A stretch of DNA of 64,000 nt, from positions 3,132,710 through 3,196,709 of the forward strand of contig NZ_BOQE01000001.1 in assembly GCF_023705585.1 (NCBI RefSeq), in the 5' to 3' direction. Shown here in pieces: positions 1 through 64,000 of the stretch. Source of the DNA: Collibacillus ludicampi. Its GTDB lineage: Bacteria > Bacillota > Bacilli > Tumebacillales > BOQE01. The notes under the pieces were generated by a model. It saw only the letters and a program-made list of their open reading frames with translations. It did no database searches and was not told the DNA's origin. Position 1 is the first letter of the stretch. Each line of letters starts with the position of its first letter. A program made the position numbers and the translations under genes.

Positions 1-1407
1 GAGGATGTAGCTGTGTTACATTCCCGTTTGTCTCCGGGCGAACGCTATGATGAGTGGAGGCGTATCCGTCAAGGAGAAGTTTCCATCGCGGTTGGTGCGC
101 GATCCGCGGTTTTTGCGCCATTTGAAAAATTGGGGCTACTTATCATCGACGAAGAGCATGAACTTTCTTACAAGCAGGAAGAAAACCCGAAGTATCATGC
201 GCGTGAGGTGGCGTATTTCCGAGCGTTGTATCACGGAGCGACCGTCGTGCTCGGGTCAGCCACACCTTCGATGGAAGTCCGTTATGCAGCAGCGAAAGGC
301 AGAGTCACCCGTATCCTTTTGCCCGAACGCGTCAATCGAAAGCCTCTGCCTCCCGTGGAAATCGTCGATATGCGATTGGAACTGAAACAGGGTAACCGTT
401 CCATATTCTCGCGAAGATTGCATGAGGCGATCGCGGAGAAGCTGGCCCATCGCGAACAGATGATCCTCTTTCTGAACCGGAGGGGCTATTCAACATTCAT
501 CCTTTGCCGAGCGTGCGGATATGTTGCCCGTTGCCCGTCATGTGATGTTTCCTTGACCTATCACTATTTGAATAGTATACCGATCCTCCGCTGCCACTAT
601 TGCGGACATTCGGAAGAGGTGGCTGGGAGATGTCCGGAATGCGGAAGTCAACATATCCGCAATTTTGGAACAGGTACACAGAAAGTAGAAGAAGAACTGT
701 TGCGTTTGTTTCCCGAAGCAAGGGTCATCCGCATGGACGTGGACACAACGGCGACAAAGGGCAGTCATGAAAGGCTGTTACGTACGTTTGGCGCGCGCGA
801 AGCGGATATCCTCTTGGGTACGCAAATGATCGCAAAAGGCCTCGACTTTCCAGGGGTTACACTTGTCGGTATCATCACAGCGGATACGTCCTTGAATGTA
901 CCTGATTTTCGGGCGGCGGAACGTACCTTTCAATTATTGACGCAGGTGGCGGGCAGGGTTGGAAGGCATGATGCTGCGGGCGAGGTCATCTTGCAAACCT
1001 ATCATCCCGAGCATTACGCGATTCAGTGTGCGGTAACACAAGATTATGAGCGGTTTTTCCAAAAAGAGATCGAAATACGTCACTCCCTCGATCATCCGCC
1101 ATTTTGGGAAATGACCGTTTTCACCGCAGCACATGAATCCCAAAAAGAAGCTTATCGCCTTGCGAGAGAAACGGAACGTTGGATGCGCCGGCGATTTTCG
1201 GAAGATCCCGAAGTGATCGTTCATGAAACGACTGCTGCACCTCTCGCCCGTTTGCATGGCAAGTATCGTTTTCATCAAGTGATCAAATATAAATCATACA
1301 AGAAAGTGAAAGCGGAATTATTGGCTGCCTATTTCCACGCACGGGCAAAAGCGAAAAAGATTGACGGTGTCCTCTCGGTGGATGTCAATGCGCAAATGGT
1401 GCTATAA
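1..1407 (+). CDS. priA: Primosomal protein N' (PriA helicase), C-terminal part
   Basis: The frame is open from base 1, so only about the last 468 residues of a protein of roughly 800 are here; the DNA-binding domain and Walker A lie to the left. Visible are DEEH (Walker B, near residue 50 of the fragment), GSATPS, the zinc-binding cysteine cluster (CRACGY, CPSC, CHYCGH, CPECGS) and lobe-2 motifs GTQMIAKGLDFPG and QVAGRVGR. PriA recognises stalled or recombined forks and starts reloading of the replicative helicase. The gene sits directly before def-fmt-rsmB, the usual Bacillales order. Nothing suggests a defect in the visible part. Confidence 0.96.
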   Translation, partial: EDVAVLHSRLSPGERYDEWRRIRQGEVSIAVGARSAVFAPFEKLGLLIIDEEHELSYKQEENPKYHAREVAYFRALYHGATVVLGSATPSMEVRYAAAKGRVTRILLPERVNRKPLPPVEIVDMRLELKQGNRSIFSRRLHEAIAEKLAHREQMILFLNRRGYSTFILCRACGYVARCPSCDVSLTYHYLNSIPILRCHYCGHSEEVAGRCPECGSQHIRNFGTGTQKVEEELLRLFPEARVIRMDVDTTATKGSHERLLRTFGAREADILLGTQMIAKGLDFPGVTLVGIITADTSLNVPDFRAAERTFQLLTQVAGRVGRHDAAGEVILQTYHPEHYAIQCAVTQDYERFFQKEIEIRHSLDHPPFWEMTVFTAAHESQKEAYRLARETERWMRRRFSEDPEVIVHETTAAPLARLHGKYRFHQVIKYKSYKKVKAELLAAYFHARAKAKKIDGVLSVDVNAQMVL

Positions 1408-1450
1408 AGAATAAAATATGAAATAAATGCATGCGCTCTTCTTTTCAGCG

Positions 1451-1476
1451 CCTGTTCAAAAAGAGGACAAACAGGA
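1451..1476. repeat. Dispersed TTCAAAAAG repeat, copy A
   Basis: Short inverted repeat CCTGTT/AACAGG around TCAAAAAGAGGACA, between priA and def. The stretch TGTTCAAAAAG(G)AGGACAAACAG is nearly identical to the left end of a longer hairpin element at 24967-25116. This copy has no clear right arm, so it looks like a remnant. The rest of the 190-bp gap holds only the def promoter region. Confidence 0.5.
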
Positions 1477-1545
1477 TCAGGCCGTTCAAGGAGAGACAGC
1501 CGACGATCGCGGAGTAAAGGCAAGACTGCTTTATTAACATCCTCT

Positions 1546-1574
1546 TTCATAAGAACGATGATTTGTAATATGAT
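1546..1574 (+). promoter_or_regulatory. Possible sigma-A promoter of def
   Basis: TTCATA and TATGAT separated by 17 bp, ending about 26 bp before the def start codon. The -35 matches the consensus at only four of six positions, so this is tentative. Confidence 0.35.
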
Positions 1575-1600
1575 ACATGCAGAAATGGGGGAAAGTAACC

Positions 1601-2068
1601 ATGGCAATTCGAATGATTCGATTGGAAGGAGATCCGGTATTACGACAAGTGGCAAAGCCGGTTCCGGAAATTACTAAGAATATCCACAAATTGTTGGACG
1701 ATATGGCTGATACCATGTATGACGCGGAAGGGGTGGGTCTGGCCGCGCCGCAAATCGGTGTTTTGAAACGAGTCGTCGTTATCGACATCGGCGAAGGTTT
1801 AATCGAATTGGTAAACCCGGAAATCGTTTTGACGGAAGGCGAACAGTACGGTCCGGAAGGATGTCTATCCATCCCCGGATTTCACGCGGATGTGTTGCGT
1901 CCGAACCGCGTTGTGGTTAAAGCGCTCAACCGTCATGGGGAAGAGATCACGGTTGACGGGGAAGGTCTTTTGGCAAGGGCGCTCGCGCACGAAATCGATC
2001 ATCTGAACGGCGTCCTCTTCATCGATCATTTGCCTGAATATACCAAGCTAGACAGACTGCGCAAGTAA
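1601..2068 (+). CDS. def: Peptide deformylase
   Basis: Removes the formyl group from the N-terminal methionine of new proteins; an Fe/Zn metalloenzyme. All three family motifs are present: [15 protein letters not shown] (metal-binding Cys) and HEIDHLNG (two metal-binding His and the catalytic Glu). Length is 155 residues, normal for the short bacterial type. An in-frame ATG at 1577 exists, but the ATG at 1601 is preceded 7 bp upstream by GGGGGAAAG and gives the expected [16 protein letters not shown]-terminus, so 1601 is chosen. fmt follows after 18 bp, pairing the removal and addition of the formyl group. Confidence 0.95.
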
Positions 2069-2086
2069 TTGGCTGAGGTGACGAGG

Positions 2087-3040
2087 ATGCGAATCATATT
2101 TATGGGAACTCCCGATTTTGCGGTGCCCAGTCTCAAGACGCTCGCGGAATCTCCGCATGAGATCGTTACGGTTGTTACACAACCGGACAGGCCGAAAGGT
2201 CGCGGGCGCACACTCACACCTCCCCCCGTAAAGATCGCGGCACAAGATTTGAAGATTCCCGTTTTCCAGCCGGAGAAGGTGCGCGCGGAAGATGCTTTGG
2301 ACAAACTAGCAGCGCTCAAACCGGATCTGCTGATCACAGCAGCGTACGGACAAATCCTTCCGAAACGGCTCCTTGATCTCCCCTCACTTGGGTGCATCAA
2401 TGTTCATGCTTCGTTGTTGCCGCGTTGGCGGGGGGGAGCGCCTATCCATCGGGCGATCATCGAAGGCGACAAGGAAACGGGTGTCACGATCATGCGGATG
2501 GTCGAAGCGCTCGATGCGGGCGATATTTTGTCACAAGTGACGGTTCCGATCACCGAAGAAGATACGGCAGGAACATTGCATGACAAGCTGGCAGAAGCGG
2601 GTGCAAAGCTATTAAGCGAAACGTTACCGCACATCCTGTCAGGTGACGTCCAAGGGACTCCACAGGATGAACGTTTGGCTACTTATGCACCGAATCTCAC
2701 ACGGGAAGATGAACAGATCGACTGGACGAAACCGGCAAGGCAGATCGTCAATCAAATTCGCGGCCTCAATCCGTGGCCGGTGGCGTTTACAACCAGTGAG
2801 GACAAAATTTTCAAAATATGGAAAGCGCGAATCGATGATGAGTATTCGGTTCAAGATGAACCGGGTACTGTGCTCTCTGTCACGAATGATGCCATTCGCG
2901 TTCAAGCAGGGAAAGGTATCGTGGCGATTCAAGAGATTCAACCGGCCGGAAAAAAACGGATGAGCGTTGAAGCGTTTTTACGGGGAAAACAGATGGCTCC
3001 AGGAAGCCGTTTTCTTGTATCTATCAGCGAAGGAATGTGA
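2087..3040 (+). CDS. fmt: Methionyl-tRNA formyltransferase
   Basis: Formylates Met on initiator tRNA using 10-formyl-tetrahydrofolate. The N-terminal domain shows MGTPDFAVPSL, the SLLPRWRGGAPIHRAI block with the catalytic Asn-His (CINVHASLLPRWRGG) and the downstream Asp of the family; the C-terminal OB-like domain follows from about residue 205. Length is 317 residues. A TTG at 2069 is in frame, but GAGGTG at 2075-2080 sits 6 bp before the ATG at 2087, so the ATG is chosen. It is co-directional with def and rsmB, with 4 bp to the next gene. Confidence 0.95.
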   Translation: MRIIFMGTPDFAVPSLKTLAESPHEIVTVVTQPDRPKGRGRTLTPPPVKIAAQDLKIPVFQPEKVRAEDALDKLAALKPDLLITAAYGQILPKRLLDLPSLGCINVHASLLPRWRGGAPIHRAIIEGDKETGVTIMRMVEALDAGDILSQVTVPITEEDTAGTLHDKLAEAGAKLLSETLPHILSGDVQGTPQDERLATYAPNLTREDEQIDWTKPARQIVNQIRGLNPWPVAFTTSEDKIFKIWKARIDDEYSVQDEPGTVLSVTNDAIRVQAGKGIVAIQEIQPAGKKRMSVEAFLRGKQMAPGSRFLVSISEGM

Positions 3041-3044
3041 ACGG

Positions 3045-4382
3045 ATGAAGACTGTACGAGAAGTCGCGTTAGATGTATTGCTTTCCATTGAAACACAGGA
3101 TGCTTATAGCAATCTGGCGCTGCAGAACGCACTGCGAAAAAACCGTTTCACTCCGCAAGACACCGCATTATGTACGGAAATCGTGTACGGAACCGTGCAG
3201 CGTTTAAACACGATTGACGCGTATATACGCCCCCGTTCAAAACAGCCGCTTGAGCGTCTCGAACCGTGGGTGCGCAACCTTTTGCGTTTGACTGTATACC
3301 AGTTGAAATGGCTGGATCGCGTGCCCGCCTTCGCCGCGATTCATGAAGCGGTCGAAATCGCCAAGAGGAGAAACCCGCGTGCGGCCGGTTTTTTGAATGC
3401 CGTGTTACGCGCTGTACAAAGGCAGCCTGATTTGAAAGTACCGTCACCTGAAGACGATCCCGTTCGGTATCTCTCAATCGTACACTCGCATCCTGACTGG
3501 CTTGTGCGTAGCTGGATTCGATCCTACGGATTTGCGGAAACGAAAGCCATGTGCGAGGCGAACAATGGGCGGCCTTCCCTCAGTTTGCGTGCGAACAGAT
3601 GCCGCATAACAACCGACGAGCTTCTGGATATACTTTTAAAAGAAGGGTTTAACGCCAAAGCTTCATTGGTCAGCCCGGATGGTGTCGTGTTGCAAAACGG
3701 TGGGGATGTGACAAAATTGCGGGCATTTCGTGAAGGGTATTGCACCGTTCAAGATGAAAGTTCGATGCTCGTCGCTCCTTTCCTCGCTCCAAAGCCAGGC
3801 ATGCGGATTCTGGATGCGTGCGCGGCACCGGGGGGAAAGACTACCCATTTGGCGGAACAAATGGGGGATGAAGGAGAGGTCGTCGCTACCGATATCCATC
3901 AACACAAAGTGGAGCTGATTCGCACGGCCGCCAAACGCCTTGGTTTGACATCGATCCGTGCGCTGGCGGGAGATATTCGCGAGCAGATCAGTCAGCTGGG
4001 GAAATTTGATGCGATTTTGCTCGATGCGCCTTGTTCTGGTTTTGGCGTCATTCGTCGTAAGCCCGATCTTAAATGGAAGAAGAAACCGAGTGATGTGCGT
4101 GCTATTCGCAAGATTCAACAAGAACTGTTACGAACCGTAGCCGATTCATTACATACGGGGGGTATCCTCGTTTATTCCACTTGTACGGTGGGACCGGAAG
4201 AAAATATCGATGTGATACGGGAATTTTTGCAAGAACGGGATGATTTTCAAATCGATGCGCCGGAACCGTATTTGCCTGCGCATGTATGCCAACGTGCGCG
4301 GATTGCGGAAAGGACTGTGCAAATTTTACCGCACGATTTCGGAAGTGACGGATTTTTCATGGTACGGCTGAGAAAAATGTAA
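3045..4382 (+). CDS. rsmB: 16S rRNA (cytosine-967-C5)-methyltransferase
   Basis: Methylates C967 of 16S rRNA with SAM. The N-terminal ~130 residues form the NusB-like RNA-binding domain; the C-terminal half is a Rossmann methyltransferase with DACAAPGGKTTHLAEQM (SAM binding), DAPCSGFGVIRRKPDLKW (PC motif Cys) and YSTCTVGPEEN (catalytic TC motif Cys). Length is 445 residues, typical. The start is the ATG at 3045, 5 bp after the fmt stop, giving MKTVREVALDVLL; the open frame extends upstream into fmt without a better site. Confidence 0.95.
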   Translation: MKTVREVALDVLLSIETQDAYSNLALQNALRKNRFTPQDTALCTEIVYGTVQRLNTIDAYIRPRSKQPLERLEPWVRNLLRLTVYQLKWLDRVPAFAAIHEAVEIAKRRNPRAAGFLNAVLRAVQRQPDLKVPSPEDDPVRYLSIVHSHPDWLVRSWIRSYGFAETKAMCEANNGRPSLSLRANRCRITTDELLDILLKEGFNAKASLVSPDGVVLQNGGDVTKLRAFREGYCTVQDESSMLVAPFLAPKPGMRILDACAAPGGKTTHLAEQMGDEGEVVATDIHQHKVELIRTAAKRLGLTSIRALAGDIREQISQLGKFDAILLDAPCSGFGVIRRKPDLKWKKKPSDVRAIRKIQQELLRTVADSLHTGGILVYSTCTVGPEENIDVIREFLQERDDFQIDAPEPYLPAHVCQRARIAERTVQILPHDFGSDGFFMVRLRKM

Positions 4383-4408
4383 AAGACTGATGACTTCAAA
4401 CAGAGAAG

Positions 4409-5497
4409 GTGATCCAGATCGAACTGCAAGTCTTATCTCCCCAAGAAACGGATATACAGACTCAATTATATAATATGCGATTGTCGGAAATGGAACAATG
4501 GATGGAAAGTCTTGGGCAGCCCAAATTTCGGGCCAAACAGGTATTTACATGGCTGTACAAAAAGAGGGCGATATCCGTTTCCGAAATGACCGATTTACCC
4601 CAAGCGTTACGCGAGCATTTACAACGGTCAACCGTGATACGAACCATGAAGGAAATCACGCGTCAGGTATCGAAAAAAGACGGGACCACGAAATTTCTCT
4701 TTCAGTTGCGTGATGGCGCAACGGTTGAGACCGTCCTGATGCGTCATAATTACGGGAATTCGGTGTGTGTGTCTACGCAGGTCGGTTGTCGTATGGGATG
4801 TACATTCTGTGCATCGACGCTTGGAGGATTGATCAGGAATCTGACGGCTGGAGAAATCGTGGAGCAGATTATGGCTGTGCAACGGATGCTCGATGAGGAA
4901 GGAGCGCGCGTTTCTTCGGTCGTCCTGATGGGATCGGGAGAACCGCTCGAAAACTATGAGCCGTCGATGCGATTTGTCGATATTATCACAAACCCATACG
5001 GGCTTAATATCGGTGCGCGTCACATCACGGTGTCAACGAGCGGCCTGGTTCCCGCAATCCGCCGTTTGGCCGATGAAAAAAGACAAATCACCCTTGCGAT
5101 ATCCTTGCACGCGCCGAATGATGAACTTCGCACATCCTTGATGCCTATCAATCGAGCATGGAACGTAGAACAATTGATGGATGCAGCCCGTTATTATTTT
5201 GCCCAAACGGGGAGACGGATCTCTTTTGAGTATGCGTTAATTGGCGGGGTCAATGATCAATTGCCTCAAGCTCGCGAATTGGCGGAGCTTGTTAAAGGCC
5301 TGCCCTGCCATATCAACCTGATTCCGGTCAATTATGTGCCGGAGAGAAACTGGAAGCGCTCATCGAAGGAAGATATCCGGGCTTTTGTCGATGAATTGAA
5401 CCGTTTGGGGGTTAACGCGACCGTGCGCCGCGAAATGGGAAGCGACATCGCGGCAGCATGCGGTCAATTGCGTGCACAGAAAGAGGGGAGAGTCTGA
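4409..5497 (+). CDS. rlmN: 23S rRNA A2503 / tRNA A37 C2-methyltransferase, radical SAM
   Basis: Radical-SAM methyltransferase that modifies A2503 of 23S rRNA and A37 of some tRNAs. [11 protein letters not shown] is the CxxxCxxC 4Fe-4S motif, and the C-terminal [15 protein letters not shown] carries the conserved catalytic Cys. The usual MGMGEPL block reads [12 protein letters not shown] here, a conservative change. Length is up to 362 residues. The start is uncertain: the GTG at 4409 overlaps a strong Shine-Dalgarno match (GAAGGTGATC), so translation may begin a few codons later, although no ATG is suitably placed before 4475. prpC follows after 12 bp. Confidence 0.93.
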
Positions 5498-5509
5498 GGG
5501 GGGAGTTTC

Positions 5510-6277
5510 ATGGAACAAGCTGCCATGACTCATATCGGATTGGTTCGCCAGGTGAACGAAGACGGTTATGCACTTCTTCTCGATACACATCCATACCGTG
5601 TCGTGATGGTTGCGGATGGAATGGGAGGACATCGGGCTGGGGAAGTGGCCAGTTCCGTGGCGATCGAGGAAGTGGAGAGCGAATTGCGTCAACGGATGAA
5701 GGAAGGAATACCGGAAGACGTATCACCTTTAGAATTGGTAACGGAAGCGATTCAGATCGCCAATCAAGCGGTTTATCGCCGGGCGTCCAGTACGCCCGGC
5801 TGCTCTGGTATGGGGACAACCATCGTTGTTGCATTGTATGACAGGAAAGAGGTGTGGCTCGGTTTCATCGGGGACAGTCGCGCGTATTTGATTAACAAAG
5901 AAAGTATTCGCCAACTGACCGATGATCATTCGCTGGTGAACGAGCTAGTAAAAAGCGGCCAGATCACCGCAGAAGAGGCTAACAATCACCCGCAGCGCAA
6001 TATCTTGACACGCTCGTTGGGTACAGACTTGTATGTCCAAGTGGATACCCTGCATACCCCGTGGGTAAAAGATGACATTCTGCTTCTCTGCTCGGACGGC
6101 TTGACCAACCTGATCAGCGAGGAGATCATCGCGGATGTGTTGCGCGGAGAAGGAACTATGGAGAGCAAACTGCAACAATTGGTAAACCTCGCACTGCAAA
6201 AAGGCGGGAACGATAACATCACGGTCGTTGCCGTACGCAATACAGATGAAGACGAGGAGCGGGGTGATGGCAGGTGA
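5510..6277 (+). CDS. prpC: PP2C-type serine/threonine phosphatase (PrpC/Stp)
   Basis: Mn-dependent protein phosphatase that reverses PrkC phosphorylation. PP2C motifs are in order: RQVNED, VADGMGGHRAGEVAS, GDSRAY, TRSLG, LLCSDGLTN and GGNDNITVVAV, including the metal-binding aspartates. Length is 255 residues. The ATG at 5510 follows GAGGGGGGAG. Its stop overlaps the prkC start by 4 bp, so kinase and phosphatase are translationally coupled, as in other Bacilli. Confidence 0.95.
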   Translation: MEQAAMTHIGLVRQVNEDGYALLLDTHPYRVVMVADGMGGHRAGEVASSVAIEEVESELRQRMKEGIPEDVSPLELVTEAIQIANQAVYRRASSTPGCSGMGTTIVVALYDRKEVWLGFIGDSRAYLINKESIRQLTDDHSLVNELVKSGQITAEEANNHPQRNILTRSLGTDLYVQVDTLHTPWVKDDILLLCSDGLTNLISEEIIADVLRGEGTMESKLQQLVNLALQKGGNDNITVVAVRNTDEDEERGDGR

Positions 6278-8253
6278 TCGGCCGTATATTGGGCAATCGC
6301 TATGAGATCATGGAACGTATCGGCGGAGGAGGGATGGCGATCGTATATCGCGCTCTCGACATGTTGTTAAATCGCTCTGTGTCGATTAAAGTTCTACGCT
6401 CCCAGTTTGTTTCGGACGAAGATTTCGTGCGCAGGTTTCGCCGGGAAGCACAAGCGGCTGCCAGCCTTTCACACCCGAATATCGTGAATATATACGATGT
6501 AGGTACAGAAGGAGAAATTTACTACATCGTCATGGAGTATGTGGACGGCAAAACGTTAAAAGAAATCATTCAGGAAAGAGGGCCTCTCCCCATTGAAGAA
6601 GCGATTGACATCGCCAAGCAGATCTGTAACGCTCTGCATCATGCACACGAGAACAACATCGTACATAGGGATATCAAACCGCATAACGTTCTGATCAGTA
6701 AAGAAGGGCGCGTAAAAGTTACCGACTTCGGCATCGCGCGGGCGATCACCTCAAATACGATGACACACACCGGATCGGTACTCGGTTCTGTTCATTATTT
6801 TTCTCCGGAACAAGCCCGCGGCGGGATTACTGACGTAAAATCGGATATATATTCATTAGGGGTCGTTCTCTACGAAATGGTAACAGGGGAGTTGCCCTTT
6901 TCGGGTGAGAGTCCCATAACGGTTGCACTCAAGCATCTACAAGATTATTTTGTCGAGCCGAGACAATTGAATCCCGAAATCCCGCAGAGCGTCGAAAATA
7001 TCATTTTAAAAGCGTTGGCGAAAGATCCGCATGTGCGTTATCCGTCTACTCGCGAGATGTATCATGATCTCGAAAATGCGCTCATCCGTCCGGATGTACC
7101 CAAGTTCGTACCTCCTGTTCAGACGGTTGAACAAAAGACGATTCAGATCCCGGCCATCGGATTGCAACAAGCTTCCCGTGATGACCAGCGAGAAGAGAAA
7201 GCGAGCATGGAACGTACGCAAGGATCGGTTCAGCAGAAGGAAAATCGTCGGAAAAAATGGTGGAAGCCTTTCGTATGGATATTTTCTGTGCTGCTCATCC
7301 TCATTCTCGGTCTTTCTGCCGGTTATTATTTGATGTTTGCTTATAACCGTCCGCCGGATGTACAAGTACCGCGGGTGATCGGAATGACCTATGATGAAGC
7401 CGTTCAGCAACTTGTTGACACAGGTTTTAAACAGGAAAACATCAAACGGGTCGATGAGTATCCGGTTGACAGTGCGGATCAACAACCGGAAGGGCACGTA
7501 TTCAAACAGGATCCGGAACCGAGTACAAAGGTGAAATCGGATCGCATCATCACCTTGTATGTGAGCAAGGGGCAACAATCGATTACGATGCCGAACCTGG
7601 CGCAACTCTCGCTCGATTATGCGAAACGGTCGTTGAAAGACGCAAAACTGAAAGATTCGGATTATCAAATTATAGAAACGTATAATAACTCAGTTGACAA
7701 AGGAAAAGTGTTTGCCCAGGAGCCTGATCCGGGTACTACGATCGTTCCCGGAAAAACACCTGTGAAAATTTATGTTTCGAAAGGTCCTGAAATGGTTACC
7801 GTTCCAAATGTGATCGGTAAGAATGTGAATGATGCAACCAATCGATTAGTTCAAGCAGGGTTGAGTGTTTCGGGGATCGACAAAGAACAGTCAAACGAAC
7901 CGGCTGACACGGTGATTCGCATGTCGCCGCAGGCTGGAACACAGGTAGCTAAGGGCGAACAAATCCGGCTTGTGATTTCACAAGGGCCGCCTGCTACTCC
8001 TGCACAGGGACAGAAAACTGCTTCGTACGATGTGAAAGTGACGGTGGATGAAAACAAACCTCCCGTTGAGATTCGCGTCACGAAGAGCGATGCAACCGGT
8101 GATGATGTGGAAGTATTTAAAGACACATTGAAAACTTCTCGCACCATTCCGGTGACGTTAACCCTGCAACCCGGTAAAGACGGTGTCATTCGCGTGTATC
8201 AGGATGGAGTGTTAAAAGATGAGAAGAAAATTCCTTATAATACACAACAATAG
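6274..8253 (+). CDS. prkC: PASTA-domain serine/threonine protein kinase (PrkC)
   Basis: Membrane kinase that senses peptidoglycan fragments; in Bacillus it acts in germination and cell-wall homeostasis. Residues 1-270 are a Hanks kinase: glycine loop IGGGGMAIVY, SIKVL lysine, HRDIKPHN, DFG, an activation loop with TMTHTGS threonines, and SPEQ. One membrane segment lies at about 328-352 after a basic linker. Outside are three PASTA repeats (starting near VPRVIGM, MPNLAQL and VPNVIGK) and a C-terminal beta-rich domain of about 85 residues. Length is 659. The GTG start overlaps prpC by 4 bp. Confidence 0.95.
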   Translation: MIGRILGNRYEIMERIGGGGMAIVYRALDMLLNRSVSIKVLRSQFVSDEDFVRRFRREAQAAASLSHPNIVNIYDVGTEGEIYYIVMEYVDGKTLKEIIQERGPLPIEEAIDIAKQICNALHHAHENNIVHRDIKPHNVLISKEGRVKVTDFGIARAITSNTMTHTGSVLGSVHYFSPEQARGGITDVKSDIYSLGVVLYEMVTGELPFSGESPITVALKHLQDYFVEPRQLNPEIPQSVENIILKALAKDPHVRYPSTREMYHDLENALIRPDVPKFVPPVQTVEQKTIQIPAIGLQQASRDDQREEKASMERTQGSVQQKENRRKKWWKPFVWIFSVLLILILGLSAGYYLMFAYNRPPDVQVPRVIGMTYDEAVQQLVDTGFKQENIKRVDEYPVDSADQQPEGHVFKQDPEPSTKVKSDRIITLYVSKGQQSITMPNLAQLSLDYAKRSLKDAKLKDSDYQIIETYNNSVDKGKVFAQEPDPGTTIVPGKTPVKIYVSKGPEMVTVPNVIGKNVNDATNRLVQAGLSVSGIDKEQSNEPADTVIRMSPQAGTQVAKGEQIRLVISQGPPATPAQGQKTASYDVKVTVDENKPPVEIRVTKSDATGDDVEVFKDTLKTSRTIPVTLTLQPGKDGVIRVYQDGVLKDEKKIPYNTQQ

Positions 8254-8268
8254 ATCCAGAGGTGTGAA

Positions 8269-9150
8269 ATGCAAGAAGGAGTAATTGTTAAAGCGTTGTC
8301 TGGATTCTATTATGTGGAAGATGGTCAAACGATCCGTATGTGTCGTGCCCGCGGAGTTTTTAAGAAAAAAGGGATCATACCGCTCGTCGGTGATAAAGTC
8401 ACTTATACACCGATCGGAACGCGCGAAGGCGTAATCGAGGAGATCCTCGCACGGAGAGTCGAACTGGTTCGTCCGCCAATCGCCAATGTGGATCAGGTTT
8501 TACTTGTTTTCTCTGTGAAAGAACCGGAATTAAATTTGTGGCTGCTGGATCGCATTCTCGTACATACGGAACGCGCACGTTTACCAGGTGTCATTTTGTT
8601 CACGAAATCCGATCTGTTAGAGAATGGGGACGAGTGTCAACTATGGGTGTCCGCGTACGAGAAATTGGGGTATCCAGTACTCATGGTTTCCAGTCGAACG
8701 GGCGAAGGAATCGAGGATGTTCGGTCACTTGTGAACGGAAAAATCTCCGTAGTGGCCGGGCAGTCGGGAGTCGGTAAATCGTCCTTGCTCAATCAACTGT
8801 CTCCCGAATTGCGTCTCAAGTCGGCGGAAGTGAGTCACAAGCACGGACGCGGACGGCATACGACAAGACATGTCGAGCTTCTCCGTCTTGCCAGCCGGAC
8901 ATATGTGGCGGATTCCCCAGGGTTCAGCCAATTGGAATTTGGAGACATGGAACCGGAAGAACTCGCCGCTTGTTTCCGCGAAATCTTCGAACTGGGTCAA
9001 CAGTGCCTCTACCGCGGTTGTCTGCACGAAACAGAAGAGGGATGTGCGGTGCGTCCGGCCGCTCAGGAAGGACGGATGGCGCCGTGGCGGTACCAAAATT
9101 ATCTGGAGTTTCTCTCAGAACTAAAAGATATGAAAGAGAGAAGGTTTTAA
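8269..9150 (+). CDS. rsgA: Ribosome small subunit-dependent GTPase A
   Basis: Circularly permuted GTPase that checks late 30S assembly. An N-terminal OB fold is followed by the G domain: FTKSD (G4) comes before GQSGVGKSS (G1, about residue 163) and DSPGF (G3), the permuted order typical of the family. The C-terminal zinc finger has the CLYRGCLHETEEGC pattern. Length is 293 residues. It follows prkC by 15 bp and precedes rpe by a few bases, all one operon. Confidence 0.95.
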   Translation: MQEGVIVKALSGFYYVEDGQTIRMCRARGVFKKKGIIPLVGDKVTYTPIGTREGVIEEILARRVELVRPPIANVDQVLLVFSVKEPELNLWLLDRILVHTERARLPGVILFTKSDLLENGDECQLWVSAYEKLGYPVLMVSSRTGEGIEDVRSLVNGKISVVAGQSGVGKSSLLNQLSPELRLKSAEVSHKHGRGRHTTRHVELLRLASRTYVADSPGFSQLEFGDMEPEELAACFREIFELGQQCLYRGCLHETEEGCAVRPAAQEGRMAPWRYQNYLEFLSELKDMKERRF

Positions 9151-9155
9151 CAGTG

Positions 9156-9812
9156 ATGATCAAAGTCGCACCTTCTTTATTGGCGGCCGATTTTGCAGAA
9201 CTTGCCAAGGAAATACGAACCGTAGAGGATGGCGGGGCTGATTGGTTGCACGTGGATGTGATGGATGGACATTTCGTACCCAATATCACGATGGGCCCGT
9301 TTGTTGTCGATGCGATTAAAAGTCATACCCGTCTGCCTCTCGATGTTCATCTGATGATTGAAGAACCGGATCGCTATATCCCTGAGTTTGTAGCGGCAGG
9401 GGCTGATGTGGTCAGTGTTCATGTAGAAGCGTGTCCCCATTTGCATCGCACGCTTCAATTGATCAAGTCTTTGGGCGTAAAAGCTTCAGTTGCATTGAAC
9501 CCGCATACGCCCATATCGATGATCCAGCATGTCATCAACGATTTGGACATGGTTTTGCTGATGACTGTGAACCCAGGTTTTGGCGGTCAGAAATTTATCC
9601 ATCATGTTGTCCCCAAGATCCGCGAACTTCGCACCCTGCTGGACGAGAATCATTTGACACACGTGGATATCGAAGTGGACGGAGGGATCAATGTGGAGAC
9701 GGCAGACCTGGTCAAGGAAGCCGGAGCCTCCGTATTAGTGGCGGGAAGCGCGATTTTCAAGGCGGAAGACCGTGCACAGATGATTCGTCAAATTCGTGGA
9801 TCAGACGGTTAA
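9156..9812 (+). CDS. rpe: Ribulose-phosphate 3-epimerase
   Basis: Interconverts ribulose-5-P and xylulose-5-P in the pentose phosphate pathway. TIM-barrel motifs visible: APSLLAADFAEL, HVDVMDGHFVPNITMG, VHLMI, NPGFGGQKFI and EVDGGI. Length is 218 residues. The open frame continues far upstream into rsgA; the start is placed at the ATG 9156 (a GTG immediately before is also possible), 8-10 bp after AGAGAAGG. The thiN gene that follows rpe in B. subtilis is absent here. Confidence 0.94.
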   Translation: MIKVAPSLLAADFAELAKEIRTVEDGGADWLHVDVMDGHFVPNITMGPFVVDAIKSHTRLPLDVHLMIEEPDRYIPEFVAAGADVVSVHVEACPHLHRTLQLIKSLGVKASVALNPHTPISMIQHVINDLDMVLLMTVNPGFGGQKFIHHVVPKIRELRTLLDENHLTHVDIEVDGGINVETADLVKEAGASVLVAGSAIFKAEDRAQMIRQIRGSDG

Positions 9813-9841
9813 GCTGCTCGAAAAAAGGGCAGCTTTTTTGT
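9811..9841 (+). terminator. Rho-independent terminator after rpe
   Basis: AGCTGC and GCAGCT arms separated by a short A/G-rich loop, followed by TTTTTTG, directly overlapping the rpe stop. It closes the rlmN-prpC-prkC-rsgA-rpe run. Confidence 0.85.
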
Positions 9842-10002
9842 TTTCATGAGTCTCTTTGTGGTTCTTGGCACATTTTATCCGGGAGGGAATATATATATAC
9901 CGACGGTAATCGCCCAACGTATTACATTTGAGGTGTGAACATTTGTCGCGGCATCATCTGTCATTCCGGTGAGGGTAGGGATCAAATGAAGGAGGGGTCA
10001 CG

Positions 10003-10083
10003 TTGAGGTTTTATACAATTAAATTACCGAAGTTTCTTGGTGGTATAGTCAAAGCATTATTGAATGCTTTTCAAAAAAGTTAA
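10003..10083 (+). CDS. spoVM: Stage V sporulation protein M (SpoVM), 26 aa
   Basis: A 26-residue peptide read from a TTG start at 10003 after a strong GAAGGAGGGG site. It begins MRFYTIKLPKFLGGIVKAL and is nearly the same as B. subtilis SpoVM in both length and sequence. SpoVM is an amphipathic helix that recognises the positively curved outer forespore membrane, anchors SpoIVA for coat assembly and inhibits FtsH. It lies between rpe and rpmB as in B. subtilis. This is the best single evidence that the organism forms endospores. The 160 bp before it hold no other gene; a GTCGG-type sporulation promoter was not identified with confidence. Confidence 0.95.
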   Translation: MRFYTIKLPKFLGGIVKALLNAFQKS

Positions 10084-10112
10084 AAAGCACCTTCAACAGG
10101 TGCTTTTTCTTT
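10083..10112. terminator. Bidirectional terminator between spoVM and rpmB
   Basis: AAAAGCACCT/AGGTGCTTTT hairpin with a TTCAAC loop; A-rich on the left and T-rich on the right, so it can end transcription from both convergent genes. Confidence 0.85.
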
Positions 10113-10303
10113 TAAATGGCACGCTTGACTTTGCCTGCTTTCAGACAGCGGGTGCAAACGCGCACGCGCTTTACGGTACCGTTTACGATGGTTCGAACTT
10201 GTTTAATGTTCGGCAACCAACGACGTTTGGTCAAAATATGTGAGTGGGAGATTTGGTTTCCCGCTTTTGGTTCTTTGCCACATACTTCACAACGCTTAGC
10301 CAT
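10112..10303 (-). CDS. rpmB: 50S ribosomal protein L28
   Basis: A 63-residue L28 beginning MAKRCEVCGKEP, with CxxC pairs (CEVCG and CTRC) forming a zinc-binding variant. The start is the ATG at 10303, preceded by AAGGAGGTGCAAGGAA; a longer frame upstream is not needed. It is divergent from yloU, as in B. subtilis. Confidence 0.95.
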   Translation of the reverse strand: MAKRCEVCGKEPKAGNQISHSHILTKRRWLPNIKQVRTIVNGTVKRVRVCTRCLKAGKVKRAI

Positions 10304-10531
10304 TTCCTTGCACCTCCTTAAAGGGAACAATATCCGATGGGTTCCCCTTCCACATCTTGTATCTGATTCTCACAAATCGACTCAATGATAATATCATATT
10401 CGCGAATGACGTGCAACAACAGAGCAGCGAATGGTTACCTCGCTTAAGAAAGAGAATGACTTTCCGCGGGTATTGGGATATAGTAAAATTAGAATAATAT
10501 AATCGGCCAAAGTGATCTGGAGGTGCAACCC

Positions 10532-10897
10532 ATGCCGAAAGAATTGCAAACATCGTTTGGAAAAATCTCGATATCGGAACATGTCATCGCTACGGTCGCC
10601 GGTATGGCTGCGATGGATTGTTATGGCTTGGTTGGAATGGCTTCACGCAAACAGGTGAAAGATAGTATCACAGAACTTTTGGGTAAAGAAAATCCCGGCA
10701 GAGGGGTCGAAGTGAAGCTTCTTGACGATGAGTTGATCGTAGAACTTTACATCATAGTAAGTTACGGCACTCGCATCTCCGAAGTGGCTCTCAATGTTAT
10801 GGAAAAGGTCAAATACACCTTGGAGACCATGTTAGGTCTCGTCGTCGATAAAGTGAATATTGTTGTTCAAGGTGTTCGGGTGACCGGTGACCGATGA
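10532..10897 (+). CDS. yloU: Asp23/Gls24 family envelope-stress protein (YloU)
   Basis: Asp23 family, 121 residues, with an ISISEHVIATVAGMAA start, a middle V/I-rich strand region (VEVKLLDDELIVELYIIV) and a GVRV ending. Family members sit near the membrane and are linked to envelope stress; the precise role is unknown. The ATG at 10532 lies 6 bp after GGAGGTG. It precedes yloV by 11 bp, the same pairing as in other Firmicutes, where the next gene handles fatty-acid activation. Confidence 0.9.
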   Translation: MPKELQTSFGKISISEHVIATVAGMAAMDCYGLVGMASRKQVKDSITELLGKENPGRGVEVKLLDDELIVELYIIVSYGTRISEVALNVMEKVKYTLETMLGLVVDKVNIVVQGVRVTGDR

Positions 10898-10908
10898 GGA
10901 GGGACTTC

Positions 10909-12591
10909 ATGGATCAGAAAGTGTTGGACGGAACACGATTTGTCAGAATCGTGTTGGCCGCTCATCACAGTCTGGAAGCGAACAAAGAACATGTAAACGC
11001 ATTAAACGTTTTTCCGATCCCAGACGGTGATACGGGAACGAATATGAGCATGTCTTTTGCTTCCGGTGTACAAGAAATGATGGAATATAAAGGCACGGAA
11101 CTGTACAAACTGGCCAATTCCTTATCGACGGGACTGCTTATGGGTGCACGCGGAAACTCGGGTGTCATTCTCTCACAGTTATTTCGAGGTTTTGCTCATG
11201 CAATTGCTTCGCAGAACGAGATCGATGTCAGGCAATTTGCGAGCGCTCTGCAAAACGGTGTACAGACCGCATATCGTGCGGTTGTAAAGCCGGTGGAAGG
11301 AACGATTCTAACCGTTGCCAAGGAAGCAGCCAGGGCGGCACAAGCGGCTGCAAAGAAAGCGGATGCTACAATCCGATCCGTTTTGGAAGTCTTAGTTGCG
11401 GAAGCGGAACGCGCGCTTGCCCGTACCCCGGATCAACTGCCGATCCTACGTCAAGCAGGAGTTGTCGATTCAGGCGGTCAGGGTCTGGTATACATATACA
11501 AAGGTTTTCTGGCGGCGATGACAGGGGAAGAAATGGAAGGAGAAATCCAGGAACTCATCGATCGCTTTTCTTCGGATGCAAACGTCCGATCGCCGAGTTT
11601 GGCTCCGCACCATGGTACGGACGAATTCGGTTATTGCACCGAATTTTTTATTCGTTTGGAGAATCGTCCTCTAACGGATGAGAGTGCGGAACAACAAATA
11701 CGGCAAGCTCTTAGTGGATTCGGAAATTCACTTCTCGTCGTCGCGGACAAACAACTCGTCAAAATACATATTCATGCTATGCGTCCGGGGAAAGTATTAG
11801 AACGTGCCATGGATTTTGGCCCTTTGTCCAAGATTAAGATCGACAACATGACGGAACAATATCATCGTCTTCATCATAACGTTCAGGAAACGGTTGAAGT
11901 GCATGAAGAGGAGCCTTCGGAACAAAGGGCTGCAAGACGATATGCGATCGTAACGGTTGCTGTAGGTGAAGGGATCGTCGAGGTATTTCAAAGTCTTGGG
12001 GTCACTCAGGTGATTGAGGGCGGACCGACGATGAACCCTTCGACAGAAGATATCATGAAAGCCGTCGAAGAAACCGGAGCGGAACATGTCTTCGTTCTCC
12101 CAAACAACGCGAACATCATTATGGCGGCAGAGCAGGCACAAAGCGTTCTGCGAGAGCGCATGACTGTCATTCCAAGCAGGTCGATTCCGCAAGGGATCGC
12201 CGCAGTGCTCGCCTTTCATGAGGAGCATTCTCAGGAAGAGAATCGAGCGATGATGACGGAAGCTCTCAGTCGAGTCAAATCGGCTTCGATCACGCAGGCG
12301 GTCAGAAATTCCCATTTTCAAGAACATGAGATTCGCGAAGGAGACTACTTGGGGCTCTACGAAGGAAAAGTGGTTTCGATCGGCCATGAACAGGAATTGA
12401 CTGCTCAAGAATTGCTTGCGAAAATATTGGATGAAGATGATGAACTTGTGACTGTTTTCTATGGTGAGAGCGTAAAACAAAGGGATGCCGAATCGCTGGT
12501 AGATAAGTTGTCTTCTTCGTATAAACATTGTGAGTTTGAGCTTCAATACGGGGGACAACCTTTATATGACTTTATCTTTTCTATCGAATAG
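10909..12591 (+). CDS. yloV: DAK-domain protein YloV, fatty-acid kinase subunit FakA-like
   Basis: The N-terminal DhaL domain (about 1-200) carries NVFPIPDGDTGTNM and GARGNSGVILSQ, the ATP/Mg site of dihydroxyacetone-kinase-like proteins; the C-terminal half resembles DegV/EDD folds. Staphylococcal FakA phosphorylates fatty acids bound to FakB for entry into phospholipid synthesis; the same role is inferred here, and no fakB gene is in the window. Length is 560 residues. The ATG at 10909 follows GAGGAGGGA; an ATG at 10894 overlapping yloU is less likely. Confidence 0.88.
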   Translation: MDQKVLDGTRFVRIVLAAHHSLEANKEHVNALNVFPIPDGDTGTNMSMSFASGVQEMMEYKGTELYKLANSLSTGLLMGARGNSGVILSQLFRGFAHAIASQNEIDVRQFASALQNGVQTAYRAVVKPVEGTILTVAKEAARAAQAAAKKADATIRSVLEVLVAEAERALARTPDQLPILRQAGVVDSGGQGLVYIYKGFLAAMTGEEMEGEIQELIDRFSSDANVRSPSLAPHHGTDEFGYCTEFFIRLENRPLTDESAEQQIRQALSGFGNSLLVVADKQLVKIHIHAMRPGKVLERAMDFGPLSKIKIDNMTEQYHRLHHNVQETVEVHEEEPSEQRAARRYAIVTVAVGEGIVEVFQSLGVTQVIEGGPTMNPSTEDIMKAVEETGAEHVFVLPNNANIIMAAEQAQSVLRERMTVIPSRSIPQGIAAVLAFHEEHSQEENRAMMTEALSRVKSASITQAVRNSHFQEHEIREGDYLGLYEGKVVSIGHEQELTAQELLAKILDEDDELVTVFYGESVKQRDAESLVDKLSSSYKHCEFELQYGGQPLYDFIFSIE

Positions 12592-12603
12592 CCAACCATT
12601 ATT

Positions 12604-12634
12604 CATTCCTGTCCCTAGGGACAGGAATGTTTGT
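12604..12634 (+). terminator. Perfect palindrome after yloV, likely terminator
   Basis: CATTCCTGTCCC, two central bases TA, then the exact complement, followed by TTTGTT. A 12-bp perfect stem with almost no loop. The T run is short, so efficiency is uncertain. Confidence 0.6.
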
Positions 12635-12707
12635 TATGTTCATCTCAGATAGCCTTGTGCAAGAGAAAAACTGTCCCACTAATATTTAGAACGGATGTTG
12701 ATGAAAC

Positions 12708-14762
12708 GTGAGTCTAAAGACGATACCTGTGTATCATGTGGCTGGAGTAGGGCCGGCTCGCGGACGCGATCTGGCGCGATTGGGTATTTACACGGTTGAT
12801 GATCTGCTGACATATTTCCCATTTCGTTATGAAGATCGCAGTGCTCAGCCTCTATCGCTCAACGTGAATGAAAAACATGTGACGGTTCGCGTAACGGTTA
12901 CGGGAAAACCGGGAGTACGTTATCGCGGAAGACGATCGACCCTCAGTGTACCTGTGATTACGGAAGAGAAATACCCGCTAACCGCCATTTGGTTCAATCA
13001 AGCTTATCTTCGGGAACAGTTGCAACCCGGTCGGCTCGTCACACTGACGGGAAAACTGGATCGTATGCGCAGGACGCTGGTGGTGGCTCATCATGATTTT
13101 TCCACATCAGAGGATTCGGTACATAGTGGAAGATTTGTACCGATTTATCAGGTTTGCGGAGATCTGACTCCAAAGGTTATGCGTTCACTGATGATGACCG
13201 CCTTGCGTCAGTATGGAGCGCAGGTCGAGGAAATTTTGCCTCATGAATTGATCCGCAAGTTCAAGTTGATCAATCGGCGCGAGGCACTTGAACGAATCCA
13301 TGCGCCAAAAGACGAACAGAGTCTCAAACAAGCGAAGCGTCGATTGATTTTCGAAGAATTTTTCCTGTTCCAATTAAAACTGCAAGCGTTTCGTTATCTG
13401 CATGTCCATCAGCAACCCGGAATTTCACATACGTTCACTGATGAAGAGATTGAACGTTTTCTGCGCGCACTCCCTTTTCGACTGACAGACGCGCAGATGT
13501 CAGCGGCACGTGATATCCTCCGTGATATGCGGTCTGCGAAACCGATGAACCGCCTTGTGCAAGGGGATGTAGGTTCCGGGAAAACGGTCGTGGCACTGAT
13601 GGCGATGTATGCGGCTTTTGTTTCCGGGTATCAATCGGCATTGCTTGTTCCCACGGAGATACTCGCGGAACAGCATGCTCGTGCAGCAGAAAAGCTGCTC
13701 GCGCCTTTGGGGGTTCAAATCGAACTGCTTGTCGGATCGCAGAGGGAAAAGGAGCGTGCGGAACGATTGGCTCGTATTCGCTCGGGCGAGGCGCATGTGG
13801 TTGTGGGTACGCATGCGATTCTGGAAGAGGCCGTTCAGTTTAACAAGCTATCGTTGGTAATCACAGATGAGCAGCATCGTTTTGGCGTCCGTCAAAGGGC
13901 GATTTTTCGCCAAAAAGGGCATCACCCCGACGTACTGTTTATGTCGGCGACACCGATCCCCCGTACATTGGCCATGACATTGTTTGGCGATCTCGATGTA
14001 TCGGTGATTGACCAATTGCCGGAAGGCAGGAAACCGATCGAAACATACTGGGTTTCCCCTGCCAAGGAGGATCAGGTCATTCGTTTTATTCGTAACGAGT
14101 TGCTGAAAGGACGACAGGCTTATATCGTGGCTCCGTTGGTGGAAGAATCGGAAAAAATTGAAGGGGTCGAGAATGCGGTTGATATTTACGAACGATTAAA
14201 AGATCGTTTTGTCGGTTTTGAAGTGGGTCTCATGCATGGTCGTTTGAAGGGAACGGAAAAAGACGAAATCATGCGGCGTTTCGTCGCGAATCAAATACAA
14301 GTATTAGTATCGACGACAGTGATCGAAGTGGGAGTAGACGTTCCCAATGCTACGATCATGTTGATTTATAATGCGGATCGTTTTGGTCTGGCACAACTTC
14401 ATCAATTACGGGGACGAGTCGGCCGCGGCGAGCATGCGTCCACCTGTATACTAATCGCGGACCCGTCCACGGAGACGGGGGTGGAGCGTTTGAAAGCGAT
14501 GGTATCCACGCAAAACGGATTTGTCTTAGCGGAAAAAGATCTTGAACTGCGAGGTCCCGGCGAATTCTTTGGCCTCCGACAAAGCGGTGTTCCTGAATTC
14601 AAATTGGGAAACCTGGTGGAACATGCGCACATCATGCGCGTGGCAAGAGAAGAAGCGTACCGTTATATCAGTAACCCAGATTTTTGGACGATGCCCGCCT
14701 GTGCGCAATTGGTACAATATTTGAAAGAGGAACGCGTTCTCCTCGCACCTTTAGCGGATTAG
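12708..14762 (+). CDS. recG: ATP-dependent DNA helicase RecG
   Basis: Branch-migrating and fork-reversal helicase. The N-terminal wedge/OB domain occupies roughly 1-250. Superfamily-2 motifs follow: QGDVGSGKTVVA (Walker A), TDEQHRFGV (Walker B DEQH), MSATPIPRTLAM, STTVIEVGVDVPNA and HQLRGRVGRG, with the family C-terminal GPGEFFGLRQSG. Length is 684 residues, normal. The GTG at 12708 is the only start that keeps the expected length, but it lacks a strong Shine-Dalgarno. The sdaAB-sdaAA genes that precede recG in B. subtilis are missing. Confidence 0.95.
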   Translation: MSLKTIPVYHVAGVGPARGRDLARLGIYTVDDLLTYFPFRYEDRSAQPLSLNVNEKHVTVRVTVTGKPGVRYRGRRSTLSVPVITEEKYPLTAIWFNQAYLREQLQPGRLVTLTGKLDRMRRTLVVAHHDFSTSEDSVHSGRFVPIYQVCGDLTPKVMRSLMMTALRQYGAQVEEILPHELIRKFKLINRREALERIHAPKDEQSLKQAKRRLIFEEFFLFQLKLQAFRYLHVHQQPGISHTFTDEEIERFLRALPFRLTDAQMSAARDILRDMRSAKPMNRLVQGDVGSGKTVVALMAMYAAFVSGYQSALLVPTEILAEQHARAAEKLLAPLGVQIELLVGSQREKERAERLARIRSGEAHVVVGTHAILEEAVQFNKLSLVITDEQHRFGVRQRAIFRQKGHHPDVLFMSATPIPRTLAMTLFGDLDVSVIDQLPEGRKPIETYWVSPAKEDQVIRFIRNELLKGRQAYIVAPLVEESEKIEGVENAVDIYERLKDRFVGFEVGLMHGRLKGTEKDEIMRRFVANQIQVLVSTTVIEVGVDVPNATIMLIYNADRFGLAQLHQLRGRVGRGEHASTCILIADPSTETGVERLKAMVSTQNGFVLAEKDLELRGPGEFFGLRQSGVPEFKLGNLVEHAHIMRVAREEAYRYISNPDFWTMPACAQLVQYLKEERVLLAPLAD

Positions 14763-14835
14763 GTGAGAGTCTGCGAAGAACCGATTCGCGTGATACGGTA
14801 CATGAAAGGTGGGCAATGCGTGAAACAGCGGTATT

Positions 14836-14881
14836 GGAGGTCACCTCACCCCTTTGATCCTTTTCAAGCGTTGTGACCTCC
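14836..14881. other. Inverted repeat in the recG - 14931 gap
   Basis: GGAGGTCAC at 14836-14844 and GTGACCTCC at 14873-14881, a perfect 9-bp inverted repeat with a 28-nt loop and no T run. It lies between convergent recG and the minus-strand gene at 14931. Function unknown. Confidence 0.4.
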
Positions 14882-14930
14882 ACGGAGTCTAGCGAAAGGT
14901 GCTCCCGTTGTGACACGCGAGTTGCCTTCG

Positions 14931-15212
14931 TTATATTTGGCTTGCCCCCTGTATCGCTTCCTGCACTTTTGAACCGATGTCTTTTTCGGCTTGAGATACG
15001 TAAGGACGCCCATTGTTCACAATTTCATGGATCGTCTGCCGTTCATAATCGAGTTTTTGCATGACTTGCATCAATCGCTTCCCCTGATTCTTGTTTTCCG
15101 TGTGGGGAGAAGCGAGCAATTGGTTTGCGATCCCTTCCATTTCTTCAAGAATGTATTGCATCCTTTTGGTGCTTTCTGTGATTTGTAATTGTTGTACTTG
15201 CTGTTGAGCCAC
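14931..15212 (-). CDS. Small helical protein of unknown function, Gln-rich start
   Basis: I do not recognise this 93-residue protein. It starts MAQQQVQQLQ, is highly charged, has no cysteine or membrane segment, and reads as nearly all helical, probably coiled-coil. The GTG start at 15212 is preceded at 8 bp by AAGGAGGAG, a strong site that supports expression. It is convergent with recG and divergent from the gene at 15310, so it is its own transcription unit. Codon use resembles its neighbours. Confidence 0.7.
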   Translation of the reverse strand: MAQQQVQQLQITESTKRMQYILEEMEGIANQLLASPHTENKNQGKRLMQVMQKLDYERQTIHEIVNNGRPYVSQAEKDIGSKVQEAIQGASQI

Positions 15213-15309
15213 GATGGGTTCTCCTCCTTATACATGCTACTCGCTTTTAGTCTATCTTGTCCTGTTCCCGCATATGCTTGTACGGAACAAATGCGGGAGG
15301 GAATCCGGG

Positions 15310-15915
15310 ATGATCAGTTCGAAACAAGGAAACCGCCGTCATTCGCTCCGCAAAACGGTGTGGTTGTTGAGCGTATGTTTTATCCTTGTGATGGCGTTTT
15401 TCGGGTTTCTTGAATCGAGATGGGGCGAGTGGTTTCTCGATGCAACGAAACAGGCGAATTCACAGCAAGAAGATGTTGTCAAGCAAGAACCACAAGATTC
15501 GGATGGCAAGCCTGATGCGGAACAACAATCAGTTTTGCAAGAAGTAGGTACCGTTCCTTATCTGGAAGAAGTCTATTTGGATCATACGGAAGACGGGAAG
15601 CTCATCGTCTCTGCTACGGCTGATATCGGCACAGCGAAAACGAACGATAAGAAGAGTTTGGCACGTGAAATCGTACTGCAATTCAACCAAGCGGTGTATT
15701 CGTTGCACATGCCTATCGCTGGCAGTATGATCAACATCACTGACAACAACCGTCTTGTGGCAGGGGCGGCATTAGGGGAGAACCAACAGAAAGGGTGGGT
15801 ACAGACAACAGCGACGGGCGCAGCGGCAGCCACTCAATTTGTTCAGTTCCTTCAAAAAAACCAGCATGAGAGTGAGGATATTCTGAATAACACCTGGTTT
15901 TATGAAGAGGATTGA
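15310..15915 (+). CDS. Single-pass membrane protein of unknown function
   Basis: A 201-residue protein with a basic N-terminus (RRHSLRK), one hydrophobic segment at about 17-32 and then an extracytoplasmic domain: a Q/D/E-rich linker of about 40 residues, followed by a folded part near 80-190 (EEVYLDHTEDGKLIVSATAD). No family is recognised. The ATG at 15310 follows GGGAGGG; the open frame starts 96 bp earlier but lacks a site there. It ends at a strong terminator, so it is a single-gene unit. A membrane-anchored solute-binding or envelope role would be a guess. Confidence 0.7.
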   Translation: MISSKQGNRRHSLRKTVWLLSVCFILVMAFFGFLESRWGEWFLDATKQANSQQEDVVKQEPQDSDGKPDAEQQSVLQEVGTVPYLEEVYLDHTEDGKLIVSATADIGTAKTNDKKSLAREIVLQFNQAVYSLHMPIAGSMINITDNNRLVAGAALGENQQKGWVQTTATGAAAATQFVQFLQKNQHESEDILNNTWFYEED

Positions 15916-15927
15916 AACACGGAAAAG

Positions 15928-15962
15928 CAAAAACCCGCGTCCGGGTATACGCGGGTTTTTGT
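15928..15962 (+). terminator. Terminator after the 15310 gene
   Basis: AAAACCCGCGT/ACGCGGGTTTT hairpin with a CCGGGTAT loop and a TTTTTG tail, 13 bp past the stop. The following 300 bp to rsmD hold only the hairpin repeat at 16169 and the small palindrome GTTGCCGGCAAC near 16036. Confidence 0.9.
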
Positions 15963-16168
15963 CTCTGCTATAAACAGAGACTGGGAGAGGAGAAACCGGA
16001 GGAAGAGCTTATAATCGATGTAAGTCTTCTCCGCGGTTGCCGGCAACAGCTCTCGCCGTTGCTACTATTAGTAATTACCGGGAAGAGACTGTTTATACAT
16101 CAAGCGATAAAATTTTTTCTCACCATGTGATTCGGACAGTTGTAACAAACTATGGTAAAGTAGTACAA

Positions 16169-16252
16169 GAGTGTGTTCAAAAATGGTCACATCTATAACG
16201 AGAATTGTGGATCCGTGACACTTGGAATGATTTTTTTTGAACGACCTCTACA
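16169..16252. repeat. Dispersed TTCAAAAA hairpin repeat, copy D
   Basis: Left end AGAGTGTGTTCAAAAATGG; right end, read on the other strand, GTAGAGGTCGTTCAAAAAA. This makes an imperfect inverted-repeat element of about 84 bp ending just before the rsmD ribosome-binding site. It shares ends with the copies at 24967 and 27175. Confidence 0.5.
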
Positions 16253-16268
16253 AAGGGGTGTGCCTGTT

Positions 16269-16820
16269 ATGAGAATTATCGCGGGACTAGCCAAAGGCCG
16301 CCGCTTGCAAGCGGTTCCCGGTCGAACAACACGACCTACGAGTGATCGTGTAAAGGAATCTATATTTAGTATCATTGGGCCGTTTTGGCAGGACGGAGTG
16401 GTATTGGACTTATTCGCGGGAACGGGAGCTTTGGGAATCGAAGCCCTTTCGCGCGGGATGGAGAAAGCGGTTTTCATTGATCAAGACGCCAAAGCGCTTC
16501 ATGTGATCAAGGAAAATTTGCGTCTTTGCGGTTTTGTCGACCGAGCGGAAGTGTATCGACAGGACGCGAGAAAGGCATTACAGATCTTGGCGAGACACGG
16601 CAGGGTGTTCGATTTGATATTTCTTGATCCTCCATATCGCTTACATATCATTCCCGACTTGATCGATCGTATTGAACAGCATGCATTATTGCGTTCCGGC
16701 GGTGTGCTCGTTGCGGAACACGCAGCTGACATCGAGTTGCCGTTAAGATTTCAGAGGGTGGAACAGTTTCGCCATGCTGTTTACGGGGATACCGCCATAA
16801 GTTTTTACAGAAAGGATTGA
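16269..16820 (+). CDS. rsmD: 16S rRNA (guanine-966-N2)-methyltransferase
   Basis: SAM-dependent methyltransferase for G966 of 16S rRNA. It shows the family start MRIIAGLAKGRRL, VLDLFAGTGALGIEALSRG (SAM site) and the catalytic FLDPPY. Length is 183 residues. The ATG at 16269 matches the family N-terminus; the frame is open upstream through the repeat copy D but has no reason to start there. The next gene, coaD, starts 8 bp after its stop, a conserved pair. Confidence 0.94.
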   Translation: MRIIAGLAKGRRLQAVPGRTTRPTSDRVKESIFSIIGPFWQDGVVLDLFAGTGALGIEALSRGMEKAVFIDQDAKALHVIKENLRLCGFVDRAEVYRQDARKALQILARHGRVFDLIFLDPPYRLHIIPDLIDRIEQHALLRSGGVLVAEHAADIELPLRFQRVEQFRHAVYGDTAISFYRKD

Positions 16821-16828
16821 ATGATGAA

Positions 16829-17308
16829 ATGACGATTGCTGTTTATCCCGGCAGCTTTGACCCAGTAACATTTGGACACTTGGATATTGTGGAACGGGGA
16901 GCGCGCATCTTTGACAAGGTGATCATCGCCGTCATGGTCAACCCGCATAAAAATCCCCTCTTCAGTGTCGAAGAACGCAAGGAATTGATCAGGCGTGCCG
17001 TCGAACATATTCCGAATGTTGAAGTGGATAGCTTTCCTGGACTTTTAGTCAATTATGTTCAAAAGAAGAATGCGTCAGTGATCATCAAAGGTTTGCGAGC
17101 CGTTTCTGATTTTGAGTCCGAATTGCAGATGGCTTCTATGAACAAACATATGTATAACGATGCGGAGACATTCTTTCTACCGACAAGCACCAAATATTCT
17201 CACCTGAGTTCCAGCATCATAAAAGAGATCGCTCGTCACGGCGGGCCGATCAGCGACTTCGTTCCTCCGCACGTGGAACAAGCCATCCGCGAGAAATACT
17301 CTCTTTGA
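16829..17308 (+). CDS. coaD: Phosphopantetheine adenylyltransferase
   Basis: Fourth step of CoA synthesis: 4'-phosphopantetheine + ATP to dephospho-CoA. Nucleotidyltransferase motif YPGSFDPVTFGHLDIV (HxGH family, here TFGH) and the C-terminal STKYSHLSSSIIKEIA (ISSTxVR-type) are present. Length is 159 residues. The ATG at 16829 is 12 bp after AAAGGA; a TTG at 16817 is in frame but would overlap that site. Confidence 0.95.
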   Translation: MTIAVYPGSFDPVTFGHLDIVERGARIFDKVIIAVMVNPHKNPLFSVEERKELIRRAVEHIPNVEVDSFPGLLVNYVQKKNASVIIKGLRAVSDFESELQMASMNKHMYNDAETFFLPTSTKYSHLSSSIIKEIARHGGPISDFVPPHVEQAIREKYSL

Positions 17309-17342
17309 TACCTTAATTTACAAATCAGGAGGCATATGGTGT

Positions 17343-18128
17343 ATGCGAAAGCCGAAGATAGGCTTGGCCCTTGGTGCCGGGGGAGCTAGAGGTTTCGCGC
17401 ACATAGGAGTCCTTCAAGTTCTCGAAAAAATCGGTCTGCCGATCGATTGTATCGCCGGAAGTTCCATGGGGAGTCTGGTCGGTGCATTTTATTGTACAGG
17501 CATGGAAACTCATTACATGGAGAAATTAGCCACACATTTGAAAAGGCGCCATTGGATTGATTTTACCGTCCCGAGAATGGGCTTTGTTTCCGGGGTTAAG
17601 ATTATGGAAATGGTTCGCTTTCTCACAAAAGAAATGAACTTTGAAGACGTGAGCATTCCATTGGCGATCGTAGCCACTGACGTGGAAAAAGGGGAACGGG
17701 TGGTTTTTCGTGAAGGGCCGATTTATCGTGCCGTTCGCGCGAGCATCGCCATCCCCGGTATATTTGTTCCCGCACGTATCGATAATAGGGTCCTTGTAGA
17801 TGGTGGCGTGATCGACCGGGTTCCCATCACGGTTTGCCGTGAGATGGGAGCTGACATCGTGATCGCCGTCGATGTCGGGTTGACGGAAAAAGAGGTGTCC
17901 GTAAAAAACATTATTGATGTATTTTTTCAAACGATCGAAATCATGGAACGGGAGATTTTGAAAACACACATACTGAATGCGGATATTTTGATTCGTCCCG
18001 ATGTCGGACATATCAGTTCCACCGCTTTCACACAAGTGGAAGAAACGATCGCGCTAGGGCGCAAAGCGGCGGAAGAGATGGCTGATATCATTAAGCGGAC
18101 GGTGGAAAATTGGAAAGGGGATGCATGA
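17343..18128 (+). CDS. ylbK: Patatin-like phospholipase family protein (YlbK)
   Basis: RssA/patatin-type hydrolase. The oxyanion loop GAGGARGFAHIG, nucleophile GSSMGSLVG (Ser near residue 42) and the catalytic Asp in VDGGVIDRVP are all present, so it should be active as an acyl hydrolase. Length is 261 residues, no signal peptide. AGGAGG lies 9 bp before the ATG. It overlaps ylbL by 4 bp. The substrate is not known for this family. Confidence 0.9.
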   Translation: MRKPKIGLALGAGGARGFAHIGVLQVLEKIGLPIDCIAGSSMGSLVGAFYCTGMETHYMEKLATHLKRRHWIDFTVPRMGFVSGVKIMEMVRFLTKEMNFEDVSIPLAIVATDVEKGERVVFREGPIYRAVRASIAIPGIFVPARIDNRVLVDGGVIDRVPITVCREMGADIVIAVDVGLTEKEVSVKNIIDVFFQTIEIMEREILKTHILNADILIRPDVGHISSTAFTQVEETIALGRKAAEEMADIIKRTVENWKGDA

Positions 18129-19180
18129 TGTCCGGACAGAATACATGGAAGAAACGGATCGCCAAGATGGTCATCCCCGTCGTTTTCGGTATTTCTTTGT
18201 TCTACCCGCAGCCGCCCTATTACATTATGCAACCGGGGTCGGCTGATGAACTTGCGCCTCTTGTTACCGTGGAAGGCGGTAAAAAAGACGAGAAAGGTTC
18301 CGTAATGCTCACAACTGTGTATACGATCCCTACACGAAACATCTATTATCTGGCATACGGGTATTTGGCTCCTCATAGCGAGCTTTTGCCAAAAAAAATG
18401 GTCGATCAAGGATTACCCCAAGATGAATATTCGAAGATATTGCAGCAGATGATGCAGTCTTCCCAGCAGAATGCGATGGTAGCTGGGTTTCGCGCAGCCG
18501 GTAAAAAGGTGGATATCACTTATCTCGGGGTGGAAGTCGTTAGTATCCTTGATCAATCAAAAGCGAAAGGTATCCTGCAAAAAGGGGATATCATCAAACA
18601 GATCGATACATATCCGGTACATAAGGCGGAAGATGTCGTCCGTTATCTGAGCGAAAAGAAACCGGGCGACCGTGTACGGGTGACATTCGTGCGCCAGGGG
18701 AAAGAAGAACAAGCGAGTATCGAATGTATCTCATTACCGACCGACTCAGGAACGGTCAATAAACAGCGCACAGGACTGGGGATTCAGCAAATCACGAAAC
18801 AGGAGATCCATTTTCCCTCGAAAGTTACCTTTCATACAGAAAATATAGGTGGACCTTCGGCCGGATTGATGTTTGCGTTAGAGATCGTCTCCCAGTTGTC
18901 GCCCGGCGATCTAACAAAAGGATACAAGATCGCCGGAACGGGTACGATTGATATCGACGGCAATGTAGGACAAATTGGCGGTGTCGAGCATAAAGTGGTC
19001 GCCGCCGACAAAAAAGGAGCGGAGATATTCTTTGTTCCTGCAGATATCGCCAAAGGGGATGATAATGCTGTCAAAGCGGAACAGACGGCGAAAGAAATCC
19101 ATTCGCGCATGAAGATTGTCCCGGTACGCAACTTGTCCGACGTCCTCGATTATCTCAAGAGTCTCCCTGCACATCCATAA
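18125..19180 (+). CDS. ylbL: PDZ and Lon-like S16 serine protease, membrane-anchored (YlbL)
   Basis: An N-terminal membrane segment (about 15-32) is followed by an external region, a PDZ domain (about 130-210; GILQKGDIIKQIDTYPV) and a Lon-type S16 protease domain with catalytic Ser in GGPSAGLMFALEI and the Lys in the following AADKKGAEIFFVP region. YlbL and the streptococcal relative SepM cleave small secreted or membrane peptides; B. subtilis YlbL is also linked to removal of the SOS division inhibitor YneA. Length is 351 residues from the ATG at 18125 (18128 also possible). Its 3' end overlaps convergent tmcAL by 26 bp. Confidence 0.9.
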   Translation: MMSGQNTWKKRIAKMVIPVVFGISLFYPQPPYYIMQPGSADELAPLVTVEGGKKDEKGSVMLTTVYTIPTRNIYYLAYGYLAPHSELLPKKMVDQGLPQDEYSKILQQMMQSSQQNAMVAGFRAAGKKVDITYLGVEVVSILDQSKAKGILQKGDIIKQIDTYPVHKAEDVVRYLSEKKPGDRVRVTFVRQGKEEQASIECISLPTDSGTVNKQRTGLGIQQITKQEIHFPSKVTFHTENIGGPSAGLMFALEIVSQLSPGDLTKGYKIAGTGTIDIDGNVGQIGGVEHKVVAADKKGAEIFFVPADIAKGDDNAVKAEQTAKEIHSRMKIVPVRNLSDVLDYLKSLPAHP

Positions 19181-20387
19181 CCGGATGTTGCAATTCGCGA
19201 CGGAAGTATTCTTGATGCAGTGACTTGTACGCTAGCATGTAGAGACGGGAAGCTGTGAGATCCCATTCCATCATTCTCGGGATCTCACGTTTTATTTTTG
19301 TAAAGATGGGCACCCGTGAGCGGACATTTGCCGATTTAAGCAGTTCACGGCCTCTCTCATTAAAACCAAGGACGCGGATATAAGAAGGCCCTTTCGTTAA
19401 TTCAAGGTTTTCTGCCTGCTCTTTCGTCAACCCGAGTAAGAGTGCCGTCAAAGCCCGTTGAATCCTCGTCCATGTATATCTCTTTGTTTTCACGTCACGG
19501 ATGAGTGCATGCATCTCAGTATTTCTCGCTGCGGCGAAGCGGAGTCTTTCGGCCAATCCTTCGTCGATGTGAAGGTAGCGAGTCAGTTCTTTCACATGTG
19601 CGCGCACCAAAAGAGAAACGATTGGACGGGCAAACGATTCCCAACTTACAGGTGCTCGCCCCTCGTTTATCTCTTTTGCAAGAATCGCCGCGTTGTTTTC
19701 AGGCATGAATGAAAAGGCAGCAGAAATCCTGTCTTCCATGATTGATTTTCGTATGGCGGTTGCACTGGCGATCGCCGTGTGATTAAACGTTTCTTCATGG
19801 TATGGCGCGGCGATGCGTCGGATCGTGAATGGTTTGATCTTGCTGTTTAATGTAATGAGTGCATGAAGATATTCGATGCCGAGCATATTATTCGGTTGAT
19901 CAAATACAGCGGCGTCAAGATCTTCTTTCATTGCCACGTAACGTCGTAGCGCGTCTGCCATCGCTCGAGGATAGGAAGTGCCGCGCGATAGTTCTTCCTT
20001 TTGCAAGGTTTGCAGCAGGAAAGGTTGTTCGGAGATGAGTGCGCTTGCTTTTTGCAATGTGTGCAGGTTTCCTGCTTCGCTGCCGAAACAAAGGGAATCA
20101 ACGACACCGAGAGCGTCTAATGTCGCCACGGAGCCCAAAGCAAAAAAACGCGCGCTCTGTGTCGAATATACGACAGGCAGCTCCAATACGAGATCCACAC
20201 CGTTTTGCAATGCCATTTGGGTACGTGCCCATTTATTTAAGACCGCCGGTTCCCCTCGTTGCAAAAAATATCCGCTCATAACGGCAACAATGGCATCGGC
20301 ACCCGTTGTTTCCCGCGCTTTGCGGATATGATAACAATGGCCGTTGTGCATGGGGTTGTATTCGACAATGATGCCGGTAACGTGCAT
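19155..20387 (-). CDS. tmcAL: tRNA(Met) cytidine acetate ligase TmcAL (YlbM)
   Basis: Makes N4-acetylcytidine at the wobble base of elongator tRNA-Met from acetate and ATP. Nucleotidyltransferase signature GIIVEYNPMHNGHCYHIRKA with HNGH is at the start. Length is 410 residues, family-typical. The start is the ATG at 20387, 10 bp after GGAGG; the frame is open further upstream, but the family begins at MHVTGIIVEYNP. It is transcribed away from yceD from its own promoter and ends inside the 3' end of ylbL. Confidence 0.93.
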   Translation of the reverse strand: MHVTGIIVEYNPMHNGHCYHIRKARETTGADAIVAVMSGYFLQRGEPAVLNKWARTQMALQNGVDLVLELPVVYSTQSARFFALGSVATLDALGVVDSLCFGSEAGNLHTLQKASALISEQPFLLQTLQKEELSRGTSYPRAMADALRRYVAMKEDLDAAVFDQPNNMLGIEYLHALITLNSKIKPFTIRRIAAPYHEETFNHTAIASATAIRKSIMEDRISAAFSFMPENNAAILAKEINEGRAPVSWESFARPIVSLLVRAHVKELTRYLHIDEGLAERLRFAAARNTEMHALIRDVKTKRYTWTRIQRALTALLLGLTKEQAENLELTKGPSYIRVLGFNERGRELLKSANVRSRVPIFTKIKREIPRMMEWDLTASRLYMLAYKSLHQEYFRRELQHPVMDVQGDS

Positions 20388-20417
20388 GCGAAACAAACCT
20401 CCGTCTTTTTGGAGGAC

Positions 20418-20446
20418 ATTATAGCAATTGAACCCTTTATTGACAA
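20418..20446 (-). promoter_or_regulatory. Sigma-A promoter of tmcAL
   Basis: On the minus strand TTGTCA, 17 bp, TATAAT. The predicted start is about 24 bp before the tmcAL ATG. Its -35 box shares five bases with the -35 box of the opposite promoter. Confidence 0.8.
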
Positions 20447-20468
20447 TTAAGTGGACGGCCGATATAAT
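20440..20468 (+). promoter_or_regulatory. Sigma-A promoter of yceD-rpmF
   Basis: Perfect consensus TTGACA, 17 bp, TATAAT, about 30 bp before the yceD start codon. Confidence 0.9.
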
Positions 20469-20497
20469 GTACACTGTTGTTTAATGAGGTGATTTCG

Positions 20498-21004
20498 TTG
20501 AACATTCAATGGCGAGACGTGCGTGATCCATCCGCCGAACTTCATCTTCATGAGACGATGACATTCCCGAATATCGTGAAGGAGATCGGACATGTTGTCG
20601 CGATGAGTCCTGTCGAAGTGGATTTGTGCGCGAGTATGCATGATGATAGCTGTTACGTTCGAGGAACGTTATCGGCAGATGTCACGTATCGATGCTCCCG
20701 TTGTCTTCAGGAGTTTGTGGAGAGGCTTGACGTCCCGTTTTGCGAACGGTTTGTCAAAGCCGCACAAGAAGTGGTAGACGACGAGGACGAGCGGATCGCC
20801 GTAGTGGGCGAAGAAATCGATTTGGAACCATGGATGGAGCAAGCCATCATTCTTGCTCTGCCATACCGTCCACTGTGTGAACAGGAGTGTGCCGGTCTTT
20901 GCCCTGTTTGCGGGATGAACCGCAACGAATCATCTTGCAACTGCAACGATGAGCGGATCGACCCGCGATTGGCGGATCTGGCCAAATTCTTTGAACAAAA
21001 TTGA
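20498..21004 (+). CDS. yceD: YceD/DUF177 family protein (YlbN)
   Basis: A 168-residue DUF177 protein with a CSRC pair in the middle and a cysteine-rich tail (CEQECAGLCPVCG). Members are almost always encoded before rpmF; in E. coli and plants they influence 23S rRNA maturation and L32 supply. The TTG at 20498 follows GAGGTG by 6 bp. rpmF starts 35 bp downstream. Confidence 0.9.
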   Translation: MNIQWRDVRDPSAELHLHETMTFPNIVKEIGHVVAMSPVEVDLCASMHDDSCYVRGTLSADVTYRCSRCLQEFVERLDVPFCERFVKAAQEVVDDEDERIAVVGEEIDLEPWMEQAIILALPYRPLCEQECAGLCPVCGMNRNESSCNCNDERIDPRLADLAKFFEQN

Positions 21005-21039
21005 ATCCCTTTTGATAGCTTTGTAAGGGGGTGTAGACA

Positions 21040-21216
21040 ATGGCAGTACCATTTCGGCGTACGTCCAAAACGCGCAAACGTATGCGCCGTACTCATTTCA
21101 AGCTGACCGTTCCAGGGATGGTTGAATGCCCGCAATGCCACGAAATGAAGTTGGCTCACCGTGTTTGCAAGAACTGCGGGTATTACAAAGGACGCGCTGT
21201 TATCGTTGAAGCGTAA
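21040..21216 (+). CDS. rpmF: 50S ribosomal protein L32
   Basis: A 58-residue protein starting [20 protein letters not shown], with a zinc ribbon made of CPQC and CKNC. The ATG at 21040 follows AAGGGGGTG. Found by reading the gap between yceD and fapR. It closes the yceD-rpmF unit before a terminator. Confidence 0.96.
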
Positions 21217-21225
21217 ATGTGAAAA

Positions 21226-21260
21226 AGGCGAGGACCTGTACAGGTTCTTGTCTTTTTTTT
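21226..21260 (+). terminator. Terminator after rpmF
   Basis: GCGAGGACCTG and CAGGTTCTTGT form a G:U-containing stem around TA, followed by eight T. It separates rpmF from the fapR promoter. Confidence 0.88.
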
Positions 21261-21269
21261 AATCAATAC

Positions 21270-21298
21270 TTGTACTTTCGGTATGTATTTTATATACT
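21270..21298 (+). promoter_or_regulatory. Sigma-A promoter of the fapR operon
   Basis: TTGTAC, 17 bp, TATACT. The predicted start falls inside the FapR operator that follows. Confidence 0.75.
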
Positions 21299-21302
21299 CG
21301 CA

Positions 21303-21319
21303 TTAGTACTTGGTACTAA
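21303..21319 (+). promoter_or_regulatory. FapR operator
   Basis: TTAGTAC-TTG-GTACTAA, a perfect inverted repeat matching the known FapR box, placed at the transcription start. FapR bound here blocks its own operon; malonyl-CoA releases it. Confidence 0.93.
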
Positions 21320-21341
21320 ATCGTGGGAGGGTTCGTTCGGG

Positions 21342-21944
21342 ATGGCGAGAAGGAAGAAACGCGAGCGCCAAGCTGCTTTATTGGATTTGCTTGAACGCGA
21401 ACCCTTTTTGACTGATGAAGAGCTGGCGGCACGCTTTGACGTAAGCATACAGACGATTCGTTTGGACCGTTTAACCCTCGGCATTCCCGAACTGCGTGAA
21501 CGGATTCGTGCGTTGGCTACAAGAAAGAATGATGATTTGCGCTCACTCTCGGAGACGGAAGTCATCGGCCAGTTAATCGAAGTGAATCTGGGGGAGATGG
21601 CCATCTCCATTCTGGATATTGGTCCAGAGCACGTCTTTAGCAAGACGAAGATCGCGAGAGGTCATCACATGTTTGCACAAGCGAACTCCTTGGCCGTTGC
21701 CGTGATCGATGCGGAAGTCGTTTTGACTGCAGTGGCCGAGATTCGCTTCATTCGTCCGGTACAATTGGGGGAACGTTTGGTTTGTAAAGCGGTTGTGACT
21801 TCCAATAAACGGGAACGGGCCCATGTCAAGGTGACGACGAAGGCCGGGGCGGATATCGTTTTTGAAGGTGCGTTTACAGTAGTCAAAGTTCAGCAAGAAA
21901 ACGCACGTGGATGGGAGGAAACAAACTTTGAAACTGGCGATTGA
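21342..21944 (+). CDS. fapR: Fatty acid and phospholipid synthesis repressor FapR
   Basis: DeoR-type helix-turn-helix at the N-terminus (about 20-60, TDEELAARFDVSIQTIRLDR) and a hot-dog thioesterase-like C-terminal domain that binds malonyl-CoA. Length is 200 residues. The ATG at 21342 follows GGGAGG by 11 bp; the open frame runs upstream through the promoter, so earlier starts are excluded. The operator in its own leader shows autoregulation and control of plsX-fabD-fabG. Confidence 0.95.
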   Translation: MARRKKRERQAALLDLLEREPFLTDEELAARFDVSIQTIRLDRLTLGIPELRERIRALATRKNDDLRSLSETEVIGQLIEVNLGEMAISILDIGPEHVFSKTKIARGHHMFAQANSLAVAVIDAEVVLTAVAEIRFIRPVQLGERLVCKAVVTSNKRERAHVKVTTKAGADIVFEGAFTVVKVQQENARGWEETNFETGD

Positions 21945-22938
21945 CGCTATGGGTGGCGATTATGCGCCGGAAGCGGTCGTGACTGGTGCAATATTGGCTG
22001 CCAGCGAGTATCCCGATCTGACGTTGCTGTTGACAGGTAACGAAAGCCAGATTCGCCAATATCTCGGACACTCAGTGCCTGACAATATAGAGATTATACA
22101 TACTTCGGAAGTGATTGAAGCGGTGGATGAACCAGTCCGCGCCGTTCGCCGAAAAAAGGATTCTTCCATGGTCGTGGCGGCGAATCTGGTGAAGGAAGGG
22201 CGCGCGGATGGTATTCTATCTGCCGGCAACACGGGTGCATTAATGACGGCTAGCCTGTTAATCATCGGTAGACTGGAAGGGATTGAGCGGCCTGCTCTCG
22301 CTACGTTGTGGCCGACGTTTGACGGCCGAGGAGTGCTGGTGCTCGATGCGGGTGCGAATATGGACGCTACCCCGGAGCATCTTTTGCAATATGCTTATAT
22401 GGGTCACGTCTACTCGCAAGATGTTTTGTTAGTAGAGAAACCGCGTATCGGCTTGCTGAATGTCGGTACAGAACCCGGAAAAGGAAACCAGTTGACGAAA
22501 ACGGCGTTTCCCATGCTTGCGGAAGGGGATTTTCGCTTTATCGGCAATGTGGAAGCGCGTGACGTGATGAATGGAGTTTGCGATGTGCTCGTATGTGACG
22601 GCTTTGTGGGCAATGCGATGTTGAAGCTGGCGGAAGGGATCGGTCTCGGTCTTTTTGGTGCACTAAAGGATGTTCTGTTGCAAAATTGGATGTCAAAAGC
22701 AGCATCGCTTGTTCTCAAGCCGGGATTACTCAAATTCAAGAAAACGTTCGATTACAAGGAATATGGCGGTGCGCCGTTGTTGGGGGTCAAGGGTGTTGTC
22801 ATGAAGGCGCACGGGTCATCGAACGCCCGCGCCATACAGATGGCGATTCATCAAGCACGTCAATTCATGTTGCGTGATGTCCTGAGTCAATTTGTTAAGG
22901 TGGCAGGGTATAAAGAACACAAAATGTGTAATGAATAG
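21928..22938 (+). CDS. plsX: Phosphate acyltransferase PlsX
   Basis: Makes acyl-phosphate from acyl-ACP at the start of phosphatidic-acid synthesis. Family start MKLAIDAMGGDYAPEAVVTGA, with GTEPGKGN and DGFVGNAMLKLAEG further on. Length is 336 residues. The TTG at 21928 follows GGGAGGAAACAAAC and overlaps fapR by 17 bp; a GTG at 21907 lies before that ribosome-binding site and is rejected. Confidence 0.95.
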   Translation: MKLAIDAMGGDYAPEAVVTGAILAASEYPDLTLLLTGNESQIRQYLGHSVPDNIEIIHTSEVIEAVDEPVRAVRRKKDSSMVVAANLVKEGRADGILSAGNTGALMTASLLIIGRLEGIERPALATLWPTFDGRGVLVLDAGANMDATPEHLLQYAYMGHVYSQDVLLVEKPRIGLLNVGTEPGKGNQLTKTAFPMLAEGDFRFIGNVEARDVMNGVCDVLVCDGFVGNAMLKLAEGIGLGLFGALKDVLLQNWMSKAASLVLKPGLLKFKKTFDYKEYGGAPLLGVKGVVMKAHGSSNARAIQMAIHQARQFMLRDVLSQFVKVAGYKEHKMCNE

Positions 22939-22949
22939 GGGGGAAAAGA

Positions 22950-23891
22950 ATGAAAAAAATGGCATTCGTGTTCCCGGGACAGGGTGCACAAACGGTAGGC
23001 ATGGGGAAAGAGATGGCCGACCAATTCGGGGAAGCGCGCAGCGTATTCGCCGAGGCGGATGAAGCTCTTGGATTCAAGCTTTCCGACCTCATATTCTCTG
23101 GGCCTGAAGACAAATTGCGCTTGACTTACTATACACAACCCGCTTTGCTCACTACAAGCATCGCGATCTATCGCGTATTTGCCAAAGAAGGCTTTGTTCC
23201 CGCGTTTCTTGCCGGGCATTCTCTAGGCGAATATTCCGCTTTGGTCGTTGCCGGCGCGATGGATTTCAGTGATGCGGTGCGCATTGTCCATGCCCGGGGC
23301 AAATTCATGGATGAGGCGGTTCCTGCGGGTGTAGGTTCCATGTCGGCTGTCATGGGGGCTGAGCGGAATTTGATTGAAGAGATTTGCCGACAGGTTACGG
23401 CTGAGGTAGGGCCTGTGGAATTAGCCAACATTAACTGCCCTGGGCAGATTGTGATCTCCGGCAAAGCGGAAGCGGTAGAAGAAGCAGGAAACCGTTTATC
23501 TGCCAATGGAGCCAAGATTGTTCGTCTGAGTGTATCGGGTCCCTTCCATTCTTCTCTCATGCAACCTGCGGCCGAAAAACTGCAACAGGTGCTTGAAGAA
23601 GTAGAGATTCGGGATGCTGCGGTTCCTGTCGTGGCGAATGTGTCTGCCCGCCCCGTCGTGAAAGCGGCGGAGATCCGGGAAGTGCTTTATCAGCAAGTAT
23701 CCGCATCCGTGTTATGGGAAGATTCAGTGCGGTTCATGCTGGACGAAGGGGTCGAGGCTTTTGTCGAGATCGGTTCGGGAAAGGTGCTCTCAGGTTTGAT
23801 TAAAAAGGTCAATAGACGCATTCCTACGTTCAATATTCAGGATCCGGCATCACTAGAATCTGTAGTCAGCCAGTTGAAAGAGGAGGGATAA
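22950..23891 (+). CDS. fabD: Malonyl-CoA-ACP transacylase
   Basis: Loads malonyl groups onto ACP. FPGQGAQTVGMGK start, nucleophile in GHSLGEYSAL (Ser91), and catalytic His in GPFHSSLM. Length is 313 residues. The ATG follows GGGGGGAAAAGA and lies 11 bp after plsX. fabG starts one base after its stop. Confidence 0.96.
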   Translation: MKKMAFVFPGQGAQTVGMGKEMADQFGEARSVFAEADEALGFKLSDLIFSGPEDKLRLTYYTQPALLTTSIAIYRVFAKEGFVPAFLAGHSLGEYSALVVAGAMDFSDAVRIVHARGKFMDEAVPAGVGSMSAVMGAERNLIEEICRQVTAEVGPVELANINCPGQIVISGKAEAVEEAGNRLSANGAKIVRLSVSGPFHSSLMQPAAEKLQQVLEEVEIRDAAVPVVANVSARPVVKAAEIREVLYQQVSASVLWEDSVRFMLDEGVEAFVEIGSGKVLSGLIKKVNRRIPTFNIQDPASLESVVSQLKEEG

Positions 23892-23892
23892 C

Positions 23893-24633
23893 ATGTATAA
23901 TGGCAAAGTGGCAGTGATCACTGGTGGCTCCCGCGGTATCGGCAAGGCGATCGCCTTGAAATTCGCGGAAAAAGGAGCCAAAGTGGTCGTTAACTACTCG
24001 GGCAGCCAAGCGGCAGCGGAAGAGGTGGTTTCCGCCATTCGTTCGCAAGGAGGGGAAGCGATCGCTGTCCAGGGAGATGTCAGCCGCTATGAAGATGCCG
24101 AACGATTGGTAACAACCGCCTTGGAAACGTACGGACGAGTGGACATTCTCGTCAATAACGCTGGCATCACGCGTGACAACCTCTTAATCCGCATGAAAGA
24201 GGAAGAATGGGATGCGGTGATCGATACGAACCTCAAAGGGGTATTCCATTGCACGAAAGCGGTCGCCCGGCCTATGATGAAACAACGTTCCGGGCGGATC
24301 ATCAATATCGCATCAGTCGTCGGTTTGATGGGAAACCCGGGGCAAGCGAACTACGTTGCAGCTAAGGCAGGGGTCATCGGTTTGACGAAAACGGCGGCTA
24401 AAGAGCTCGCTACCAGGGGAATCACGGTGAATGCCGTAGCTCCGGGATACATCGAAACCGATATGACTGCAGCTTTAGAGGATACATACAAGCAAAAGCT
24501 TTTTGAACAGATTCCTCTTGGCCGTCTTGGCAAACCGGAGGATGTCGCCGGAGTCGTTCTGTTCCTGGCATCTGATGATGCCGCCTACATGACAGGACAA
24601 GTACTAAGTGTCGACGGCGGAATGGTAATGTAG
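23893..24633 (+). CDS. fabG: 3-oxoacyl-ACP reductase FabG
   Basis: NADPH-dependent SDR for the first reduction of the fatty-acid cycle. [10 protein letters not shown] cofactor loop, NNAGI, catalytic Ser (IASVVG), YxxxK (YVAAKAG) and N-terminal to the end [10 protein letters not shown]. Length is 246 residues. It lies in the FapR operon between fabD and acpP. Confidence 0.96.
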
Positions 24634-24658
24634 TATACTCTTGGAAGGAGGTGAGAGC

Positions 24659-24895
24659 ATGTCCGAAGATATTTTCAATCGTGTGAAAAGCATCGTTGTA
24701 GATCGCCTAGGGGTCGATGAAGCGGATGTCAAGATGGAATCATCTTTTAAAGATGACCTTGGGGCTGATTCACTCGATGTAGTGGAATTGGTTATGGAAT
24801 TGGAAGATGAGTTCGATCTGGAAATCTCCGATGAAGATGCCGAGAAAATCACTACTGTGGGTGAAGTAGTTAAATATATCGAAGCCCATCAATAA
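24659..24895 (+). CDS. acpP: Acyl carrier protein
   Basis: A 78-residue acidic four-helix protein with the phosphopantetheine serine in GADSLDVVE (Ser38). The ATG at 24659 follows GGAAGGAGGTGAGAGC, a very strong site consistent with high expression. A terminator follows after about 20 bp, so fabF beyond it may rely on its own start or on readthrough. Confidence 0.97.
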
Positions 24896-24915
24896 TCAAA
24901 CGCATTTTATGGTTT

Positions 24916-24951
24916 AAAAAGTCCCGTACTGCGTTGCGGGACTTTATTTTA
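24916..24951 (+). terminator. Terminator after acpP
   Basis: AAAGTCCCG/CGGGACTTT stem with a TACTGCGTTG loop and the tail ATTTT. Confidence 0.85.
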
Positions 24952-24966
24952 ACATCCAGATGTGAG

Positions 24967-25116
24967 AGAGGCTGTTCAAAAAGGAGGACAAACAGAGCCC
25001 CATTTCGATGGCAAAATTTTTGGCGAAAGGTCGAGATACGAACGAGACCAGCAGAATGATTTTGCCAAAAACGAATGCAGCGGCCTTGTTTCCCGGACTT
25101 TTTGAACAACTTCTAT
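24967..25116. repeat. MITE-like hairpin element, copy B of the TTCAAAAAG family
   Basis: About 150 bp. The left end GGCTGTTCAAAAAGGAGG and the complement of the right end AAGTTGTTCAAAAAGTCC form imperfect terminal inverted repeats, and a second inner pair GGCAAAAT/ATTTTGCC lies inside, so the whole element can fold into one long hairpin. It carries no gene and sits between the acpP terminator and the fabF ribosome-binding site. Confidence 0.6.
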
Positions 25117-25143
25117 GAGACTCTTGGAGGATGGGTGATTCAA

Positions 25144-26388
25144 GTGAAAAGAAGAGTCGTCGTCACGGGTCTGGGGGTCGTCTCTCCTGTAGGAAATGAC
25201 GTCCCTACATTTTGGAATTCCTTGATTGAAGGAAAATCTGGTATTAGGCGTATCGATCGCTTCGACCCGAGTGACTACCCCTGTCAAATCGCGGGGATTG
25301 TAAGAGACTTTAACCCTGAGGATTATATAGATAAAAAAGAAGTCCGGCGTATGGATCGCTTCGCTCATTATGCTGTTGCTGCTTCCCTCCAAGCGGTTCG
25401 CGACGCAGGGCTTAAGATCACGGAGGAAAACGCGGAAAACGTAGGCGTTTATATCGGTTCCGGTATCGGCGGGATCGAGACGCTGGTCGAGCAAACGTTG
25501 ATCTTGCATGAGCGCGGCCCACGCAGGGTGAGTCCTTTCATGATTCCGATGATGATCGGTGATATGGCATCCGGTCAAGTATCTATCCTGCTGGGAGCGA
25601 AAGGCCCCAATTCTTCGCCCATCTCCGCTTGTGCGACGGGTACCAACTCGATAGGAGATGCCTTCAAGATCATTGAGCGCGGTCATGCAAACGTGATGAT
25701 CTGTGGTGGTGCGGAAGCGCCTATTTTACCGATTGCTCTTGCGGGCTTCAGTGCGGCGAAAGCATTATCGACATCCTACAACGATACGCCGGAAAAGGCG
25801 AGCAGGCCGTTTGACGCGAACAGGGACGGCTTCGTTATGGGAGAGGGCGCAGGGATTCTGGTTCTTGAAGAGTTGGAGCACGCGAAGAAGAGAAACGCAA
25901 AAATATACGCGGAAATTGTCGGCTACGGCATGTCTGGTGACGCATACCATATCACCGCTCCGGATCCTGAAGGAGAAGGCCAGGCAAGAGCCATGAGGAT
26001 GGCTTTGCGAGACGCTGGACTGAATCCGGAAGATGTGGATTACATCAATGCGCACGGCACTTCCACGCCCATGAACGAGAAGTTTGAAACGATGTCCGTC
26101 AAGAAAGCGTTCGGTGAACACGCCTACAAGCTGGCCATCTCATCAACCAAATCGATGACCGGTCACCTGCTCGGAGCCGCCGGTGGTATCGAAGCCATTG
26201 CAACGGTGAAGACGATCGAATGCGGAGTGATACCGCCGACGATCAACTATGAAACTCCGGATCCGGATTGTGACTTGGATTACGTTCCGAATGTGGCCCG
26301 TAAAGCGGAGGATCGTGTCGCGATGTCCAATTCTTTCGGCTTCGGCGGGCATAATGCTTCGATTATTTTTAGAAAATATACGGAGTAA
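25144..26388 (+). CDS. fabF: 3-oxoacyl-ACP synthase II
   Basis: Condensing enzyme of fatty-acid elongation. [16 protein letters not shown] start, nucleophile Cys in [13 protein letters not shown], catalytic His residues in [11 protein letters not shown] and [10 protein letters not shown], and GFGGHNAS near the end. Length is 414 residues. The GTG at 25144 follows GGAGGATGGGTGATTCAA; the upstream open frame runs through hairpin element B and is not coding. Confidence 0.95.
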
Positions 26389-26442
26389 TGATGGTACCCG
26401 GTGCTTGCACCGGGGAACTTGATTTAGGGGATTGGTGGACGA

Positions 26443-27147
26443 ATGGCTGGCAAATTCGAAATGTTGATGCGTGGTATCGGGATCACATTTAACAATGTAA
26501 ATCTGCTCAAGCAAGCATTCACACACGCATCTTATCGCAATGAGCATCGCGGGGAGGCGATGCAAGACAATGAACGGTTGGAATTTTTGGGGGATGCTGT
26601 CTTAGAATTGCTGATTAGCGAATACCTTTATAAACGTTATCCGCAACTTCCTGAAGGGGAATTGACGAGGATGCGTGCGGCGATCGTTTGCGAGCCATCA
26701 CTCGTTCGTTTTGCCACAAAGCTGTCCTTCGATAAATATGTTCGCCTCGGCAGGGGTGAGGAATTGTCAGGGGGAAGAAAACGGCCGGCCTTACTTGCAG
26801 ATGTATTTGAAGCATTCATGGGCGCTCTCTACCTTGATCAAGGATTGGAGTCGGTCAAGGAGTTTCTCGATACGCATATCCTTCCCGATATCGATAACGT
26901 CCATGTTTTATTGGCGGACTATAAGACGATGCTTCAAGAACTTGTGCAGCGTGATGGTATTGGTCCTCTCAGCTATCGTATTCTGGAAGAGCGCGGCCCT
27001 GCCCATCACAGGGAATTTGTGGCTCAGGTGATGATCGATGGCAAGCCGTATGGAGAGGGGATCGGCCGTTCGAAGAAAGAAGCGGAACAGCGGGCAGCGC
27101 AGGCGACGATTACGATGTTGACGCAAAAAGAGAACCCGACCTCTTGA
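26443..27147 (+). CDS. rnc: Ribonuclease III
   Basis: Cleaves double-stranded RNA, including rRNA precursors. The catalytic block [14 protein letters not shown] and second metal site [16 protein letters not shown] are intact, followed by a dsRNA-binding domain (about 158-228, ending with [15 protein letters not shown]). Length is 234 residues. A CCCGGTGC/GCACCGGG hairpin at about 26396-26414 lies in the gap after fabF and could be an RNase III or attenuation site. rnc precedes smc as in B. subtilis. Confidence 0.95.
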
Positions 27148-27174
27148 GCGCGGAAAACAGAATCGAGTGAACGG

Positions 27175-27232
27175 GGCTTCTGTAAGAGAGCGTGTTTTTT
27201 AAACAACCTCTACTCGTTACAGGAGCCTTTTC
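27175..27232 (+). terminator. Terminator after rnc with a repeat nested in its loop
   Basis: GGCTTCTGTAA and TTACAGGAGCC form an 11-bp stem with one mismatch, followed by TTTTC. The loop contains GAGAGCGTGTTT/AAACAACCTCTAC, an inner inverted repeat that resembles the ends of the dispersed TTCAAAAAG family (copy E). Confidence 0.65.
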
Positions 27233-27275
27233 ATTTGGCCATGAATTGCTTCTTACCCCTAGATTCCTTGCTTTA

Positions 27276-27284
27276 TGTTACAAT
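27276..27284 (+). promoter_or_regulatory. Extended -10 promoter of smc
   Basis: TGTTACAAT (TGn plus TACAAT) about 29 bp before the smc start; no good -35 box at the right distance. Confidence 0.45.
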
Positions 27285-27312
27285 GTTTCCGTCGAATGGA
27301 GGTGATACCTTC

Positions 27313-30300
27313 GTGTACTTGAAACGTATCGAGATCGTGGGATTTAAATCTTTTGCGGACCGCACGGAATTGGAGTTTTTTCCGGGGGTGACAGCAATCG
27401 TCGGTCCGAACGGTTCGGGCAAATCCAACATTTCCGATTGTATCCGCTGGGTCTTAGGCGAGCAAAGTGCCAAAAGCCTGCGTGGAAGCAAGATGGAAGA
27501 CGTGATTTTTGCCGGAAGTGAGACGAGAAAACCGGTGAATTATTGTGAGGTTTCTTTGACTCTTGACAATACGGATCAGGAACTTCCCCTCGACTATAAT
27601 GAAGTGACGGTCACACGACGCGTTTATCGTTCAGGAGAGGGCGAATATTTTATTAACAAACAGGCTTGTCGTTTGAAAGATATCACAGAATTGTTTATGG
27701 ATACCGGCCTCGGGAAAGAAGCGTATTCGATTATCGGGCAAGGACGGATCGAGGAAATCCTATCGACCAAAGCGGAAGATCGGCGTGGTATTTTTGAAGA
27801 AGCGGCAGGGATCGTTAAATACAAAACTCGCAAACGGGAAGCGGAGAAAAAGTTGGAAGAAACGGAAGCAAACCTCGTTCGCATCGGTGACGTGATCAGC
27901 GAACTGGAGTCACAAATCGATCCTTTGGCGGAACAAGCGGCAACCGCCGAATCATACCGCCGGCTTAAAGAAGAATTCGATACCATTGAAATTTCGTTGC
28001 ATGTTCATCATATTGAAGACTTACATAAGCGTTGGTCGGAGGGAAACGACGAAGGAAAGCGGCTGAGAGATCAGCATATGGATCAAGCGACTGTCGTTTC
28101 GCAAGAAGAAGCGAAATTCGCGGAAATGAAATGGCTGGCCGACCAGTTGGAAGAAGAGTGGGATACGAAGAACAGTAAGCTTGTACACGCCATTCAAGAA
28201 TGCGAAAAAGCGGAAGGACGCTATGAGGTGCTTCGGGAAAGAATGCGCAATCTCTTGCAAGGGCGTGAAGATATCTCCAGTACGCGTGTCAAGCTCGCCA
28301 AGGAAATGGGAATGATCGATTCGGAATTAAAGCAGCTGCAAGAACGAGTGGAAAGTTTGCGCAAGAAACGCAGTGATTTCTTGAGAGAACTTGAAGAGAA
28401 ACAAGGACTCGTCAAAGAATTTCTCGACCGATCGGAACGGGAAAATGAATTGGAACGGTTGAAGGCCGACCTGATTGAGAAATTGAATGAAGCGGCAGGG
28501 AAGCGAAATGAAATCAAAAACATACATGGACAGAGAGAGATGTTGGCGCGACGGGAAGAGAGGCTTTCAGAAGACGAAAAGGAACTGATCGCACGCATCC
28601 AAACGGTTGAACAAGTGCTTGAAGAAGCGGAAGAACAGGTACTTGCCCTTCAGAAGGATGAGGACGTTTTGGTCAAGCGGCTCCATGAGCAACAAGAATG
28701 GCTGCACCGCCAAGCAGAACAGAAGAAGCAACTGGAAACGAGATTGCGGGAAACACAAAATGAATTTGTTTCCAGCCATTCTCGTTATGAGCTCTTGCGA
28801 GATATGCAAGAGGAATACGGAGGATATAACATCGGTGTACGCAATATCTTACAAGCGGCCAAAGCGGGGAAAGTTTCAGGCGTTTGCGGTGCAGTGGCTG
28901 AGCGGATTCAAGTGCCTGCGCCATATGAGATCGCTCTGGAAACGGCACTCGGCTCTGCATTGCAGCATGTGATCGTGGAAAGCGAAAAAGCCGGACGGGA
29001 AGCGATACAGTTCTTGAAACGGAACAATGGGGGACGCGCGACCTTTTTACCTCTAGATGTGATGAAGGGCCGCACCTTGGGAAGAGCAGAGCGATCGGCC
29101 ATTGAAGATCACCCGGGGTTCGTCGGCATTGCCGCTGAAATGGTCGGCTGTGAAGAAAAGTACCGTGAAGTAATCAATTATTTACTCGGCGCCGTTGTTG
29201 TCGCCAAGACGATCGCGGATGCGAACGTTTTGGCGCGATTGCTGCAGTATCGCGTTCGTGTCGTCACCCTTGACGGCGATATTGTCAATCCGGGAGGTTC
29301 GATGACAGGGGGTTCCGTACAAAAGAAGGGAACCAGCTTACTTGGACGGCAACGAGAAATCGAAGAGCTGGAAAAGAAGTTGGCCGATTTGCAACAATCT
29401 ATTCGCGATGCGGAGAAGAGAATCGGAGAGATTGAGACCCAATCGGCACGCATGCAAGAAGAACAGTTGCAGTTGCAAGAACAATTGTCCAAGATGAAAG
29501 AATCGTCCCGTCAGGCAGAGGCGCGCATTCGCGAAAATTCTGCAGAAAAACGGGGACTCGAGGAACGACTGCAAGTCGTACGCGTGGAAATCGATCAGTG
29601 CCGCAAGGAGATGTATGAATGGACGGAGCGGCAGGAGCAAGTGACTCGAGAGCTGGCCACGCTGGAAAAACAGACGCAGGAGATCTCCCGGCGTGTGGAT
29701 GAACTGCAAGCGAATCTTCGTGAACAGATGTCCGTGCAAGAGGATCTTTCCGAGGAAGTCACTGAGGTCAAAGTAAAGCTCGCGGGAATCGATCAGGAAA
29801 TCACCTCAACGGAAGAGAACATTTTGCGACTGAAAAAGCGCTTTACGGACATTTCCGAGGAGATGGAAGCGAAGGTACGGGAGCTGACTCTCATCGAAGA
29901 ACGATTACAGCAAACGAAGCGGGAGATGGCGGAATGTGAATCGCAGGTGAAATCGACTGCCGCTCTGAGGGCGAGCGCACAAGCGGAACTGGATGAAGTA
30001 AAAGTACGCAAAGCGGAACTGAACAAGGCGATTGCTGATGCGGAACATCGCGTGCGCGAGTCACGGCTTGTGTTGCGCAATCTCGAAAACCAGGTGCATC
30101 AAAACGAAGTCAAAGTAAACCGTCTTGATGTTGAACTTGCGAACGCACTCGGCAAATTAGCGGACGAGTATCAAATCTCTTTTGAATGGGCGAAAGAACG
30201 CTACCCTATACCGGAAGATATCGCTGCGGCGAAAAACAGGGCCTCCGCCTTACGGAGAGAAATTGAGGCATTGGGAGACGTGAATCTGGGGGCTGTCGAC

Positions 30301-30885
30301 GAATACAATCGCATCAATGAACGTTACACGTTCCTTAGCGAACAGCGGGACGATCTGATCGAAGCAAAAACGAAATTGTACGAAGTGATACGCGATATCG
30401 AGGAAGAGATGTCGAAACGATTCCTGGAGACGTTCACCGCGATCCGCGCCCAATTTACCGATGTGTTCGCCCAATTGTTTGGCGGCGGAAGAGCAGACCT
30501 GCTCTTGGTCGATCCGGAAAATTTATTGACGACCGGTATTGAGATCGTAGCCCAGCCACCCGGTAAGAAATTGCAGAACCTAAGCCTTCTATCCGGTGGG
30601 GAGCGGGCGCTTACGGCGATTTCTCTTCTTTTCGCAATCCTGCGTGTCAAACCCGTTCCCTTTTGCGTATTGGATGAAGTGGAAGCTGCACTTGATGAAG
30701 CCAATGTTTCTCGTTTCGCCGAATATCTGCGAGAGTTTTCAGCTCAAACCCAATTTATTGTGATCACTCATCGCAAAGGAACGATGGAAGGTGCCGACGT
30801 CCTCTACGGTGTCACGATGGAAGAATCAGGTGTAAGTAAACTCGTTTCCGTAAAATTGATTGAAAACGATGTACAATCCGCATAA
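27313..30885 (+). CDS. smc: Chromosome segregation ATPase SMC
   Basis: Condensin core. Residues 1-160 hold the N-terminal ATPase half with GPNGSGKSN; two long coiled coils flank a hinge around 510-680 (GSMTGGSV at its end); the C-terminal half carries the signature LLSGGERALTAISLLFAIL and Walker B PFCVLDEVEAALDEANV. Length is 1190 residues. The GTG at 27313 follows GGAGGTGAT by 7 bp and gives the family start VYLKRIEIVGFKSF; the open frame upstream is not coding. ftsY follows after 16 bp. Confidence 0.96.
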   Translation: MYLKRIEIVGFKSFADRTELEFFPGVTAIVGPNGSGKSNISDCIRWVLGEQSAKSLRGSKMEDVIFAGSETRKPVNYCEVSLTLDNTDQELPLDYNEVTVTRRVYRSGEGEYFINKQACRLKDITELFMDTGLGKEAYSIIGQGRIEEILSTKAEDRRGIFEEAAGIVKYKTRKREAEKKLEETEANLVRIGDVISELESQIDPLAEQAATAESYRRLKEEFDTIEISLHVHHIEDLHKRWSEGNDEGKRLRDQHMDQATVVSQEEAKFAEMKWLADQLEEEWDTKNSKLVHAIQECEKAEGRYEVLRERMRNLLQGREDISSTRVKLAKEMGMIDSELKQLQERVESLRKKRSDFLRELEEKQGLVKEFLDRSERENELERLKADLIEKLNEAAGKRNEIKNIHGQREMLARREERLSEDEKELIARIQTVEQVLEEAEEQVLALQKDEDVLVKRLHEQQEWLHRQAEQKKQLETRLRETQNEFVSSHSRYELLRDMQEEYGGYNIGVRNILQAAKAGKVSGVCGAVAERIQVPAPYEIALETALGSALQHVIVESEKAGREAIQFLKRNNGGRATFLPLDVMKGRTLGRAERSAIEDHPGFVGIAAEMVGCEEKYREVINYLLGAVVVAKTIADANVLARLLQYRVRVVTLDGDIVNPGGSMTGGSVQKKGTSLLGRQREIEELEKKLADLQQSIRDAEKRIGEIETQSARMQEEQLQLQEQLSKMKESSRQAEARIRENSAEKRGLEERLQVVRVEIDQCRKEMYEWTERQEQVTRELATLEKQTQEISRRVDELQANLREQMSVQEDLSEEVTEVKVKLAGIDQEITSTEENILRLKKRFTDISEEMEAKVRELTLIEERLQQTKREMAECESQVKSTAALRASAQAELDEVKVRKAELNKAIADAEHRVRESRLVLRNLENQVHQNEVKVNRLDVELANALGKLADEYQISFEWAKERYPIPEDIAAAKNRASALRREIEALGDVNLGAVDEYNRINERYTFLSEQRDDLIEAKTKLYEVIRDIEEEMSKRFLETFTAIRAQFTDVFAQLFGGGRADLLLVDPENLLTTGIEIVAQPPGKKLQNLSLLSGGERALTAISLLFAILRVKPVPFCVLDEVEAALDEANVSRFAEYLREFSAQTQFIVITHRKGTMEGADVLYGVTMEESGVSKLVSVKLIENDVQSA

Positions 30886-30901
30886 GTTTGGGGGTCTAAG
30901 G

Positions 30902-31810
30902 ATGGGATTTTTCAATAAAATCAAAGAAGGATTATCGAAGACACGCCACGCTTTTATGGAGAAAGTGGAAAAACTCGTTTCCAGAAGGAAGATCGACGAA
31001 GAATTCTATGAGGAACTGGAAGAAATCCTGATCATGGCCGATGTGGGCGTCAACACCGTGATGCAGTTAATGGATGAATTGCGGGATGAGGTGAAAAAGC
31101 GCAAGATCGAAGATGCAGAAGAACTGCGCCCGGTTTTAAAGGAAAAATTGCGTGAATTGATGAAGGCAGAACAATTCCCGATGAACATTCAAGAAAAAGG
31201 ACTGACCGTCATCATGGTTGTCGGAGTCAACGGTGTCGGCAAGACGACGACCATCGGGAAATTGGCTTATAAATACAAGAATGAAGGAAAAAAAGTCTTG
31301 TTGGCGGCTGGAGACACGTTCCGTGCCGGCGCGATCGAACAGCTTGAAGTGTGGGGAAAACGCGCAGGGGTTGAGGTGATCAAGCATCAAGCGGGTTCTG
31401 ACCCGGCCGCTGTGGTTTACGACGCGATCCAAGCCGCCAAAGCGCGCAACGTGAACCTTTTACTTTGCGATACGGCCGGACGCTTGCACAACAAGACCAA
31501 TCTCATGGAAGAACTGAATAAAGTCTACCGTGTGATCAAGCGTGAAATCCCCGGAGCGCCACACGAAGTCCTCCTGGTTCTCGATGCGACGACAGGCCAA
31601 AATGCTCTTTCCCAAGCTAAGCTGTTCGGACAAGCGGCCGGTGTCACCGGGCTCGTGTTAACAAAGCTTGACGGCACGGCGAAGGGAGGTATCGTGATCG
31701 CTATTCAGAATGAACTGTCCCTGCCCGTTAAGTTTGTCGGTGTAGGGGAAAAAATGGACGACCTGCAAGTGTTTGACCCGCAGGAGTTCGTCGAGGCGTT
31801 GTTCGCATAA
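30902..31810 (+). CDS. ftsY: Signal recognition particle receptor FtsY
   Basis: SRP receptor GTPase. Short amphipathic start [18 protein letters not shown] without the long acidic A domain of enterobacteria, N domain to about 95, then the G domain with [43 protein letters not shown] and GVGEKMDDL. Length is 302 residues. The ATG at 30902 follows GGGGGTCTAAGG. Confidence 0.96.
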
Positions 31811-31906
31811 GTGTGTTCCGCCTCGGCTGTGCCGTCATACATCCGCGTAGCGCGAACGCCTAGCGTGAACCGCTACCACAACCTTGAGAATTTATGCGAA
31901 AAACAG

Positions 31907-31935
31907 TTGACAAACCTTATAGATTTGAGTACTAT
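31907..31935 (+). promoter_or_regulatory. Sigma-A promoter of ylxM-ffh
   Basis: TTGACA, 17 bp, TACTAT, about 50 bp before ylxM. It gives the ylxM-ffh pair a start independent of smc-ftsY. Confidence 0.85.
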
Positions 31936-31985
31936 TGAATCTGTTCTGTAAAGGAAATTTTCTTGACAGGGTGAGGTGGTGCACC

Positions 31986-32327
31986 ATGTTAGAGAAGACC
32001 ACCCAAATGAACCTGTTGTATGATTTTTATGGTGTTCTTTTAACCGACAAACAACGCACCATGATCGAGATGTACTATCTCGAAGACTGGTCGTTGGCGG
32101 AAATTTCGGAACACTTTGCGATCACACGCCAGGCCGTGCATGATAATATTCGTCGCGCGGGCATGCAGCTTATTGAATATGAAGAGAAGCTGCATCTGTT
32201 GGAGCGTTACGAGAAACGGCGTCAGATCGGACAACATATACGGGAACTTCTCTCCAGCGCTTCACTGGACGAGAAGTTGCGCGAGGAATTGACCGTTGCG
32301 ATCGAATCGCTTCTCAACGAAAGCTAG
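31986..32327 (+). CDS. ylxM: SRP-associated DNA-binding-like protein YlxM
   Basis: A 113-residue helix-turn-helix protein of the UPF0122 family (MIEMYYLEDWSLAEISEHF, then ITRQAVHDNIRRA), resembling sigma region 4. In streptococci YlxM binds SRP components. The ATG at 31986 follows GGTGAGGTGGTG; the frame is open earlier without a ribosome-binding site. It is followed after 14 bp by ffh. Confidence 0.93.
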   Translation: MLEKTTQMNLLYDFYGVLLTDKQRTMIEMYYLEDWSLAEISEHFAITRQAVHDNIRRAGMQLIEYEEKLHLLERYEKRRQIGQHIRELLSSASLDEKLREELTVAIESLLNES

Positions 32328-32341
32328 GAAGGAGGATGGCT

Positions 32342-33694
32342 ATGGTCTTCGAAGGATTGGCGAATCGCTTGCAAGATACTTTCAACCGGCTACGGGGGAA
32401 AGGAAAGCTTTCCGAATCGGATGTAAAAGAAGCGATGCGTGAAGTTCGTTTGGCACTTTTGGAAGCGGATGTGAATTTTAAAGTCGTAAAGGAATTTGTG
32501 GAAAAGGTGCGCGAACGAGCCGTCGGACAAGAAGTCCTGCAAAGCCTGACTCCTGCTCAGCAAGTGATCAAGATCGTAAACGATGAACTGACGCAGTTAA
32601 TGGGAGGCTCGCAAGCGAAGATTGCTCAGGCAGCGAAACCGCCGACAGTGGTCATGATGGTCGGGCTGCAAGGTGCAGGGAAGACGACGACCACTGGAAA
32701 ACTGGCTCAATTCCTTAAGAAACAAGGGAAATATCCTCTTCTTGTTGCCGGAGACGTATACAGGCCCGCCGCGATTAAGCAATTGCAAATCTTGGGCGAG
32801 CAGCTCAAGACGCCTGTCTTTTCGATGGGTGATCAGGTCAGCCCTGTCGATATTGCGAAAGCCGCGCTTGAACATGCGCGCGTACACGGATTCGATTATG
32901 TGCTCATCGATACCGCAGGCCGCTTGCACATCGATGAAGCGTTGATGAATGAGTTGAAGATGGTCAAAGATGCGGTGAATCCGCACGAGATCCTGCTCGT
33001 TGTGGATGCGATGACCGGTCAAGATGCCGTTCAAGTGGCCGATACGTTCCATAAAGAGTTGGAAGTGACCGGGGCCATTTTGACAAAGTTGGATGGGGAT
33101 ACCCGCGGCGGTGCGGCATTATCGATCCGTGCAGTGACGGGAACACCCATTAAGTTTGCCGGGATGGGCGAAAAGCTGGATGCCCTTGAACCGTTCCACC
33201 CCGACCGGATGGCGTCTCGTATTCTCGGCATGGGAGATGTGCTCACGCTCATCGAGAAGGCGCAGGCTTCTGTCGATAAGGAGAAAGCGGTTGAACTGGA
33301 GAAAAAAATCAGAAAGGCCGAGTTTACTCTTGACGATTTTCTCGATCAGTTGGCGCAAGTGCGCAAACTGGGACCGCTTGACCAAATCATGTCGATGATT
33401 CCCGGTATGAATAAGATCAAGGGGATCCAAGGCATGACGCCGGATGAGAAGCAAATCGGCCGGGTGGAAGCGATCATCCGTTCGATGACGCCAGCGGAGC
33501 GGCAGAATTACAAGATCATCGATCATAGCCGCAAACAGAGAATTGCCAGAGGAAGCGGTACCTCTGTACAAGAAATCAACCGTTTGCTCAAACAATTCGA
33601 AGAGATGCAGAAGATGGTCAAGCAATTCTCCGGTTTGGCGAAGAAAATGGGCAAAAAGAAAGGGAAAGGCGGATTTAAACTTCCCTTTATGTAA
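32342..33694 (+). CDS. ffh: Signal recognition particle protein Ffh
   Basis: SRP54 GTPase that binds signal sequences and 4.5S/6S-like SRP RNA. NG domain with GLQGAGKTTTTGKLA, DTAGRLHID, TKLDGDTRGG and GMGEKLD; C-terminal M domain from about 300, methionine-rich (MSMIPGMNKIKG) and ending in a basic tail. Length is 450 residues. ATG at 32336 overlaps the GGAAGGAGG site, so the ATG at 32342, 6 bp later, is chosen. Confidence 0.96.
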   Translation: MVFEGLANRLQDTFNRLRGKGKLSESDVKEAMREVRLALLEADVNFKVVKEFVEKVRERAVGQEVLQSLTPAQQVIKIVNDELTQLMGGSQAKIAQAAKPPTVVMMVGLQGAGKTTTTGKLAQFLKKQGKYPLLVAGDVYRPAAIKQLQILGEQLKTPVFSMGDQVSPVDIAKAALEHARVHGFDYVLIDTAGRLHIDEALMNELKMVKDAVNPHEILLVVDAMTGQDAVQVADTFHKELEVTGAILTKLDGDTRGGAALSIRAVTGTPIKFAGMGEKLDALEPFHPDRMASRILGMGDVLTLIEKAQASVDKEKAVELEKKIRKAEFTLDDFLDQLAQVRKLGPLDQIMSMIPGMNKIKGIQGMTPDEKQIGRVEAIIRSMTPAERQNYKIIDHSRKQRIARGSGTSVQEINRLLKQFEEMQKMVKQFSGLAKKMGKKKGKGGFKLPFM

Positions 33695-33751
33695 GAACCA
33701 TTTATTTTTTTGAATTCGGTTTAAGTTTTCGTTCCATTTTTGGAACGATTA

Positions 33752-33760
33752 TGATATAAT
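33752..33760 (+). promoter_or_regulatory. Extended -10 promoter of rpsP
   Basis: TGATATAAT about 27 bp before the rpsP start, with TTCCAT 17 bp upstream as a weak -35. A hairpin GTTCC/GGAAC lies over the -35 region. Confidence 0.55.
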
Positions 33761-33786
33761 CTGTCTTCTGAATGGAGGTGTTAGTT

Positions 33787-34059
33787 GTGGCAGTAAAGAT
33801 TCGTCTCAAGCGGATGGGTGCAAAGAAGGTACCTTTCTATCGCGTAGTCGTTTCCGATTCCCGTTCTCCGCGTGATGGTCGTTTCATCGAGGAGATCGGT
33901 ACTTATAATCCGGTTACGCAACCGGCACAAATCCATATCGATGAAGAGAAAGCGATCAAATGGCTTCAGAACGGTGCACAACCGTCTGACACGGTACGCA
34001 ATCTCTTTAGCAAGACCGGTATTCTGAAAAAGGTTCACGAGATGAAAGCAGGTAAGTAA
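33787..34059 (+). CDS. rpsP: 30S ribosomal protein S16
   Basis: A 90-residue S16 with [20 protein letters not shown] and the [19 protein letters not shown] block. The GTG at 33787 is 6 bp after GGAGGTG. First gene of the rpsP-khpA unit, in the conserved order before rimM-trmD-rplS. Confidence 0.96.
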
Positions 34060-34082
34060 TCCCACTTGTCGGGGGTTATCTT

Positions 34083-34310
34083 ATGAAAGAGCTCGTTGAA
34101 ATCATTGCCCGTGAGCTTGTGGATCATCCTGAAAATGTTCGGGTGCGTGAGGTCATTCAAGATATGAACGTGGTATACGAATTGTCTGTTCATCCATCCG
34201 ACATGGGGAAGGTAATCGGCAAGCAGGGCCGGATTGCGAAAGCGATGCGTACGGTCGTTTCGGCGGCCGCCATGCAGCAAAATAAGCGTGCCACGATTGA
34301 GATCGTATGA
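34083..34310 (+). CDS. khpA: KH-domain RNA-binding protein KhpA (YlqC)
   Basis: A 75-residue single KH domain with the GKVIGKQGRIAKAMR loop. In Firmicutes KhpA works with KhpB in RNA binding and cell-size control. It starts 23 bp after rpsP and ends at a terminator. Confidence 0.94.
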   Translation: MKELVEIIARELVDHPENVRVREVIQDMNVVYELSVHPSDMGKVIGKQGRIAKAMRTVVSAAAMQQNKRATIEIV

Positions 34311-34313
34311 AAG

Positions 34314-34346
34314 AAAGGTCAGGGAACAGTTTTCCTGGCCTTTTTC
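34314..34346 (+). terminator. Terminator after khpA
   Basis: AAGGTCAGGGAA and TTTCCTGGCCTT stem with a CAGT loop and TTTTTC tail. Confidence 0.88.
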
Positions 34347-34369
34347 ACGTAAAGAAAAGAAGTCAGATG

Positions 34370-34378
34370 TGGTATACT
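34370..34378 (+). promoter_or_regulatory. Possible extended -10 promoter of ylqD
   Basis: TGGTATACT about 90 bp before ylqD, just past the khpA terminator. No convincing -35. Confidence 0.4.
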
Positions 34379-34468
34379 TTTTACCGCATCCGATTTTTCT
34401 TTATTTCCAAACAGCCAATTTTGAATCGCTTATACCGATACCAAAATGTTTCTGCCGGAGGTTTTCAT

Positions 34469-34894
34469 ATGGATAAAATCACGATCCGCCAACCCGTCAT
34501 GGTCAAGTTTATCGTAACGGAACAGACCAAACAGTTGATCGTTCGCGAACTGCAACAGGCGATCACGAACGTTGGGGTAGAACTTGATCAACTCGAATTT
34601 CATGCGAAGCGAGCGCTGGAGGAAGCCAAGAAACAGGGGCTCCATGCAGTAGAGGCTGTTCAGCAACAGATCGAAAGTGAACGAAAGGCACGTTTGGAGC
34701 GGCGTGAACAACTGATGGCACATTTGACACAGATCCAACAAGCCGAGTTGGGGAGCGAATTACCGCATGGACAGGTGGAAACGACGATTGAAGTAAAAGT
34801 CGGTGATTCTTGGGAGGATATTATGAGAGGTGGAGAGATTGTACTAAAAGACGGGATCGTACACGAGATTCGTCGGGTAGGTGGTGCACATTGA
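34469..34894 (+). CDS. ylqD: YlqD family protein
   Basis: A 141-residue protein, MDKITIRQPVMVKFIVTEQ at the start, a charged coiled-coil middle (about 45-95) and a small beta C-terminus that reads GDSWEDIMRGGEIVLKDGIV. Conserved in Bacilli between khpA and rimM; function unknown. The ATG at 34469 follows CCGGAGG. Its stop overlaps the rimM start (TTGA). Confidence 0.85.
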   Translation: MDKITIRQPVMVKFIVTEQTKQLIVRELQQAITNVGVELDQLEFHAKRALEEAKKQGLHAVEAVQQQIESERKARLERREQLMAHLTQIQQAELGSELPHGQVETTIEVKVGDSWEDIMRGGEIVLKDGIVHEIRRVGGAH

Positions 34895-35412
34895 ACGAAC
34901 AACTGTTTACGGTAGGATCACTTGTGAATACGCAGGGGATCCGCGGGGAGGTACGTGTCATCAGCCGGACGGATTTTCCCGAAAAAAGGTTTGCACCGGG
35001 TGCAAAGTTGTTGCTGATTCATAAAGATTTTCCCGGGCCTGTGCCTTTGACGGTAGAAACGGTACGGAAACATAAAAATTTTTATCTTCTCCGCTTTAAA
35101 GATCATCCAACGATTAACCATGTGGAAAAATACAAAGGTGGAGAGTTAAAAGTTCCTCAATCGGAACTGCAGGAGTTGCCGGAGAATACATATTATATTT
35201 TCCAATTGGTCGGTTGTGAGGTTGTTACCGAGGATGGGGAGACGCTCGGGGTTCTGAAAGAGGTTTTGAAACCGGGGGCAAACGATGTATGGGTCGTAAA
35301 ACCGCCGCGCGGAAAAGATATTTTACTGCCTGCAATTCCAGAGTGTATACTCGATGTGGATGTTGAGAAGAAAAAAATCACAGTTCATATCATGGAAGGT
35401 CTGTTGGAATGA
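34891..35412 (+). CDS. rimM: Ribosome maturation factor RimM
   Basis: 30S assembly factor that acts with S19. N-terminal RimM barrel with [22 protein letters not shown]-terminal PRC-like barrel with NDVWVV and [15 protein letters not shown]. Length is 173 residues from the TTG at 34891, which follows GGTAGGTGG and overlaps ylqD. trmD overlaps its end by 4 bp. Confidence 0.95.
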
Positions 35413-36158
35413 AGATCGATATCGTAACCATATTTCCGGAAATGTTTACAGGCGTGTTTTCGAGCAGCATGATCAAGCGAGCACAAGATACTGGCGCGGT
35501 AACGATCGACATTACCGATTTTCGGAAATATTCGCCTAATAAGCATCATACAGTCGACGATACGCCGTATGGCGGAGGAGGCGGAATGGTTTTAAAGCCG
35601 GAGCCGATTTTCTTCGCAGTTGAATCTTTATTGGAGAAGTGTAACTCGAAACGACCGGCTCGTGTGATTTTGACGTCACCCCAAGGTGAAGTCTTTTCAC
35701 AAGAGAAAGCCATCGAATTGGCGAGAGAAGAACATTTGGTTTTGATATGCGGTCATTATGAGGGATATGATGAACGGATTCGACAACATCTTGTGACGGA
35801 TGAAATTTCGATCGGCGATTATGTGTTGACAGGGGGCGAACTGCCCGCGATGGTGATCGTCGATTCGATCGTTCGCTTATTGCCGGGCGTACTTGGGAAC
35901 GAACAGTCAGCAGAGAATGATTCGTTTCGCAACGGTTTATTGGAATATCCTCAATACACCCGCCCCGCAGAGTTTCGCGGCTGGAAAGTCCCGGATGTTC
36001 TTCTCTCAGGGAATCATGCAAAAATCGAAGAATGGAGACGAAAAGAATCATTGAGGCGCACTCTTTTGCGGCGTCCCGATTTGTTGCAAAAGGCTGAACT
36101 AAATGAGAGGGATCAACGGTTGTTGCAGAAGGTCAAAGAGGAAATGGGAAATGCGTAA
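35409..36158 (+). CDS. trmD: tRNA (guanine-37-N1)-methyltransferase
   Basis: SPOUT methyltransferase that makes m1G37, needed to avoid frameshifting. Family motifs [39 protein letters not shown] and [16 protein letters not shown] (trefoil-knot SAM site). Length is 249 residues. Start overlaps rimM; a terminator follows after about 80 bp. Confidence 0.96.
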
Positions 36159-36239
36159 GATCTACCGGTGGAACTGTTGTTGTAGATCCCTCAGCCGCTT
36201 TATGTTAAGATAAAATTGTGACATTGTTGGTAGTTTTCA

Positions 36240-36269
36240 CCTCACTGTTTGCCATGGTGAGGTTTTTTC
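36240..36269 (+). terminator. Terminator after trmD
   Basis: CCTCAC/GTGAGG with a TGTTTGCCATG loop and TTTTTTCG tail. Confidence 0.85.
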
Positions 36270-36339
36270 GTGACTTTTTGCTTCATCTGCACACATAAAG
36301 TTATTCTACAACGGATTCCTATCTTTGGAGGGTGAGCGG

Positions 36340-37263
36340 ATGCTGGATGTGCTCATTATTGGAGGGGGGCCTGCCGGAATGGCTGCGTCCATCTGGTGTA
36401 AACGGCTGGGGCTTCGCAGTCTTTTATTGGAACGTCGGGCGGAACTGGGCGGACAATTGTTTTCGATCAACAATCCGGTTATCGATTACCCGGGGATTTC
36501 AGTACAAACGGGCCGTGAATTGGTTCCTTATTTTCTTTCACATGTGCACGAACTTGGATGCAGTTACAGATGCAATGTAACGGTTATGGAGATCGCCGTT
36601 GCCAGGAAAACGGTCGTGACAGCCGAAGAGACTTTCACCGCGCATTCATTGATTCTGGCGATGGGAAGCCGGGAACGCCGCTTAAATGTTCCTGGAGAAA
36701 AAGAAATGATCGCACGTGGAGAAGTCTATTCTGCCAGTCGGGATTTTCATAAATTTCAAGGAAAACAAGTGGCTGTCATCGGCGGGGGAGACCGTGCGTT
36801 GGAAGGTGCATGGCTACTGGCGGAAGCGGGCGCCCGCGTCGAACTGATCCATCGTTCCTCTCTGTTTCGTGCAAGGCCCGAATTTCGCGAACGAGTATTT
36901 GCGCATCCGAGGATCCGGATCCATAGAGATACGATTGTGAAGCGAATTATTGGAGAATCGCGTGTACAGGCGGTCGAAATCCGGCAAACGTCTCATCCCT
37001 CCCGGTTGGAAATCGTACCGGCAGATGCCGTTTTTGTTCGCATCGGCGTCGAACCGAATCGGGAATTGGTACAAGGCCAAGTGCAGTGCGATACCGATGG
37101 TTACATCATCACAAACGAAGACGGGGAAACGAGTGTCAAAGATGTTTTCGCCATCGGTGACCTTTGTGTACGCCCGCTTTTTTCAAGTATTTCTTTATCA
37201 GTAGGACAGGCGGCCAGAGCGGTGAAGAGAATATCGGCCAACATCTTCCGCCTGCCTTCCTAA
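36340..37263 (+). CDS. TrxB-like FAD/NAD(P)H oxidoreductase lacking the CxxC pair
   Basis: A 307-residue two-dinucleotide-fold flavoprotein. FAD motif GGGPAGMAAS near residue 8, GGQL, the NADPH motif GGGDRALEGAW near 150, and a C-terminal FAIGD FAD loop. Thioredoxin reductase has CATC just before the NADPH fold; here that position reads YSASRDFHKF, so it cannot reduce thioredoxin by the usual route. Ferredoxin/flavodoxin reductases of the YumC type also lack the pair, making an Fd-NADP reductase-like or other acceptor plausible. The ATG at 36340 follows GGAGGGTGAGCGG. It is inserted between trmD and rplS and convergent with the SDR gene. Confidence 0.8.
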   Translation: MLDVLIIGGGPAGMAASIWCKRLGLRSLLLERRAELGGQLFSINNPVIDYPGISVQTGRELVPYFLSHVHELGCSYRCNVTVMEIAVARKTVVTAEETFTAHSLILAMGSRERRLNVPGEKEMIARGEVYSASRDFHKFQGKQVAVIGGGDRALEGAWLLAEAGARVELIHRSSLFRARPEFRERVFAHPRIRIHRDTIVKRIIGESRVQAVEIRQTSHPSRLEIVPADAVFVRIGVEPNRELVQGQVQCDTDGYIITNEDGETSVKDVFAIGDLCVRPLFSSISLSVGQAARAVKRISANIFRLPS

Positions 37264-37280
37264 CAGCGTTAGAGAATATT

Positions 37281-38234
37281 TTATTTCGGATTTACTTTCT
37301 CCAAATGAAAATAAGTGAAGCGACCTGTTTTATTGCGGTCGAGCGTCCGTACCGTGTAAAGGGTGAGATCGTTCTTTTGACGGCTCACTTGTTCGACGAG
37401 CCCTCTGCTGTTCCAAGGGTACACATATACTTCTTCTCCCGGTGAAAATTGAACGGGATCGAGCACATCGTTTTTCGTGATTTCGTCCGTCAAAATCACG
37501 GTATCGATCCCGCCGTTCAGTTGAATGACATTCCCGGTCACGTAATCCGCATGTTCATCGATGAGAAATTGGACGGTGCGCGTAATATCGTCTGCCATAC
37601 TGATGCGTCCGATGCGATCATGCGTTTGCAGATATTCATCCAAAAACGTTTCTTTCCACTTCCCCCTTATATCCCCCGGACACACCATATTGACTGTAAT
37701 TCCATTATGTCTTTCTTCGAGTGCGAGCGTTCTCGTGAATGAGACGAGTCCGACTTTTGCAGCTGCGTATGCGCTGCGATAACGCCAGCCACGCGCTTGT
37801 TCAGCGCCGTCAAATCCGAATGTGATGATACGGCCAAATCCTTGCTTGCGCATGTAAGGGATCACAAGCTTACTTAGGTAAAATGCGCTCGATAAATTAC
37901 TGTCGATCATATACTTCCAATCGCTGATATCCATATCGGTTGCCCGTTGACGTTGATACAAAAACGGGCCTGCGCAGTGAATCAAGATATCGATTGTTCC
38001 AAATCGTTCGATAGACTCACGGATCAAACGTTCTGCCTCTTCAAAGTACGAAACATCCGCCTGAACGATATGACATTCCGTATGGGTCGCTTGAATTTTG
38101 TTTTGCAGCTGCAGACATGCTTCCGCAGACGTGCGGTAATTCAGGATGATACGGTGACCTTGTTCCGCGAGGCGGTAAGCGATGGCGGAGCCGAGCCCCG
38201 TGGCGCTTCCTGTTATGAGAACACTCCTTCTCAT
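37281..38234 (-). CDS. SDR family oxidoreductase with extra C-terminal domain
   Basis: Residues 1-245 are a FabG-like short-chain dehydrogenase: GSATGLGSAI cofactor loop, HCAGP, YRSAYAAAKVG with the catalytic Tyr-Lys, and VTGNVIQLNGG. A further tail of about 70 residues (from about 247) is rich in beta residues (FSPGEEVYVYPWNSRGLVEQ) and looks like a small SH3-like barrel not usual in SDRs. The catalytic Ser position reads TFGFDG, so the Ser is not obvious. The ATG at 38234 has its GGAGG 24 bp away; an in-frame CTG at 38252 sits 4 bp after it and might be the real start. Substrate unknown. Confidence 0.8.
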   Translation of the reverse strand: MRRSVLITGSATGLGSAIAYRLAEQGHRIILNYRTSAEACLQLQNKIQATHTECHIVQADVSYFEEAERLIRESIERFGTIDILIHCAGPFLYQRQRATDMDISDWKYMIDSNLSSAFYLSKLVIPYMRKQGFGRIITFGFDGAEQARGWRYRSAYAAAKVGLVSFTRTLALEERHNGITVNMVCPGDIRGKWKETFLDEYLQTHDRIGRISMADDITRTVQFLIDEHADYVTGNVIQLNGGIDTVILTDEITKNDVLDPVQFSPGEEVYVYPWNSRGLVEQVSRQKNDLTLYTVRTLDRNKTGRFTYFHLEKVNPK

Positions 38235-38327
38235 GCAAAGCCCTGAAACCAGGATTCCTCCTTTCCTCTCGTTTTCTTATAGCGCTCTTTAGTAGCATAT
38301 CATAGAGTCTCCGTCGATTTTCAACGA

Positions 38328-38362
38328 AAAAAAAAGGCTGGAAACTATATTCCGCCTTCCAT
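38328..38362 (-). terminator. Terminator after the DUF1540 gene
   Basis: Read on the minus strand, AAGGCGGAA and TTCCAGCCTT form a stem around TATAG, followed by nine T. Confidence 0.85.
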
Positions 38363-38372
38363 GTCAGAATCG

Positions 38373-38579
38373 TTATTTTTTAGGTTTAAACGTATGGCAA
38401 CAAGTCATCGAACTGTTAACCGCATGATCGTGATGTTCCGGGACGCCCATCTCACCGATTTCAAGTTTATAATTTTGTGTATGTTGGTCGATCTCGACGA
38501 GAATGGCATCGGCAGCACATCTATTTTCAGCAGCCCAATAAGTACAGTTACTTACAGTACAGCGAACTTCTGTCGCCAT
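38373..38579 (-). CDS. DUF1540 domain protein
   Basis: A 68-residue cysteine-rich protein: RCTVSNCTYWAAENRCAAD and a C-terminal TCCHTF. Fits DUF1540, common in spore formers and of unknown function; the cysteines probably bind a metal. The ATG at 38579 follows GAAGGAGGA. It is divergent from rplS and ends at its own terminator. Confidence 0.88.
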   Translation of the reverse strand: MATEVRCTVSNCTYWAAENRCAADAILVEIDQHTQNYKLEIGEMGVPEHHDHAVNSSMTCCHTFKPKK

Positions 38580-38699
38580 GAATACTCCTCCTTCAATATG
38601 AGTTAACATTATCATTTCTCATTCCGGAGAGCTTCATACTTTCATTTGTCGTATGCTAAAATCTTCGTTTCATGAACGTACGGGCTATCATTTTTTCTG

Positions 38700-38729
38700 T
38701 TGTGTTTGTGGCGAAGCTTATGTTATAAT
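38700..38729 (+). promoter_or_regulatory. Promoter of rplS
   Basis: TTGTGT, 18 bp, TATAAT with an extended TGT before it. The transcript would have an 80-nt leader with several short pairing segments; L19 autoregulatory leaders are known in Bacilli, but I cannot confirm one here. Confidence 0.6.
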
Positions 38730-38812
38730 TCCATTTGTTGATCAGGGCGGTCCGCTGTCTTTCGGCATGTTTCAAAGATATGAACGCCTGTAGGGAAGGA
38801 GGCTACGTACTT

Positions 38813-39154
38813 ATGGATATTGTTCGTCAAATCACGGAAGAACAACTCCGTAAAGACATTCCTGATTTTCGTGCGGGCGATACTCTTCGCGTGCATGTGA
38901 AAGTCAAAGAGGGAAACCGTGAACGTATTCAGGTATTCGAAGGTGTCGTGATCAAACGTCGCGGCAGTGGTATCTCCGAGACATTTACCGTTCGTAAGGT
39001 TTCCTACGGTGTTGGCGTCGAGCGTACATTCCCGCTTCATACACCGAAGATCGATAAGATCGAAGTGGTACGTCGCGGTCGCGTTCGTCGTGCGAAGCTG
39101 TACTATCTGCGCAACCTCACAGGGAAGGCAGCTCGAATCAAAGAAGTTCGCTAA
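38813..39154 (+). CDS. rplS: 50S ribosomal protein L19
   Basis: A 113-residue L19, [19 protein letters not shown] at the start and [20 protein letters not shown] in the middle. The ATG at 38813 follows GGAAGGAGG. It is displaced from trmD by the two oxidoreductase genes and DUF1540, unlike the adjacent rimM-trmD-rplS of B. subtilis. Confidence 0.96.
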
Positions 39155-39191
39155 GGAAAAAGGGACTTGTGAGTCAGCAAGTCCCTTTTCC
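39155..39191 (+). terminator. Terminator after rplS
   Basis: AAAAAGGGACTTG and CAAGTCCCTTTT stem with a TGAGTCAG loop. Confidence 0.88.
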
Positions 39192-39321
39192 ATATTTGTG
39201 GCACGGCTCTTTGTTTGCAGTTGTTTATTCATTGCTACCAAATGTCGCCTTGTACCCCTTTCGATAGTACAATTTTGTCATCGGCTCTTAGAGTTTAATT
39301 AACTCATGAAAGGTGATGACC

Positions 39322-40524
39322 ATGGCACGCGTTTTGCTGATCAACGGAGGTTCCGAAGGACATATCAATCCAACCCTCGGTGTGGTTCAAGAACTTATCC
39401 GTCGTGGCGAAGAGGTGGTTTACTTTGTGGCGGAACAATTTCGTGATCGCGTCGAGCCAACGGGCGCAGAGGTGATCACGTTCGATAGCGGCAAATTTTT
39501 GGAGGCGTTCCTTGCTGGAGGAAGAAATTTTTGGGCTCGAGTGGGTGGACTTTTGCGCACCGCCGACATCGTCATTCCCAGTGTCCTGGAGCAAACAAAA
39601 GGAAAACGTTTTGATTACATCATTCATGACTCGATGTTCGGCTGTGGGCGTTTGCTTGCACAAATACTTGACCTGCCGGCAATCAACTCGTGCACGAGTT
39701 TTGCATTTCAACAAAACAGCTTTGACAGTCTGCGAGATCACCTCTCGCGCCATTTTCCAGCAGACGTGAATGAACGTGCACAACAGGAGTTTCAACAGCT
39801 GGTCAGTAACGTGCAAGCGAAATACAATGTGCAAGTTGGCTCCGCCTATGAGGTTTTCTGCAATCCTGCGCCATTGACCATCGTCTACACGTCGAAACGC
39901 TTCCAACCCGATGGAGAAAGTTTCGACGAATCGTACAAGTTTGTTGGACCGTCTATCGCTCCGCGCTCACACGGTCAATTTGATTTTTCTCATGTAGACA
40001 CGGACAACCTGATTTACATATCACTCGGTACCGTGTTCAATCAAGCAGTGGATTTTTACAAGCTCTGCTTTGAGGCGTTTGCAAACACGAAGTACACAGT
40101 AATTCTATCCGTTGGTAGACAAACCCATATAGCGAAATTGGGAGACATTCCTGCGAATTTCATTGTCCGCAATTACGTACCGCAACTCGAAGTGCTGCAA
40201 CACGCCAAATTGTTTATCACACACGGCGGTATGAACAGTACAAGTGAAGGTCTTTATTACGGTGTGCCGCTGATTGTGCTTCCCCAAAGCGCCGACCAAC
40301 CTATTGTTGCGCGACGTGTGGCTGAAATCGGTGCGGGCATCCACCTCAATCAAGAAGGCTTAACCGCGGGAGATCTTAGAGAGGCAGCGGAACGAGTGCT
40401 CAAGGATGCGTCAATCAGAAAGGTATGCGTTGAAATTGGAGATTCGTTCCGAGCTGCGGGTGGGTATCATCGAGCCGTCGAGGAAATCTTCGAGTATAAA
40501 CGAAGCGTAGGCATCACGAAATGA
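39322..40524 (+). CDS. MGT family glycosyltransferase (macrolide/UDP-glucuronosyl type)
   Basis: A 400-residue GT-B enzyme. N-terminal acceptor domain starting ARVLLINGGSEGHINPTLG; C-terminal donor domain with the PSPG-like block FITHGGMNSTSEGLYYGVPL and LPQSADQPIVARRV. Relatives (YjiC, YojK, oleandomycin glycosyltransferases) move glucose from UDP-glucose to macrolides, flavonoids or other small aglycones, which can detoxify antibiotics. The ATG at 39322 is 7 bp after GAAAGGTG. It stands alone between the rplS terminator and lepB, in a place usually occupied directly by rbgA, suggesting acquisition. The acceptor cannot be told from sequence. Confidence 0.88.
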   Translation: MARVLLINGGSEGHINPTLGVVQELIRRGEEVVYFVAEQFRDRVEPTGAEVITFDSGKFLEAFLAGGRNFWARVGGLLRTADIVIPSVLEQTKGKRFDYIIHDSMFGCGRLLAQILDLPAINSCTSFAFQQNSFDSLRDHLSRHFPADVNERAQQEFQQLVSNVQAKYNVQVGSAYEVFCNPAPLTIVYTSKRFQPDGESFDESYKFVGPSIAPRSHGQFDFSHVDTDNLIYISLGTVFNQAVDFYKLCFEAFANTKYTVILSVGRQTHIAKLGDIPANFIVRNYVPQLEVLQHAKLFITHGGMNSTSEGLYYGVPLIVLPQSADQPIVARRVAEIGAGIHLNQEGLTAGDLREAAERVLKDASIRKVCVEIGDSFRAAGGYHRAVEEIFEYKRSVGITK

Positions 40525-40639
40525 TGGAGTCGCCCCGAAGAACCAGTCAAACATCGTGAGGCTCCCAAGTTAAGACAAGAGGGGGATTTCCTCCTCCACA
40601 TTAAACGGCTACATTCAGGTTAGATGAAGGAGGGATACT

Positions 40640-41224
40640 ATGTCAGACAGCCTGCAGGAGAAGAGCGAACCTGAAAGAAAAGAGAAAGCGAAAAATGAAA
40701 TGTGGGACTGGATCCGTTCTATCGCAATCGCGCTTCTCCTCGCGTTACTGATCCGTGAATACATGTTCGCGATCTTCATGGTTGACGGGGAATCCATGAT
40801 CCCAACGTTACAAGATCATGAGCGTCTGGTTGTGAATAAATTGATTTATCACATACATAAACCTCAAGACGGGGAGATTATCATTTTCAAGTACCCGGCA
40901 GACCCTAGCAAGGACTTTGTCAAGAGGGTCATGGCAACGCCAGGTGAAACGATCGAAGTAAAGAATAATAAAGTGTATCGGAATGGACAACCTCTTGATG
41001 AACGCTATTTGGTTGAGCCGACATTGGGGCACTTCGGCCCGGTAACTGTTCCTCCGGGACATGTTTTTGCGATGGGAGACAATCGTAATTATTCAAAAGA
41101 CAGTCGCGACCCGTCCGTCGGGTTCGTTCCTTATGACAACATTGTCGGCAGGGCCGATCTCGTAATCTGGCCGTTTAACAAATTCAATTTGTTTCCATAT
41201 CAGGTTAAAGGTGAGACGAAATGA
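40640..41224 (+). CDS. lepB: Type I signal peptidase
   Basis: Cleaves signal peptides outside the membrane. One N-terminal membrane segment (about 24-46), catalytic Ser52 in GESMIPTL, catalytic Lys95 in KDFVKRVMATPGE, and MGDNRNYSKDSR. Length is 194 residues, a SipS-type enzyme. The ATG follows AAGGAGGG. Overlaps rbgA by 4 bp, so the two are coupled. Confidence 0.95.
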   Translation: MSDSLQEKSEPERKEKAKNEMWDWIRSIAIALLLALLIREYMFAIFMVDGESMIPTLQDHERLVVNKLIYHIHKPQDGEIIIFKYPADPSKDFVKRVMATPGETIEVKNNKVYRNGQPLDERYLVEPTLGHFGPVTVPPGHVFAMGDNRNYSKDSRDPSVGFVPYDNIVGRADLVIWPFNKFNLFPYQVKGETK

Positions 41225-42120
41225 CGATCCAATGGTTTCCTGGCCATATGGCCAAAGCGCGCAGGGAAGTCAGTGAAAAACTCAAATTGATTGATTTGGT
41301 GCTCGAGCTTGTAGACGCTCGCTTGCCTTTATCCAGCCGCAACCCTATGATGGGTGAGATCACGCAACAAAAACCCCGGCTCGTGCTTTTGAATAAAGCC
41401 GACCTTGCTGATCCATTGATCACACGGCAATGGGAAGAATGGTTCCAAGCGGAGGGGACTCCCGCGATTCCTGTGGTAGCGACACAGGGGGATGGGTTGC
41501 GCAGAATCGAAAGCGAAGCGAAAAAACTCGTGAAGCCGAAAATGGAAGCGATGATGAAAAAAGGGATTCGTCCCCGTGCGGTGCGCGCCATGATACTGGG
41601 AATCCCAAATGTAGGAAAATCTTCCTTGATCAATCGCATGGCGAAAAAAAATATAGCAAAAACGGGGGATAAGCCTGGTGTCACGAGAACGCAACAGTGG
41701 ATCAAAGTAGGCAAGGAATTCGAATTGCTTGACACACCGGGGATCTTGTGGCCGAAGTTTGATGATCCGCAGGTAGGGCTTCGTTTGGCCGCTACAGGTG
41801 CGATCAAAGATGAGATTCTCGACTCGGATCGCGAGGAAATCACATATTTTCTCGTTCGCTATTTGCAATCCCATTATCCCGGTGCTCTTGAGGAACGATA
41901 CAAGCTCGAAGAACTTCCTGAAGATCCATGGGATGCGGTGCTTCTGATCGGCAAGAAAAGGGGCATGATCCGTGCGGGAGGCCACATCGACACGATGGCT
42001 GCTTGTGAACTCATTCTGCGAGAATTTCGCTCAGGAATGCTCGGCAGGATTACGCTCGAACAACCGGGTAAAGAACAGACGGATCAGGATCCGAATCGGG
42101 AGGTGCCTCCGCTTGATTGA
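41221..42120 (+). CDS. rbgA: Ribosome biogenesis GTPase RbgA (YlqF)
   Basis: Late 50S assembly GTPase. Circularly permuted order: LLNKADL (G4), then GIPNVGKSSLINRM (G1) and DTPGILWP (G3), then the C-terminal ANTAR-like RNA-binding region. N-terminal IQWFPGHMAKARRE is diagnostic. Length is 299 residues. rnhB overlaps its end by 8 bp. Confidence 0.95.
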   Translation: MTIQWFPGHMAKARREVSEKLKLIDLVLELVDARLPLSSRNPMMGEITQQKPRLVLLNKADLADPLITRQWEEWFQAEGTPAIPVVATQGDGLRRIESEAKKLVKPKMEAMMKKGIRPRAVRAMILGIPNVGKSSLINRMAKKNIAKTGDKPGVTRTQQWIKVGKEFELLDTPGILWPKFDDPQVGLRLAATGAIKDEILDSDREEITYFLVRYLQSHYPGALEERYKLEELPEDPWDAVLLIGKKRGMIRAGGHIDTMAACELILREFRSGMLGRITLEQPGKEQTDQDPNREVPPLD

Positions 42121-42892
42121 TTTGAAGAAAATGTCAATCCAAGCGATCCGGAGTCAATTGGATCAGGATCCTCCCTCAGATGAAATGATCCGGTTGATGC
42201 TGCAAGACGCGCGCAGCGGTGTGCGGAAATTGGCGGAAACCCTTTTGCGGAAGAGAGAGAAAGAGTACACTTTGCAACAGAGACTGGAAAGCATGCGTAT
42301 GTATGAGCGGGAAGCGTATGCGAGAGGCTATCGTCTTGTAGCGGGAATCGACGAAGCGGGGCGGGGCCCTCTGGCAGGACCCGTCGTGGCCGCAGCGGTG
42401 ATCCTGCCCGAAGATGCTTACATCCGAGGAATTAATGATTCCAAAAAACTGCGCCCGCAGGAACGAGAGTCTTTGTATTCGACGATTTGTGAAACAGCTG
42501 TCTCGTATGGAATCGGCATCGTTGACGCGTCATATATCGATACATACAATATTCTGCAAGCAACGTATGAAGCGATGCGCCTCGCCGTGGAAAACCTGAG
42601 TGTCAAACCGGATCTGCTGTTAAATGATGCTGTCACCATTCCGTCCGTCAGTATGGAGCAGATCGCGATCATTAAAGGAGATGCTTGCTCTCAATCGATC
42701 GCAGCTGCATCCATTTTGGCTAAGGTGACGCGAGATCGCCTGATGATCGAGTATGCGAAGCAATATCCCGAATACGGATTTGATCATCATATGGGTTACG
42801 GAACGGCCGAACACCTTGAGGCGTTGCAAAAATACGGCCCCACCCCGTTGCATCGCCGTTCCTTTGCGCCGGTGAAGAGTATTTTAGGCTAG
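42113..42892 (+). CDS. rnhB: Ribonuclease HII
   Basis: Removes RNA from RNA-DNA hybrids and misplaced ribonucleotides. The N-terminal ~75-residue helical extension typical of Bacilli precedes the catalytic domain: GIDEAGRGPLAGPVVAAAV with the DEAG carboxylates, and later LLNDAV and SIAAASILAKVTRDR. Length is 259 residues from the TTG at 42113, 7 bp after GGAGGTG; the open frame starts 141 bp earlier inside rbgA. Confidence 0.95.
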   Translation: MIDLKKMSIQAIRSQLDQDPPSDEMIRLMLQDARSGVRKLAETLLRKREKEYTLQQRLESMRMYEREAYARGYRLVAGIDEAGRGPLAGPVVAAAVILPEDAYIRGINDSKKLRPQERESLYSTICETAVSYGIGIVDASYIDTYNILQATYEAMRLAVENLSVKPDLLLNDAVTIPSVSMEQIAIIKGDACSQSIAAASILAKVTRDRLMIEYAKQYPEYGFDHHMGYGTAEHLEALQKYGPTPLHRRSFAPVKSILG

Positions 42893-42908
42893 AGAGGGAG
42901 GAAAAGAT

Positions 42909-44192
42909 ATGGAAATCCTTTCTTCCTTCACCCAACTGACCGCTCGTCTGCTCTCGAATACCCTTCTCAATCTCGATGGTGTACCACAACCGGTTGGTAC
43001 ACCGATACATCGTTCCGCGAAAAAAGAGGGCGACCTGACTCCACTCGAAAAACAAGTATCGTTGCGAGAGAATCCATCTCTTCCAGTCAGCGGGACTTTG
43101 ACAAAGATCCTCACCGATTTACAGATCGATGATACAAGGGAAGCCCGACAAGTTATAAAAGAAATGGTCACAGTTGGATTGCCTGTAACAAAAGAGGAAG
43201 TCATGAAAGTCTTGCAAGTGATTAAGGAAATAAAGGGAGACGAACGCGCGGTTACCACTGCAGTGCGTATGCTTGCCTTACAAATTCCTTTATCGAAACA
43301 CACCCTTCTCGCGGTAGACGCTCTCTGGAACGGTCATCCGCTTCACGAGTTATTAGAACAAGTACGCCCCTTTCAACAGTTACTCGATGAGCATCATACG
43401 ATGAATGCACGTGGCAACACATTGCCGCCGACAATTTTTGAGCGGGAAGCTGAACGGGCGCATTCTTTTTTTGAAGAAAGCGAAACTTTTCTTTCGTTCG
43501 AAAAATGGATGAATCTCTCACAAAAAGAAAAGGCCGATATCTTGAGTCGAATGAGGGAGCGGCTCGGGTTATCACACGAGCGGGAATTGGTACGCCATTG
43601 GGTAGAGAAATCCGGTCGATCGGAAAGACACATGCGATACCGTACATGGAAGGAATTCGCCATCCATCTGTTGTATATAACAGGAAAAGAAGGTGAAGCT
43701 TCCTGCACTACGGATGAAAAGTTACAACAAGCGATTGATCACTTACTTGCCAATCTGACGGGACAACAATTGATGCATACCCATAAGGACGAGACTTCTC
43801 CTTTTTTCTATCACTTCTTTTCTCTTCCATTTTCATATGAGAACAAGAAATCGACGATCGGGATACACATTCTCGCACACAAGGATGAGAAAAGGAAGCT
43901 AGACCCTGCAAATTTTCTGTTGTGTCTACATCTTGAACTTCCTCGTACTGGAACTGTCGACGTATTTTTGCATTCGATTCAAAAAGTTATTAATTTACGT
44001 CTTCTTGTTCCTGAGAGTTCGCTTCTTCCGGTTTTCGATGATGAAATCTCAACATTGAGAGAAGGTATACGGGCGGTTGGTTATCATCTCGGCGCAGTTC
44101 GTGTGGAAAAACGTACAGCTCCTTTAACTGACGCAGATATCACCTTAATGATGAGATACCTTTCGGCGAAACAAGTGGATCTACGCATATGA
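42909..44192 (+). CDS. ylqG: YlqG-like protein with FliK-type C-terminal domain
   Basis: A 427-residue protein of low conservation. The long N-terminal part is hydrophilic and helical; the last ~110 residues (about FLLCLHLELPRTGTVDVFLH to the end) resemble the C-terminal domain of flagellar hook-length control protein FliK: beta strands, then a helix and REGIRAVGYHLGAVRVEK. It occupies the ylqG place before ylqH, whose product resembles the FlhB tail. In flagella FliK talks to FlhB, so a paired function outside the flagellar operon is suggested. The ATG follows GAGGGAGGAAAAG. Family call is from position and pattern. Confidence 0.7.
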   Translation: MEILSSFTQLTARLLSNTLLNLDGVPQPVGTPIHRSAKKEGDLTPLEKQVSLRENPSLPVSGTLTKILTDLQIDDTREARQVIKEMVTVGLPVTKEEVMKVLQVIKEIKGDERAVTTAVRMLALQIPLSKHTLLAVDALWNGHPLHELLEQVRPFQQLLDEHHTMNARGNTLPPTIFEREAERAHSFFEESETFLSFEKWMNLSQKEKADILSRMRERLGLSHERELVRHWVEKSGRSERHMRYRTWKEFAIHLLYITGKEGEASCTTDEKLQQAIDHLLANLTGQQLMHTHKDETSPFFYHFFSLPFSYENKKSTIGIHILAHKDEKRKLDPANFLLCLHLELPRTGTVDVFLHSIQKVINLRLLVPESSLLPVFDDEISTLREGIRAVGYHLGAVRVEKRTAPLTDADITLMMRYLSAKQVDLRI

Positions 44193-44201
44193 GGTGGGAT
44201 G

Positions 44202-44468
44202 ATGAGAGAGAAACCGAAATACGCGGCTGCCCTTTCTTATAACCCTGAGACGGATCTCGCTCCGCGTATTGTAGCCAAGGGGCGGGGAGAAGTAGCGGCA
44301 AAGATTCTCGCATACGCCAAGGAAAATGGCCTGCCGATTCAAGAAAATAGGGAGCTTGTGGAGACGCTGCTGACGTTGGATCTCGGACAAGAAATCCCTT
44401 CGGAACTTTATCGGGTGGTTGCGGAAATTCTCTCATTTGTGTATCGTCTCGAAGGAAAGGGAAGATGA
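44202..44468 (+). CDS. ylqH: FlhB C-terminal-like protein (YlqH)
   Basis: An 88-residue soluble protein matching only the cytoplasmic tail of the flagellar export gate FlhB: AAALSYNPETDLAPRIVAKG, AYAKENGLPIQENRELVETL, and the C-terminal helix ending FVYRLEGKGR. The membrane part is absent and the self-cleaving NPTH motif reads NPET, so autocleavage is not expected. The second ATG (44202) is favoured because the first overlaps GAGGTGGG. It sits between the FliK-like ylqG and yraN. Confidence 0.9.
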   Translation: MREKPKYAAALSYNPETDLAPRIVAKGRGEVAAKILAYAKENGLPIQENRELVETLLTLDLGQEIPSELYRVVAEILSFVYRLEGKGR

Positions 44469-44833
44469 TGAAAGTCAGGAGGAAGGAATTGGGACGTAAA
44501 GCGGAGAAGGCGGCTAAGAATTATCTGGAACAGTGCGGTTTTCATGTAGAATTTGTCAATTGGCGTTGCCAGCAGGGGGAACTTGATCTGATCGCATGGG
44601 AAGGAAACACGCTCGTTTTTGTCGAAGTCCGATCTCGTTCAACCGCGGGACAACGTTTTGGCACGGCACTCGAAGCTGTTGATCAGCGAAAACAACGACA
44701 AGTACGTCATGTGGCCGCTATGTTTCTACAAACTTTGAAACGTCCGTTCACGTCTCTTCGTTTTGATGTAATTGCTGTCGAATTTCATGAAGGTGAGCAT
44801 GCAGAAATCACTCATATTCGTAATGCTTTCTAA
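44465..44833 (+). CDS. yraN: YraN/UPF0102 family nuclease-like protein
   Basis: A 122-residue PD-(D/E)XK-like protein: GRKAEKAAKNYLEQCGFHV, GELDLIAWEGNTLVFVEVRSR (the ELD...EVR catalytic pattern). Always near rnhB; role unknown, perhaps in recombination. Overlaps ylqH by 4 bp. Confidence 0.92.
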   Translation: MMKVRRKELGRKAEKAAKNYLEQCGFHVEFVNWRCQQGELDLIAWEGNTLVFVEVRSRSTAGQRFGTALEAVDQRKQRQVRHVAAMFLQTLKRPFTSLRFDVIAVEFHEGEHAEITHIRNAF

Positions 44834-44834
44834 G

Positions 44835-44905
44835 AACGCGTTCAAAAAGGTTGCGCGATCACTCGCATGTACATTCGCGATGAGCTCGGATGAAACTTTT
44901 TAATA
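44835..44905. repeat. Dispersed TTCAAAAAG hairpin repeat, copy C
   Basis: GCGTTCAAAAAGGTT on the left and the complement of ATGAAACTTTTTAA on the right, folding around a central ATGTACAT palindrome. It lies directly behind yraN and may also terminate it (CTTTTTAAT). Confidence 0.5.
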
Positions 44906-44944
44906 AATCAAACTTAATAAATAGAGGAAAGGGGTAAATCCTTC

Positions 44945-45358
44945 ATGTATTCCAATCCTTCCAATGAAGCAATCAAAGAATTACTGCGAAACGCAAAGAC
45001 GATCGCCGTTGTCGGCCTTTCCGACAAACCTGACCGCACGAGCTATCAAGTCTCGGCGTACATGCAAAAACAAGGGTACAAAATTATCCCCGTGAATCCG
45101 CAGATCACAAGTTCTTTGGGTGAAAAAGCATACCCGGATTTGCAGAGTGTCCCTGTTCCCATTGATATTGTGAATATTTTTCGCCGTTCAGAAGAGGTGG
45201 CTGGTGTGGTGGAAGCGGCCATTCAAGTGGGAGCAAAAGCCGTCTGGGCACAACAAGGCGTTCGTGACGATGAAGCAGCGAAAGAAGCCGTTAAACATGG
45301 GTTGTTTACCGTCATGGATCAATGCATTGCCGTCGCCCACAGCGTCCTTGTTAAATGA
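44945..45358 (+). CDS. CoA-binding domain protein (YccU-like)
   Basis: A 137-residue Rossmann-fold protein of the CoA-binding family: KTIAVVGLSDKPDRTSYQVS, YKIIPVNP, DIVNIFRRSEEV, and AVWAQQGVRDDEAA with MDQCIAVAH. Such proteins resemble the CoA-ligase subunit of succinyl-CoA synthetase but lack its catalytic domain; function unknown. The ATG follows GGAAAGGGG. The next gene overlaps by 4 bp. Confidence 0.9.
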   Translation: MYSNPSNEAIKELLRNAKTIAVVGLSDKPDRTSYQVSAYMQKQGYKIIPVNPQITSSLGEKAYPDLQSVPVPIDIVNIFRRSEEVAGVVEAAIQVGAKAVWAQQGVRDDEAAKEAVKHGLFTVMDQCIAVAHSVLVK

Positions 45359-46365
45359 TGCAATTTTTAAATATTCATCCCCCTCGCATCGGTCTCAGAG
45401 TATTAAAAACGGCGGTAGCGACCAGTCTAGCATTATATGTGGCATCTAGGCTTCATCTACCGGGATACACATTTGCCGGCGTGATTTCCATTCTCGCCAT
45501 GCAACAATCTTTAATACGTTCTTTGGAAGTAGCCAAGTTGCAAATCGCATCTTCGTTGTTGGGAGCGACATTTGGGAGTTTGGTCGCTTATTTCGTGGGG
45601 GGGCATCCCGTTATCGCCGGGGTTTTGGTCTATGTATTGTTTGCCCTTCATTTGTGGCTCGGCTGGAAGACAACGATGAATCTCGCTGTGGTGACGGGAA
45701 TCAATGCTTTACTCACCTTTCATGGCAATCTTTGGGTGCAAGCGTTCGATCAATTTATGCTCGTAATCGTCGGTGTCCTTTCTTCACTCTTGGTGAATTT
45801 GATAGGACCGACTCCCTATATCGAGAAGACGCGCATGTTGATTGACCGCGTGAGTGGCATGCAACGCGGTCTCTTGTATATGTTATATGATGATCTTACT
45901 TCTGCCGAAAAGATGCCAATCCGACAATATGAACAGCAGATTACGGATGTTCTTTCTTATATTGAAGAGGCACAACATTACGCGGAACTCGTGATCGAGG
46001 ATAAATGGGTTCCTCTGAGAAAGTCTCACGGAATGAGAACGATTCGCTCTTTGCACATTATGGAGCGGCAGATGGAATCGATTCGAAGTATGGCTCGCTC
46101 GGTACAACAGATAGAAGTCGACAACGATATGATCCCTCGTATACGGAAATTGCTTCGCGTTCTGATCCAGGTGCAAAGGCGCATGTTTTCTCAAAGGCGC
46201 ATTCCTTTTCGTTTGATGGACGCTTGCTTTGAAAATCTTGACCGGCGTTTTGCAGAAATGGAATTGCCGGAAACGAGGGAAGAATTTTTGACATGGTCCG
46301 GACTCTACCACTTTTATGATGCGTTAAAAACTTTTTATGAGAAAATTAAACGTTTACAAGGGTGA
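45355..46365 (+). CDS. FUSC / aromatic acid exporter family membrane protein
   Basis: A 336-residue protein with four or five hydrophobic segments in the first ~150 residues (LKTAVATSLALYVASRL, TFAGVISILAMQQSL, LLGATFGSLVAYFVG, GVLVYVLFALHLWLG, LVIVGVLSSLLVNLIG) and a helical cytoplasmic domain after, like the YqjA-type ArAE/FUSC family. Presumed exporter; substrate unknown. It overlaps the CoA-binding gene. Confidence 0.82.
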   Translation: MMQFLNIHPPRIGLRVLKTAVATSLALYVASRLHLPGYTFAGVISILAMQQSLIRSLEVAKLQIASSLLGATFGSLVAYFVGGHPVIAGVLVYVLFALHLWLGWKTTMNLAVVTGINALLTFHGNLWVQAFDQFMLVIVGVLSSLLVNLIGPTPYIEKTRMLIDRVSGMQRGLLYMLYDDLTSAEKMPIRQYEQQITDVLSYIEEAQHYAELVIEDKWVPLRKSHGMRTIRSLHIMERQMESIRSMARSVQQIEVDNDMIPRIRKLLRVLIQVQRRMFSQRRIPFRLMDACFENLDRRFAEMELPETREEFLTWSGLYHFYDALKTFYEKIKRLQG

Positions 46366-46393
46366 CCAGCTTTCATTGTGAGAGCTGGTCTTG
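46363..46393 (+). terminator. Terminator after the FUSC gene
   Basis: GACCAGCT/AGCTGGTC stem with a TTCATTGTGAG loop; the T run is weak (CTTGAA), so it may mainly mark the convergent boundary. Confidence 0.55.
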
Positions 46394-46415
46394 AACCGAA
46401 TGAAGTGTCAAAAAG

Positions 46416-46748
46416 CTAGCTTGCCATGTGTTGACGCCATTCTTCCCAATTACGGAAGATGCCTGCAGGTCTTCCATCGGGGAGGAATCCCAGGACGGAC
46501 TGGTCTTCAATGATACCGTTTACACGTTTGCAAATGCGCTGAATGAGTGCACGTATCAATTCGTAGCTGCGCACACTCTGACCGTAACGGAACTGGATGT
46601 GAATGGTATTGGCAATTAAATCCGCATAGACAAAATATTTTTGCAGATTGATGTAATAATAGTTCTCTGTTCCTGTGAAACCCTCTTGAAAGAGCGCATC
46701 TCTGATCTCCGCTTCTGCCGCCTGCGTGCGAACGCGTAGATTGTACAC
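46416..46748 (-). CDS. Conserved-looking protein of unknown function
   Basis: I do not recognise this 110-residue protein. It is soluble, starts MYNLRVRTQAAEAEIRDALF, is rich in Tyr (TENYYYIN) and Arg, and ends with an RNWEEWRQHM helix. Looks like a small alpha/beta fold. The GTG at 46748 is 7 bp after AGGAGAG. It lies on the same strand as ispG but downstream of its terminator and convergent with the FUSC gene. Confidence 0.68.
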   Translation of the reverse strand: MYNLRVRTQAAEAEIRDALFQEGFTGTENYYYINLQKYFVYADLIANTIHIQFRYGQSVRSYELIRALIQRICKRVNGIIEDQSVLGFLPDGRPAGIFRNWEEWRQHMAS

Positions 46749-46814
46749 ATGGATCTCTCCTCATCTTGTATCTTTACCATCATGGTATGGAGTTGGAGGC
46801 TGTACTATGAATGA

Positions 46815-46842
46815 AAAGGAAAACGGCACTCGAGGTGCCGTT
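46815..46842 (-). terminator. Terminator after ispG
   Basis: Minus-strand AACGGCAC/GTGCCGTT stem around CTCGA, followed by TTCCTTTT. Confidence 0.85.
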
Positions 46843-46867
46843 GGATATGTGTCCGTCATATGCGCGA

Positions 46868-47956
46868 TTATTCTCTTATGGTCCCCGTTTTTGCATACTG
46901 TTCAGCCATTTTATCAATTTCCTTTTTTAATTCGGCAACCATATCTTTTTCCGGGATTTTGCGGATGATCTTTCCGTGACGGAAGAGCAATCCTTCCCCG
47001 CGTGAACCGGCGATACCGATATCCGCTTCTTTCGCTTCACCTGGGCCGTTGACCGCACAACCGAGAACCGATACTTTAATCGGTGCTTTGATCTTGGCGA
47101 GATAATCCTCAATCTCATTGGCGATGCTGATCAAATCGATTTCGATCCGTCCGCATGTGGGGCAGGATACAAGTGTTGCGGCGTTAGAAACGAGACCGAA
47201 TGTCTTCAATAGTTCACGCGCCACTTTCACTTCTTCTACCGGATCGGCACTGAGGGATACGCGAATCGTGTTTCCGATCCCCATATAGAGAAGGGTTCCC
47301 AGTCCTGCGGCGCTTTTGATTGTTCCCGAAAAAAGGGTTCCCGCTTCGGTGATACCCAAATGCAATGGGTAATCAAACGTTTCGGCCGCCTTGCGGTACG
47401 CTTCGATGGCAAGCTTCACATCGGACGCTTTCATCGATACGATGATGTCGCGGAAATCGAGATCCTCCAGGATACGGATATGATCCAACGCGCTCTCCAG
47501 CATCCCGTCGGCGGTTGGATACCCGTATTTTTCAAGTATGTGTTTCTCCAAAGAACCTGCGTTGACTCCGATTCGGATCGGAATTCCGCGTTCTTTGCAT
47601 GCTTTAACGACAGCTTCTACTTTTTCCCTTCGGCCTATATTCCCCGGGTTGATACGAACCTTGTCAATTCCGTTTTCAATCGCTTTGAGCGCTAACTTAT
47701 AGTCAAAGTGAATATCCGCCACAAGGGGGATTGAAATCTCCTTTTTGATGTCCTTGATTGCGGCGGCAGCCTCCTCGGTATTCACAGTCACGCGTACCAC
47801 CTGGCAGCCCGCTTCCTCCAGACGGTGAATCTGTTCCACCGTCGCTTTGACGTCGTGCGTTTTGGTCATCGTCATGCTTTGAATGATGACTTGATCATTG
47901 CCGCCGATTGTGACATTGCCCACTTTCACGGGGCGCGTCTGTTTGCGATTATACAT
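46868..47956 (-). CDS. ispG: 4-hydroxy-3-methylbut-2-enyl-diphosphate synthase (flavodoxin type)
   Basis: Penultimate step of the MEP isoprenoid pathway; a 4Fe-4S enzyme. Start [17 protein letters not shown], the TIM-barrel half with [12 protein letters not shown] and RINPGNIG, and the cluster ligands [11 protein letters not shown] and [10 protein letters not shown]. Length is 362 residues. The start is the ATG at 47956 after GGGAG. The organism therefore uses the MEP route. Confidence 0.96.
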
Positions 47957-48073
47957 GTGACCAAACTCCCATCTTAAAGATGTCCGTTTCCATTATAACC
48001 TTCCATGGAAAAACGGGCTAGCTTGAAAATCAGTGCTTGGCTGGGGGGAATCGATTTGTGTTTGGTTCGATGA

Positions 48074-48272
48074 GGTCGTTTTAGCGGGTATATGCTTTGC
48101 GTTCGCGTTCCGTAAAGGTCGTCGCAGTAGGTATATGCTTTGCGCTCATGCTCCGTGAAGGTCGTCTCGCATGGAATCATAATCCAATGTTGCGAGACGA
48201 CCTTCAAAGTCGCTATTTCGCGTAAAGCACATGCCCCCTATCGGTGTATAAGGAAGCGGAACGACCTTACAC
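48074..48272. repeat. 43-bp tandem repeat with inverted copies beside comM
   Basis: GGTCGT begins a unit at 48074, 48117 and 48160, exactly 43 bp apart; each full unit contains GGTATATGCTTTGCG and a CCGTRAA end. Then GAAGGTCGTCTCGCA (48157-48171) is followed after 19 nt by its perfect complement (48191-48205), starting an inverted copy that runs on to the complement of GCATGTGCTTTACG, with a further partial copy to 48272. The 439-bp gap between ispG and the comM fragment holds no gene. Confidence 0.75.
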
Positions 48273-48395
48273 TCACCTCCGCGCTGCTAAGCGAGACCAT
48301 CCACCCAAAAGGACACTCCGTTGATTGTGGCAGACTAAAGCCTCGATTCCCGCACAAGTTCCATCATCTGATGGCGCCGCTTGCGGCATGAGTGG

Positions 48396-48839
48396 CTACT
48401 TGGAAAACTGTCGATCCATTGTACGGTAAGTGATGGCCTCAGCCACGTGATCTGCAAGGATTTCTTCAACTCCTTCAAGATCCGCGATTGTCCGTGCCAC
48501 TTTAAGAATGCGGTGATGGGCGCGTACCGATAGACCGAGGTTTTCGAATGCTTGCTTCAAGAGCATTTGTCCTTCAGGGGATAGTTTGCAGTGGGTGCGT
48601 ATTTCCCTTGTGGTCATCCAGGCGTTTACTGGTATCGTTTTGTGTGGAAATCTGACCATTTGACGTTGTCTCGCTTGTTCTACACGTTTACGAATGGAAG
48701 ACGATGTCTCTCCTGCTTGTACCGAAGTAACATCAGAATACGATATGTTAGGCACCTCCACATGAAGATCGATACGGTCGATCAACGGCCCTGATAATTT
48801 GCTCCGATATCTGTGAACTTGCTGAGGGGTGCACGTACA
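48396..48839 (-). pseudogene. comM: comM (YifB family Mg-chelatase-like AAA ATPase), 3' part, split by the prophage
   Basis: The minus-strand frame ending at 48396 reads CTCTPQQVHRYRSKLSGP, then LIDRIDLHVEVP and the family C-terminal region (AHHRILKVARTIADLEG), that is about 147 residues of ComM. Family similarity stops at about 48839 (the second CxC Cys pair), where the prophage begins. The remaining ~360 N-terminal residues must lie past the right edge. ComM helps branch migration during natural transformation. On precise excision the gene would be rejoined. Confidence 0.9.
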
Positions 48840-50497
48840 TGGGGTGAGCGAATCCGTACTATAAAAGCCACACGGGCATCCGTGTGGTTAACACCTTTGA
48901 AAAAGGTATAACGAACTTCCACGGTTGCCCTCGGTTTTTTACGGCCGTTATTAGGCAGGTGTGAGTGGATAATGATTTCTTTGACAAGTGTTTTTACAAT
49001 CTCTCGACGAACTTCAAAACTGTCGTTGTTTCGCAACTTTTCTCTGAGATTGGCTAGCAACTGTTGGAGATTATCGAACTTCTTCAAGAGATCTTGTTCT
49101 TCTTCAATTTGTTCAGAGAGCACCTTAACACGTTCTTGTAAAGAAGCTTTTTCCTGTTCTATCTTTTTGAACTGTATCTCCACATCGGCACTACCGATAA
49201 TCTTTTTTCTGAACAGGTCAAGAATGCTTTGCTTTTCGATCTCCTTTTCCTCAATGGCCTTCATAATGAGATTTCTTTCTGCTTCATAGTCCTCATTACA
49301 AGAAGACCTTGTTTCCATCGTAGCTGCCAATTCCTTCATGGCCTCACCCGGATTCTCTATAAACGCTAAACAAGCGTCCCAGACCTTTTTTTCGATCCAT
49401 TCGGCAGGAATATTCCTCGATGGACACTTTCCAAGATAGGGACCTCGATAAGTTGTTTTACCGTTGCAGATATAATAAGGTTTATGTGTTCCCTTTGAAC
49501 TCGGAAAACGAGTCGCGCCATAATTGAGGCCACAACATCCACAACGGATAAGTCCGCGCAAGAGGTTTTGTCTCTTCGCGTTTCGCATGGATTCTATCTG
49601 GTTTTCACGTAAGACTAGTTGGGCTTTATCCCACACTTCTTCAGAAACGATTGCCGGAACTTGTCGGAGTATAAGGTCTCTTTCTTTTGATGCTCTTTTT
49701 CCGTAGTGGTGGATACCTTTATAAGTCTCATTGATGATCATATTGCGTATCCGCGATGGTCTCCATATTCCCGCTGTGTTTTCTTGACGTTTTCCTCGTT
49801 TCACCTTGCGGCCGTCTTTCGTGTAGGAGGGAGGGACCCCGAGTGCGTTCAAATAGTCTGCGATTTTTACAGTTGACATCTTTTGTTCGACCGTTAGACG
49901 GTAGATGAGCCGAACGACATCTGCTTCACTCATATCCATGCCTGGGAGCGGTTCCTCATTCACTTCTAAGTAGCTTTCGTCGTTCACTCGGTATCCATAC
50001 GGTACAATACCGCCAAGCCACCTGCCTTCTCGTGCTGCACGATTAGCACCGTGCCACATACGTTCCAGGATGGTCTCGCGTTCCAAGTCTGCGACCCCTG
50101 CGAGAATGGTCAAAAGGAATCTCCCGTTCGGATCACCGGTGTCAAAAGGCTCTGTCATGCTACGAATTTTCACGCCGTACTGTTCGAGTTCATGGACAGC
50201 GTTCAAAATGATGCGTGCCGATCGTCCGAGACGGTCAAGTCGGTAGATCAATAGGAGGTTGAACACGCCTTTTTTTGCATCCTCCAACAGTTTTGCGCCT
50301 TCTTCTCTCGACTCAAGGGGAATCGTACCAGACACGCCATCATCCTTGTACCAGCGAACTATCTCAATTTGATGGAGATCGCCATATTTCCGGCCGAATT
50401 CAAGCTGGTTTTCGATTGTACCACGTTCTGCCTGTTCTTCTGTTGAAACGCGTCCGTAGACAGCAGCGCGGATTTGATACTGTGGTGTAATTGCCAT
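48782..50497 (-). CDS. int: Large serine recombinase (phage integrase)
   Basis: A 571-residue serine integrase. Catalytic domain with Ser18 in AAVYGRVSTEEQ and YRLDRLGRSARI; recombinase domain; zinc ribbon (IRCGCCGLNYG, then YYICNGKT and GKCPSRN); coiled coil at about 395-480. The ATG at 50497 follows GGAGGAATCATT. The last ~18 residues and the stop codon are read from comM DNA. One extra A in the AAA run at 48896-48898 would instead end the protein at a TAA (48888-48890) after 536 residues, just before the hairpin, so the tail may be a frameshift product. Directs integration and, with a directionality factor, excision at comM. Confidence 0.92.
   Translation of the reverse strand: MAITPQYQIRAAVYGRVSTEEQAERGTIENQLEFGRKYGDLHQIEIVRWYKDDGVSGTIPLESREEGAKLLEDAKKGVFNLLLIYRLDRLGRSARIILNAVHELEQYGVKIRSMTEPFDTGDPNGRFLLTILAGVADLERETILERMWHGANRAAREGRWLGGIVPYGYRVNDESYLEVNEEPLPGMDMSEADVVRLIYRLTVEQKMSTVKIADYLNALGVPPSYTKDGRKVKRGKRQENTAGIWRPSRIRNMIINETYKGIHHYGKRASKERDLILRQVPAIVSEEVWDKAQLVLRENQIESMRNAKRQNLLRGLIRCGCCGLNYGATRFPSSKGTHKPYYICNGKTTYRGPYLGKCPSRNIPAEWIEKKVWDACLAFIENPGEAMKELAATMETRSSCNEDYEAERNLIMKAIEEKEIEKQSILDLFRKKIIGSADVEIQFKKIEQEKASLQERVKVLSEQIEEEQDLLKKFDNLQQLLANLREKLRNNDSFEVRREIVKTLVKEIIIHSHLPNNGRKKPRATVEVRYTFFKGVNHTDARVAFIVRIRSPHVRAPLSKFTDIGANYQGR
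48825..48862. other. Left attachment site (attL) of the prophage
   Basis: Inferred junction between comM homology (up to about 48839) and element DNA (from the recombinase terminator at about 48862). The core is not visible without the right end; TGTACGTGC of comM is the likely neighbourhood. Confidence 0.6.
48862..48887 (-). terminator. Hairpin at the 3' end of the recombinase gene
   Basis: Perfect 8-bp arms CCACACGG and CCGTGTGG around a 4-base loop, followed on the minus strand by CTTTTAT. It looks like a terminator but lies inside the current recombinase reading frame, about 23 bp from comM sequence. Confidence 0.7.
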
Positions 50498-50540
50498 AAT
50501 GATTCCTCCGTTACCAAACTTATGTTCGCGTTTGTAGATG

Positions 50541-50579
50541 AAAATAAAAGCCCAACTATGCTTAACAATTTCGATGGGC
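50541..50579 (-). terminator. Terminator after the ImmA-like gene
   Basis: Minus-strand GCCCA/TGGGC with a 20-nt loop, followed by TTTTATTTT. It separates immA from int. Confidence 0.6.
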
Positions 50580-50607
50580 GAGTAAAAACCTCGGTTTGGT
50601 TACGCTT

Positions 50608-51024
50608 TTAAAACTTTCCCACCATCTCTTGCGGTACACCGTTCCTAGCATAGAAGCACTCAAGCGTCTCATGTTCTTCAATCTCGCTGAAAGCTGTCAT
50701 CAGATGCACTGCAAAAAGGTTGGCTTGCCGTTCATACTTCCCAGGGTTGAAGAGGGTGTGTTGTTCGATGAAGTAGTAGCCGAGTAAACCTCTGTGGAGA
50801 CGATCATGGCCTAGCTCGTGGGCGCAGACGAAACGTTGCCATTCTTCTGATATTTTATCATTTATAACGATAAAACGGCGTGTGCGAGCTCTAAAATAAA
50901 ATCCACGGTAGCTGTCAGGGAGACTCTTGAAACGTACGTTAATGTTCAAATAGCCTGCAAGTTCAAATGGACAGTTTGTTTTATATTTTCTAACAAGATT
51001 TCTTACGCGACGTTTGATATCCAC
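50608..51024 (-). CDS. immA: ImmA/IrrE-type metallopeptidase
   Basis: A 138-residue zinc protease with HELGHDRLH (HExxH) in the middle and the third ligand region ERQANLFAVHLM. In ICEBs1 and related elements ImmA cleaves the ImmR repressor after DNA damage or cell-cell signals. The order repressor-immA-int on one strand is the same as in ICEBs1, so the same switch is likely. The GTG start follows GGAGAGGA. Confidence 0.88.
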   Translation of the reverse strand: MDIKRRVRNLVRKYKTNCPFELAGYLNINVRFKSLPDSYRGFYFRARTRRFIVINDKISEEWQRFVCAHELGHDRLHRGLLGYYFIEQHTLFNPGKYERQANLFAVHLMTAFSEIEEHETLECFYARNGVPQEMVGKF

Positions 51025-51097
51025 GTATCATCCTCTCCCCAAAGCACTCGATAAAATTCGATATGCTCCAAAAGAAAGCGAAAACGACACAACCTAA

Positions 51098-51556
51098 TCA
51101 AGCGTTGGTGTCGTTTCCTTGTTGCTCTTTCTTCTCTTTGTTTTTACGCCTCGCTTGTCTGTTCAACTCTCTCGCCTCGAAAAAGAGTTCGATCATGACA
51201 TCTTCAATGCGTTTTCGATCCTCTTCGCTCATGTTGGGAAGAGCATAGAACATCACCTCAGCGTCCTTCAGGAACTTGTCCACTTCTCTTTTCTCGCGGG
51301 AAGAGAGTTTTCTCATCATGTCGTCTGTTTGTGAAGTATATGACGGATCGTCGGTGCGGCCGAGTAGGTAGTCAACTGAGACGCCGAAAATATCAGCAAT
51401 TTTGAGCAAGGTTTCATCACGGGGAATTCGACCTTTTATCTCAGATTCGTATCCCGCTATCGTAGATCGCGAGACTCCCAGTACTTCCGCTGCTTTATCT
51501 TGAGTCCAACCTTTTTGTTCCCTTAAAAGCCTGAATCTCGTCGCAAATGATTCCAT
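51098..51556 (-). CDS. Xre-family repressor (CI/ImmR-like)
   Basis: A 152-residue repressor. N-terminal helix-turn-helix about 6-60 (RFRLLREQKGWTQDKAAEVLGVSRSTIAGYE), then a VDYLLGRTDDP linker and a helical C-terminal half without a LexA-like peptidase motif, so it depends on ImmA for inactivation. The ATG at 51556 follows GGTGGTG; the frame is open through the operator region but coding starts here. It probably binds the GTTCC-N5-GGAAC operators beside it. Confidence 0.88.
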   Translation of the reverse strand: MESFATRFRLLREQKGWTQDKAAEVLGVSRSTIAGYESEIKGRIPRDETLLKIADIFGVSVDYLLGRTDDPSYTSQTDDMMRKLSSREKREVDKFLKDAEVMFYALPNMSEEDRKRIEDVMIELFFEARELNRQARRKNKEKKEQQGNDTNA

Positions 51557-51599
51557 TGTATCACCACCGGAACATTGTAACCTAATTTTAGCTAAAAAC

Positions 51600-51629
51600 G
51601 TTCCTAAAAGAAACGTTGACTTTAGGAAC
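51600..51629. promoter_or_regulatory. Two imperfect repressor operators, adjacent
   Basis: GTTCCTAAAAGAAAC (51600-51614) and GTTGACTTTAGGAAC (51615-51629): both match GTTCC-N5-GGAAC with mismatches in one arm and lie on the repressor side, suited to autoregulation. Confidence 0.6.
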
Positions 51630-51638
51630 AAAAAAGCG

Positions 51639-51667
51639 TTGACAATGTTCCTTACCGGAACTATTAT
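51639..51667 (+). promoter_or_regulatory. Rightward early promoter of the prophage
   Basis: TTGACA, 17 bp, TATTAT. The whole spacer contains the perfect operator at 51647-51661, so repressor binding would block RNA polymerase. It leads to the cro-like gene and the early operon. Confidence 0.88.
51647..51661. promoter_or_regulatory. Perfect repressor operator inside the early promoter
   Basis: GTTCC-TTACC-GGAAC, a perfect 15-bp dyad in the promoter spacer. Confidence 0.85.
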
Positions 51668-51680
51668 AAAAGTAGATGTT

Positions 51681-51695
51681 GTTCCTAAACGGAAC
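51681..51695. promoter_or_regulatory. Perfect repressor operator downstream of the early promoter
   Basis: GTTCC-TAAAC-GGAAC, centred 34 bp from the previous site (about three helical turns), between the transcription start and the cro-like gene. Confidence 0.85.
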
Positions 51696-51715
51696 GAGAA
51701 AGTGAGGTGAAGACT

Positions 51716-51937
51716 ATGCAGCAACGAGAAAGATTAATTCAACGTCGCTTGGAGTTAAATATGAACCACGAGCAAGTAGCGGAACTCGCAAAAATAACAA
51801 GAGCATACTATTCAAACATTGAAGCCGGAAGAAAAACACCTTCTATGAGGGTAGCGAAAAGAATCGCTGACGCTCTTCAGACAACTGTAGATCAAATTTT
51901 TTTTGAAGGTGATGTTCCGAAAAGGAACACAGCTTAA
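51716..51937 (+). CDS. Cro-like Xre regulator
   Basis: A 73-residue helix-turn-helix protein (QRRLELNMNHEQVAELAKITRAYYSNIEAGRKTP) with a family ending ADALQTTVDQIFF. First gene after the early promoter, as expected for Cro. The ATG at 51716 follows GAGGTGAAG. Its last codons contain the operator at 51914. Confidence 0.85.
   Translation: MQQRERLIQRRLELNMNHEQVAELAKITRAYYSNIEAGRKTPSMRVAKRIADALQTTVDQIFFEGDVPKRNTA
51914..51928. promoter_or_regulatory. Third perfect operator, inside the cro-like gene end
   Basis: GTTCC-GAAAA-GGAAC, another perfect dyad, 219 bp past the last site. Distant enough to suggest looping or a roadblock. Confidence 0.7.
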
Positions 51938-52038
51938 CCTGCATAGTTTGCGCAATTTGAAATTTGTACAAGAGGTGATCGATTGAACGTTCACCACTGA
52001 AATGCAAGACATCCTTCAAGCGCAGACCGATGAAGTAA

Positions 52039-52218
52039 CGCCGTAGTGCCAATCGAGCAAGATCTTTAGCTGGAGGTGGATTGGATGTAGGCTTACGGCA
52101 AGAGTCATTAAGCCGTATTGAAAAAGGAAAATTCAATCCATGATTAGATACTCTGGAACGAATCGCCAAAGCTCTTTGTGTTTCAGTGGCGTAGTTGTTA
52201 GAGGAGGAGACTAACAGG
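52039..52218 (+). pseudogene. Decayed Xre regulator
   Basis: The frame from 52039 reads GLRQESLSRIEKGKFNP, stop (TGA 52141), LDTLERIAKALCVSVA, stop (TAG 52192): a second Xre helix-turn-helix broken by two base-substitution stops and lacking its start. Unlike the later genes it shows no homopolymer loss. The rest of the 310-bp gap 51938-52249 holds nothing else recognisable. Confidence 0.7.
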
Positions 52219-52249
52219 AAGTCACCAGTGCATAAAGGGGGGATTCACG

Positions 52250-52450
52250 TTGAAGCCGCAAGAGCTTCAGGAACCCAAGGAACAGATCAAAAAGGTTTCT
52301 GACATCAAAGACCCTCCTGGAATCACAATCCGTGAAGTATTCGAGCCGGACATGGAACGGATGGTCAAGGCTCTTAATATCGTACTGGATTCTTCACGGT
52401 TCGCCAAAAAGACGGAACAGAAGAAGAGGGAGCAGGAGGAGTCGGCTTGA
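52250..52450 (+). CDS. Small hypothetical prophage protein
   Basis: 66 residues, very charged (MKPQELQEPKEQIKKVSDIK), helical, no known motif. The TTG follows AAAGGGGGG, a strong site. Early operon position. Confidence 0.6.
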   Translation: MKPQELQEPKEQIKKVSDIKDPPGITIREVFEPDMERMVKALNIVLDSSRFAKKTEQKKREQEESA

Positions 52451-52486
52451 GCAACAAGGGTAGTGAGTGTGAGGGGGGTGAATGGA

Positions 52487-52669
52487 TTGGTTATAAAAAG
52501 GTTTGAAGTATCCGACGATCAACTTGACCGCTTAACAAAAATCGCAGTTGAACACTCGCGTCTATCCGCTGAGTACGGTCGCAAGGAAACGTCCGATGAA
52601 CGTCGGGAGGAAATTATCTTGCGGATCAAGGAACTTCGGGCGGAACGTGCCAGGATATTGCAATCATAA
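52487..52669 (+). CDS. Small hypothetical prophage protein
   Basis: About 60 residues, two charged helices (DDQLDRLTKIAVEHSRLSAE and IILRIKELRAERARI), possibly a coiled-coil dimer. The TTG at 52487 is 7 bp after GAGGGGGGTG; an in-frame GTG at 52463 would make it 8 residues longer. The following 245 bp up to 52916 hold no gene. Confidence 0.55.
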   Translation: MVIKRFEVSDDQLDRLTKIAVEHSRLSAEYGRKETSDERREEIILRIKELRAERARILQS

Positions 52670-52915
52670 ACCGAGTTTAGTGGATGGACGATCATTGGGG
52701 GCATGTCCCGCTCGCCGGGGGATGTCCGAACGAGCGGCAGAGTGAGGGAGTGAGATGCGAGAAGGAGAACCACCAAGCCGGGGAGGACTTGGCCCAGCGA
52801 GGATACCGGTTGGTTCGATGTGAGAGGCTTTTCATCTGGTAATAGCATACAACGGCTTGGTTAAGCATAGTAGCCTCCTTTTCTCACAAAATTCGTGCAG
52901 AAATGGGGTGTGTAG

Positions 52916-53218
52916 ATGACATCAACTGAGGTTGGTGCACTGCTTCGAATGTGTCGGGAGATGGCCGGATTGTCACAGGATGCACTCGCTCAACAGTTAC
53001 ATTCAAACAGAAATACGATCTCGCGAATCGAAAACGGAAAAGACATGCCAGAGATTGATCTCTTTGTGAATTGGGCATTTGCGACAAGGGCGAACGGGAT
53101 CGTTGAAGCCTACTTGTCTCAACAACTCAGAGGTCAGGAACAAGCGCAAGCTTTCTTTCAGATCATGCATGCGATTCGAGATGTTGCTGCGGTACTCAGT
53201 AAGTTTCAGATTGCATGA
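52916..53218 (+). CDS. Xre-family transcriptional regulator
   Basis: A 100-residue protein with helix-turn-helix about 6-45 (LLRMCREMAGLSQDALAQQL, then NRNTISRIENGKDMP) and a helical C-terminus. A third regulator in the early region, possibly controlling middle genes. The ATG follows GGGGTGTG. The next gene begins at its stop. Confidence 0.8.
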   Translation: MTSTEVGALLRMCREMAGLSQDALAQQLHSNRNTISRIENGKDMPEIDLFVNWAFATRANGIVEAYLSQQLRGQEQAQAFFQIMHAIRDVAAVLSKFQIA

Positions 53219-53235
53219 AAGGAGCTTGGAAATTT

Positions 53236-53397
53236 ATGAGGTTTGAAACAGTGGAGGAAATCCAACGCCACATCATGCAGCTAGAAGAGTTCTTACGGAC
53301 ACCGAACTTGCCTTACGATGTGACGCAAGATGTACGTGCGGAGTTGTCGGATTACAAGGTTCAGCTCTATCGCATGATACGGGGATTGGCTTCATGA
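53236..53397 (+). CDS. Small hypothetical prophage protein
   Basis: 53 residues (MRFETVEEIQRHIMQLEEFL), helical and charged. GAAAGGAGC is about 10 bp before the ATG at 53236; an ATG at 53215 overlapping the Xre gene is the alternative. Overlaps the next start by 4 bp. Confidence 0.6.
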   Translation: MRFETVEEIQRHIMQLEEFLRTPNLPYDVTQDVRAELSDYKVQLYRMIRGLAS

Positions 53398-53591
53398 ACG
53401 CGGCTGAAGCGGTTGGCTATTACGAGAAGCAAATATGCGAATGGTGTTCGTTCAGGCAGGCAGGACTACTTCACGAATGTGTCAGGTGCCCTATCGAGAT
53501 TTGGAAGCAGGCAATTATTACGGAAGAAGCGAGGTTGTATTTGCAAAAACGAAGGCCCGATGCGGCAACATCGAGCCAGGAATTGGGGTAA
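53394..53591 (+). CDS. Small cysteine-containing prophage protein
   Basis: 65 residues with CEWC and CVRC pairs, probably a zinc ribbon or treble clef. Unknown function. Coupled to the preceding gene by an ATGA overlap; the next gene starts 64 bp later. Confidence 0.6.
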   Translation: MNAAEAVGYYEKQICEWCSFRQAGLLHECVRCPIEIWKQAIITEEARLYLQKRRPDAATSSQELG

Positions 53592-53654
53592 GGGTAATTA
53601 TGGATGTCCCCATTGTATCCTAAAGCTGCAAATTTAAGCAACGGAGGGGTGTTT

Positions 53655-54185
53655 ATGAGTCTACAAGAACAGGCATTCCAGTCGCAAGAAATGCGTGAAT
53701 CATTCGTTATCGACACCAAGGAGAAAGCCGTCTGGGCTTTGCGTAAACTGGCCAAGATCCGCAGAGAGATGGAGGAAAACCAATCCATCGCAGACAAAGA
53801 GATCGAGCGGATCAAGTTGTGGCTAGAGGACGTGAACGGCGCTCTTCAAAAAGATGCAGAGTATTTTGAGAGCTTGCTTCAAGCGTACCATCGCATGGTA
53901 CTTGAAGAGAATCCGAAAGCAAAAACCATCAAATTGCCGCACGGTACGCTAAAGGCCCGCAAACAAGAACCGGATTACATCAGAGATGAAGAAAAGCTTC
54001 TTGCGTGGACAAAAGAGAATCAGCCAGAAGCGGTCAAGGTTAAGGAGAACGTCGATTGGTCGACGTTAAAGAAAATGATCGTCAGCACGGAAAACGGCGT
54101 CGCCATTGACGAAAATGGTCAGGTGATCGAGGGCATTACGGTGGTGGATCGTGGCATCAAATTCTCGGTGGAGGTGGCTGAGTAA
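53655..54185 (+). CDS. gam: Host-nuclease inhibitor Gam-like protein
   Basis: A 176-residue Gam-family protein: long N-terminal coiled coil (KAVWALRKLAKIRREMEENQ), central YFESLLQAYHRMVLEENPKAKTI, and a beta C-terminus with RDEEKLLAWTKEN. Mu-type Gam binds double-strand ends and blocks RecBCD/AddAB. The ATG at 53655 follows GGAGGGGTG. Its stop overlaps recT, making a Gam-Bet recombination pair. Confidence 0.85.
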   Translation: MSLQEQAFQSQEMRESFVIDTKEKAVWALRKLAKIRREMEENQSIADKEIERIKLWLEDVNGALQKDAEYFESLLQAYHRMVLEENPKAKTIKLPHGTLKARKQEPDYIRDEEKLLAWTKENQPEAVKVKENVDWSTLKKMIVSTENGVAIDENGQVIEGITVVDRGIKFSVEVAE

Positions 54186-55174
54186 TGGCGGAGGCAAAAG
54201 CCAATCTGCAAGTTGTTACCGGCGGTTCATCCATGCCGACTTTAAACGTATCAAACGAGCAAAAGCTGCAAGCTATCCGCGATACCGTTGCGAAAGGAGC
54301 AACCGACGCTGAGTTCGTCATGCTCATGCATTTGGCCAACCGGTATCAGTTGGACCCCTTTCTTAAAGAGATCTGGTTTATCAAGTACGGCAATACACCG
54401 ACCATCATGGTCAGCCGGGATGGTCTACGCAATTACGCACAACGACAAGAAGATTTCGAGGGTCTGATCAGTCAAGAAGTGCGGAAAGGGGACACATTCA
54501 AATACAACCCGATCACTGGTGAGATTCATCATGAAACCGGTGATGGTAGTGGACCTATTACGAAAGCGTACGCCCTCGTCTATCGGAAAAACCGAAAGCC
54601 GCATATCGAATTGGTAGATTTCAAGGAGTATTACGATGCACTAAGCGCGAAAAACCCCGTTTGGAAGTCTCATCCGAGTGCGATGATCAAAAAAGTTGCG
54701 GAGGTTCTGGCTCTCAAAAAATGCTACACGATCACGGGTCTCTATGCGCCGGAGGAAATGGGAATGCAGGAGCCGGATATGATCGATGTGACCCCGCCGG
54801 AAGAGTCCGAGAAAATCAGACCTAATCAAAAGCAATCCGTTGTCTATACGATCAATCATGATCAACCAAGGATGGCATCGGAAAAACAGCGCAAAGCCAT
54901 CTTCGCGATCGCGCATGAAAAGAACCTCTCCGATGACGAGATTCGTGAATGTATGATCGCGATCACAGGAAAATCGAGCACCAAAGAACTGACAAGCGAA
55001 GAAGCGAGCAAGCTGATCGAGTATTTCAAAAGCTATCAACCGATATCCCCAGATCAGCCAGCAACACCACAGATAGAACATGATCAGGCTATAGAGCAAT
55101 CAACACTCGATGACTTGCTTGGTGATTTACCCGACGAACTGGATCCAGATCAGAAGTTTCCGTGGGAAGAATAA
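54185..55174 (+). CDS. bet: Phage recombinase Bet (RecT family) with SSB-like acidic tail
   Basis: A 329-residue single-strand annealing protein. Bet/RecT core (about 35-205): LMHLANRYQLDPFLKEIWFI, TIMVSRDGLRNYAQRQ, AMIKKVAEVLALKK. A second helical module follows (ASEKQRKAIFAIAHEKNLSD), then an acidic Pro/Gln-rich linker and a terminal tip DELDPDQKFPWEE that resembles the SSB C-terminal tip used to dock recombination proteins. Overlaps gam by one base. Intact. Confidence 0.88.
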   Translation: MAEAKANLQVVTGGSSMPTLNVSNEQKLQAIRDTVAKGATDAEFVMLMHLANRYQLDPFLKEIWFIKYGNTPTIMVSRDGLRNYAQRQEDFEGLISQEVRKGDTFKYNPITGEIHHETGDGSGPITKAYALVYRKNRKPHIELVDFKEYYDALSAKNPVWKSHPSAMIKKVAEVLALKKCYTITGLYAPEEMGMQEPDMIDVTPPEESEKIRPNQKQSVVYTINHDQPRMASEKQRKAIFAIAHEKNLSDDEIRECMIAITGKSSTKELTSEEASKLIEYFKSYQPISPDQPATPQIEHDQAIEQSTLDDLLGDLPDELDPDQKFPWEE

Positions 55175-55175
55175 T

Positions 55176-55193
55176 GGGCGGCGGTGGCCGCCC
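55176..55193 (+). other. GC-rich hairpin after bet
   Basis: GGGCGGC/GCCGCCC with a GGTG loop directly after the bet stop. No T run, so more likely an mRNA processing or attenuation structure than a terminator. Confidence 0.5.
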
Positions 55194-55256
55194 GTATGGG
55201 GAACCGTGACGAGGTTTTGATGACGTTTAATGACAAAAAGAAGGAGGGAACAAGCA

Positions 55257-55734
55257 ATGCCCGCAGTTTTGATTTATGTACCATTGGGCAAAATCGTCCC
55301 AACCAAGTGTAAGGGGTAGCAACATTCCCCAGTATTACGGTGGAGCGCTTCATCAGGTAGAAATTCTGAAACAGGCTTTAGGCCCCCAAGTAGAAGCCGT
55401 TGGCATGATCGAGAATATTGAGAGACAGCTTTCATTTGACGATCCGAAAGCGGCGGAAAGCCGAAAGATTGCGGAGCGATTCATGAAAATGGCCGTGGAA
55501 GGAAAACCGGTAATTGCCATGATCGAAGCGAGAAATGAACTCGAAGCGTATTGGCGACTGGCGAAAGCCGTGTCACCTGATATTCCGGTCATTAATCCTA
55601 ATCGACTGGCCATCATCAAAGCTGTACCACTTCCCATGACACTTGAGGGGTATCAATGGTCACTTGATCAATCGATACGGTTGGCTTTGAAAAATTCGAG
55701 CCTAAACCGGCTGTACAGGAGAGGAATGATGTAG
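55257..55734 (+). pseudogene. Prophage gene with a frameshift, function unknown
   Basis: The ATG at 55257 follows GAAGGAGGGAA and reads MPAVLIYVPLGKIVPTKCKG, then stop. In the +1 frame the coding continues as GSNIPQYYGGALHQVEILKQ up to 55734. The switch lies near the GGGG at 55312-55316 (net loss of two bases or gain of one). The joined protein would be about 158 residues. The VPLGKIVPTK start recalls ParB-type nuclease proteins, but the rest does not convince me. Confidence 0.6.
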
Positions 55735-55964
55735 AGTGAATCCCCGTCTTCGTTGACACAGACGAGCCGATCATCTTCGTCAATATATGGTTCGATGGTC
55801 GTCGGGAAATGGATTTTTCCGCCATTTCTCAATTCAACCATGAACGTGTGGCTATCATAGCTGATTCTTGTCGCAAATTCAACGACATTCATGAGTGAAA
55901 TCTTGGTCGTTATCAAATCAAGAATGATATAGCGCCCCTCATAAGGGCCAAAAGTTCTTCCCAT
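55668..55964 (-). CDS. Minus-strand small protein inside the early operon
   Basis: 98 residues ending FSRFRLEFFKANRID-like; the middle VELRNGGKIHFPTTIEPYID reads as a beta-rich protein. It is opposite to all surrounding genes and overlaps the end of the previous one by 67 bp, like a moron gene. The best Shine-Dalgarno (GGAGGG) fits an ATG at 55975 in another frame (MSETWEELLALMRG, then stop), so the true start may be there with a frameshift near 55930. Function unknown. Confidence 0.5.
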   Translation of the reverse strand: MGRTFGPYEGRYIILDLITTKISLMNVVEFATRISYDSHTFMVELRNGGKIHFPTTIEPYIDEDDRLVCVNEDGDSLYIIPLLYSRFRLEFFKANRID

Positions 55965-56051
55965 GTTTCAGACATGTAAGATCCCTCCAGTATCTAATAA
56001 TAGATTTTCAATTATTTTATATCAGATTGATGAAGATAGGTGATGTGTGAA

Positions 56052-56205
56052 ATGCAGATTTTTGGATACGTGAAAACCGCAAGGCAAAGGTGAAGGTGGT
56101 GTTTGCGAATGGGGAAGTTGTTGAAGGGCCGCTTCTGGGGTGCTGACGCGGATGGATGTGCTCAAACATGTCGAATCCGCTGTGGTAGCGCACACAAGGC
56201 CATGA
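56052..56205 (+). pseudogene. Short prophage gene with two frameshifts
   Basis: ATG 56052 after AGGTGATG: MQIFGYVKTA, then (one A lost) KAKVKVVFANGEVVEGPLLG, then (one G lost) VLTRMDVLKHVESAVVAHTRP and stop just before the next ribosome-binding site. Both losses are in homopolymers. About 51 residues when restored. Unknown function. Confidence 0.45.
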
Positions 56206-56237
56206 ACAAGGCGACTGATACAACGGGGTGGTGTCCC

Positions 56238-56461
56238 ATGGCCTGGCTGAAAAGCCATCAGGAAATTGCGCGGCACCCGAAAACCAAAAGGCTGGCAAAA
56301 GCCTTGGATATTTCGTTGCCCACAGCTATAGGCCACCTTCATCTTTTGTGGTGGTGGGCGATGGACTTTGCAAAGAATGGAGACCTTTCAAAAGAGTGAT
56401 GATAGCCGCCGATGTCCGGATCTGCGGTAAGTGGAAGAAGGTTGTGTTCATTAAGAAGTAA
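56238..56461 (+). pseudogene. Phage replication protein N-terminal fragment (DnaD-type helper)
   Basis: ATG 56238 gives MAWLKSHQEIARHPKTKRLA and AIGHLHLLWWWAMDFAKNGDLSKE, then three stops. This is the start of a phage replication protein seen in Firmicute phages. In another frame VRICGKWKKVVFIKK follows to 56461. The rest of the protein is missing, so this gene is truncated as well as shifted. Confidence 0.6.
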
Positions 56462-56502
56462 TTGTGAATCAATCATCCAGCAGAGAAAGTAGGTGATTGG
56501 AC

Positions 56503-57324
56503 GTGAATTACATCCTCGAGTTGAATGCGTTTCGCGATTGGGTAATGATAAACCGCGCTTCCACCGGACAGATTGCTTTATGGTACGCGTTGATGTCCAT
56601 AAACAATCAGACTGGCTGGAAGGAATGGTTTTCGGCACCGAATCAAACGCTGCAACTGATGACTGGATTGTCCAGACAGGGATTAGACAAGGCGAGAAAC
56701 GGTCTAATACAACTTGGGCTAATTCAGTATAAGAAGGGAAGTCCAATCAAGCAGGCCAATACAAAATGATCTCTCTACTTTCTGACCGTCAAAAGTAGGC
56801 ACAGAAGGAGTCACACCAGTAGACACAGTGGTTGGCACAGAAGTAGGCACAGAAGTAGGCACAGAAGTAGGCACAGAAGTAGGCACAGAAGGAGCGTTCC
56901 AGTTGACACACGAGGAGCGCGGAAGTAGCACATACCTAAACATAAATATAAACAAAAAAGATGATGATGATCGCGTGCGTGATTCGATGAGAGAAATAGC
57001 AGAATGCTATGCAACTCTACGTGGAATCAAGATCCATTCGCTAACAAGCGCGGATATCGGATATATCAGCAAGTTGGCGGAATCTGAAATCCCACTCGAT
57101 TTCATCCTACAAACCATGAAATCCATTGCGGAACAGTATGACGTGAATTCCATGTTCTACTTCTTCAAAGCGATAAACAGCGAGTGGAAAAAATCGGGGA
57201 TATCAAGAAGGTGCATGCTGAAGTTGCAGGTGCATCCGCTTTGGCCAATGCGGAAGCATACTCAAAGCAGATGCCGGAAAGCGTGCAGCGTACGCTTAGG
57301 AGGTTGCTCCATGCAAGCGGCTAA
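56503..57324 (+). pseudogene. Phage replication initiation protein (DnaD-like), frameshifted
   Basis: GTG 56503 after AAAGTAGGTGATTGG: MNYILELNAFRDWVMINRAS, a known N-terminus of phage replication organisers. The frame changes three times: one A lost near 56744 (restoring PNQAGQYKMISLLSDRQK), one A lost in AAAA near 56801 (giving VGTEGVTPVDTV and the VGTE repeats), one A lost in AAAAAA near 57190 (giving IGDIKKVHAEVAGASALANA). The last frame ends at TAA 57322 after LRRLLHASG. Joined length is about 274 residues: wHTH, VGTE linker, DnaB2-like domain (SADIGYISKLAESEIPLDFI). Confidence 0.65.
56831..56890 (+). repeat. 12-bp minisatellite coding for (VGTE)5
   Basis: GTWGGCACAGAA repeated five times in tandem inside the replication-initiation gene, encoding five VGTE tetrapeptides; a degenerate copy lies at about 56804. 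It forms the linker between the two domains. In-frame, so copy changes alter only linker length. Confidence 0.9.
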
Positions 57325-58651
57325 TGGCCTTCCTCACTCGAAAGAGACCGAGGAAATCCTCGTTGGCGGACTGCTTGCGCGCGAGCAATGGCTTGAAGAC
57401 ATCGTTGATCTCCTGCATTCGAGTGACTTCTACGATCCGCTGTGTGAACGCATCTGGAAAGCTATGATCCGTCTGTATAACGCAAACAAACGGGTCGATA
57501 TGGTCTCTGTTGCCCAGCTTTTATCGCCGAAAAGACGGACGAACTGATCCGCTCGAAGCTTATTCCGTTAACGACCAAGGGCATTGAATATTTGACGAGC
57601 TGGAACGTTCGCGAATATGCACAACGCATTCGTGAACTATCCGAGCGACGGCGGTTGATTCGTGCCGGTGAAGAGATCGTGAGACTGGCATTGGAAGGGG
57701 CATATGGCTCAAGTCGCGAGTTGTTCGACGAAGCCGAAAAGCGGCTTTCAGAAGCTGAGCCTGTCCGTACCAAAATCGGTGGTCTCGTATCAATCACTGA
57801 GTTAATTCACCCATATATGGACGCGCTTGAGACCTTGTATAAAAACCGGGGACGCTTTCGGGGACACCAACCGGCTTTCAAGCCTCGATGCTTACATGTG
57901 CGGTTTACAAGAGCAAGACTTTATCGTGATAGGCGCCAGACCGTCTATCGGCAAAACGACCTTTGTCCTGAACATCGGGTATAACGTCGCGCAGCACGAG
58001 AATACATATTTTGCGTTGTTCTCGCTTGAGATGGACAAAGATCGAGGCCTTATGAACCGGATCGTTGCTTCAAAGGCACAGATTGATCTTCAGATTTTGC
58101 GATCTGGCGACCTGGATGATGACCAGTGGAAACTGATAGCCAAAACACTGAGCGAGCTACCGGATCGTTTTCTTATAGACGATACAGCATCGATGACCGT
58201 CACGTATATCAAACGTGAAGTGAGACGGTTACGGAGAAGAATCGGGCCTGATGCAAGGCTTGTTGTGGCGATTGACTATCTACAGCGTATCCGGAGGCCA
58301 CGGAATATGAGCAGGTTCGATTTCGTGACGGAGGCAGCTATCGAGATGAAAGAGCTGGCGCGTGAATGTAACTGTACGGTCGTTGCACTTTCCCAGTTAA
58401 GCCGAGGAGTGGAACAACGTCAGGAGAAAAACCGGTCCTGTCCGACCTGAGGGAATCCGGTCAAATCGAGCAGGAAGCGGATATCGTGGCTTTTGCACCG
58501 GGACGATTACTACGATGCGAATACGGAGAAGAAGGGAATCATGGAAATCATCTTCGCGAAAAACAGGAATGCACCGACCGGCACGGTGGAACTCGGGTTT
58601 ATCAAGCCATATCAGAAGTTCTTCGATCCCATGACACTCACAAAGGGGTGA
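57311..58651 (+). pseudogene. dnaB: DnaB-like replicative helicase, frameshifted
   Basis: ATG 57311 follows AGGAGG. N-terminal primase-interacting domain SKETEEILVGGLLAREQWLE; one T lost near 57525 restores EKTDELIRSKLIPLTTKGIE; two losses near 57858-57875 (G and T) restore GTPTGFSSLDAYMCG; helicase core GARPSIGKTTFVLNIG (Walker A), FSLEMDKDRGLMNR, VVAIDYLQRI and ALSQLSRGVE; one A lost near 58431 restores KKPVLSDLRESGQIEQEADI; a T-run change near 58493 restores HRDDYYDANTEKKGIM. Joined, it is a complete DnaB of about 448 residues. As it stands no intact helicase is encoded. Confidence 0.75.
57827..58450 (+). CDS. Longest intact piece of the DnaB-like helicase (ATPase domain)
   Basis: Within the broken dnaB gene this 207-residue frame keeps Walker A, Walker B (VVAIDYLQR) and the DnaB4 motif uninterrupted, but lacks the N-terminal domain and the arginine finger region. 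It has no own ribosome-binding site and is listed only so that the intact ATPase core can be found. Confidence 0.4.
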   Translation: MRPCIKTGDAFGDTNRLSSLDAYMCGLQEQDFIVIGARPSIGKTTFVLNIGYNVAQHENTYFALFSLEMDKDRGLMNRIVASKAQIDLQILRSGDLDDDQWKLIAKTLSELPDRFLIDDTASMTVTYIKREVRRLRRRIGPDARLVVAIDYLQRIRRPRNMSRFDFVTEAAIEMKELARECNCTVVALSQLSRGVEQRQEKNRSCPT

Positions 58652-58656
58652 AAGTC

Positions 58657-58866
58657 ATGATCATGAGGCAAATCGTGAAACTTTTACAGACGATCGAGCG
58701 GGAAACGGAACGGGAACTCCTGAAAGACAGAAAGCATTCGAAGAACTGAACAAGCTCGCTTTAAAACTTGCTCAAATCAAAGAATGTGGTGACCGGGAAG
58801 GATTCGCAAGCACAGATTCAACAATCGACCATCGCCACGATTGAACGGCACAACCGGCAAAAGTAG
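58657..58866 (+). pseudogene. Small prophage gene, frameshifted
   Basis: ATG 58657 after AAAGGGGTG: MIMRQIVKLLQTIERETERE; one G lost near 58709 restores GTPERQKAFEELNKLALKLA, and a second change near 58782 gives VTGKDSQAQIQQSTIATIER to the TAG at 58864. About 68 residues, helical, unknown function. Confidence 0.45.
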
Positions 58867-58910
58867 GAGCGATGACATCGCCGCATGCATGAGAGGAGGA
58901 GAAAAGTTTT

Positions 58911-59716
58911 ATGAGCGGTAGGCCAAAGAAAGTGCGTGCAGATCAGATTTTACGTGCCTTATCAAAACGTCATGAAAAAGATGTCTGGCTCACAGAAGTC
59001 AAAACCGGTCCGACATGGACTGCTCATCCTGGTGAGTTGAAACGGATTGACGGACTGGCGATAAAACCGAGCTGGTCAAGCCCTTGTGTCACGGCATACG
59101 AGGTTAAAGTAGATCGCCAGGGTTTTCTGCGGGATGAGAAGTGGCCGGCATACCGACAGTTTTGTCACCGACTGTACTTTGCGTGTCCTAAAGAGCTGAT
59201 CCACCCAGATGAATTGCCCGAGGACGTGGGATTGGTGACATTCAACCCAGAGAACGGAAACTTACACACGGCAAAGGCAGCGCGGTTTCGCGACATCGAA
59301 ATTCCTGTCACGTTGTTATATCACATAGTGATCTCGCGAACGGACCGTGATAGACACCCATTCTTTAGTAATCGCAGGAAACTGTTCGAAGCCTACGTTG
59401 AAGACAAGAAAGATAAAAAGAATTGGGTTACCTTGTGGGAACAAAATTGGTGCAGCAACTGAGAGAGGAAACTGATCGAGCTGCCAAGGCCGAAAGGGAA
59501 TTGGAAAGCCTTCGGATGCAACTGAAGCAGCTTGACGAGCTGAAGTCCATCCTGAGAGAGTTTGCCATCGAGATAAGACCTTGGGGAAATTGGCAGGACG
59601 AACTCCGTCAAAAGCTGACATCTGGGATTGGCATGGACGTTGTGTACGAAGTGAACAGGTTGCTTGAAAAGGCAACGAGGATCCGGGATATGATCGGAGG
59701 ACGGAGTGGGAAATGA
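58911..59716 (+). pseudogene. MmcB-like PD-(D/E)XK nuclease family protein, frameshifted
   Basis: ATG 58911 after GAGGAGGAGAAAAG. Residues 1-175 look like the MmcB-type endonuclease fold: WLTEVKTG, RIDGLAIKPSWSSPCV, AYEVKVDRQGFLRDEKWPAY, LYFACPKELIHPDELPEDVG. The frame leaves at 59424: one A lost in AAAAG; restored it continues ELGYLVGTKLVQQLREETDR and a coiled-coil tail to 59716, giving about 268 residues. Even without repair the nuclease domain is intact (183 residues plus a short wrong tail). Confidence 0.65.
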
Positions 59717-59962
59717 ACCGCGAGATGATATTCCAACTGATCGACGCCGAACGACTCCGACAAGACGCCATGCACCCGAAGTGGTACGAGAAAAGGCGTT
59801 TACGAGGAGACGGGTGAAGTAGCGAAGGTGCTGAATGTAGAAGTTGGGGATGGCTTACAACGTTTTCCGAAAAGAGAGACAGCCAAGAAGGTGGCCGATG
59901 GGCTAAAGGATAGGTATCAAGAGGCCCGGATTGAGCAAGAGAAGACAGGTTTTGTTGTATAG
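59713..59962 (+). pseudogene. Small prophage gene, frameshifted, possibly MazG-like
   Basis: ATG 59713 overlaps the previous stop: MNREMIFQLIDAERLRQDAM, HPKWYEK, then stop. In another frame VYEETGEVAKVLNVEVGDGL continues to TAG 59960. The pattern RQD..HPKWYE then EETGEVA recalls phage MazG-like nucleotide pyrophosphohydrolases, but that is only a resemblance. Net change near 59794, two bases lost or one gained. Confidence 0.45.
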
Positions 59963-59990
59963 TATCGAGGGCTGAGAGGGAGGGGAAAGA

Positions 59991-60173
59991 ATGCAAGGTA
60001 TTGAAATGCATCTGTACTGTTGCAAAGATTGCAACGTTTTGTTCGGGATAGAGACAGCTTTTGAAGATCAGTCTGTCATTGTTTGTCCAGTTTGTCAGTC
60101 TGATGAAAACTTTCTGGATGGTGGAACTGGATCGGTAGAGATCACACGTCAGCCTGGGGTGTGGGATGAATGA
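59991..60173 (+). CDS. Zinc-ribbon protein of unknown function
   Basis: 60 residues with CCKDC and CPVC, a single zinc ribbon. ATG after GAGGGAGGGGAAAGA. Overlaps the methylase gene by 4 bp. From here rightward genes are intact again. Confidence 0.65.
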   Translation: MQGIEMHLYCCKDCNVLFGIETAFEDQSVIVCPVCQSDENFLDGGTGSVEITRQPGVWDE

Positions 60174-61000
60174 GCCATGTAAGAATCAGATCTCCTCTCT
60201 TGTGGTACGGCGGCAAATGCAAACTAGCTCAGATAATTATAAACCTTATTCCACGACATCGGTGTTATGTTGAACCATTTGCTGGAGGAGCGCATGTTCT
60301 GACCCAAAAGCCACCGGCAGAATTCGAGGTATACAATGACATCGATGGAGAAGTTGTAAATTTTCTGCTTGAACTGAGGAAAGATCCGGACCGAATGGCA
60401 GCCGCATTAGAAACATTGCCATACAGCCGAGCGCTTTATGAACAATGGAAATGGGAAGAGTGGCCGGCAGATCCCTTTGAAAGAGCGGTTCGATGGTTTT
60501 ATATCAATCGCTCAGCTGTTACAGCGGGAAATAATCATCGTTCTGGATGGCGACATGGTAACACAAGAAACCCAGCGAAAGATTTCCATACGAGCATTAC
60601 ACTTCTCAGATCATTTGCTGAGCGTTTCAAATATGTACAAATCGAATGCCGCGATTTTCGTGAAGTGATCCAAGTCTACGATTCACCGTCTACAGTATTC
60701 TACGTGGATCCGCCGTACGTGGGAAACGAGAACCGCTATAAGGGAGGATTCAAGAAAACGGATCACATTGAATTGACGGATCTTCTTGAAACGATCAAAG
60801 GTAAGGCGATTGTGTCGTATTACGAACATGATATGATCAATCAATTATATAAAGGATGGCGTCGTATAGAGATCGATTCATTTACAAGTTCACAAGTTGT
60901 TAAAAAAGGAACAAGTCGTCCAAAGAGAACGGAATTACTCTTCATGAATTATGAAGATAACCAATTGACCATATTCGACGCGGAGGTGAATGCTAGGTGA
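60170..61000 (+). CDS. dam: D12-class DNA N6-adenine methyltransferase (Dam type)
   Basis: A 276-residue amino-methyltransferase: LLWYGGKCKLAQIII (SAM motif I), YVEPFAGGAHVL, DIDGEVVNFL, the catalytic DPPY (VFYVDPPYVGNENRY) and TELLFMNY at the end. Many phages use such orphan methylases to protect against host restriction. Recognition site unknown; GATC is usual for Dam but not certain. Overlaps recU by 4 bp. Confidence 0.92.
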   Translation: MSHVRIRSPLLWYGGKCKLAQIIINLIPRHRCYVEPFAGGAHVLTQKPPAEFEVYNDIDGEVVNFLLELRKDPDRMAAALETLPYSRALYEQWKWEEWPADPFERAVRWFYINRSAVTAGNNHRSGWRHGNTRNPAKDFHTSITLLRSFAERFKYVQIECRDFREVIQVYDSPSTVFYVDPPYVGNENRYKGGFKKTDHIELTDLLETIKGKAIVSYYEHDMINQLYKGWRRIEIDSFTSSQVVKKGTSRPKRTELLFMNYEDNQLTIFDAEVNAR

Positions 61001-61527
61001 CATACGCCAACAGGGGAATGGGCTTTGAGGCACTCATTAACATGTCGAATGACATTTACAACCGTCGCGGATTGGCGATCATTACAAAGCGTCCAACGCC
61101 GATGAAAGTGCTCGGTCCCGCTAAGATCAAAAACCAGCATGTTGCCGTATTCGAAAAGCCCAGCACCGTCGATTACACCGGAGTGTACCGAGGGCGGGCG
61201 ATCGAGTTTGAGGCGAAGTCCACGCATTCATTGACATCTTGGCCACTAAAAGACATCCATGAGCATCAGGTAGATCACTTACGGAAAGTGGATCAGCATG
61301 GCGGAATCGCATTTGTGCTCGTCGAGTTCGTGAAACAACATGCCGTGTATCTATTGACAGTGAAGCATTTATTGTACGCTTGGACGGCTGCGCAAACGGG
61401 GGGACGAAAGAGTATACCGATCGATGAATTTGACAGACTTTGTCTCCAGGTGAGATCTGGGCGCGGGGTGCCGGTAGATTATCTTGCAGCAGTGGATCAG
61501 CTGATAATGGAGGTGGAAAGTGCGTGA
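60997..61527 (+). CDS. recU: Holliday junction resolvase RecU
   Basis: A 176-residue RecU: NRGMGFEALINMSNDIYNRR, KRPTPMKVLGPAKIKN, STVDYTGVYRGRAIEFEAKS with the catalytic D-ExK pattern, and HQVDHLRKVDQHGGIAFVLV. It resolves recombination intermediates, fitting with Gam-Bet. The GTG start overlaps dam. Confidence 0.93.
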   Translation: MTYANRGMGFEALINMSNDIYNRRGLAIITKRPTPMKVLGPAKIKNQHVAVFEKPSTVDYTGVYRGRAIEFEAKSTHSLTSWPLKDIHEHQVDHLRKVDQHGGIAFVLVEFVKQHAVYLLTVKHLLYAWTAAQTGGRKSIPIDEFDRLCLQVRSGRGVPVDYLAAVDQLIMEVESA

Positions 61528-61637
61528 CTTATTGTTGTTTGAATTGCGGTCAAAAATATGAGGGCGATGAGGAGCGCAGACTGATAAATCGGTGTGAGAA
61601 CTGCGAGAAAAGCAGGTTCGAAAGCAAGAGGGCTTAA
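61524..61637 (+). CDS. 37-residue zinc-ribbon protein
   Basis: GTG 61524, after GGAGGTGGAAAGTGC and overlapping the recU stop (GTGA), gives MTYCCLNCGQKYEGDEERRL with two CxxC pairs (CLNC, CENC). Looks like a rubredoxin-like or ribbon peptide. Unknown function. Confidence 0.6.
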   Translation: MTYCCLNCGQKYEGDEERRLINRCENCEKSRFESKRA

Positions 61638-61703
61638 TTCCTCTTTTCGGCGTTTCTATGTAACAGGCAACCTAAAATAGCATTGACGTGAGGGGAGATC
61701 CAT

Positions 61704-62336
61704 ATGGAACAGTTGGCTTTCGTGGAGGTGCTTCCGAAGATGACCTATGAGCAAGTAGAGAAACAAGTGGTTGCGTTACTCAAGCGGTATCCTAAGCTAC
61801 CTGCGCTCATCAGATCGGCTGAACGGAAGGCACAGGGGATTGGGCTAGTCTCTTCGATCCGTGTTCCACAAGCAAAGATCAAACGACTCGTCACGGTTGG
61901 CCGTGCTTATACAACCGATGTCCGCGAATATATGCACGTACAGAAAGCCGAGACGCTGTTCCATCAGATTCGTGGTGAAGATGACGAGGATGAGAAGGCT
62001 CTGGATGAAATCCGCGGACTTATGATCGGTACGCGGCCGTTTGGTGGAGAGGCGTGTGTGGACGTTGAGGGGTATGTTACTTCTTATGAGATCGCAATGA
62101 GGAAATGGAGAGAGAAAGCAGAGCGACTCAAGTCCGAGAAAGAAGCTATTGAGCAGGCACTGGATGAACTGAAGTCGTATGCGCCTCATTTGGAACAATT
62201 ATTGCGAATGAGATACATCGAGAAGAGAAGTGTGCTTGAAGTAGCGCAGAAACTTAGTATTTCGGAGAGGACACATGACTACTGGAAGAGGGAGGCCATC
62301 TGCGAGTTTGCTATGTTGGTGGGAATTATAGATTGA
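61704..62336 (+). CDS. Late-gene regulator-like protein with sigma-region-4 fold
   Basis: 210 residues. The C-terminal 50 residues form a helix-turn-helix like sigma region 4 (HLEQLLRMRYIEKRSVLEVA, QKLSISERTHDYWK), similar to ArpU/RinA-type activators placed before the packaging genes in Firmicute phages. The rest is helical and charged. ATG after AGGGGAGATCC. Ends at a strong terminator, so no packaging gene follows directly. Confidence 0.7.
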   Translation: MEQLAFVEVLPKMTYEQVEKQVVALLKRYPKLPALIRSAERKAQGIGLVSSIRVPQAKIKRLVTVGRAYTTDVREYMHVQKAETLFHQIRGEDDEDEKALDEIRGLMIGTRPFGGEACVDVEGYVTSYEIAMRKWREKAERLKSEKEAIEQALDELKSYAPHLEQLLRMRYIEKRSVLEVAQKLSISERTHDYWKREAICEFAMLVGIID

Positions 62337-62350
62337 TGATGTATTTCCGT

Positions 62351-62388
62351 AAAAAAGTGTACCGAAATTCAAACCGGTACACTTTTTC
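62351..62388. terminator. Bidirectional terminator
   Basis: AAAAAAGTGTACCG/CCGGTACACTTTTT with an AAATTCAAA loop; serves the regulator gene on the left and the minus-strand gene on the right. Confidence 0.9.
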
Positions 62389-62391
62389 TAT

Positions 62392-62646
62392 TTATGCTTG
62401 GAAGTTTATCGACTGACTAGAAGAGAAGTCAGTACTAATGGTTGTACCTGAACTATCGTAGGTGCTAGAAACAGTTTGTTGAGATTGATTTTGCTGATTA
62501 GATACCTGCTGTACTTTCCCATGATGTCCATGTCCATGCCTGTGAGATCCGTGCACTTGTTGTTTATTTGTTTGCTCATGTACTCGATTCTGACGATGGA
62601 TACCATAAGGTACAGAGTTTGGAGAAGAAATATTGGAAATATTCAT
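62392..62646 (-). CDS. His/Gln/Ser-rich small protein
   Basis: 84 residues: MNISNISSPNSVPYGIHRQN, a His-rich stretch HGSHRHGHGHHGK that could bind Zn or Ni, then QQVSNQQNQSQQTVSSTYDS and a Ser/Thr-rich end. Low complexity, no membrane segment. The strong GAAAGGAGG site and own terminator argue it is expressed. Possibly a spore- or metal-related cargo gene; that is a guess. Confidence 0.65.
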   Translation of the reverse strand: MNISNISSPNSVPYGIHRQNRVHEQTNKQQVHGSHRHGHGHHGKVQQVSNQQNQSQQTVSSTYDSSGTTISTDFSSSQSINFQA

Positions 62647-62840
62647 TTATTTTACCTCCTTTCCCTTTTGAATCTTACATGAAAATTGTGGAATAAATAT
62701 GAAAAACTAGTCAAAGAGTTCTTTGAAGATAAATCATGAACGTCCGTTGCGGTTTCAGTTAGCGATGTAGGTGGAGATTACGGAAGGGTGATAAAATATT
62801 GAAATATATATCTGAAAAGCGAAGGGAGGAATAAAGTCTC

Positions 62841-63197
62841 ATGAAAATTCTACAAACCTACGTACGTGTTTATGTAAATGAAATAGATTCAGCTGTAGAT
62901 TTTTATGAAAATTTACTAGGTGTTAAGTCAGATTTACGATTTCAATACCCCGAGGTGGGACTGGAACTTGCTTCAGTCGGTCATATACTTATTCTTGCGG
63001 GTACAGACGAATCCTTAGCACCGTTTAAGGCAACAAAAGCAACTTTTAAGGTCGATTCGATCGAGGAATTTCAAACATACTTAATAAATTCTGGAGCATT
63101 GATTCTTAGAGGTCCACAGAGAGTACCGACGGGAACAAACATGACCGTTAAACATCCGGATGGATCCATATTTGAATATGTGGAACATCATAAGTAA
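62841..63197 (+). CDS. VOC superfamily (glyoxalase/bleomycin-resistance-like) protein
   Basis: 118 residues with one betaalphabetabetabeta pair: YVRVYVNEIDSAVDFYENLL at the start and HPDGSIFEYVEHH at the end, the usual metal-site Glu included. VOC proteins cover glyoxalases, dioxygenases and drug-binding proteins; no specific role. ATG after GGGAGGAA. Accessory gene inside the element. Confidence 0.8.
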   Translation: MKILQTYVRVYVNEIDSAVDFYENLLGVKSDLRFQYPEVGLELASVGHILILAGTDESLAPFKATKATFKVDSIEEFQTYLINSGALILRGPQRVPTGTNMTVKHPDGSIFEYVEHHK

Positions 63198-63358
63198 GAT
63201 TGTAGTTCAGTAGCGCTTCTTTTGCGGTTTCATTGCGGAATCTTTGCGGTTTTTGAGGATCTTGACATGCTAATATGGTATTGTGGTGATGGTACGGGCG
63301 TCTGTTCAACATCATCGCAATTTCTTCATCACTTTTTCGCCGATTACCATTTTATTTA

Positions 63359-63390
63359 GGCCGTCTGGAAACAGGCGGTCTTAACTTTTT
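63359..63390 (+). terminator. Hairpin/terminator 1 of a repeated pair
   Basis: GGCCGTCTG/CAGGCGGTC with a GAAA loop, then TTAACTTTTT. Nearly the same hairpin occurs at 63663. The 160 bp to the left hold no gene; TTGCGG occurs three times at about 63221-63254. Confidence 0.7.
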
Positions 63391-63420
63391 GCTCTGGTTG
63401 TTAGCCGTTCCACGAATCCA

Positions 63421-63460
63421 CACCCCTCGATAACATTTAACATCTTGATTTTGAGGGGTG
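63421..63460 (+). promoter_or_regulatory. Shine-Dalgarno-masking inverted repeat
   Basis: CACCCCTC (63421-63428) is the exact complement of GAGGGGTG (63453-63460), which is the ribosome-binding site of the next gene. The hairpin would hide it. Confidence 0.6.
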
Positions 63461-63466
63461 AAGATC

Positions 63467-63598
63467 ATGTACGGTACTTTTGGAGGATACACTCACTGGG
63501 CAATAGTCTTCCTTATCATCTTCGTTTTGTTCTTCTTGCTTGTTCCTGGTATCTCTGGTGGATATGGAGCGGCAGGTGCAGGTGCATACGGCTACTAA
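63467..63598 (+). CDS. YjcZ-like 43-residue spore-associated peptide
   Basis: MYGTFGGYTHWAIVFLIIFV, one hydrophobic helix (about 11-28), then a Gly/Ala/Tyr-rich tail ending AYGY. Fits the YjcZ/sporulation small-peptide family in size and pattern, though the usual order (Gly-rich first, helix last) is inverted. ATG 63467 after GAGGGGTGAAGATC. Found by reading the gap; too short for usual gene calls. Confidence 0.65.
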   Translation: MYGTFGGYTHWAIVFLIIFVLFFLLVPGISGGYGAAGAGAYGY

Positions 63599-63662
63599 TA
63601 TGCGGACGTACAGTCGCAAAAAGACAGCATAACTTTTCAATACTTTTTCGCTGATCGACTAG

Positions 63663-63692
63663 TGGCCGTCTGATTACCAGGCGGTCTTTTAA
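63663..63692 (+). terminator. Hairpin/terminator 2 of a repeated pair
   Basis: GGCCGTCTG/CAGGCGGTC with an ATTAC loop, then TTTTAATC, behind the YjcZ-like gene. It and hairpin 1 also share the preceding CTTTTTCGC-GAT stretch. Confidence 0.75.
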
Positions 63693-63881
63693 TCTACTTT
63701 CCACGTAATTCATATAGATCACTCCAGACCTCTCCTAGTATGAGTCAGCATTCAACCTGTATCAGGGGCAAATGGTACAGGAAGCTCATTGCCCTTTTCC
63801 CGCGATCCCAGCGGGTAAGGTCTGGATCGGGACGGTGATGCCTCTACCGCAATAATTGAGGCTCTTGGCATTGGCTTTACT

Positions 63882-63910
63882 CTAAAAAAAGAGCCACCTA
63901 ATCGGTGGCC
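63882..63910 (-). terminator. Minus-strand terminator near the right edge
   Basis: Minus-strand GCCACC/GGTGGC around GATTA followed by TCTTTTTTTAG. It implies a minus-strand gene to the right, beyond the window. The rest of 63693-64000 shows no supportable gene. Confidence 0.7.
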
Positions 63911-64000
63911 AATAAAAGATGTAGGAGGCAACCAAAGCACAGGTAAAATGAAAAACGGCAATATATAGTATCGTTTGAACGCATGTAAGTTATTCGAAAA

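Follow-up and report, generated by a model that had tools for sequence, protein, structure and literature searches.

ylqG and ylqH of Collibacillus ludicampi encode a FliK-like protein and a free FlhB tail that very probably play an accessory role in flagella

The analysed stretch of the Collibacillus ludicampi genome (64,000 nucleotides, hereafter the window) contains two adjoining genes, ylqG and ylqH, which the original prediction had read as a FliK-like and an FlhB-tail-like gene lying side by side. Both open reading frames are present on the + strand, 6 nt apart and flanked by rnhB and yraN; the end of rnhB lies 16 nt from the start of ylqG, and yraN overlaps the 3' end of ylqH by 4 nt, a spacing by which the run rnhB–ylqG–ylqH–yraN looks like one transcript. 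The four gene names are those of the original prediction, backed by tblastn of the window proteins against relatives. The features of the locus are as follows.

42909..44192, + strand: ylqG, FliK-like (switch-domain) protein of 427 aa (ORF; Flg_hook match; orthologues above the cut-off)
43086..43331, + strand: helical N-terminal region of YlqG, residues 60-141 (AlphaFold2 whole-protein model, local pLDDT about 71-85)
43803..44117, + strand: predicted FliK-type substrate-specificity-switch (T3S4) domain of YlqG, approximately residues 299-403 (PF02120, hhalign, model, PDB folds 5cuk and 2rrl)
44175..44189, + strand: C-terminal tail of YlqG, VDLRI (pattern counts in relatives; FliK tails compared)
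44199..44468, + strand: ylqH, an FlhX, that is, a stand-alone FlhB cytoplasmic tail, 89 aa (PF01312, TIGR00789 below its cut-off, phmmer, tree)
44208..44219, + strand: EKPK, YlqH residues 4-7, aligned with the NPTH cleavage site of FlhB (alignment to E. coli FlhB 268-271)
44241..44252, + strand: NPET, YlqH residues 15-18, not the cleavage site (aligned with E. coli FlhB 279-282)
44259..44264, + strand: Ala21-Pro22 of YlqH, corresponding to A286-P287 of the Salmonella FlhB early-substrate pocket (alignment; PMC9307174)
44421..44432, + strand: Ala75 to Leu78 of YlqH, of which Ala75 and Leu78 correspond to A341 and L344 of the same pocket (alignment; PMC9307174)

The same genome codes for a full-length FlhB at C1:3387523, about 210 kb from ylqG-ylqH, and for a stronger FliK at C1:3379897, about 203 kb away, adjoining ORFs that we read from their sequence as FlgD-like and hook-like. 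Since this stronger FliK lies elsewhere, among hook genes, YlqG is named here FliK-like and not FliK. A scan of the window with a sigma-D consensus and two mismatches allowed found no sigma-D-like promoter upstream of ylqG; in the whole window it gave 12 sites with two mismatches, for a chance mean of 5.3.

The window has other features besides. A macrolide-family (MGT) glycosyltransferase gene at 39313-40524 (400.9 bits, cut-off 260), far under the cut-off of the macrolide-inactivating model, is flanked by rplS and lepB, both named by reading and tblastn. At 36325-38234, between trmD-like and rplS-like genes, two more proteins are encoded, one resembling thioredoxin reductases and the other short-chain dehydrogenases, the latter extended at its C-terminus; both are below the NCBIfam cut-offs among the matches listed. 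A prophage-like block occupies 48782-62336, from which four proteins were searched against PHROGs:

48782-50497, - strand: large serine integrase
54185-55174: RecT-like protein
60170-61000: DNA methylase
61704-62336: transcription-activator-like protein

Two collections of relatives were used for comparison. The genome set comprised 34 loci (the window's own, three from relatives in the same order and the 30 best matches of a phylum search), two of them without a readable frame, which left 32 FlhX. The named set consisted of the best 80 of at least 572 relatives found with one peptide pattern. Neither is a random sample, and they have one identical protein in common (L065 = L138). The named loci, being the best 80 of at least 572, come from Nitrospirota, Desulfobacterota and relatives, Bacillota, Thermotogae, and Thermovibrio and relatives, as well as from Chloroflexi, Deferribacteraceae, Coatesbacteria and unplaced bacteria.

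The likeness of YlqH to the cytoplasmic tail of FlhB was borne out. The protein matches PF01312 at positions 260-335 only, the last 76 of the profile (E 6e-21), so that the membrane domain of FlhB is absent, as had also been predicted, and phmmer matched it to the FlhB structures 3b1s and 3b0z. Its best matching model is TIGR00789 ('FlhB-like', flhB_rel; E 2.5e-29), at 101.3 bits and thus below the curated cut-off of 117.35, so that YlqH is not filed under that model; this cut-off is passed in few genomes (2/398 of the phylum sample). The proposal that NPET stands in place of NPTH, with cleavage lost, proved to be a misalignment: both in the alignment to E. coli FlhB and in the register of the phmmer alignments NPET falls beyond the cleavage site, which reads EKPK, and NPET is thereby ruled out as a dead cleavage site. 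By this alignment YlqH starts at the cleavage site and resembles an FlhB fragment that is already cut. The same appears to hold for its family. NPTH is found in 31/31 aligned Bacilli FlhB and 0/112 FlhX, and in the 32 FlhX of the genome set 4-25 residues precede E. coli position 274, when each frame is read from its earliest potential start and with row L076 trimmed beforehand; FlhX would therefore encode roughly the fragment that FlhB frees by self-cutting.

Early substrates are reported to dock on Salmonella FlhB through A286, P287, A341 and L344 (PMC9307174). This pocket, as the pattern A-P-A-[LIVMF], is conserved in FlhX, in 32/32 of the genome set and 74/80 of the named set (best 80 of at least 572), and 14 columns are invariant among 21 aligned FlhX. 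Another site differs: what reads LA[RQ] in 43/43 FlhB is [VAI] followed by E, Q, N or D in 97 of 111 FlhX, with R in one, so that FlhX may have lost the activity of the FlhB tail. A loop is also one residue shorter in FlhX than in 40 of the 42 FlhB measured. As a universal mark of FlhX we have dropped this deletion, since two Nitrospirota FlhB have it too and its column shifted from one alignment to another.

In a tree of 75 columns (FastTree), 43 FlhB tails and 111 distinct FlhX separate with zero misplaced rows and a support of 0.999; FlhX of Helicobacter pylori was not among the rows, and a Thermotogae FlhB that reads NPVH, one of the 12 fetched from named genomes, was excluded by the N[PA]TH filter. 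Because of this clean split and the changed LA[RQ] site, FlhX looks like an old family and not the product of serial recent duplications of FlhB.

The C-terminus of YlqG, likened to FliK in the original prediction, was found similar to it in both profile and predicted fold. By itself YlqG matches PF02120 (Flg_hook) weakly (residues 340-403, E 2e-4, 21.5 bits, cut-off 29.8), and the call becomes firm through its relatives: YlqG orthologues of the same order that lie beside FlhX exceed the cut-off, with 44.7 (G095), 44.0 (G106) and 33.0 (G035) bits, and an hhalign comparison of 31 YlqG with 30 FliK gave a probability of 96.8 (E 2.4e-10), as against 0.3 for reversed FliK and 0.1-0.2 for FlhB; ten Bacilli YlqG compared with FliK gave 92.6 (E 4.7e-7). 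The model of the last 143 residues (62 rows) has a pLDDT of 85.5, and Foldseek placed the switch domain of PscP and the C-terminal domain of FliK (5cuk and 2rrl) at ranks one and two, each with a probability of 1.00, at E 0.009 and 0.044, no match reaching E ≤ 0.001. VIA-align gave Z 6.4 for FliK and 5.8 for PscP (next row 4.7); a Z below 8 is weak proof by itself, and the switch-domain call is made because profile and fold agree. Taken together, these profile and model comparisons firmly predict that YlqG ends in a FliK-type (T3S4/Flg_hook) switch domain. The best phmmer match of YlqG among PDB sequences had E 0.19, and a comparison of YlqG with the NCBIfam models gave no match. The AlphaFold2 model of the whole protein, built from 7 rows, has an overall pLDDT of 49.5 and was left out of the fold search. 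We also noted that the YlqG of the window (42909-43085) is without an N-terminal segment, apparently rich in beta structure, which is present in Tumebacillus and other relatives; its frame of 434 codons is the shortest of the same-order frames listed, six others having 581-687 codons.

YlqG ends in VDLRI, E. coli FliK in GVDIFA and the FliK of the window's genome in SGIDYIA. The five C-terminal residues of Salmonella FliK are reported to be important for switching (PMC10965912). A strict tail pattern, set on the genome set, fits 26 of its 31 YlqG, and a loose one fits all 31. Among the upstream partners of the named set (best 80 of at least 572 relatives), the strict pattern was present in 28/72, compared with 2/1092 other frames, these controls being frames of at least 150 codons from the same loci, many of them spurious. 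After inspection of the named set the pattern was widened, to 34/72 against 2/1092 with the D still required, and to 56/72 against 3/1092 in its most widened form. FliK proteins of this class keep the tail less well than YlqG does, since only 9/31 Bacilli FliK rows match the strict pattern, one row being a fragment read in the wrong frame.

FlhX is frequently paired. Counting upstream frames of at least 200 aa that end no more than 500 nt from flhX, 72/80 named loci (best 80 of at least 572) have one and 8/80 have none, and 60 of these 72 neighbours match Flg_hook at E ≤ 0.01, the other 12 giving no match. This conserved pairing is consistent with the earlier view of FliK and FlhB-tail domains as natural partners, and the frequency with which FlhX is paired with a FliK-type protein of its own, each carrying the surfaces of the FlhB–FliK switch, suggests that the two act jointly. 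In two Thermovibrio loci (L139 and L148) an upstream frame of 200 aa is missing, and the genome of L139 (G692) has no Flg_hook match; they offer a natural test of whether FlhX acts without a partner.

The housekeeping setting is shared less widely than the pair. By tblastn, rnhB and yraN were both found near flhX in 10 of the 80 named loci (best 80 of at least 572), all of them in Bacillota and including two Tumebacillus, two Selenomonas and two Syntrophomonas, with yraN 1.4 kb off in one; the setting is not universal in Bacillota either. In several Bacillus-like loci of the genome set (L063, L064, L073, L077 and L082) the gene downstream of flhX is one that we take to be sucC. The 52 ORFs neighbouring ten loci outside the order, for which 25 of 66 families were listed, are mostly housekeeping genes, with two rod-domain proteins among them. 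The 'ffh' tblastn matches found 5-6 kb upstream of flhX in L127, L161, L163 and L203 may be FlhF.

In spite of this position, FlhX goes with flagella. The class sample of 101 genomes, counted by hand from the match table, has a TIGR00789 match, taken as FlhB, in 79 genomes and none in 22; a free FlhX, defined by at least two such matches including a frame of less than 300 codons, is present in 68/79 genomes with FlhB and 0/22 without (Fisher 2e-14), the single match of the other 11 being FlhB. As these 11 are without FlhX, the protein is dispensable for flagella in general. With PF01312, a full FlhB was found in 212 of 299 genomes, 192 of which have at least two matches (hand count), and a strong match was found in none of the 87 genomes without FlhB. 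Weak matches in four of these 87 (G033, G167, G190 and G298), one of which is over the Pfam cut-off by tally, were rejected as FlhX because no TIGR00789 match accompanies them. The phylum sample gave a TIGR00789 match in 327/398 genomes and a single match in 96 (hand count). When 80 of these 96 were rechecked, two drafts had FlhX alone (G560, 84% complete in 260 contigs, and G659, 94% complete in 510 contigs), and in two other genomes the only FlhB accompanying FlhX was incomplete (G322, 99% complete, and G512, 86%). Each of the 12 named genomes examined has one full FlhB and one FlhX. Thus, the description of the pair as lying outside a flagellar operon is true of its position and misleading as to its company.

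Exactly two Flg_hook proteins were found in 10 of the 12 named genomes, and the weaker of the two, once by 0.2 bits, adjoins FlhX; the remaining two genomes gave no match at E ≤ 0.01. In the class sample, at least two Flg_hook matches are present in 43/68 genomes with FlhX and 1/11 without (Fisher 0.002; hand count, the position of the extra matches having been checked for some only). At least 13 of the 68 have two stand-alone FlhX frames, for instance G094 (C1:325332-325933), the others being G011, G016, G018, G037, G039, G051, G054, G064, G066, G069, G084 and G097; directly upstream of several second copies lies a frame with a Flg_hook match, of 1074-1939 codons in G066, G011, G051 and G094.

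We propose that ylqG and ylqH very probably have an accessory role in the flagellum. The cut tail of FlhB is reported to be the docking site of early substrates and to be lost in a FliK-dependent way at the change to late export (PMC13344023, mBio 2026); that paper also proposes that terminal residues of FliK destabilise the cut tail, and a search of its main text gave no mention of FlhX. Set beside this tail loss, our FlhX data are most simply accounted for if YlqH is a replacement FlhB tail and YlqG its FliK-type handler, a mechanism that, taken as a whole, we put forward tentatively and at slightly under an even chance. YlqH, which retains the docking pocket for rod and hook substrates, would be a diffusible form of the self-cut fragment and would probably substitute for the cut FlhB tail at an export gate, as a 'spare part'. 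YlqG would be its dedicated FliK-type partner, binding YlqH through the switch domain and the five-residue tail, and either keeping it in reserve or stripping it off again. To the homology, the conserved pocket and tail, the gene pairing and the co-occurrence with FlhB, all of them observed, we add by inference the binding of the two proteins, the presence of YlqH at the gate and the direction of the effect.

Could YlqH act without ever entering the gate? As it has neither the membrane part nor the linker by which the FlhB tail is attached to the gate, a cytosolic YlqH might serve as a decoy or brake that engages FliK-type switch domains and their tails, whether on FliK or on YlqG, and so keeps the gate from switching until the hook is complete. 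We think this fairly unlikely, since a mere decoy would have no use for an early-substrate pocket, and yet the pocket is kept throughout the genome set and in nearly all of the named set; moreover, it has been argued that Gram-positive bacteria do not need a brake of the Fluke type (PMC13344023). The genomes with a strong FliK and a second, divergent one, the double FlhX frames and the very long FliK-like frames in some of those genomes could speak for another arrangement, in which YlqG is a secreted ruler or switch protein for a different use of the gate, be it another kind of hook or filament or the release of secreted proteins, and YlqH its own FlhB tail. This second conditional switch pair seems rather unlikely to us, because the single full FlhB of each of the 12 named genomes would imply a single gate.

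The original prediction saw a repurposed pair with a job unrelated to flagella, and the position of the pair in a housekeeping neighbourhood that includes rnhB and yraN, together with the mostly housekeeping neighbours of the ten other loci (25 of 66 families listed), is what such a job would lead one to expect. The co-occurrence of FlhX with FlhB rejects it: no FlhX was found in the FlhB-less genomes of the class sample, nor a strong PF01312 match in those of the 299-genome sample, and all 12 named genomes have both proteins. An operon of a FliK homologue and an FlhB-domain protein in Pseudomonas putida, reported to be controlled by FleQ, a flagellar regulator (PMC5026340), points the same way, and we hold repurposing to be very improbable. 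That the pair is a functionless relic is scarcely credible; the 11 flagellated class genomes from which FlhX is missing would fit a relic, and against it stand the invariant columns of FlhX and the conservation of pocket, tail and gene pairing across loci of several phyla.

If YlqH does replace the FlhB tail, as we tentatively propose, the export switch might not be one-way. FlhX could be a supply of replacement tails that resets a spent gate to the rod/hook mode, for repair or reuse, with a second FliK-type protein loading or stripping it. This extension takes as its premise that FliK ejects the cut tail of FlhB at hook completion, and we consider it speculative and unlikely. Were it true, a resettable switch would be present in most flagellated bacteria of the class and in many from other phyla. 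To our knowledge Salmonella and E. coli have no FlhX, and they would then be without one. The frequent pairing makes the purpose of a free FlhB tail simply testable, just as tail removal is being proposed as the switch itself.

How does the pair compare with known systems? In PMC10746217, PMC9321776 and PMC4758666 FlhX figures as one entry among listed flagellar components, and the last of these gives it as an export part in Leptospira. ylqG is tabulated among the mutations of evolved B. subtilis clones (PMC11523185) and ylqH appears in an Aliarcobacter gene list (PMC9235176); the passages concerned in these two papers and in PMC4758666 contain no functional test of ylqG, ylqH or FlhX. In the open-licence literature, which omits most subscription papers, we found neither the cross-phylum pairing, nor the shared tail, nor a tested function of YlqG. 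Already in print are FlhX itself and the FleQ-controlled operon of P. putida. This operon, pp4328-4329, consists by its description of the same two kinds of gene and is reported to be activated by FleQ, only 1.8-fold (PMC5026340); it belongs to another phylum and another regulator, and the likeness is one of description, not of alignment. Likened by description too is the flhX-fliK pair of Nitratiruptor, whose genes are named together, away from the main flagellar cluster (PMC9321776).

Compared with FliK (PF02120, T3S4), YlqG has in common the predicted switch domain and the C-terminal tail; unlike it, YlqG is extra to a stronger FliK and lies outside the hook genes, and its N-terminal part is on average poorer in Q and richer in L. 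With the cleaved tail of FlhB (FlhBCC or CCD) YlqH shares the family, the pocket and an N-terminus near the cut, and it differs from FlhB, as FlhX does in general, in having no membrane part, no NPTH, a changed LA[RQ] site and a shorter loop. A close parallel to YlqH would be FlhX of H. pylori (HP1575, also entered under the name flhB2), likewise a homologue of the FlhB C-terminus beside a full FlhB, a comparison made from the title of the work and not from an alignment. According to that title (Wand et al. 2006), HP1575 reportedly 'acts as a spare part', which by analogy would favour, in principle, the replacement of the FlhB tail by YlqH.
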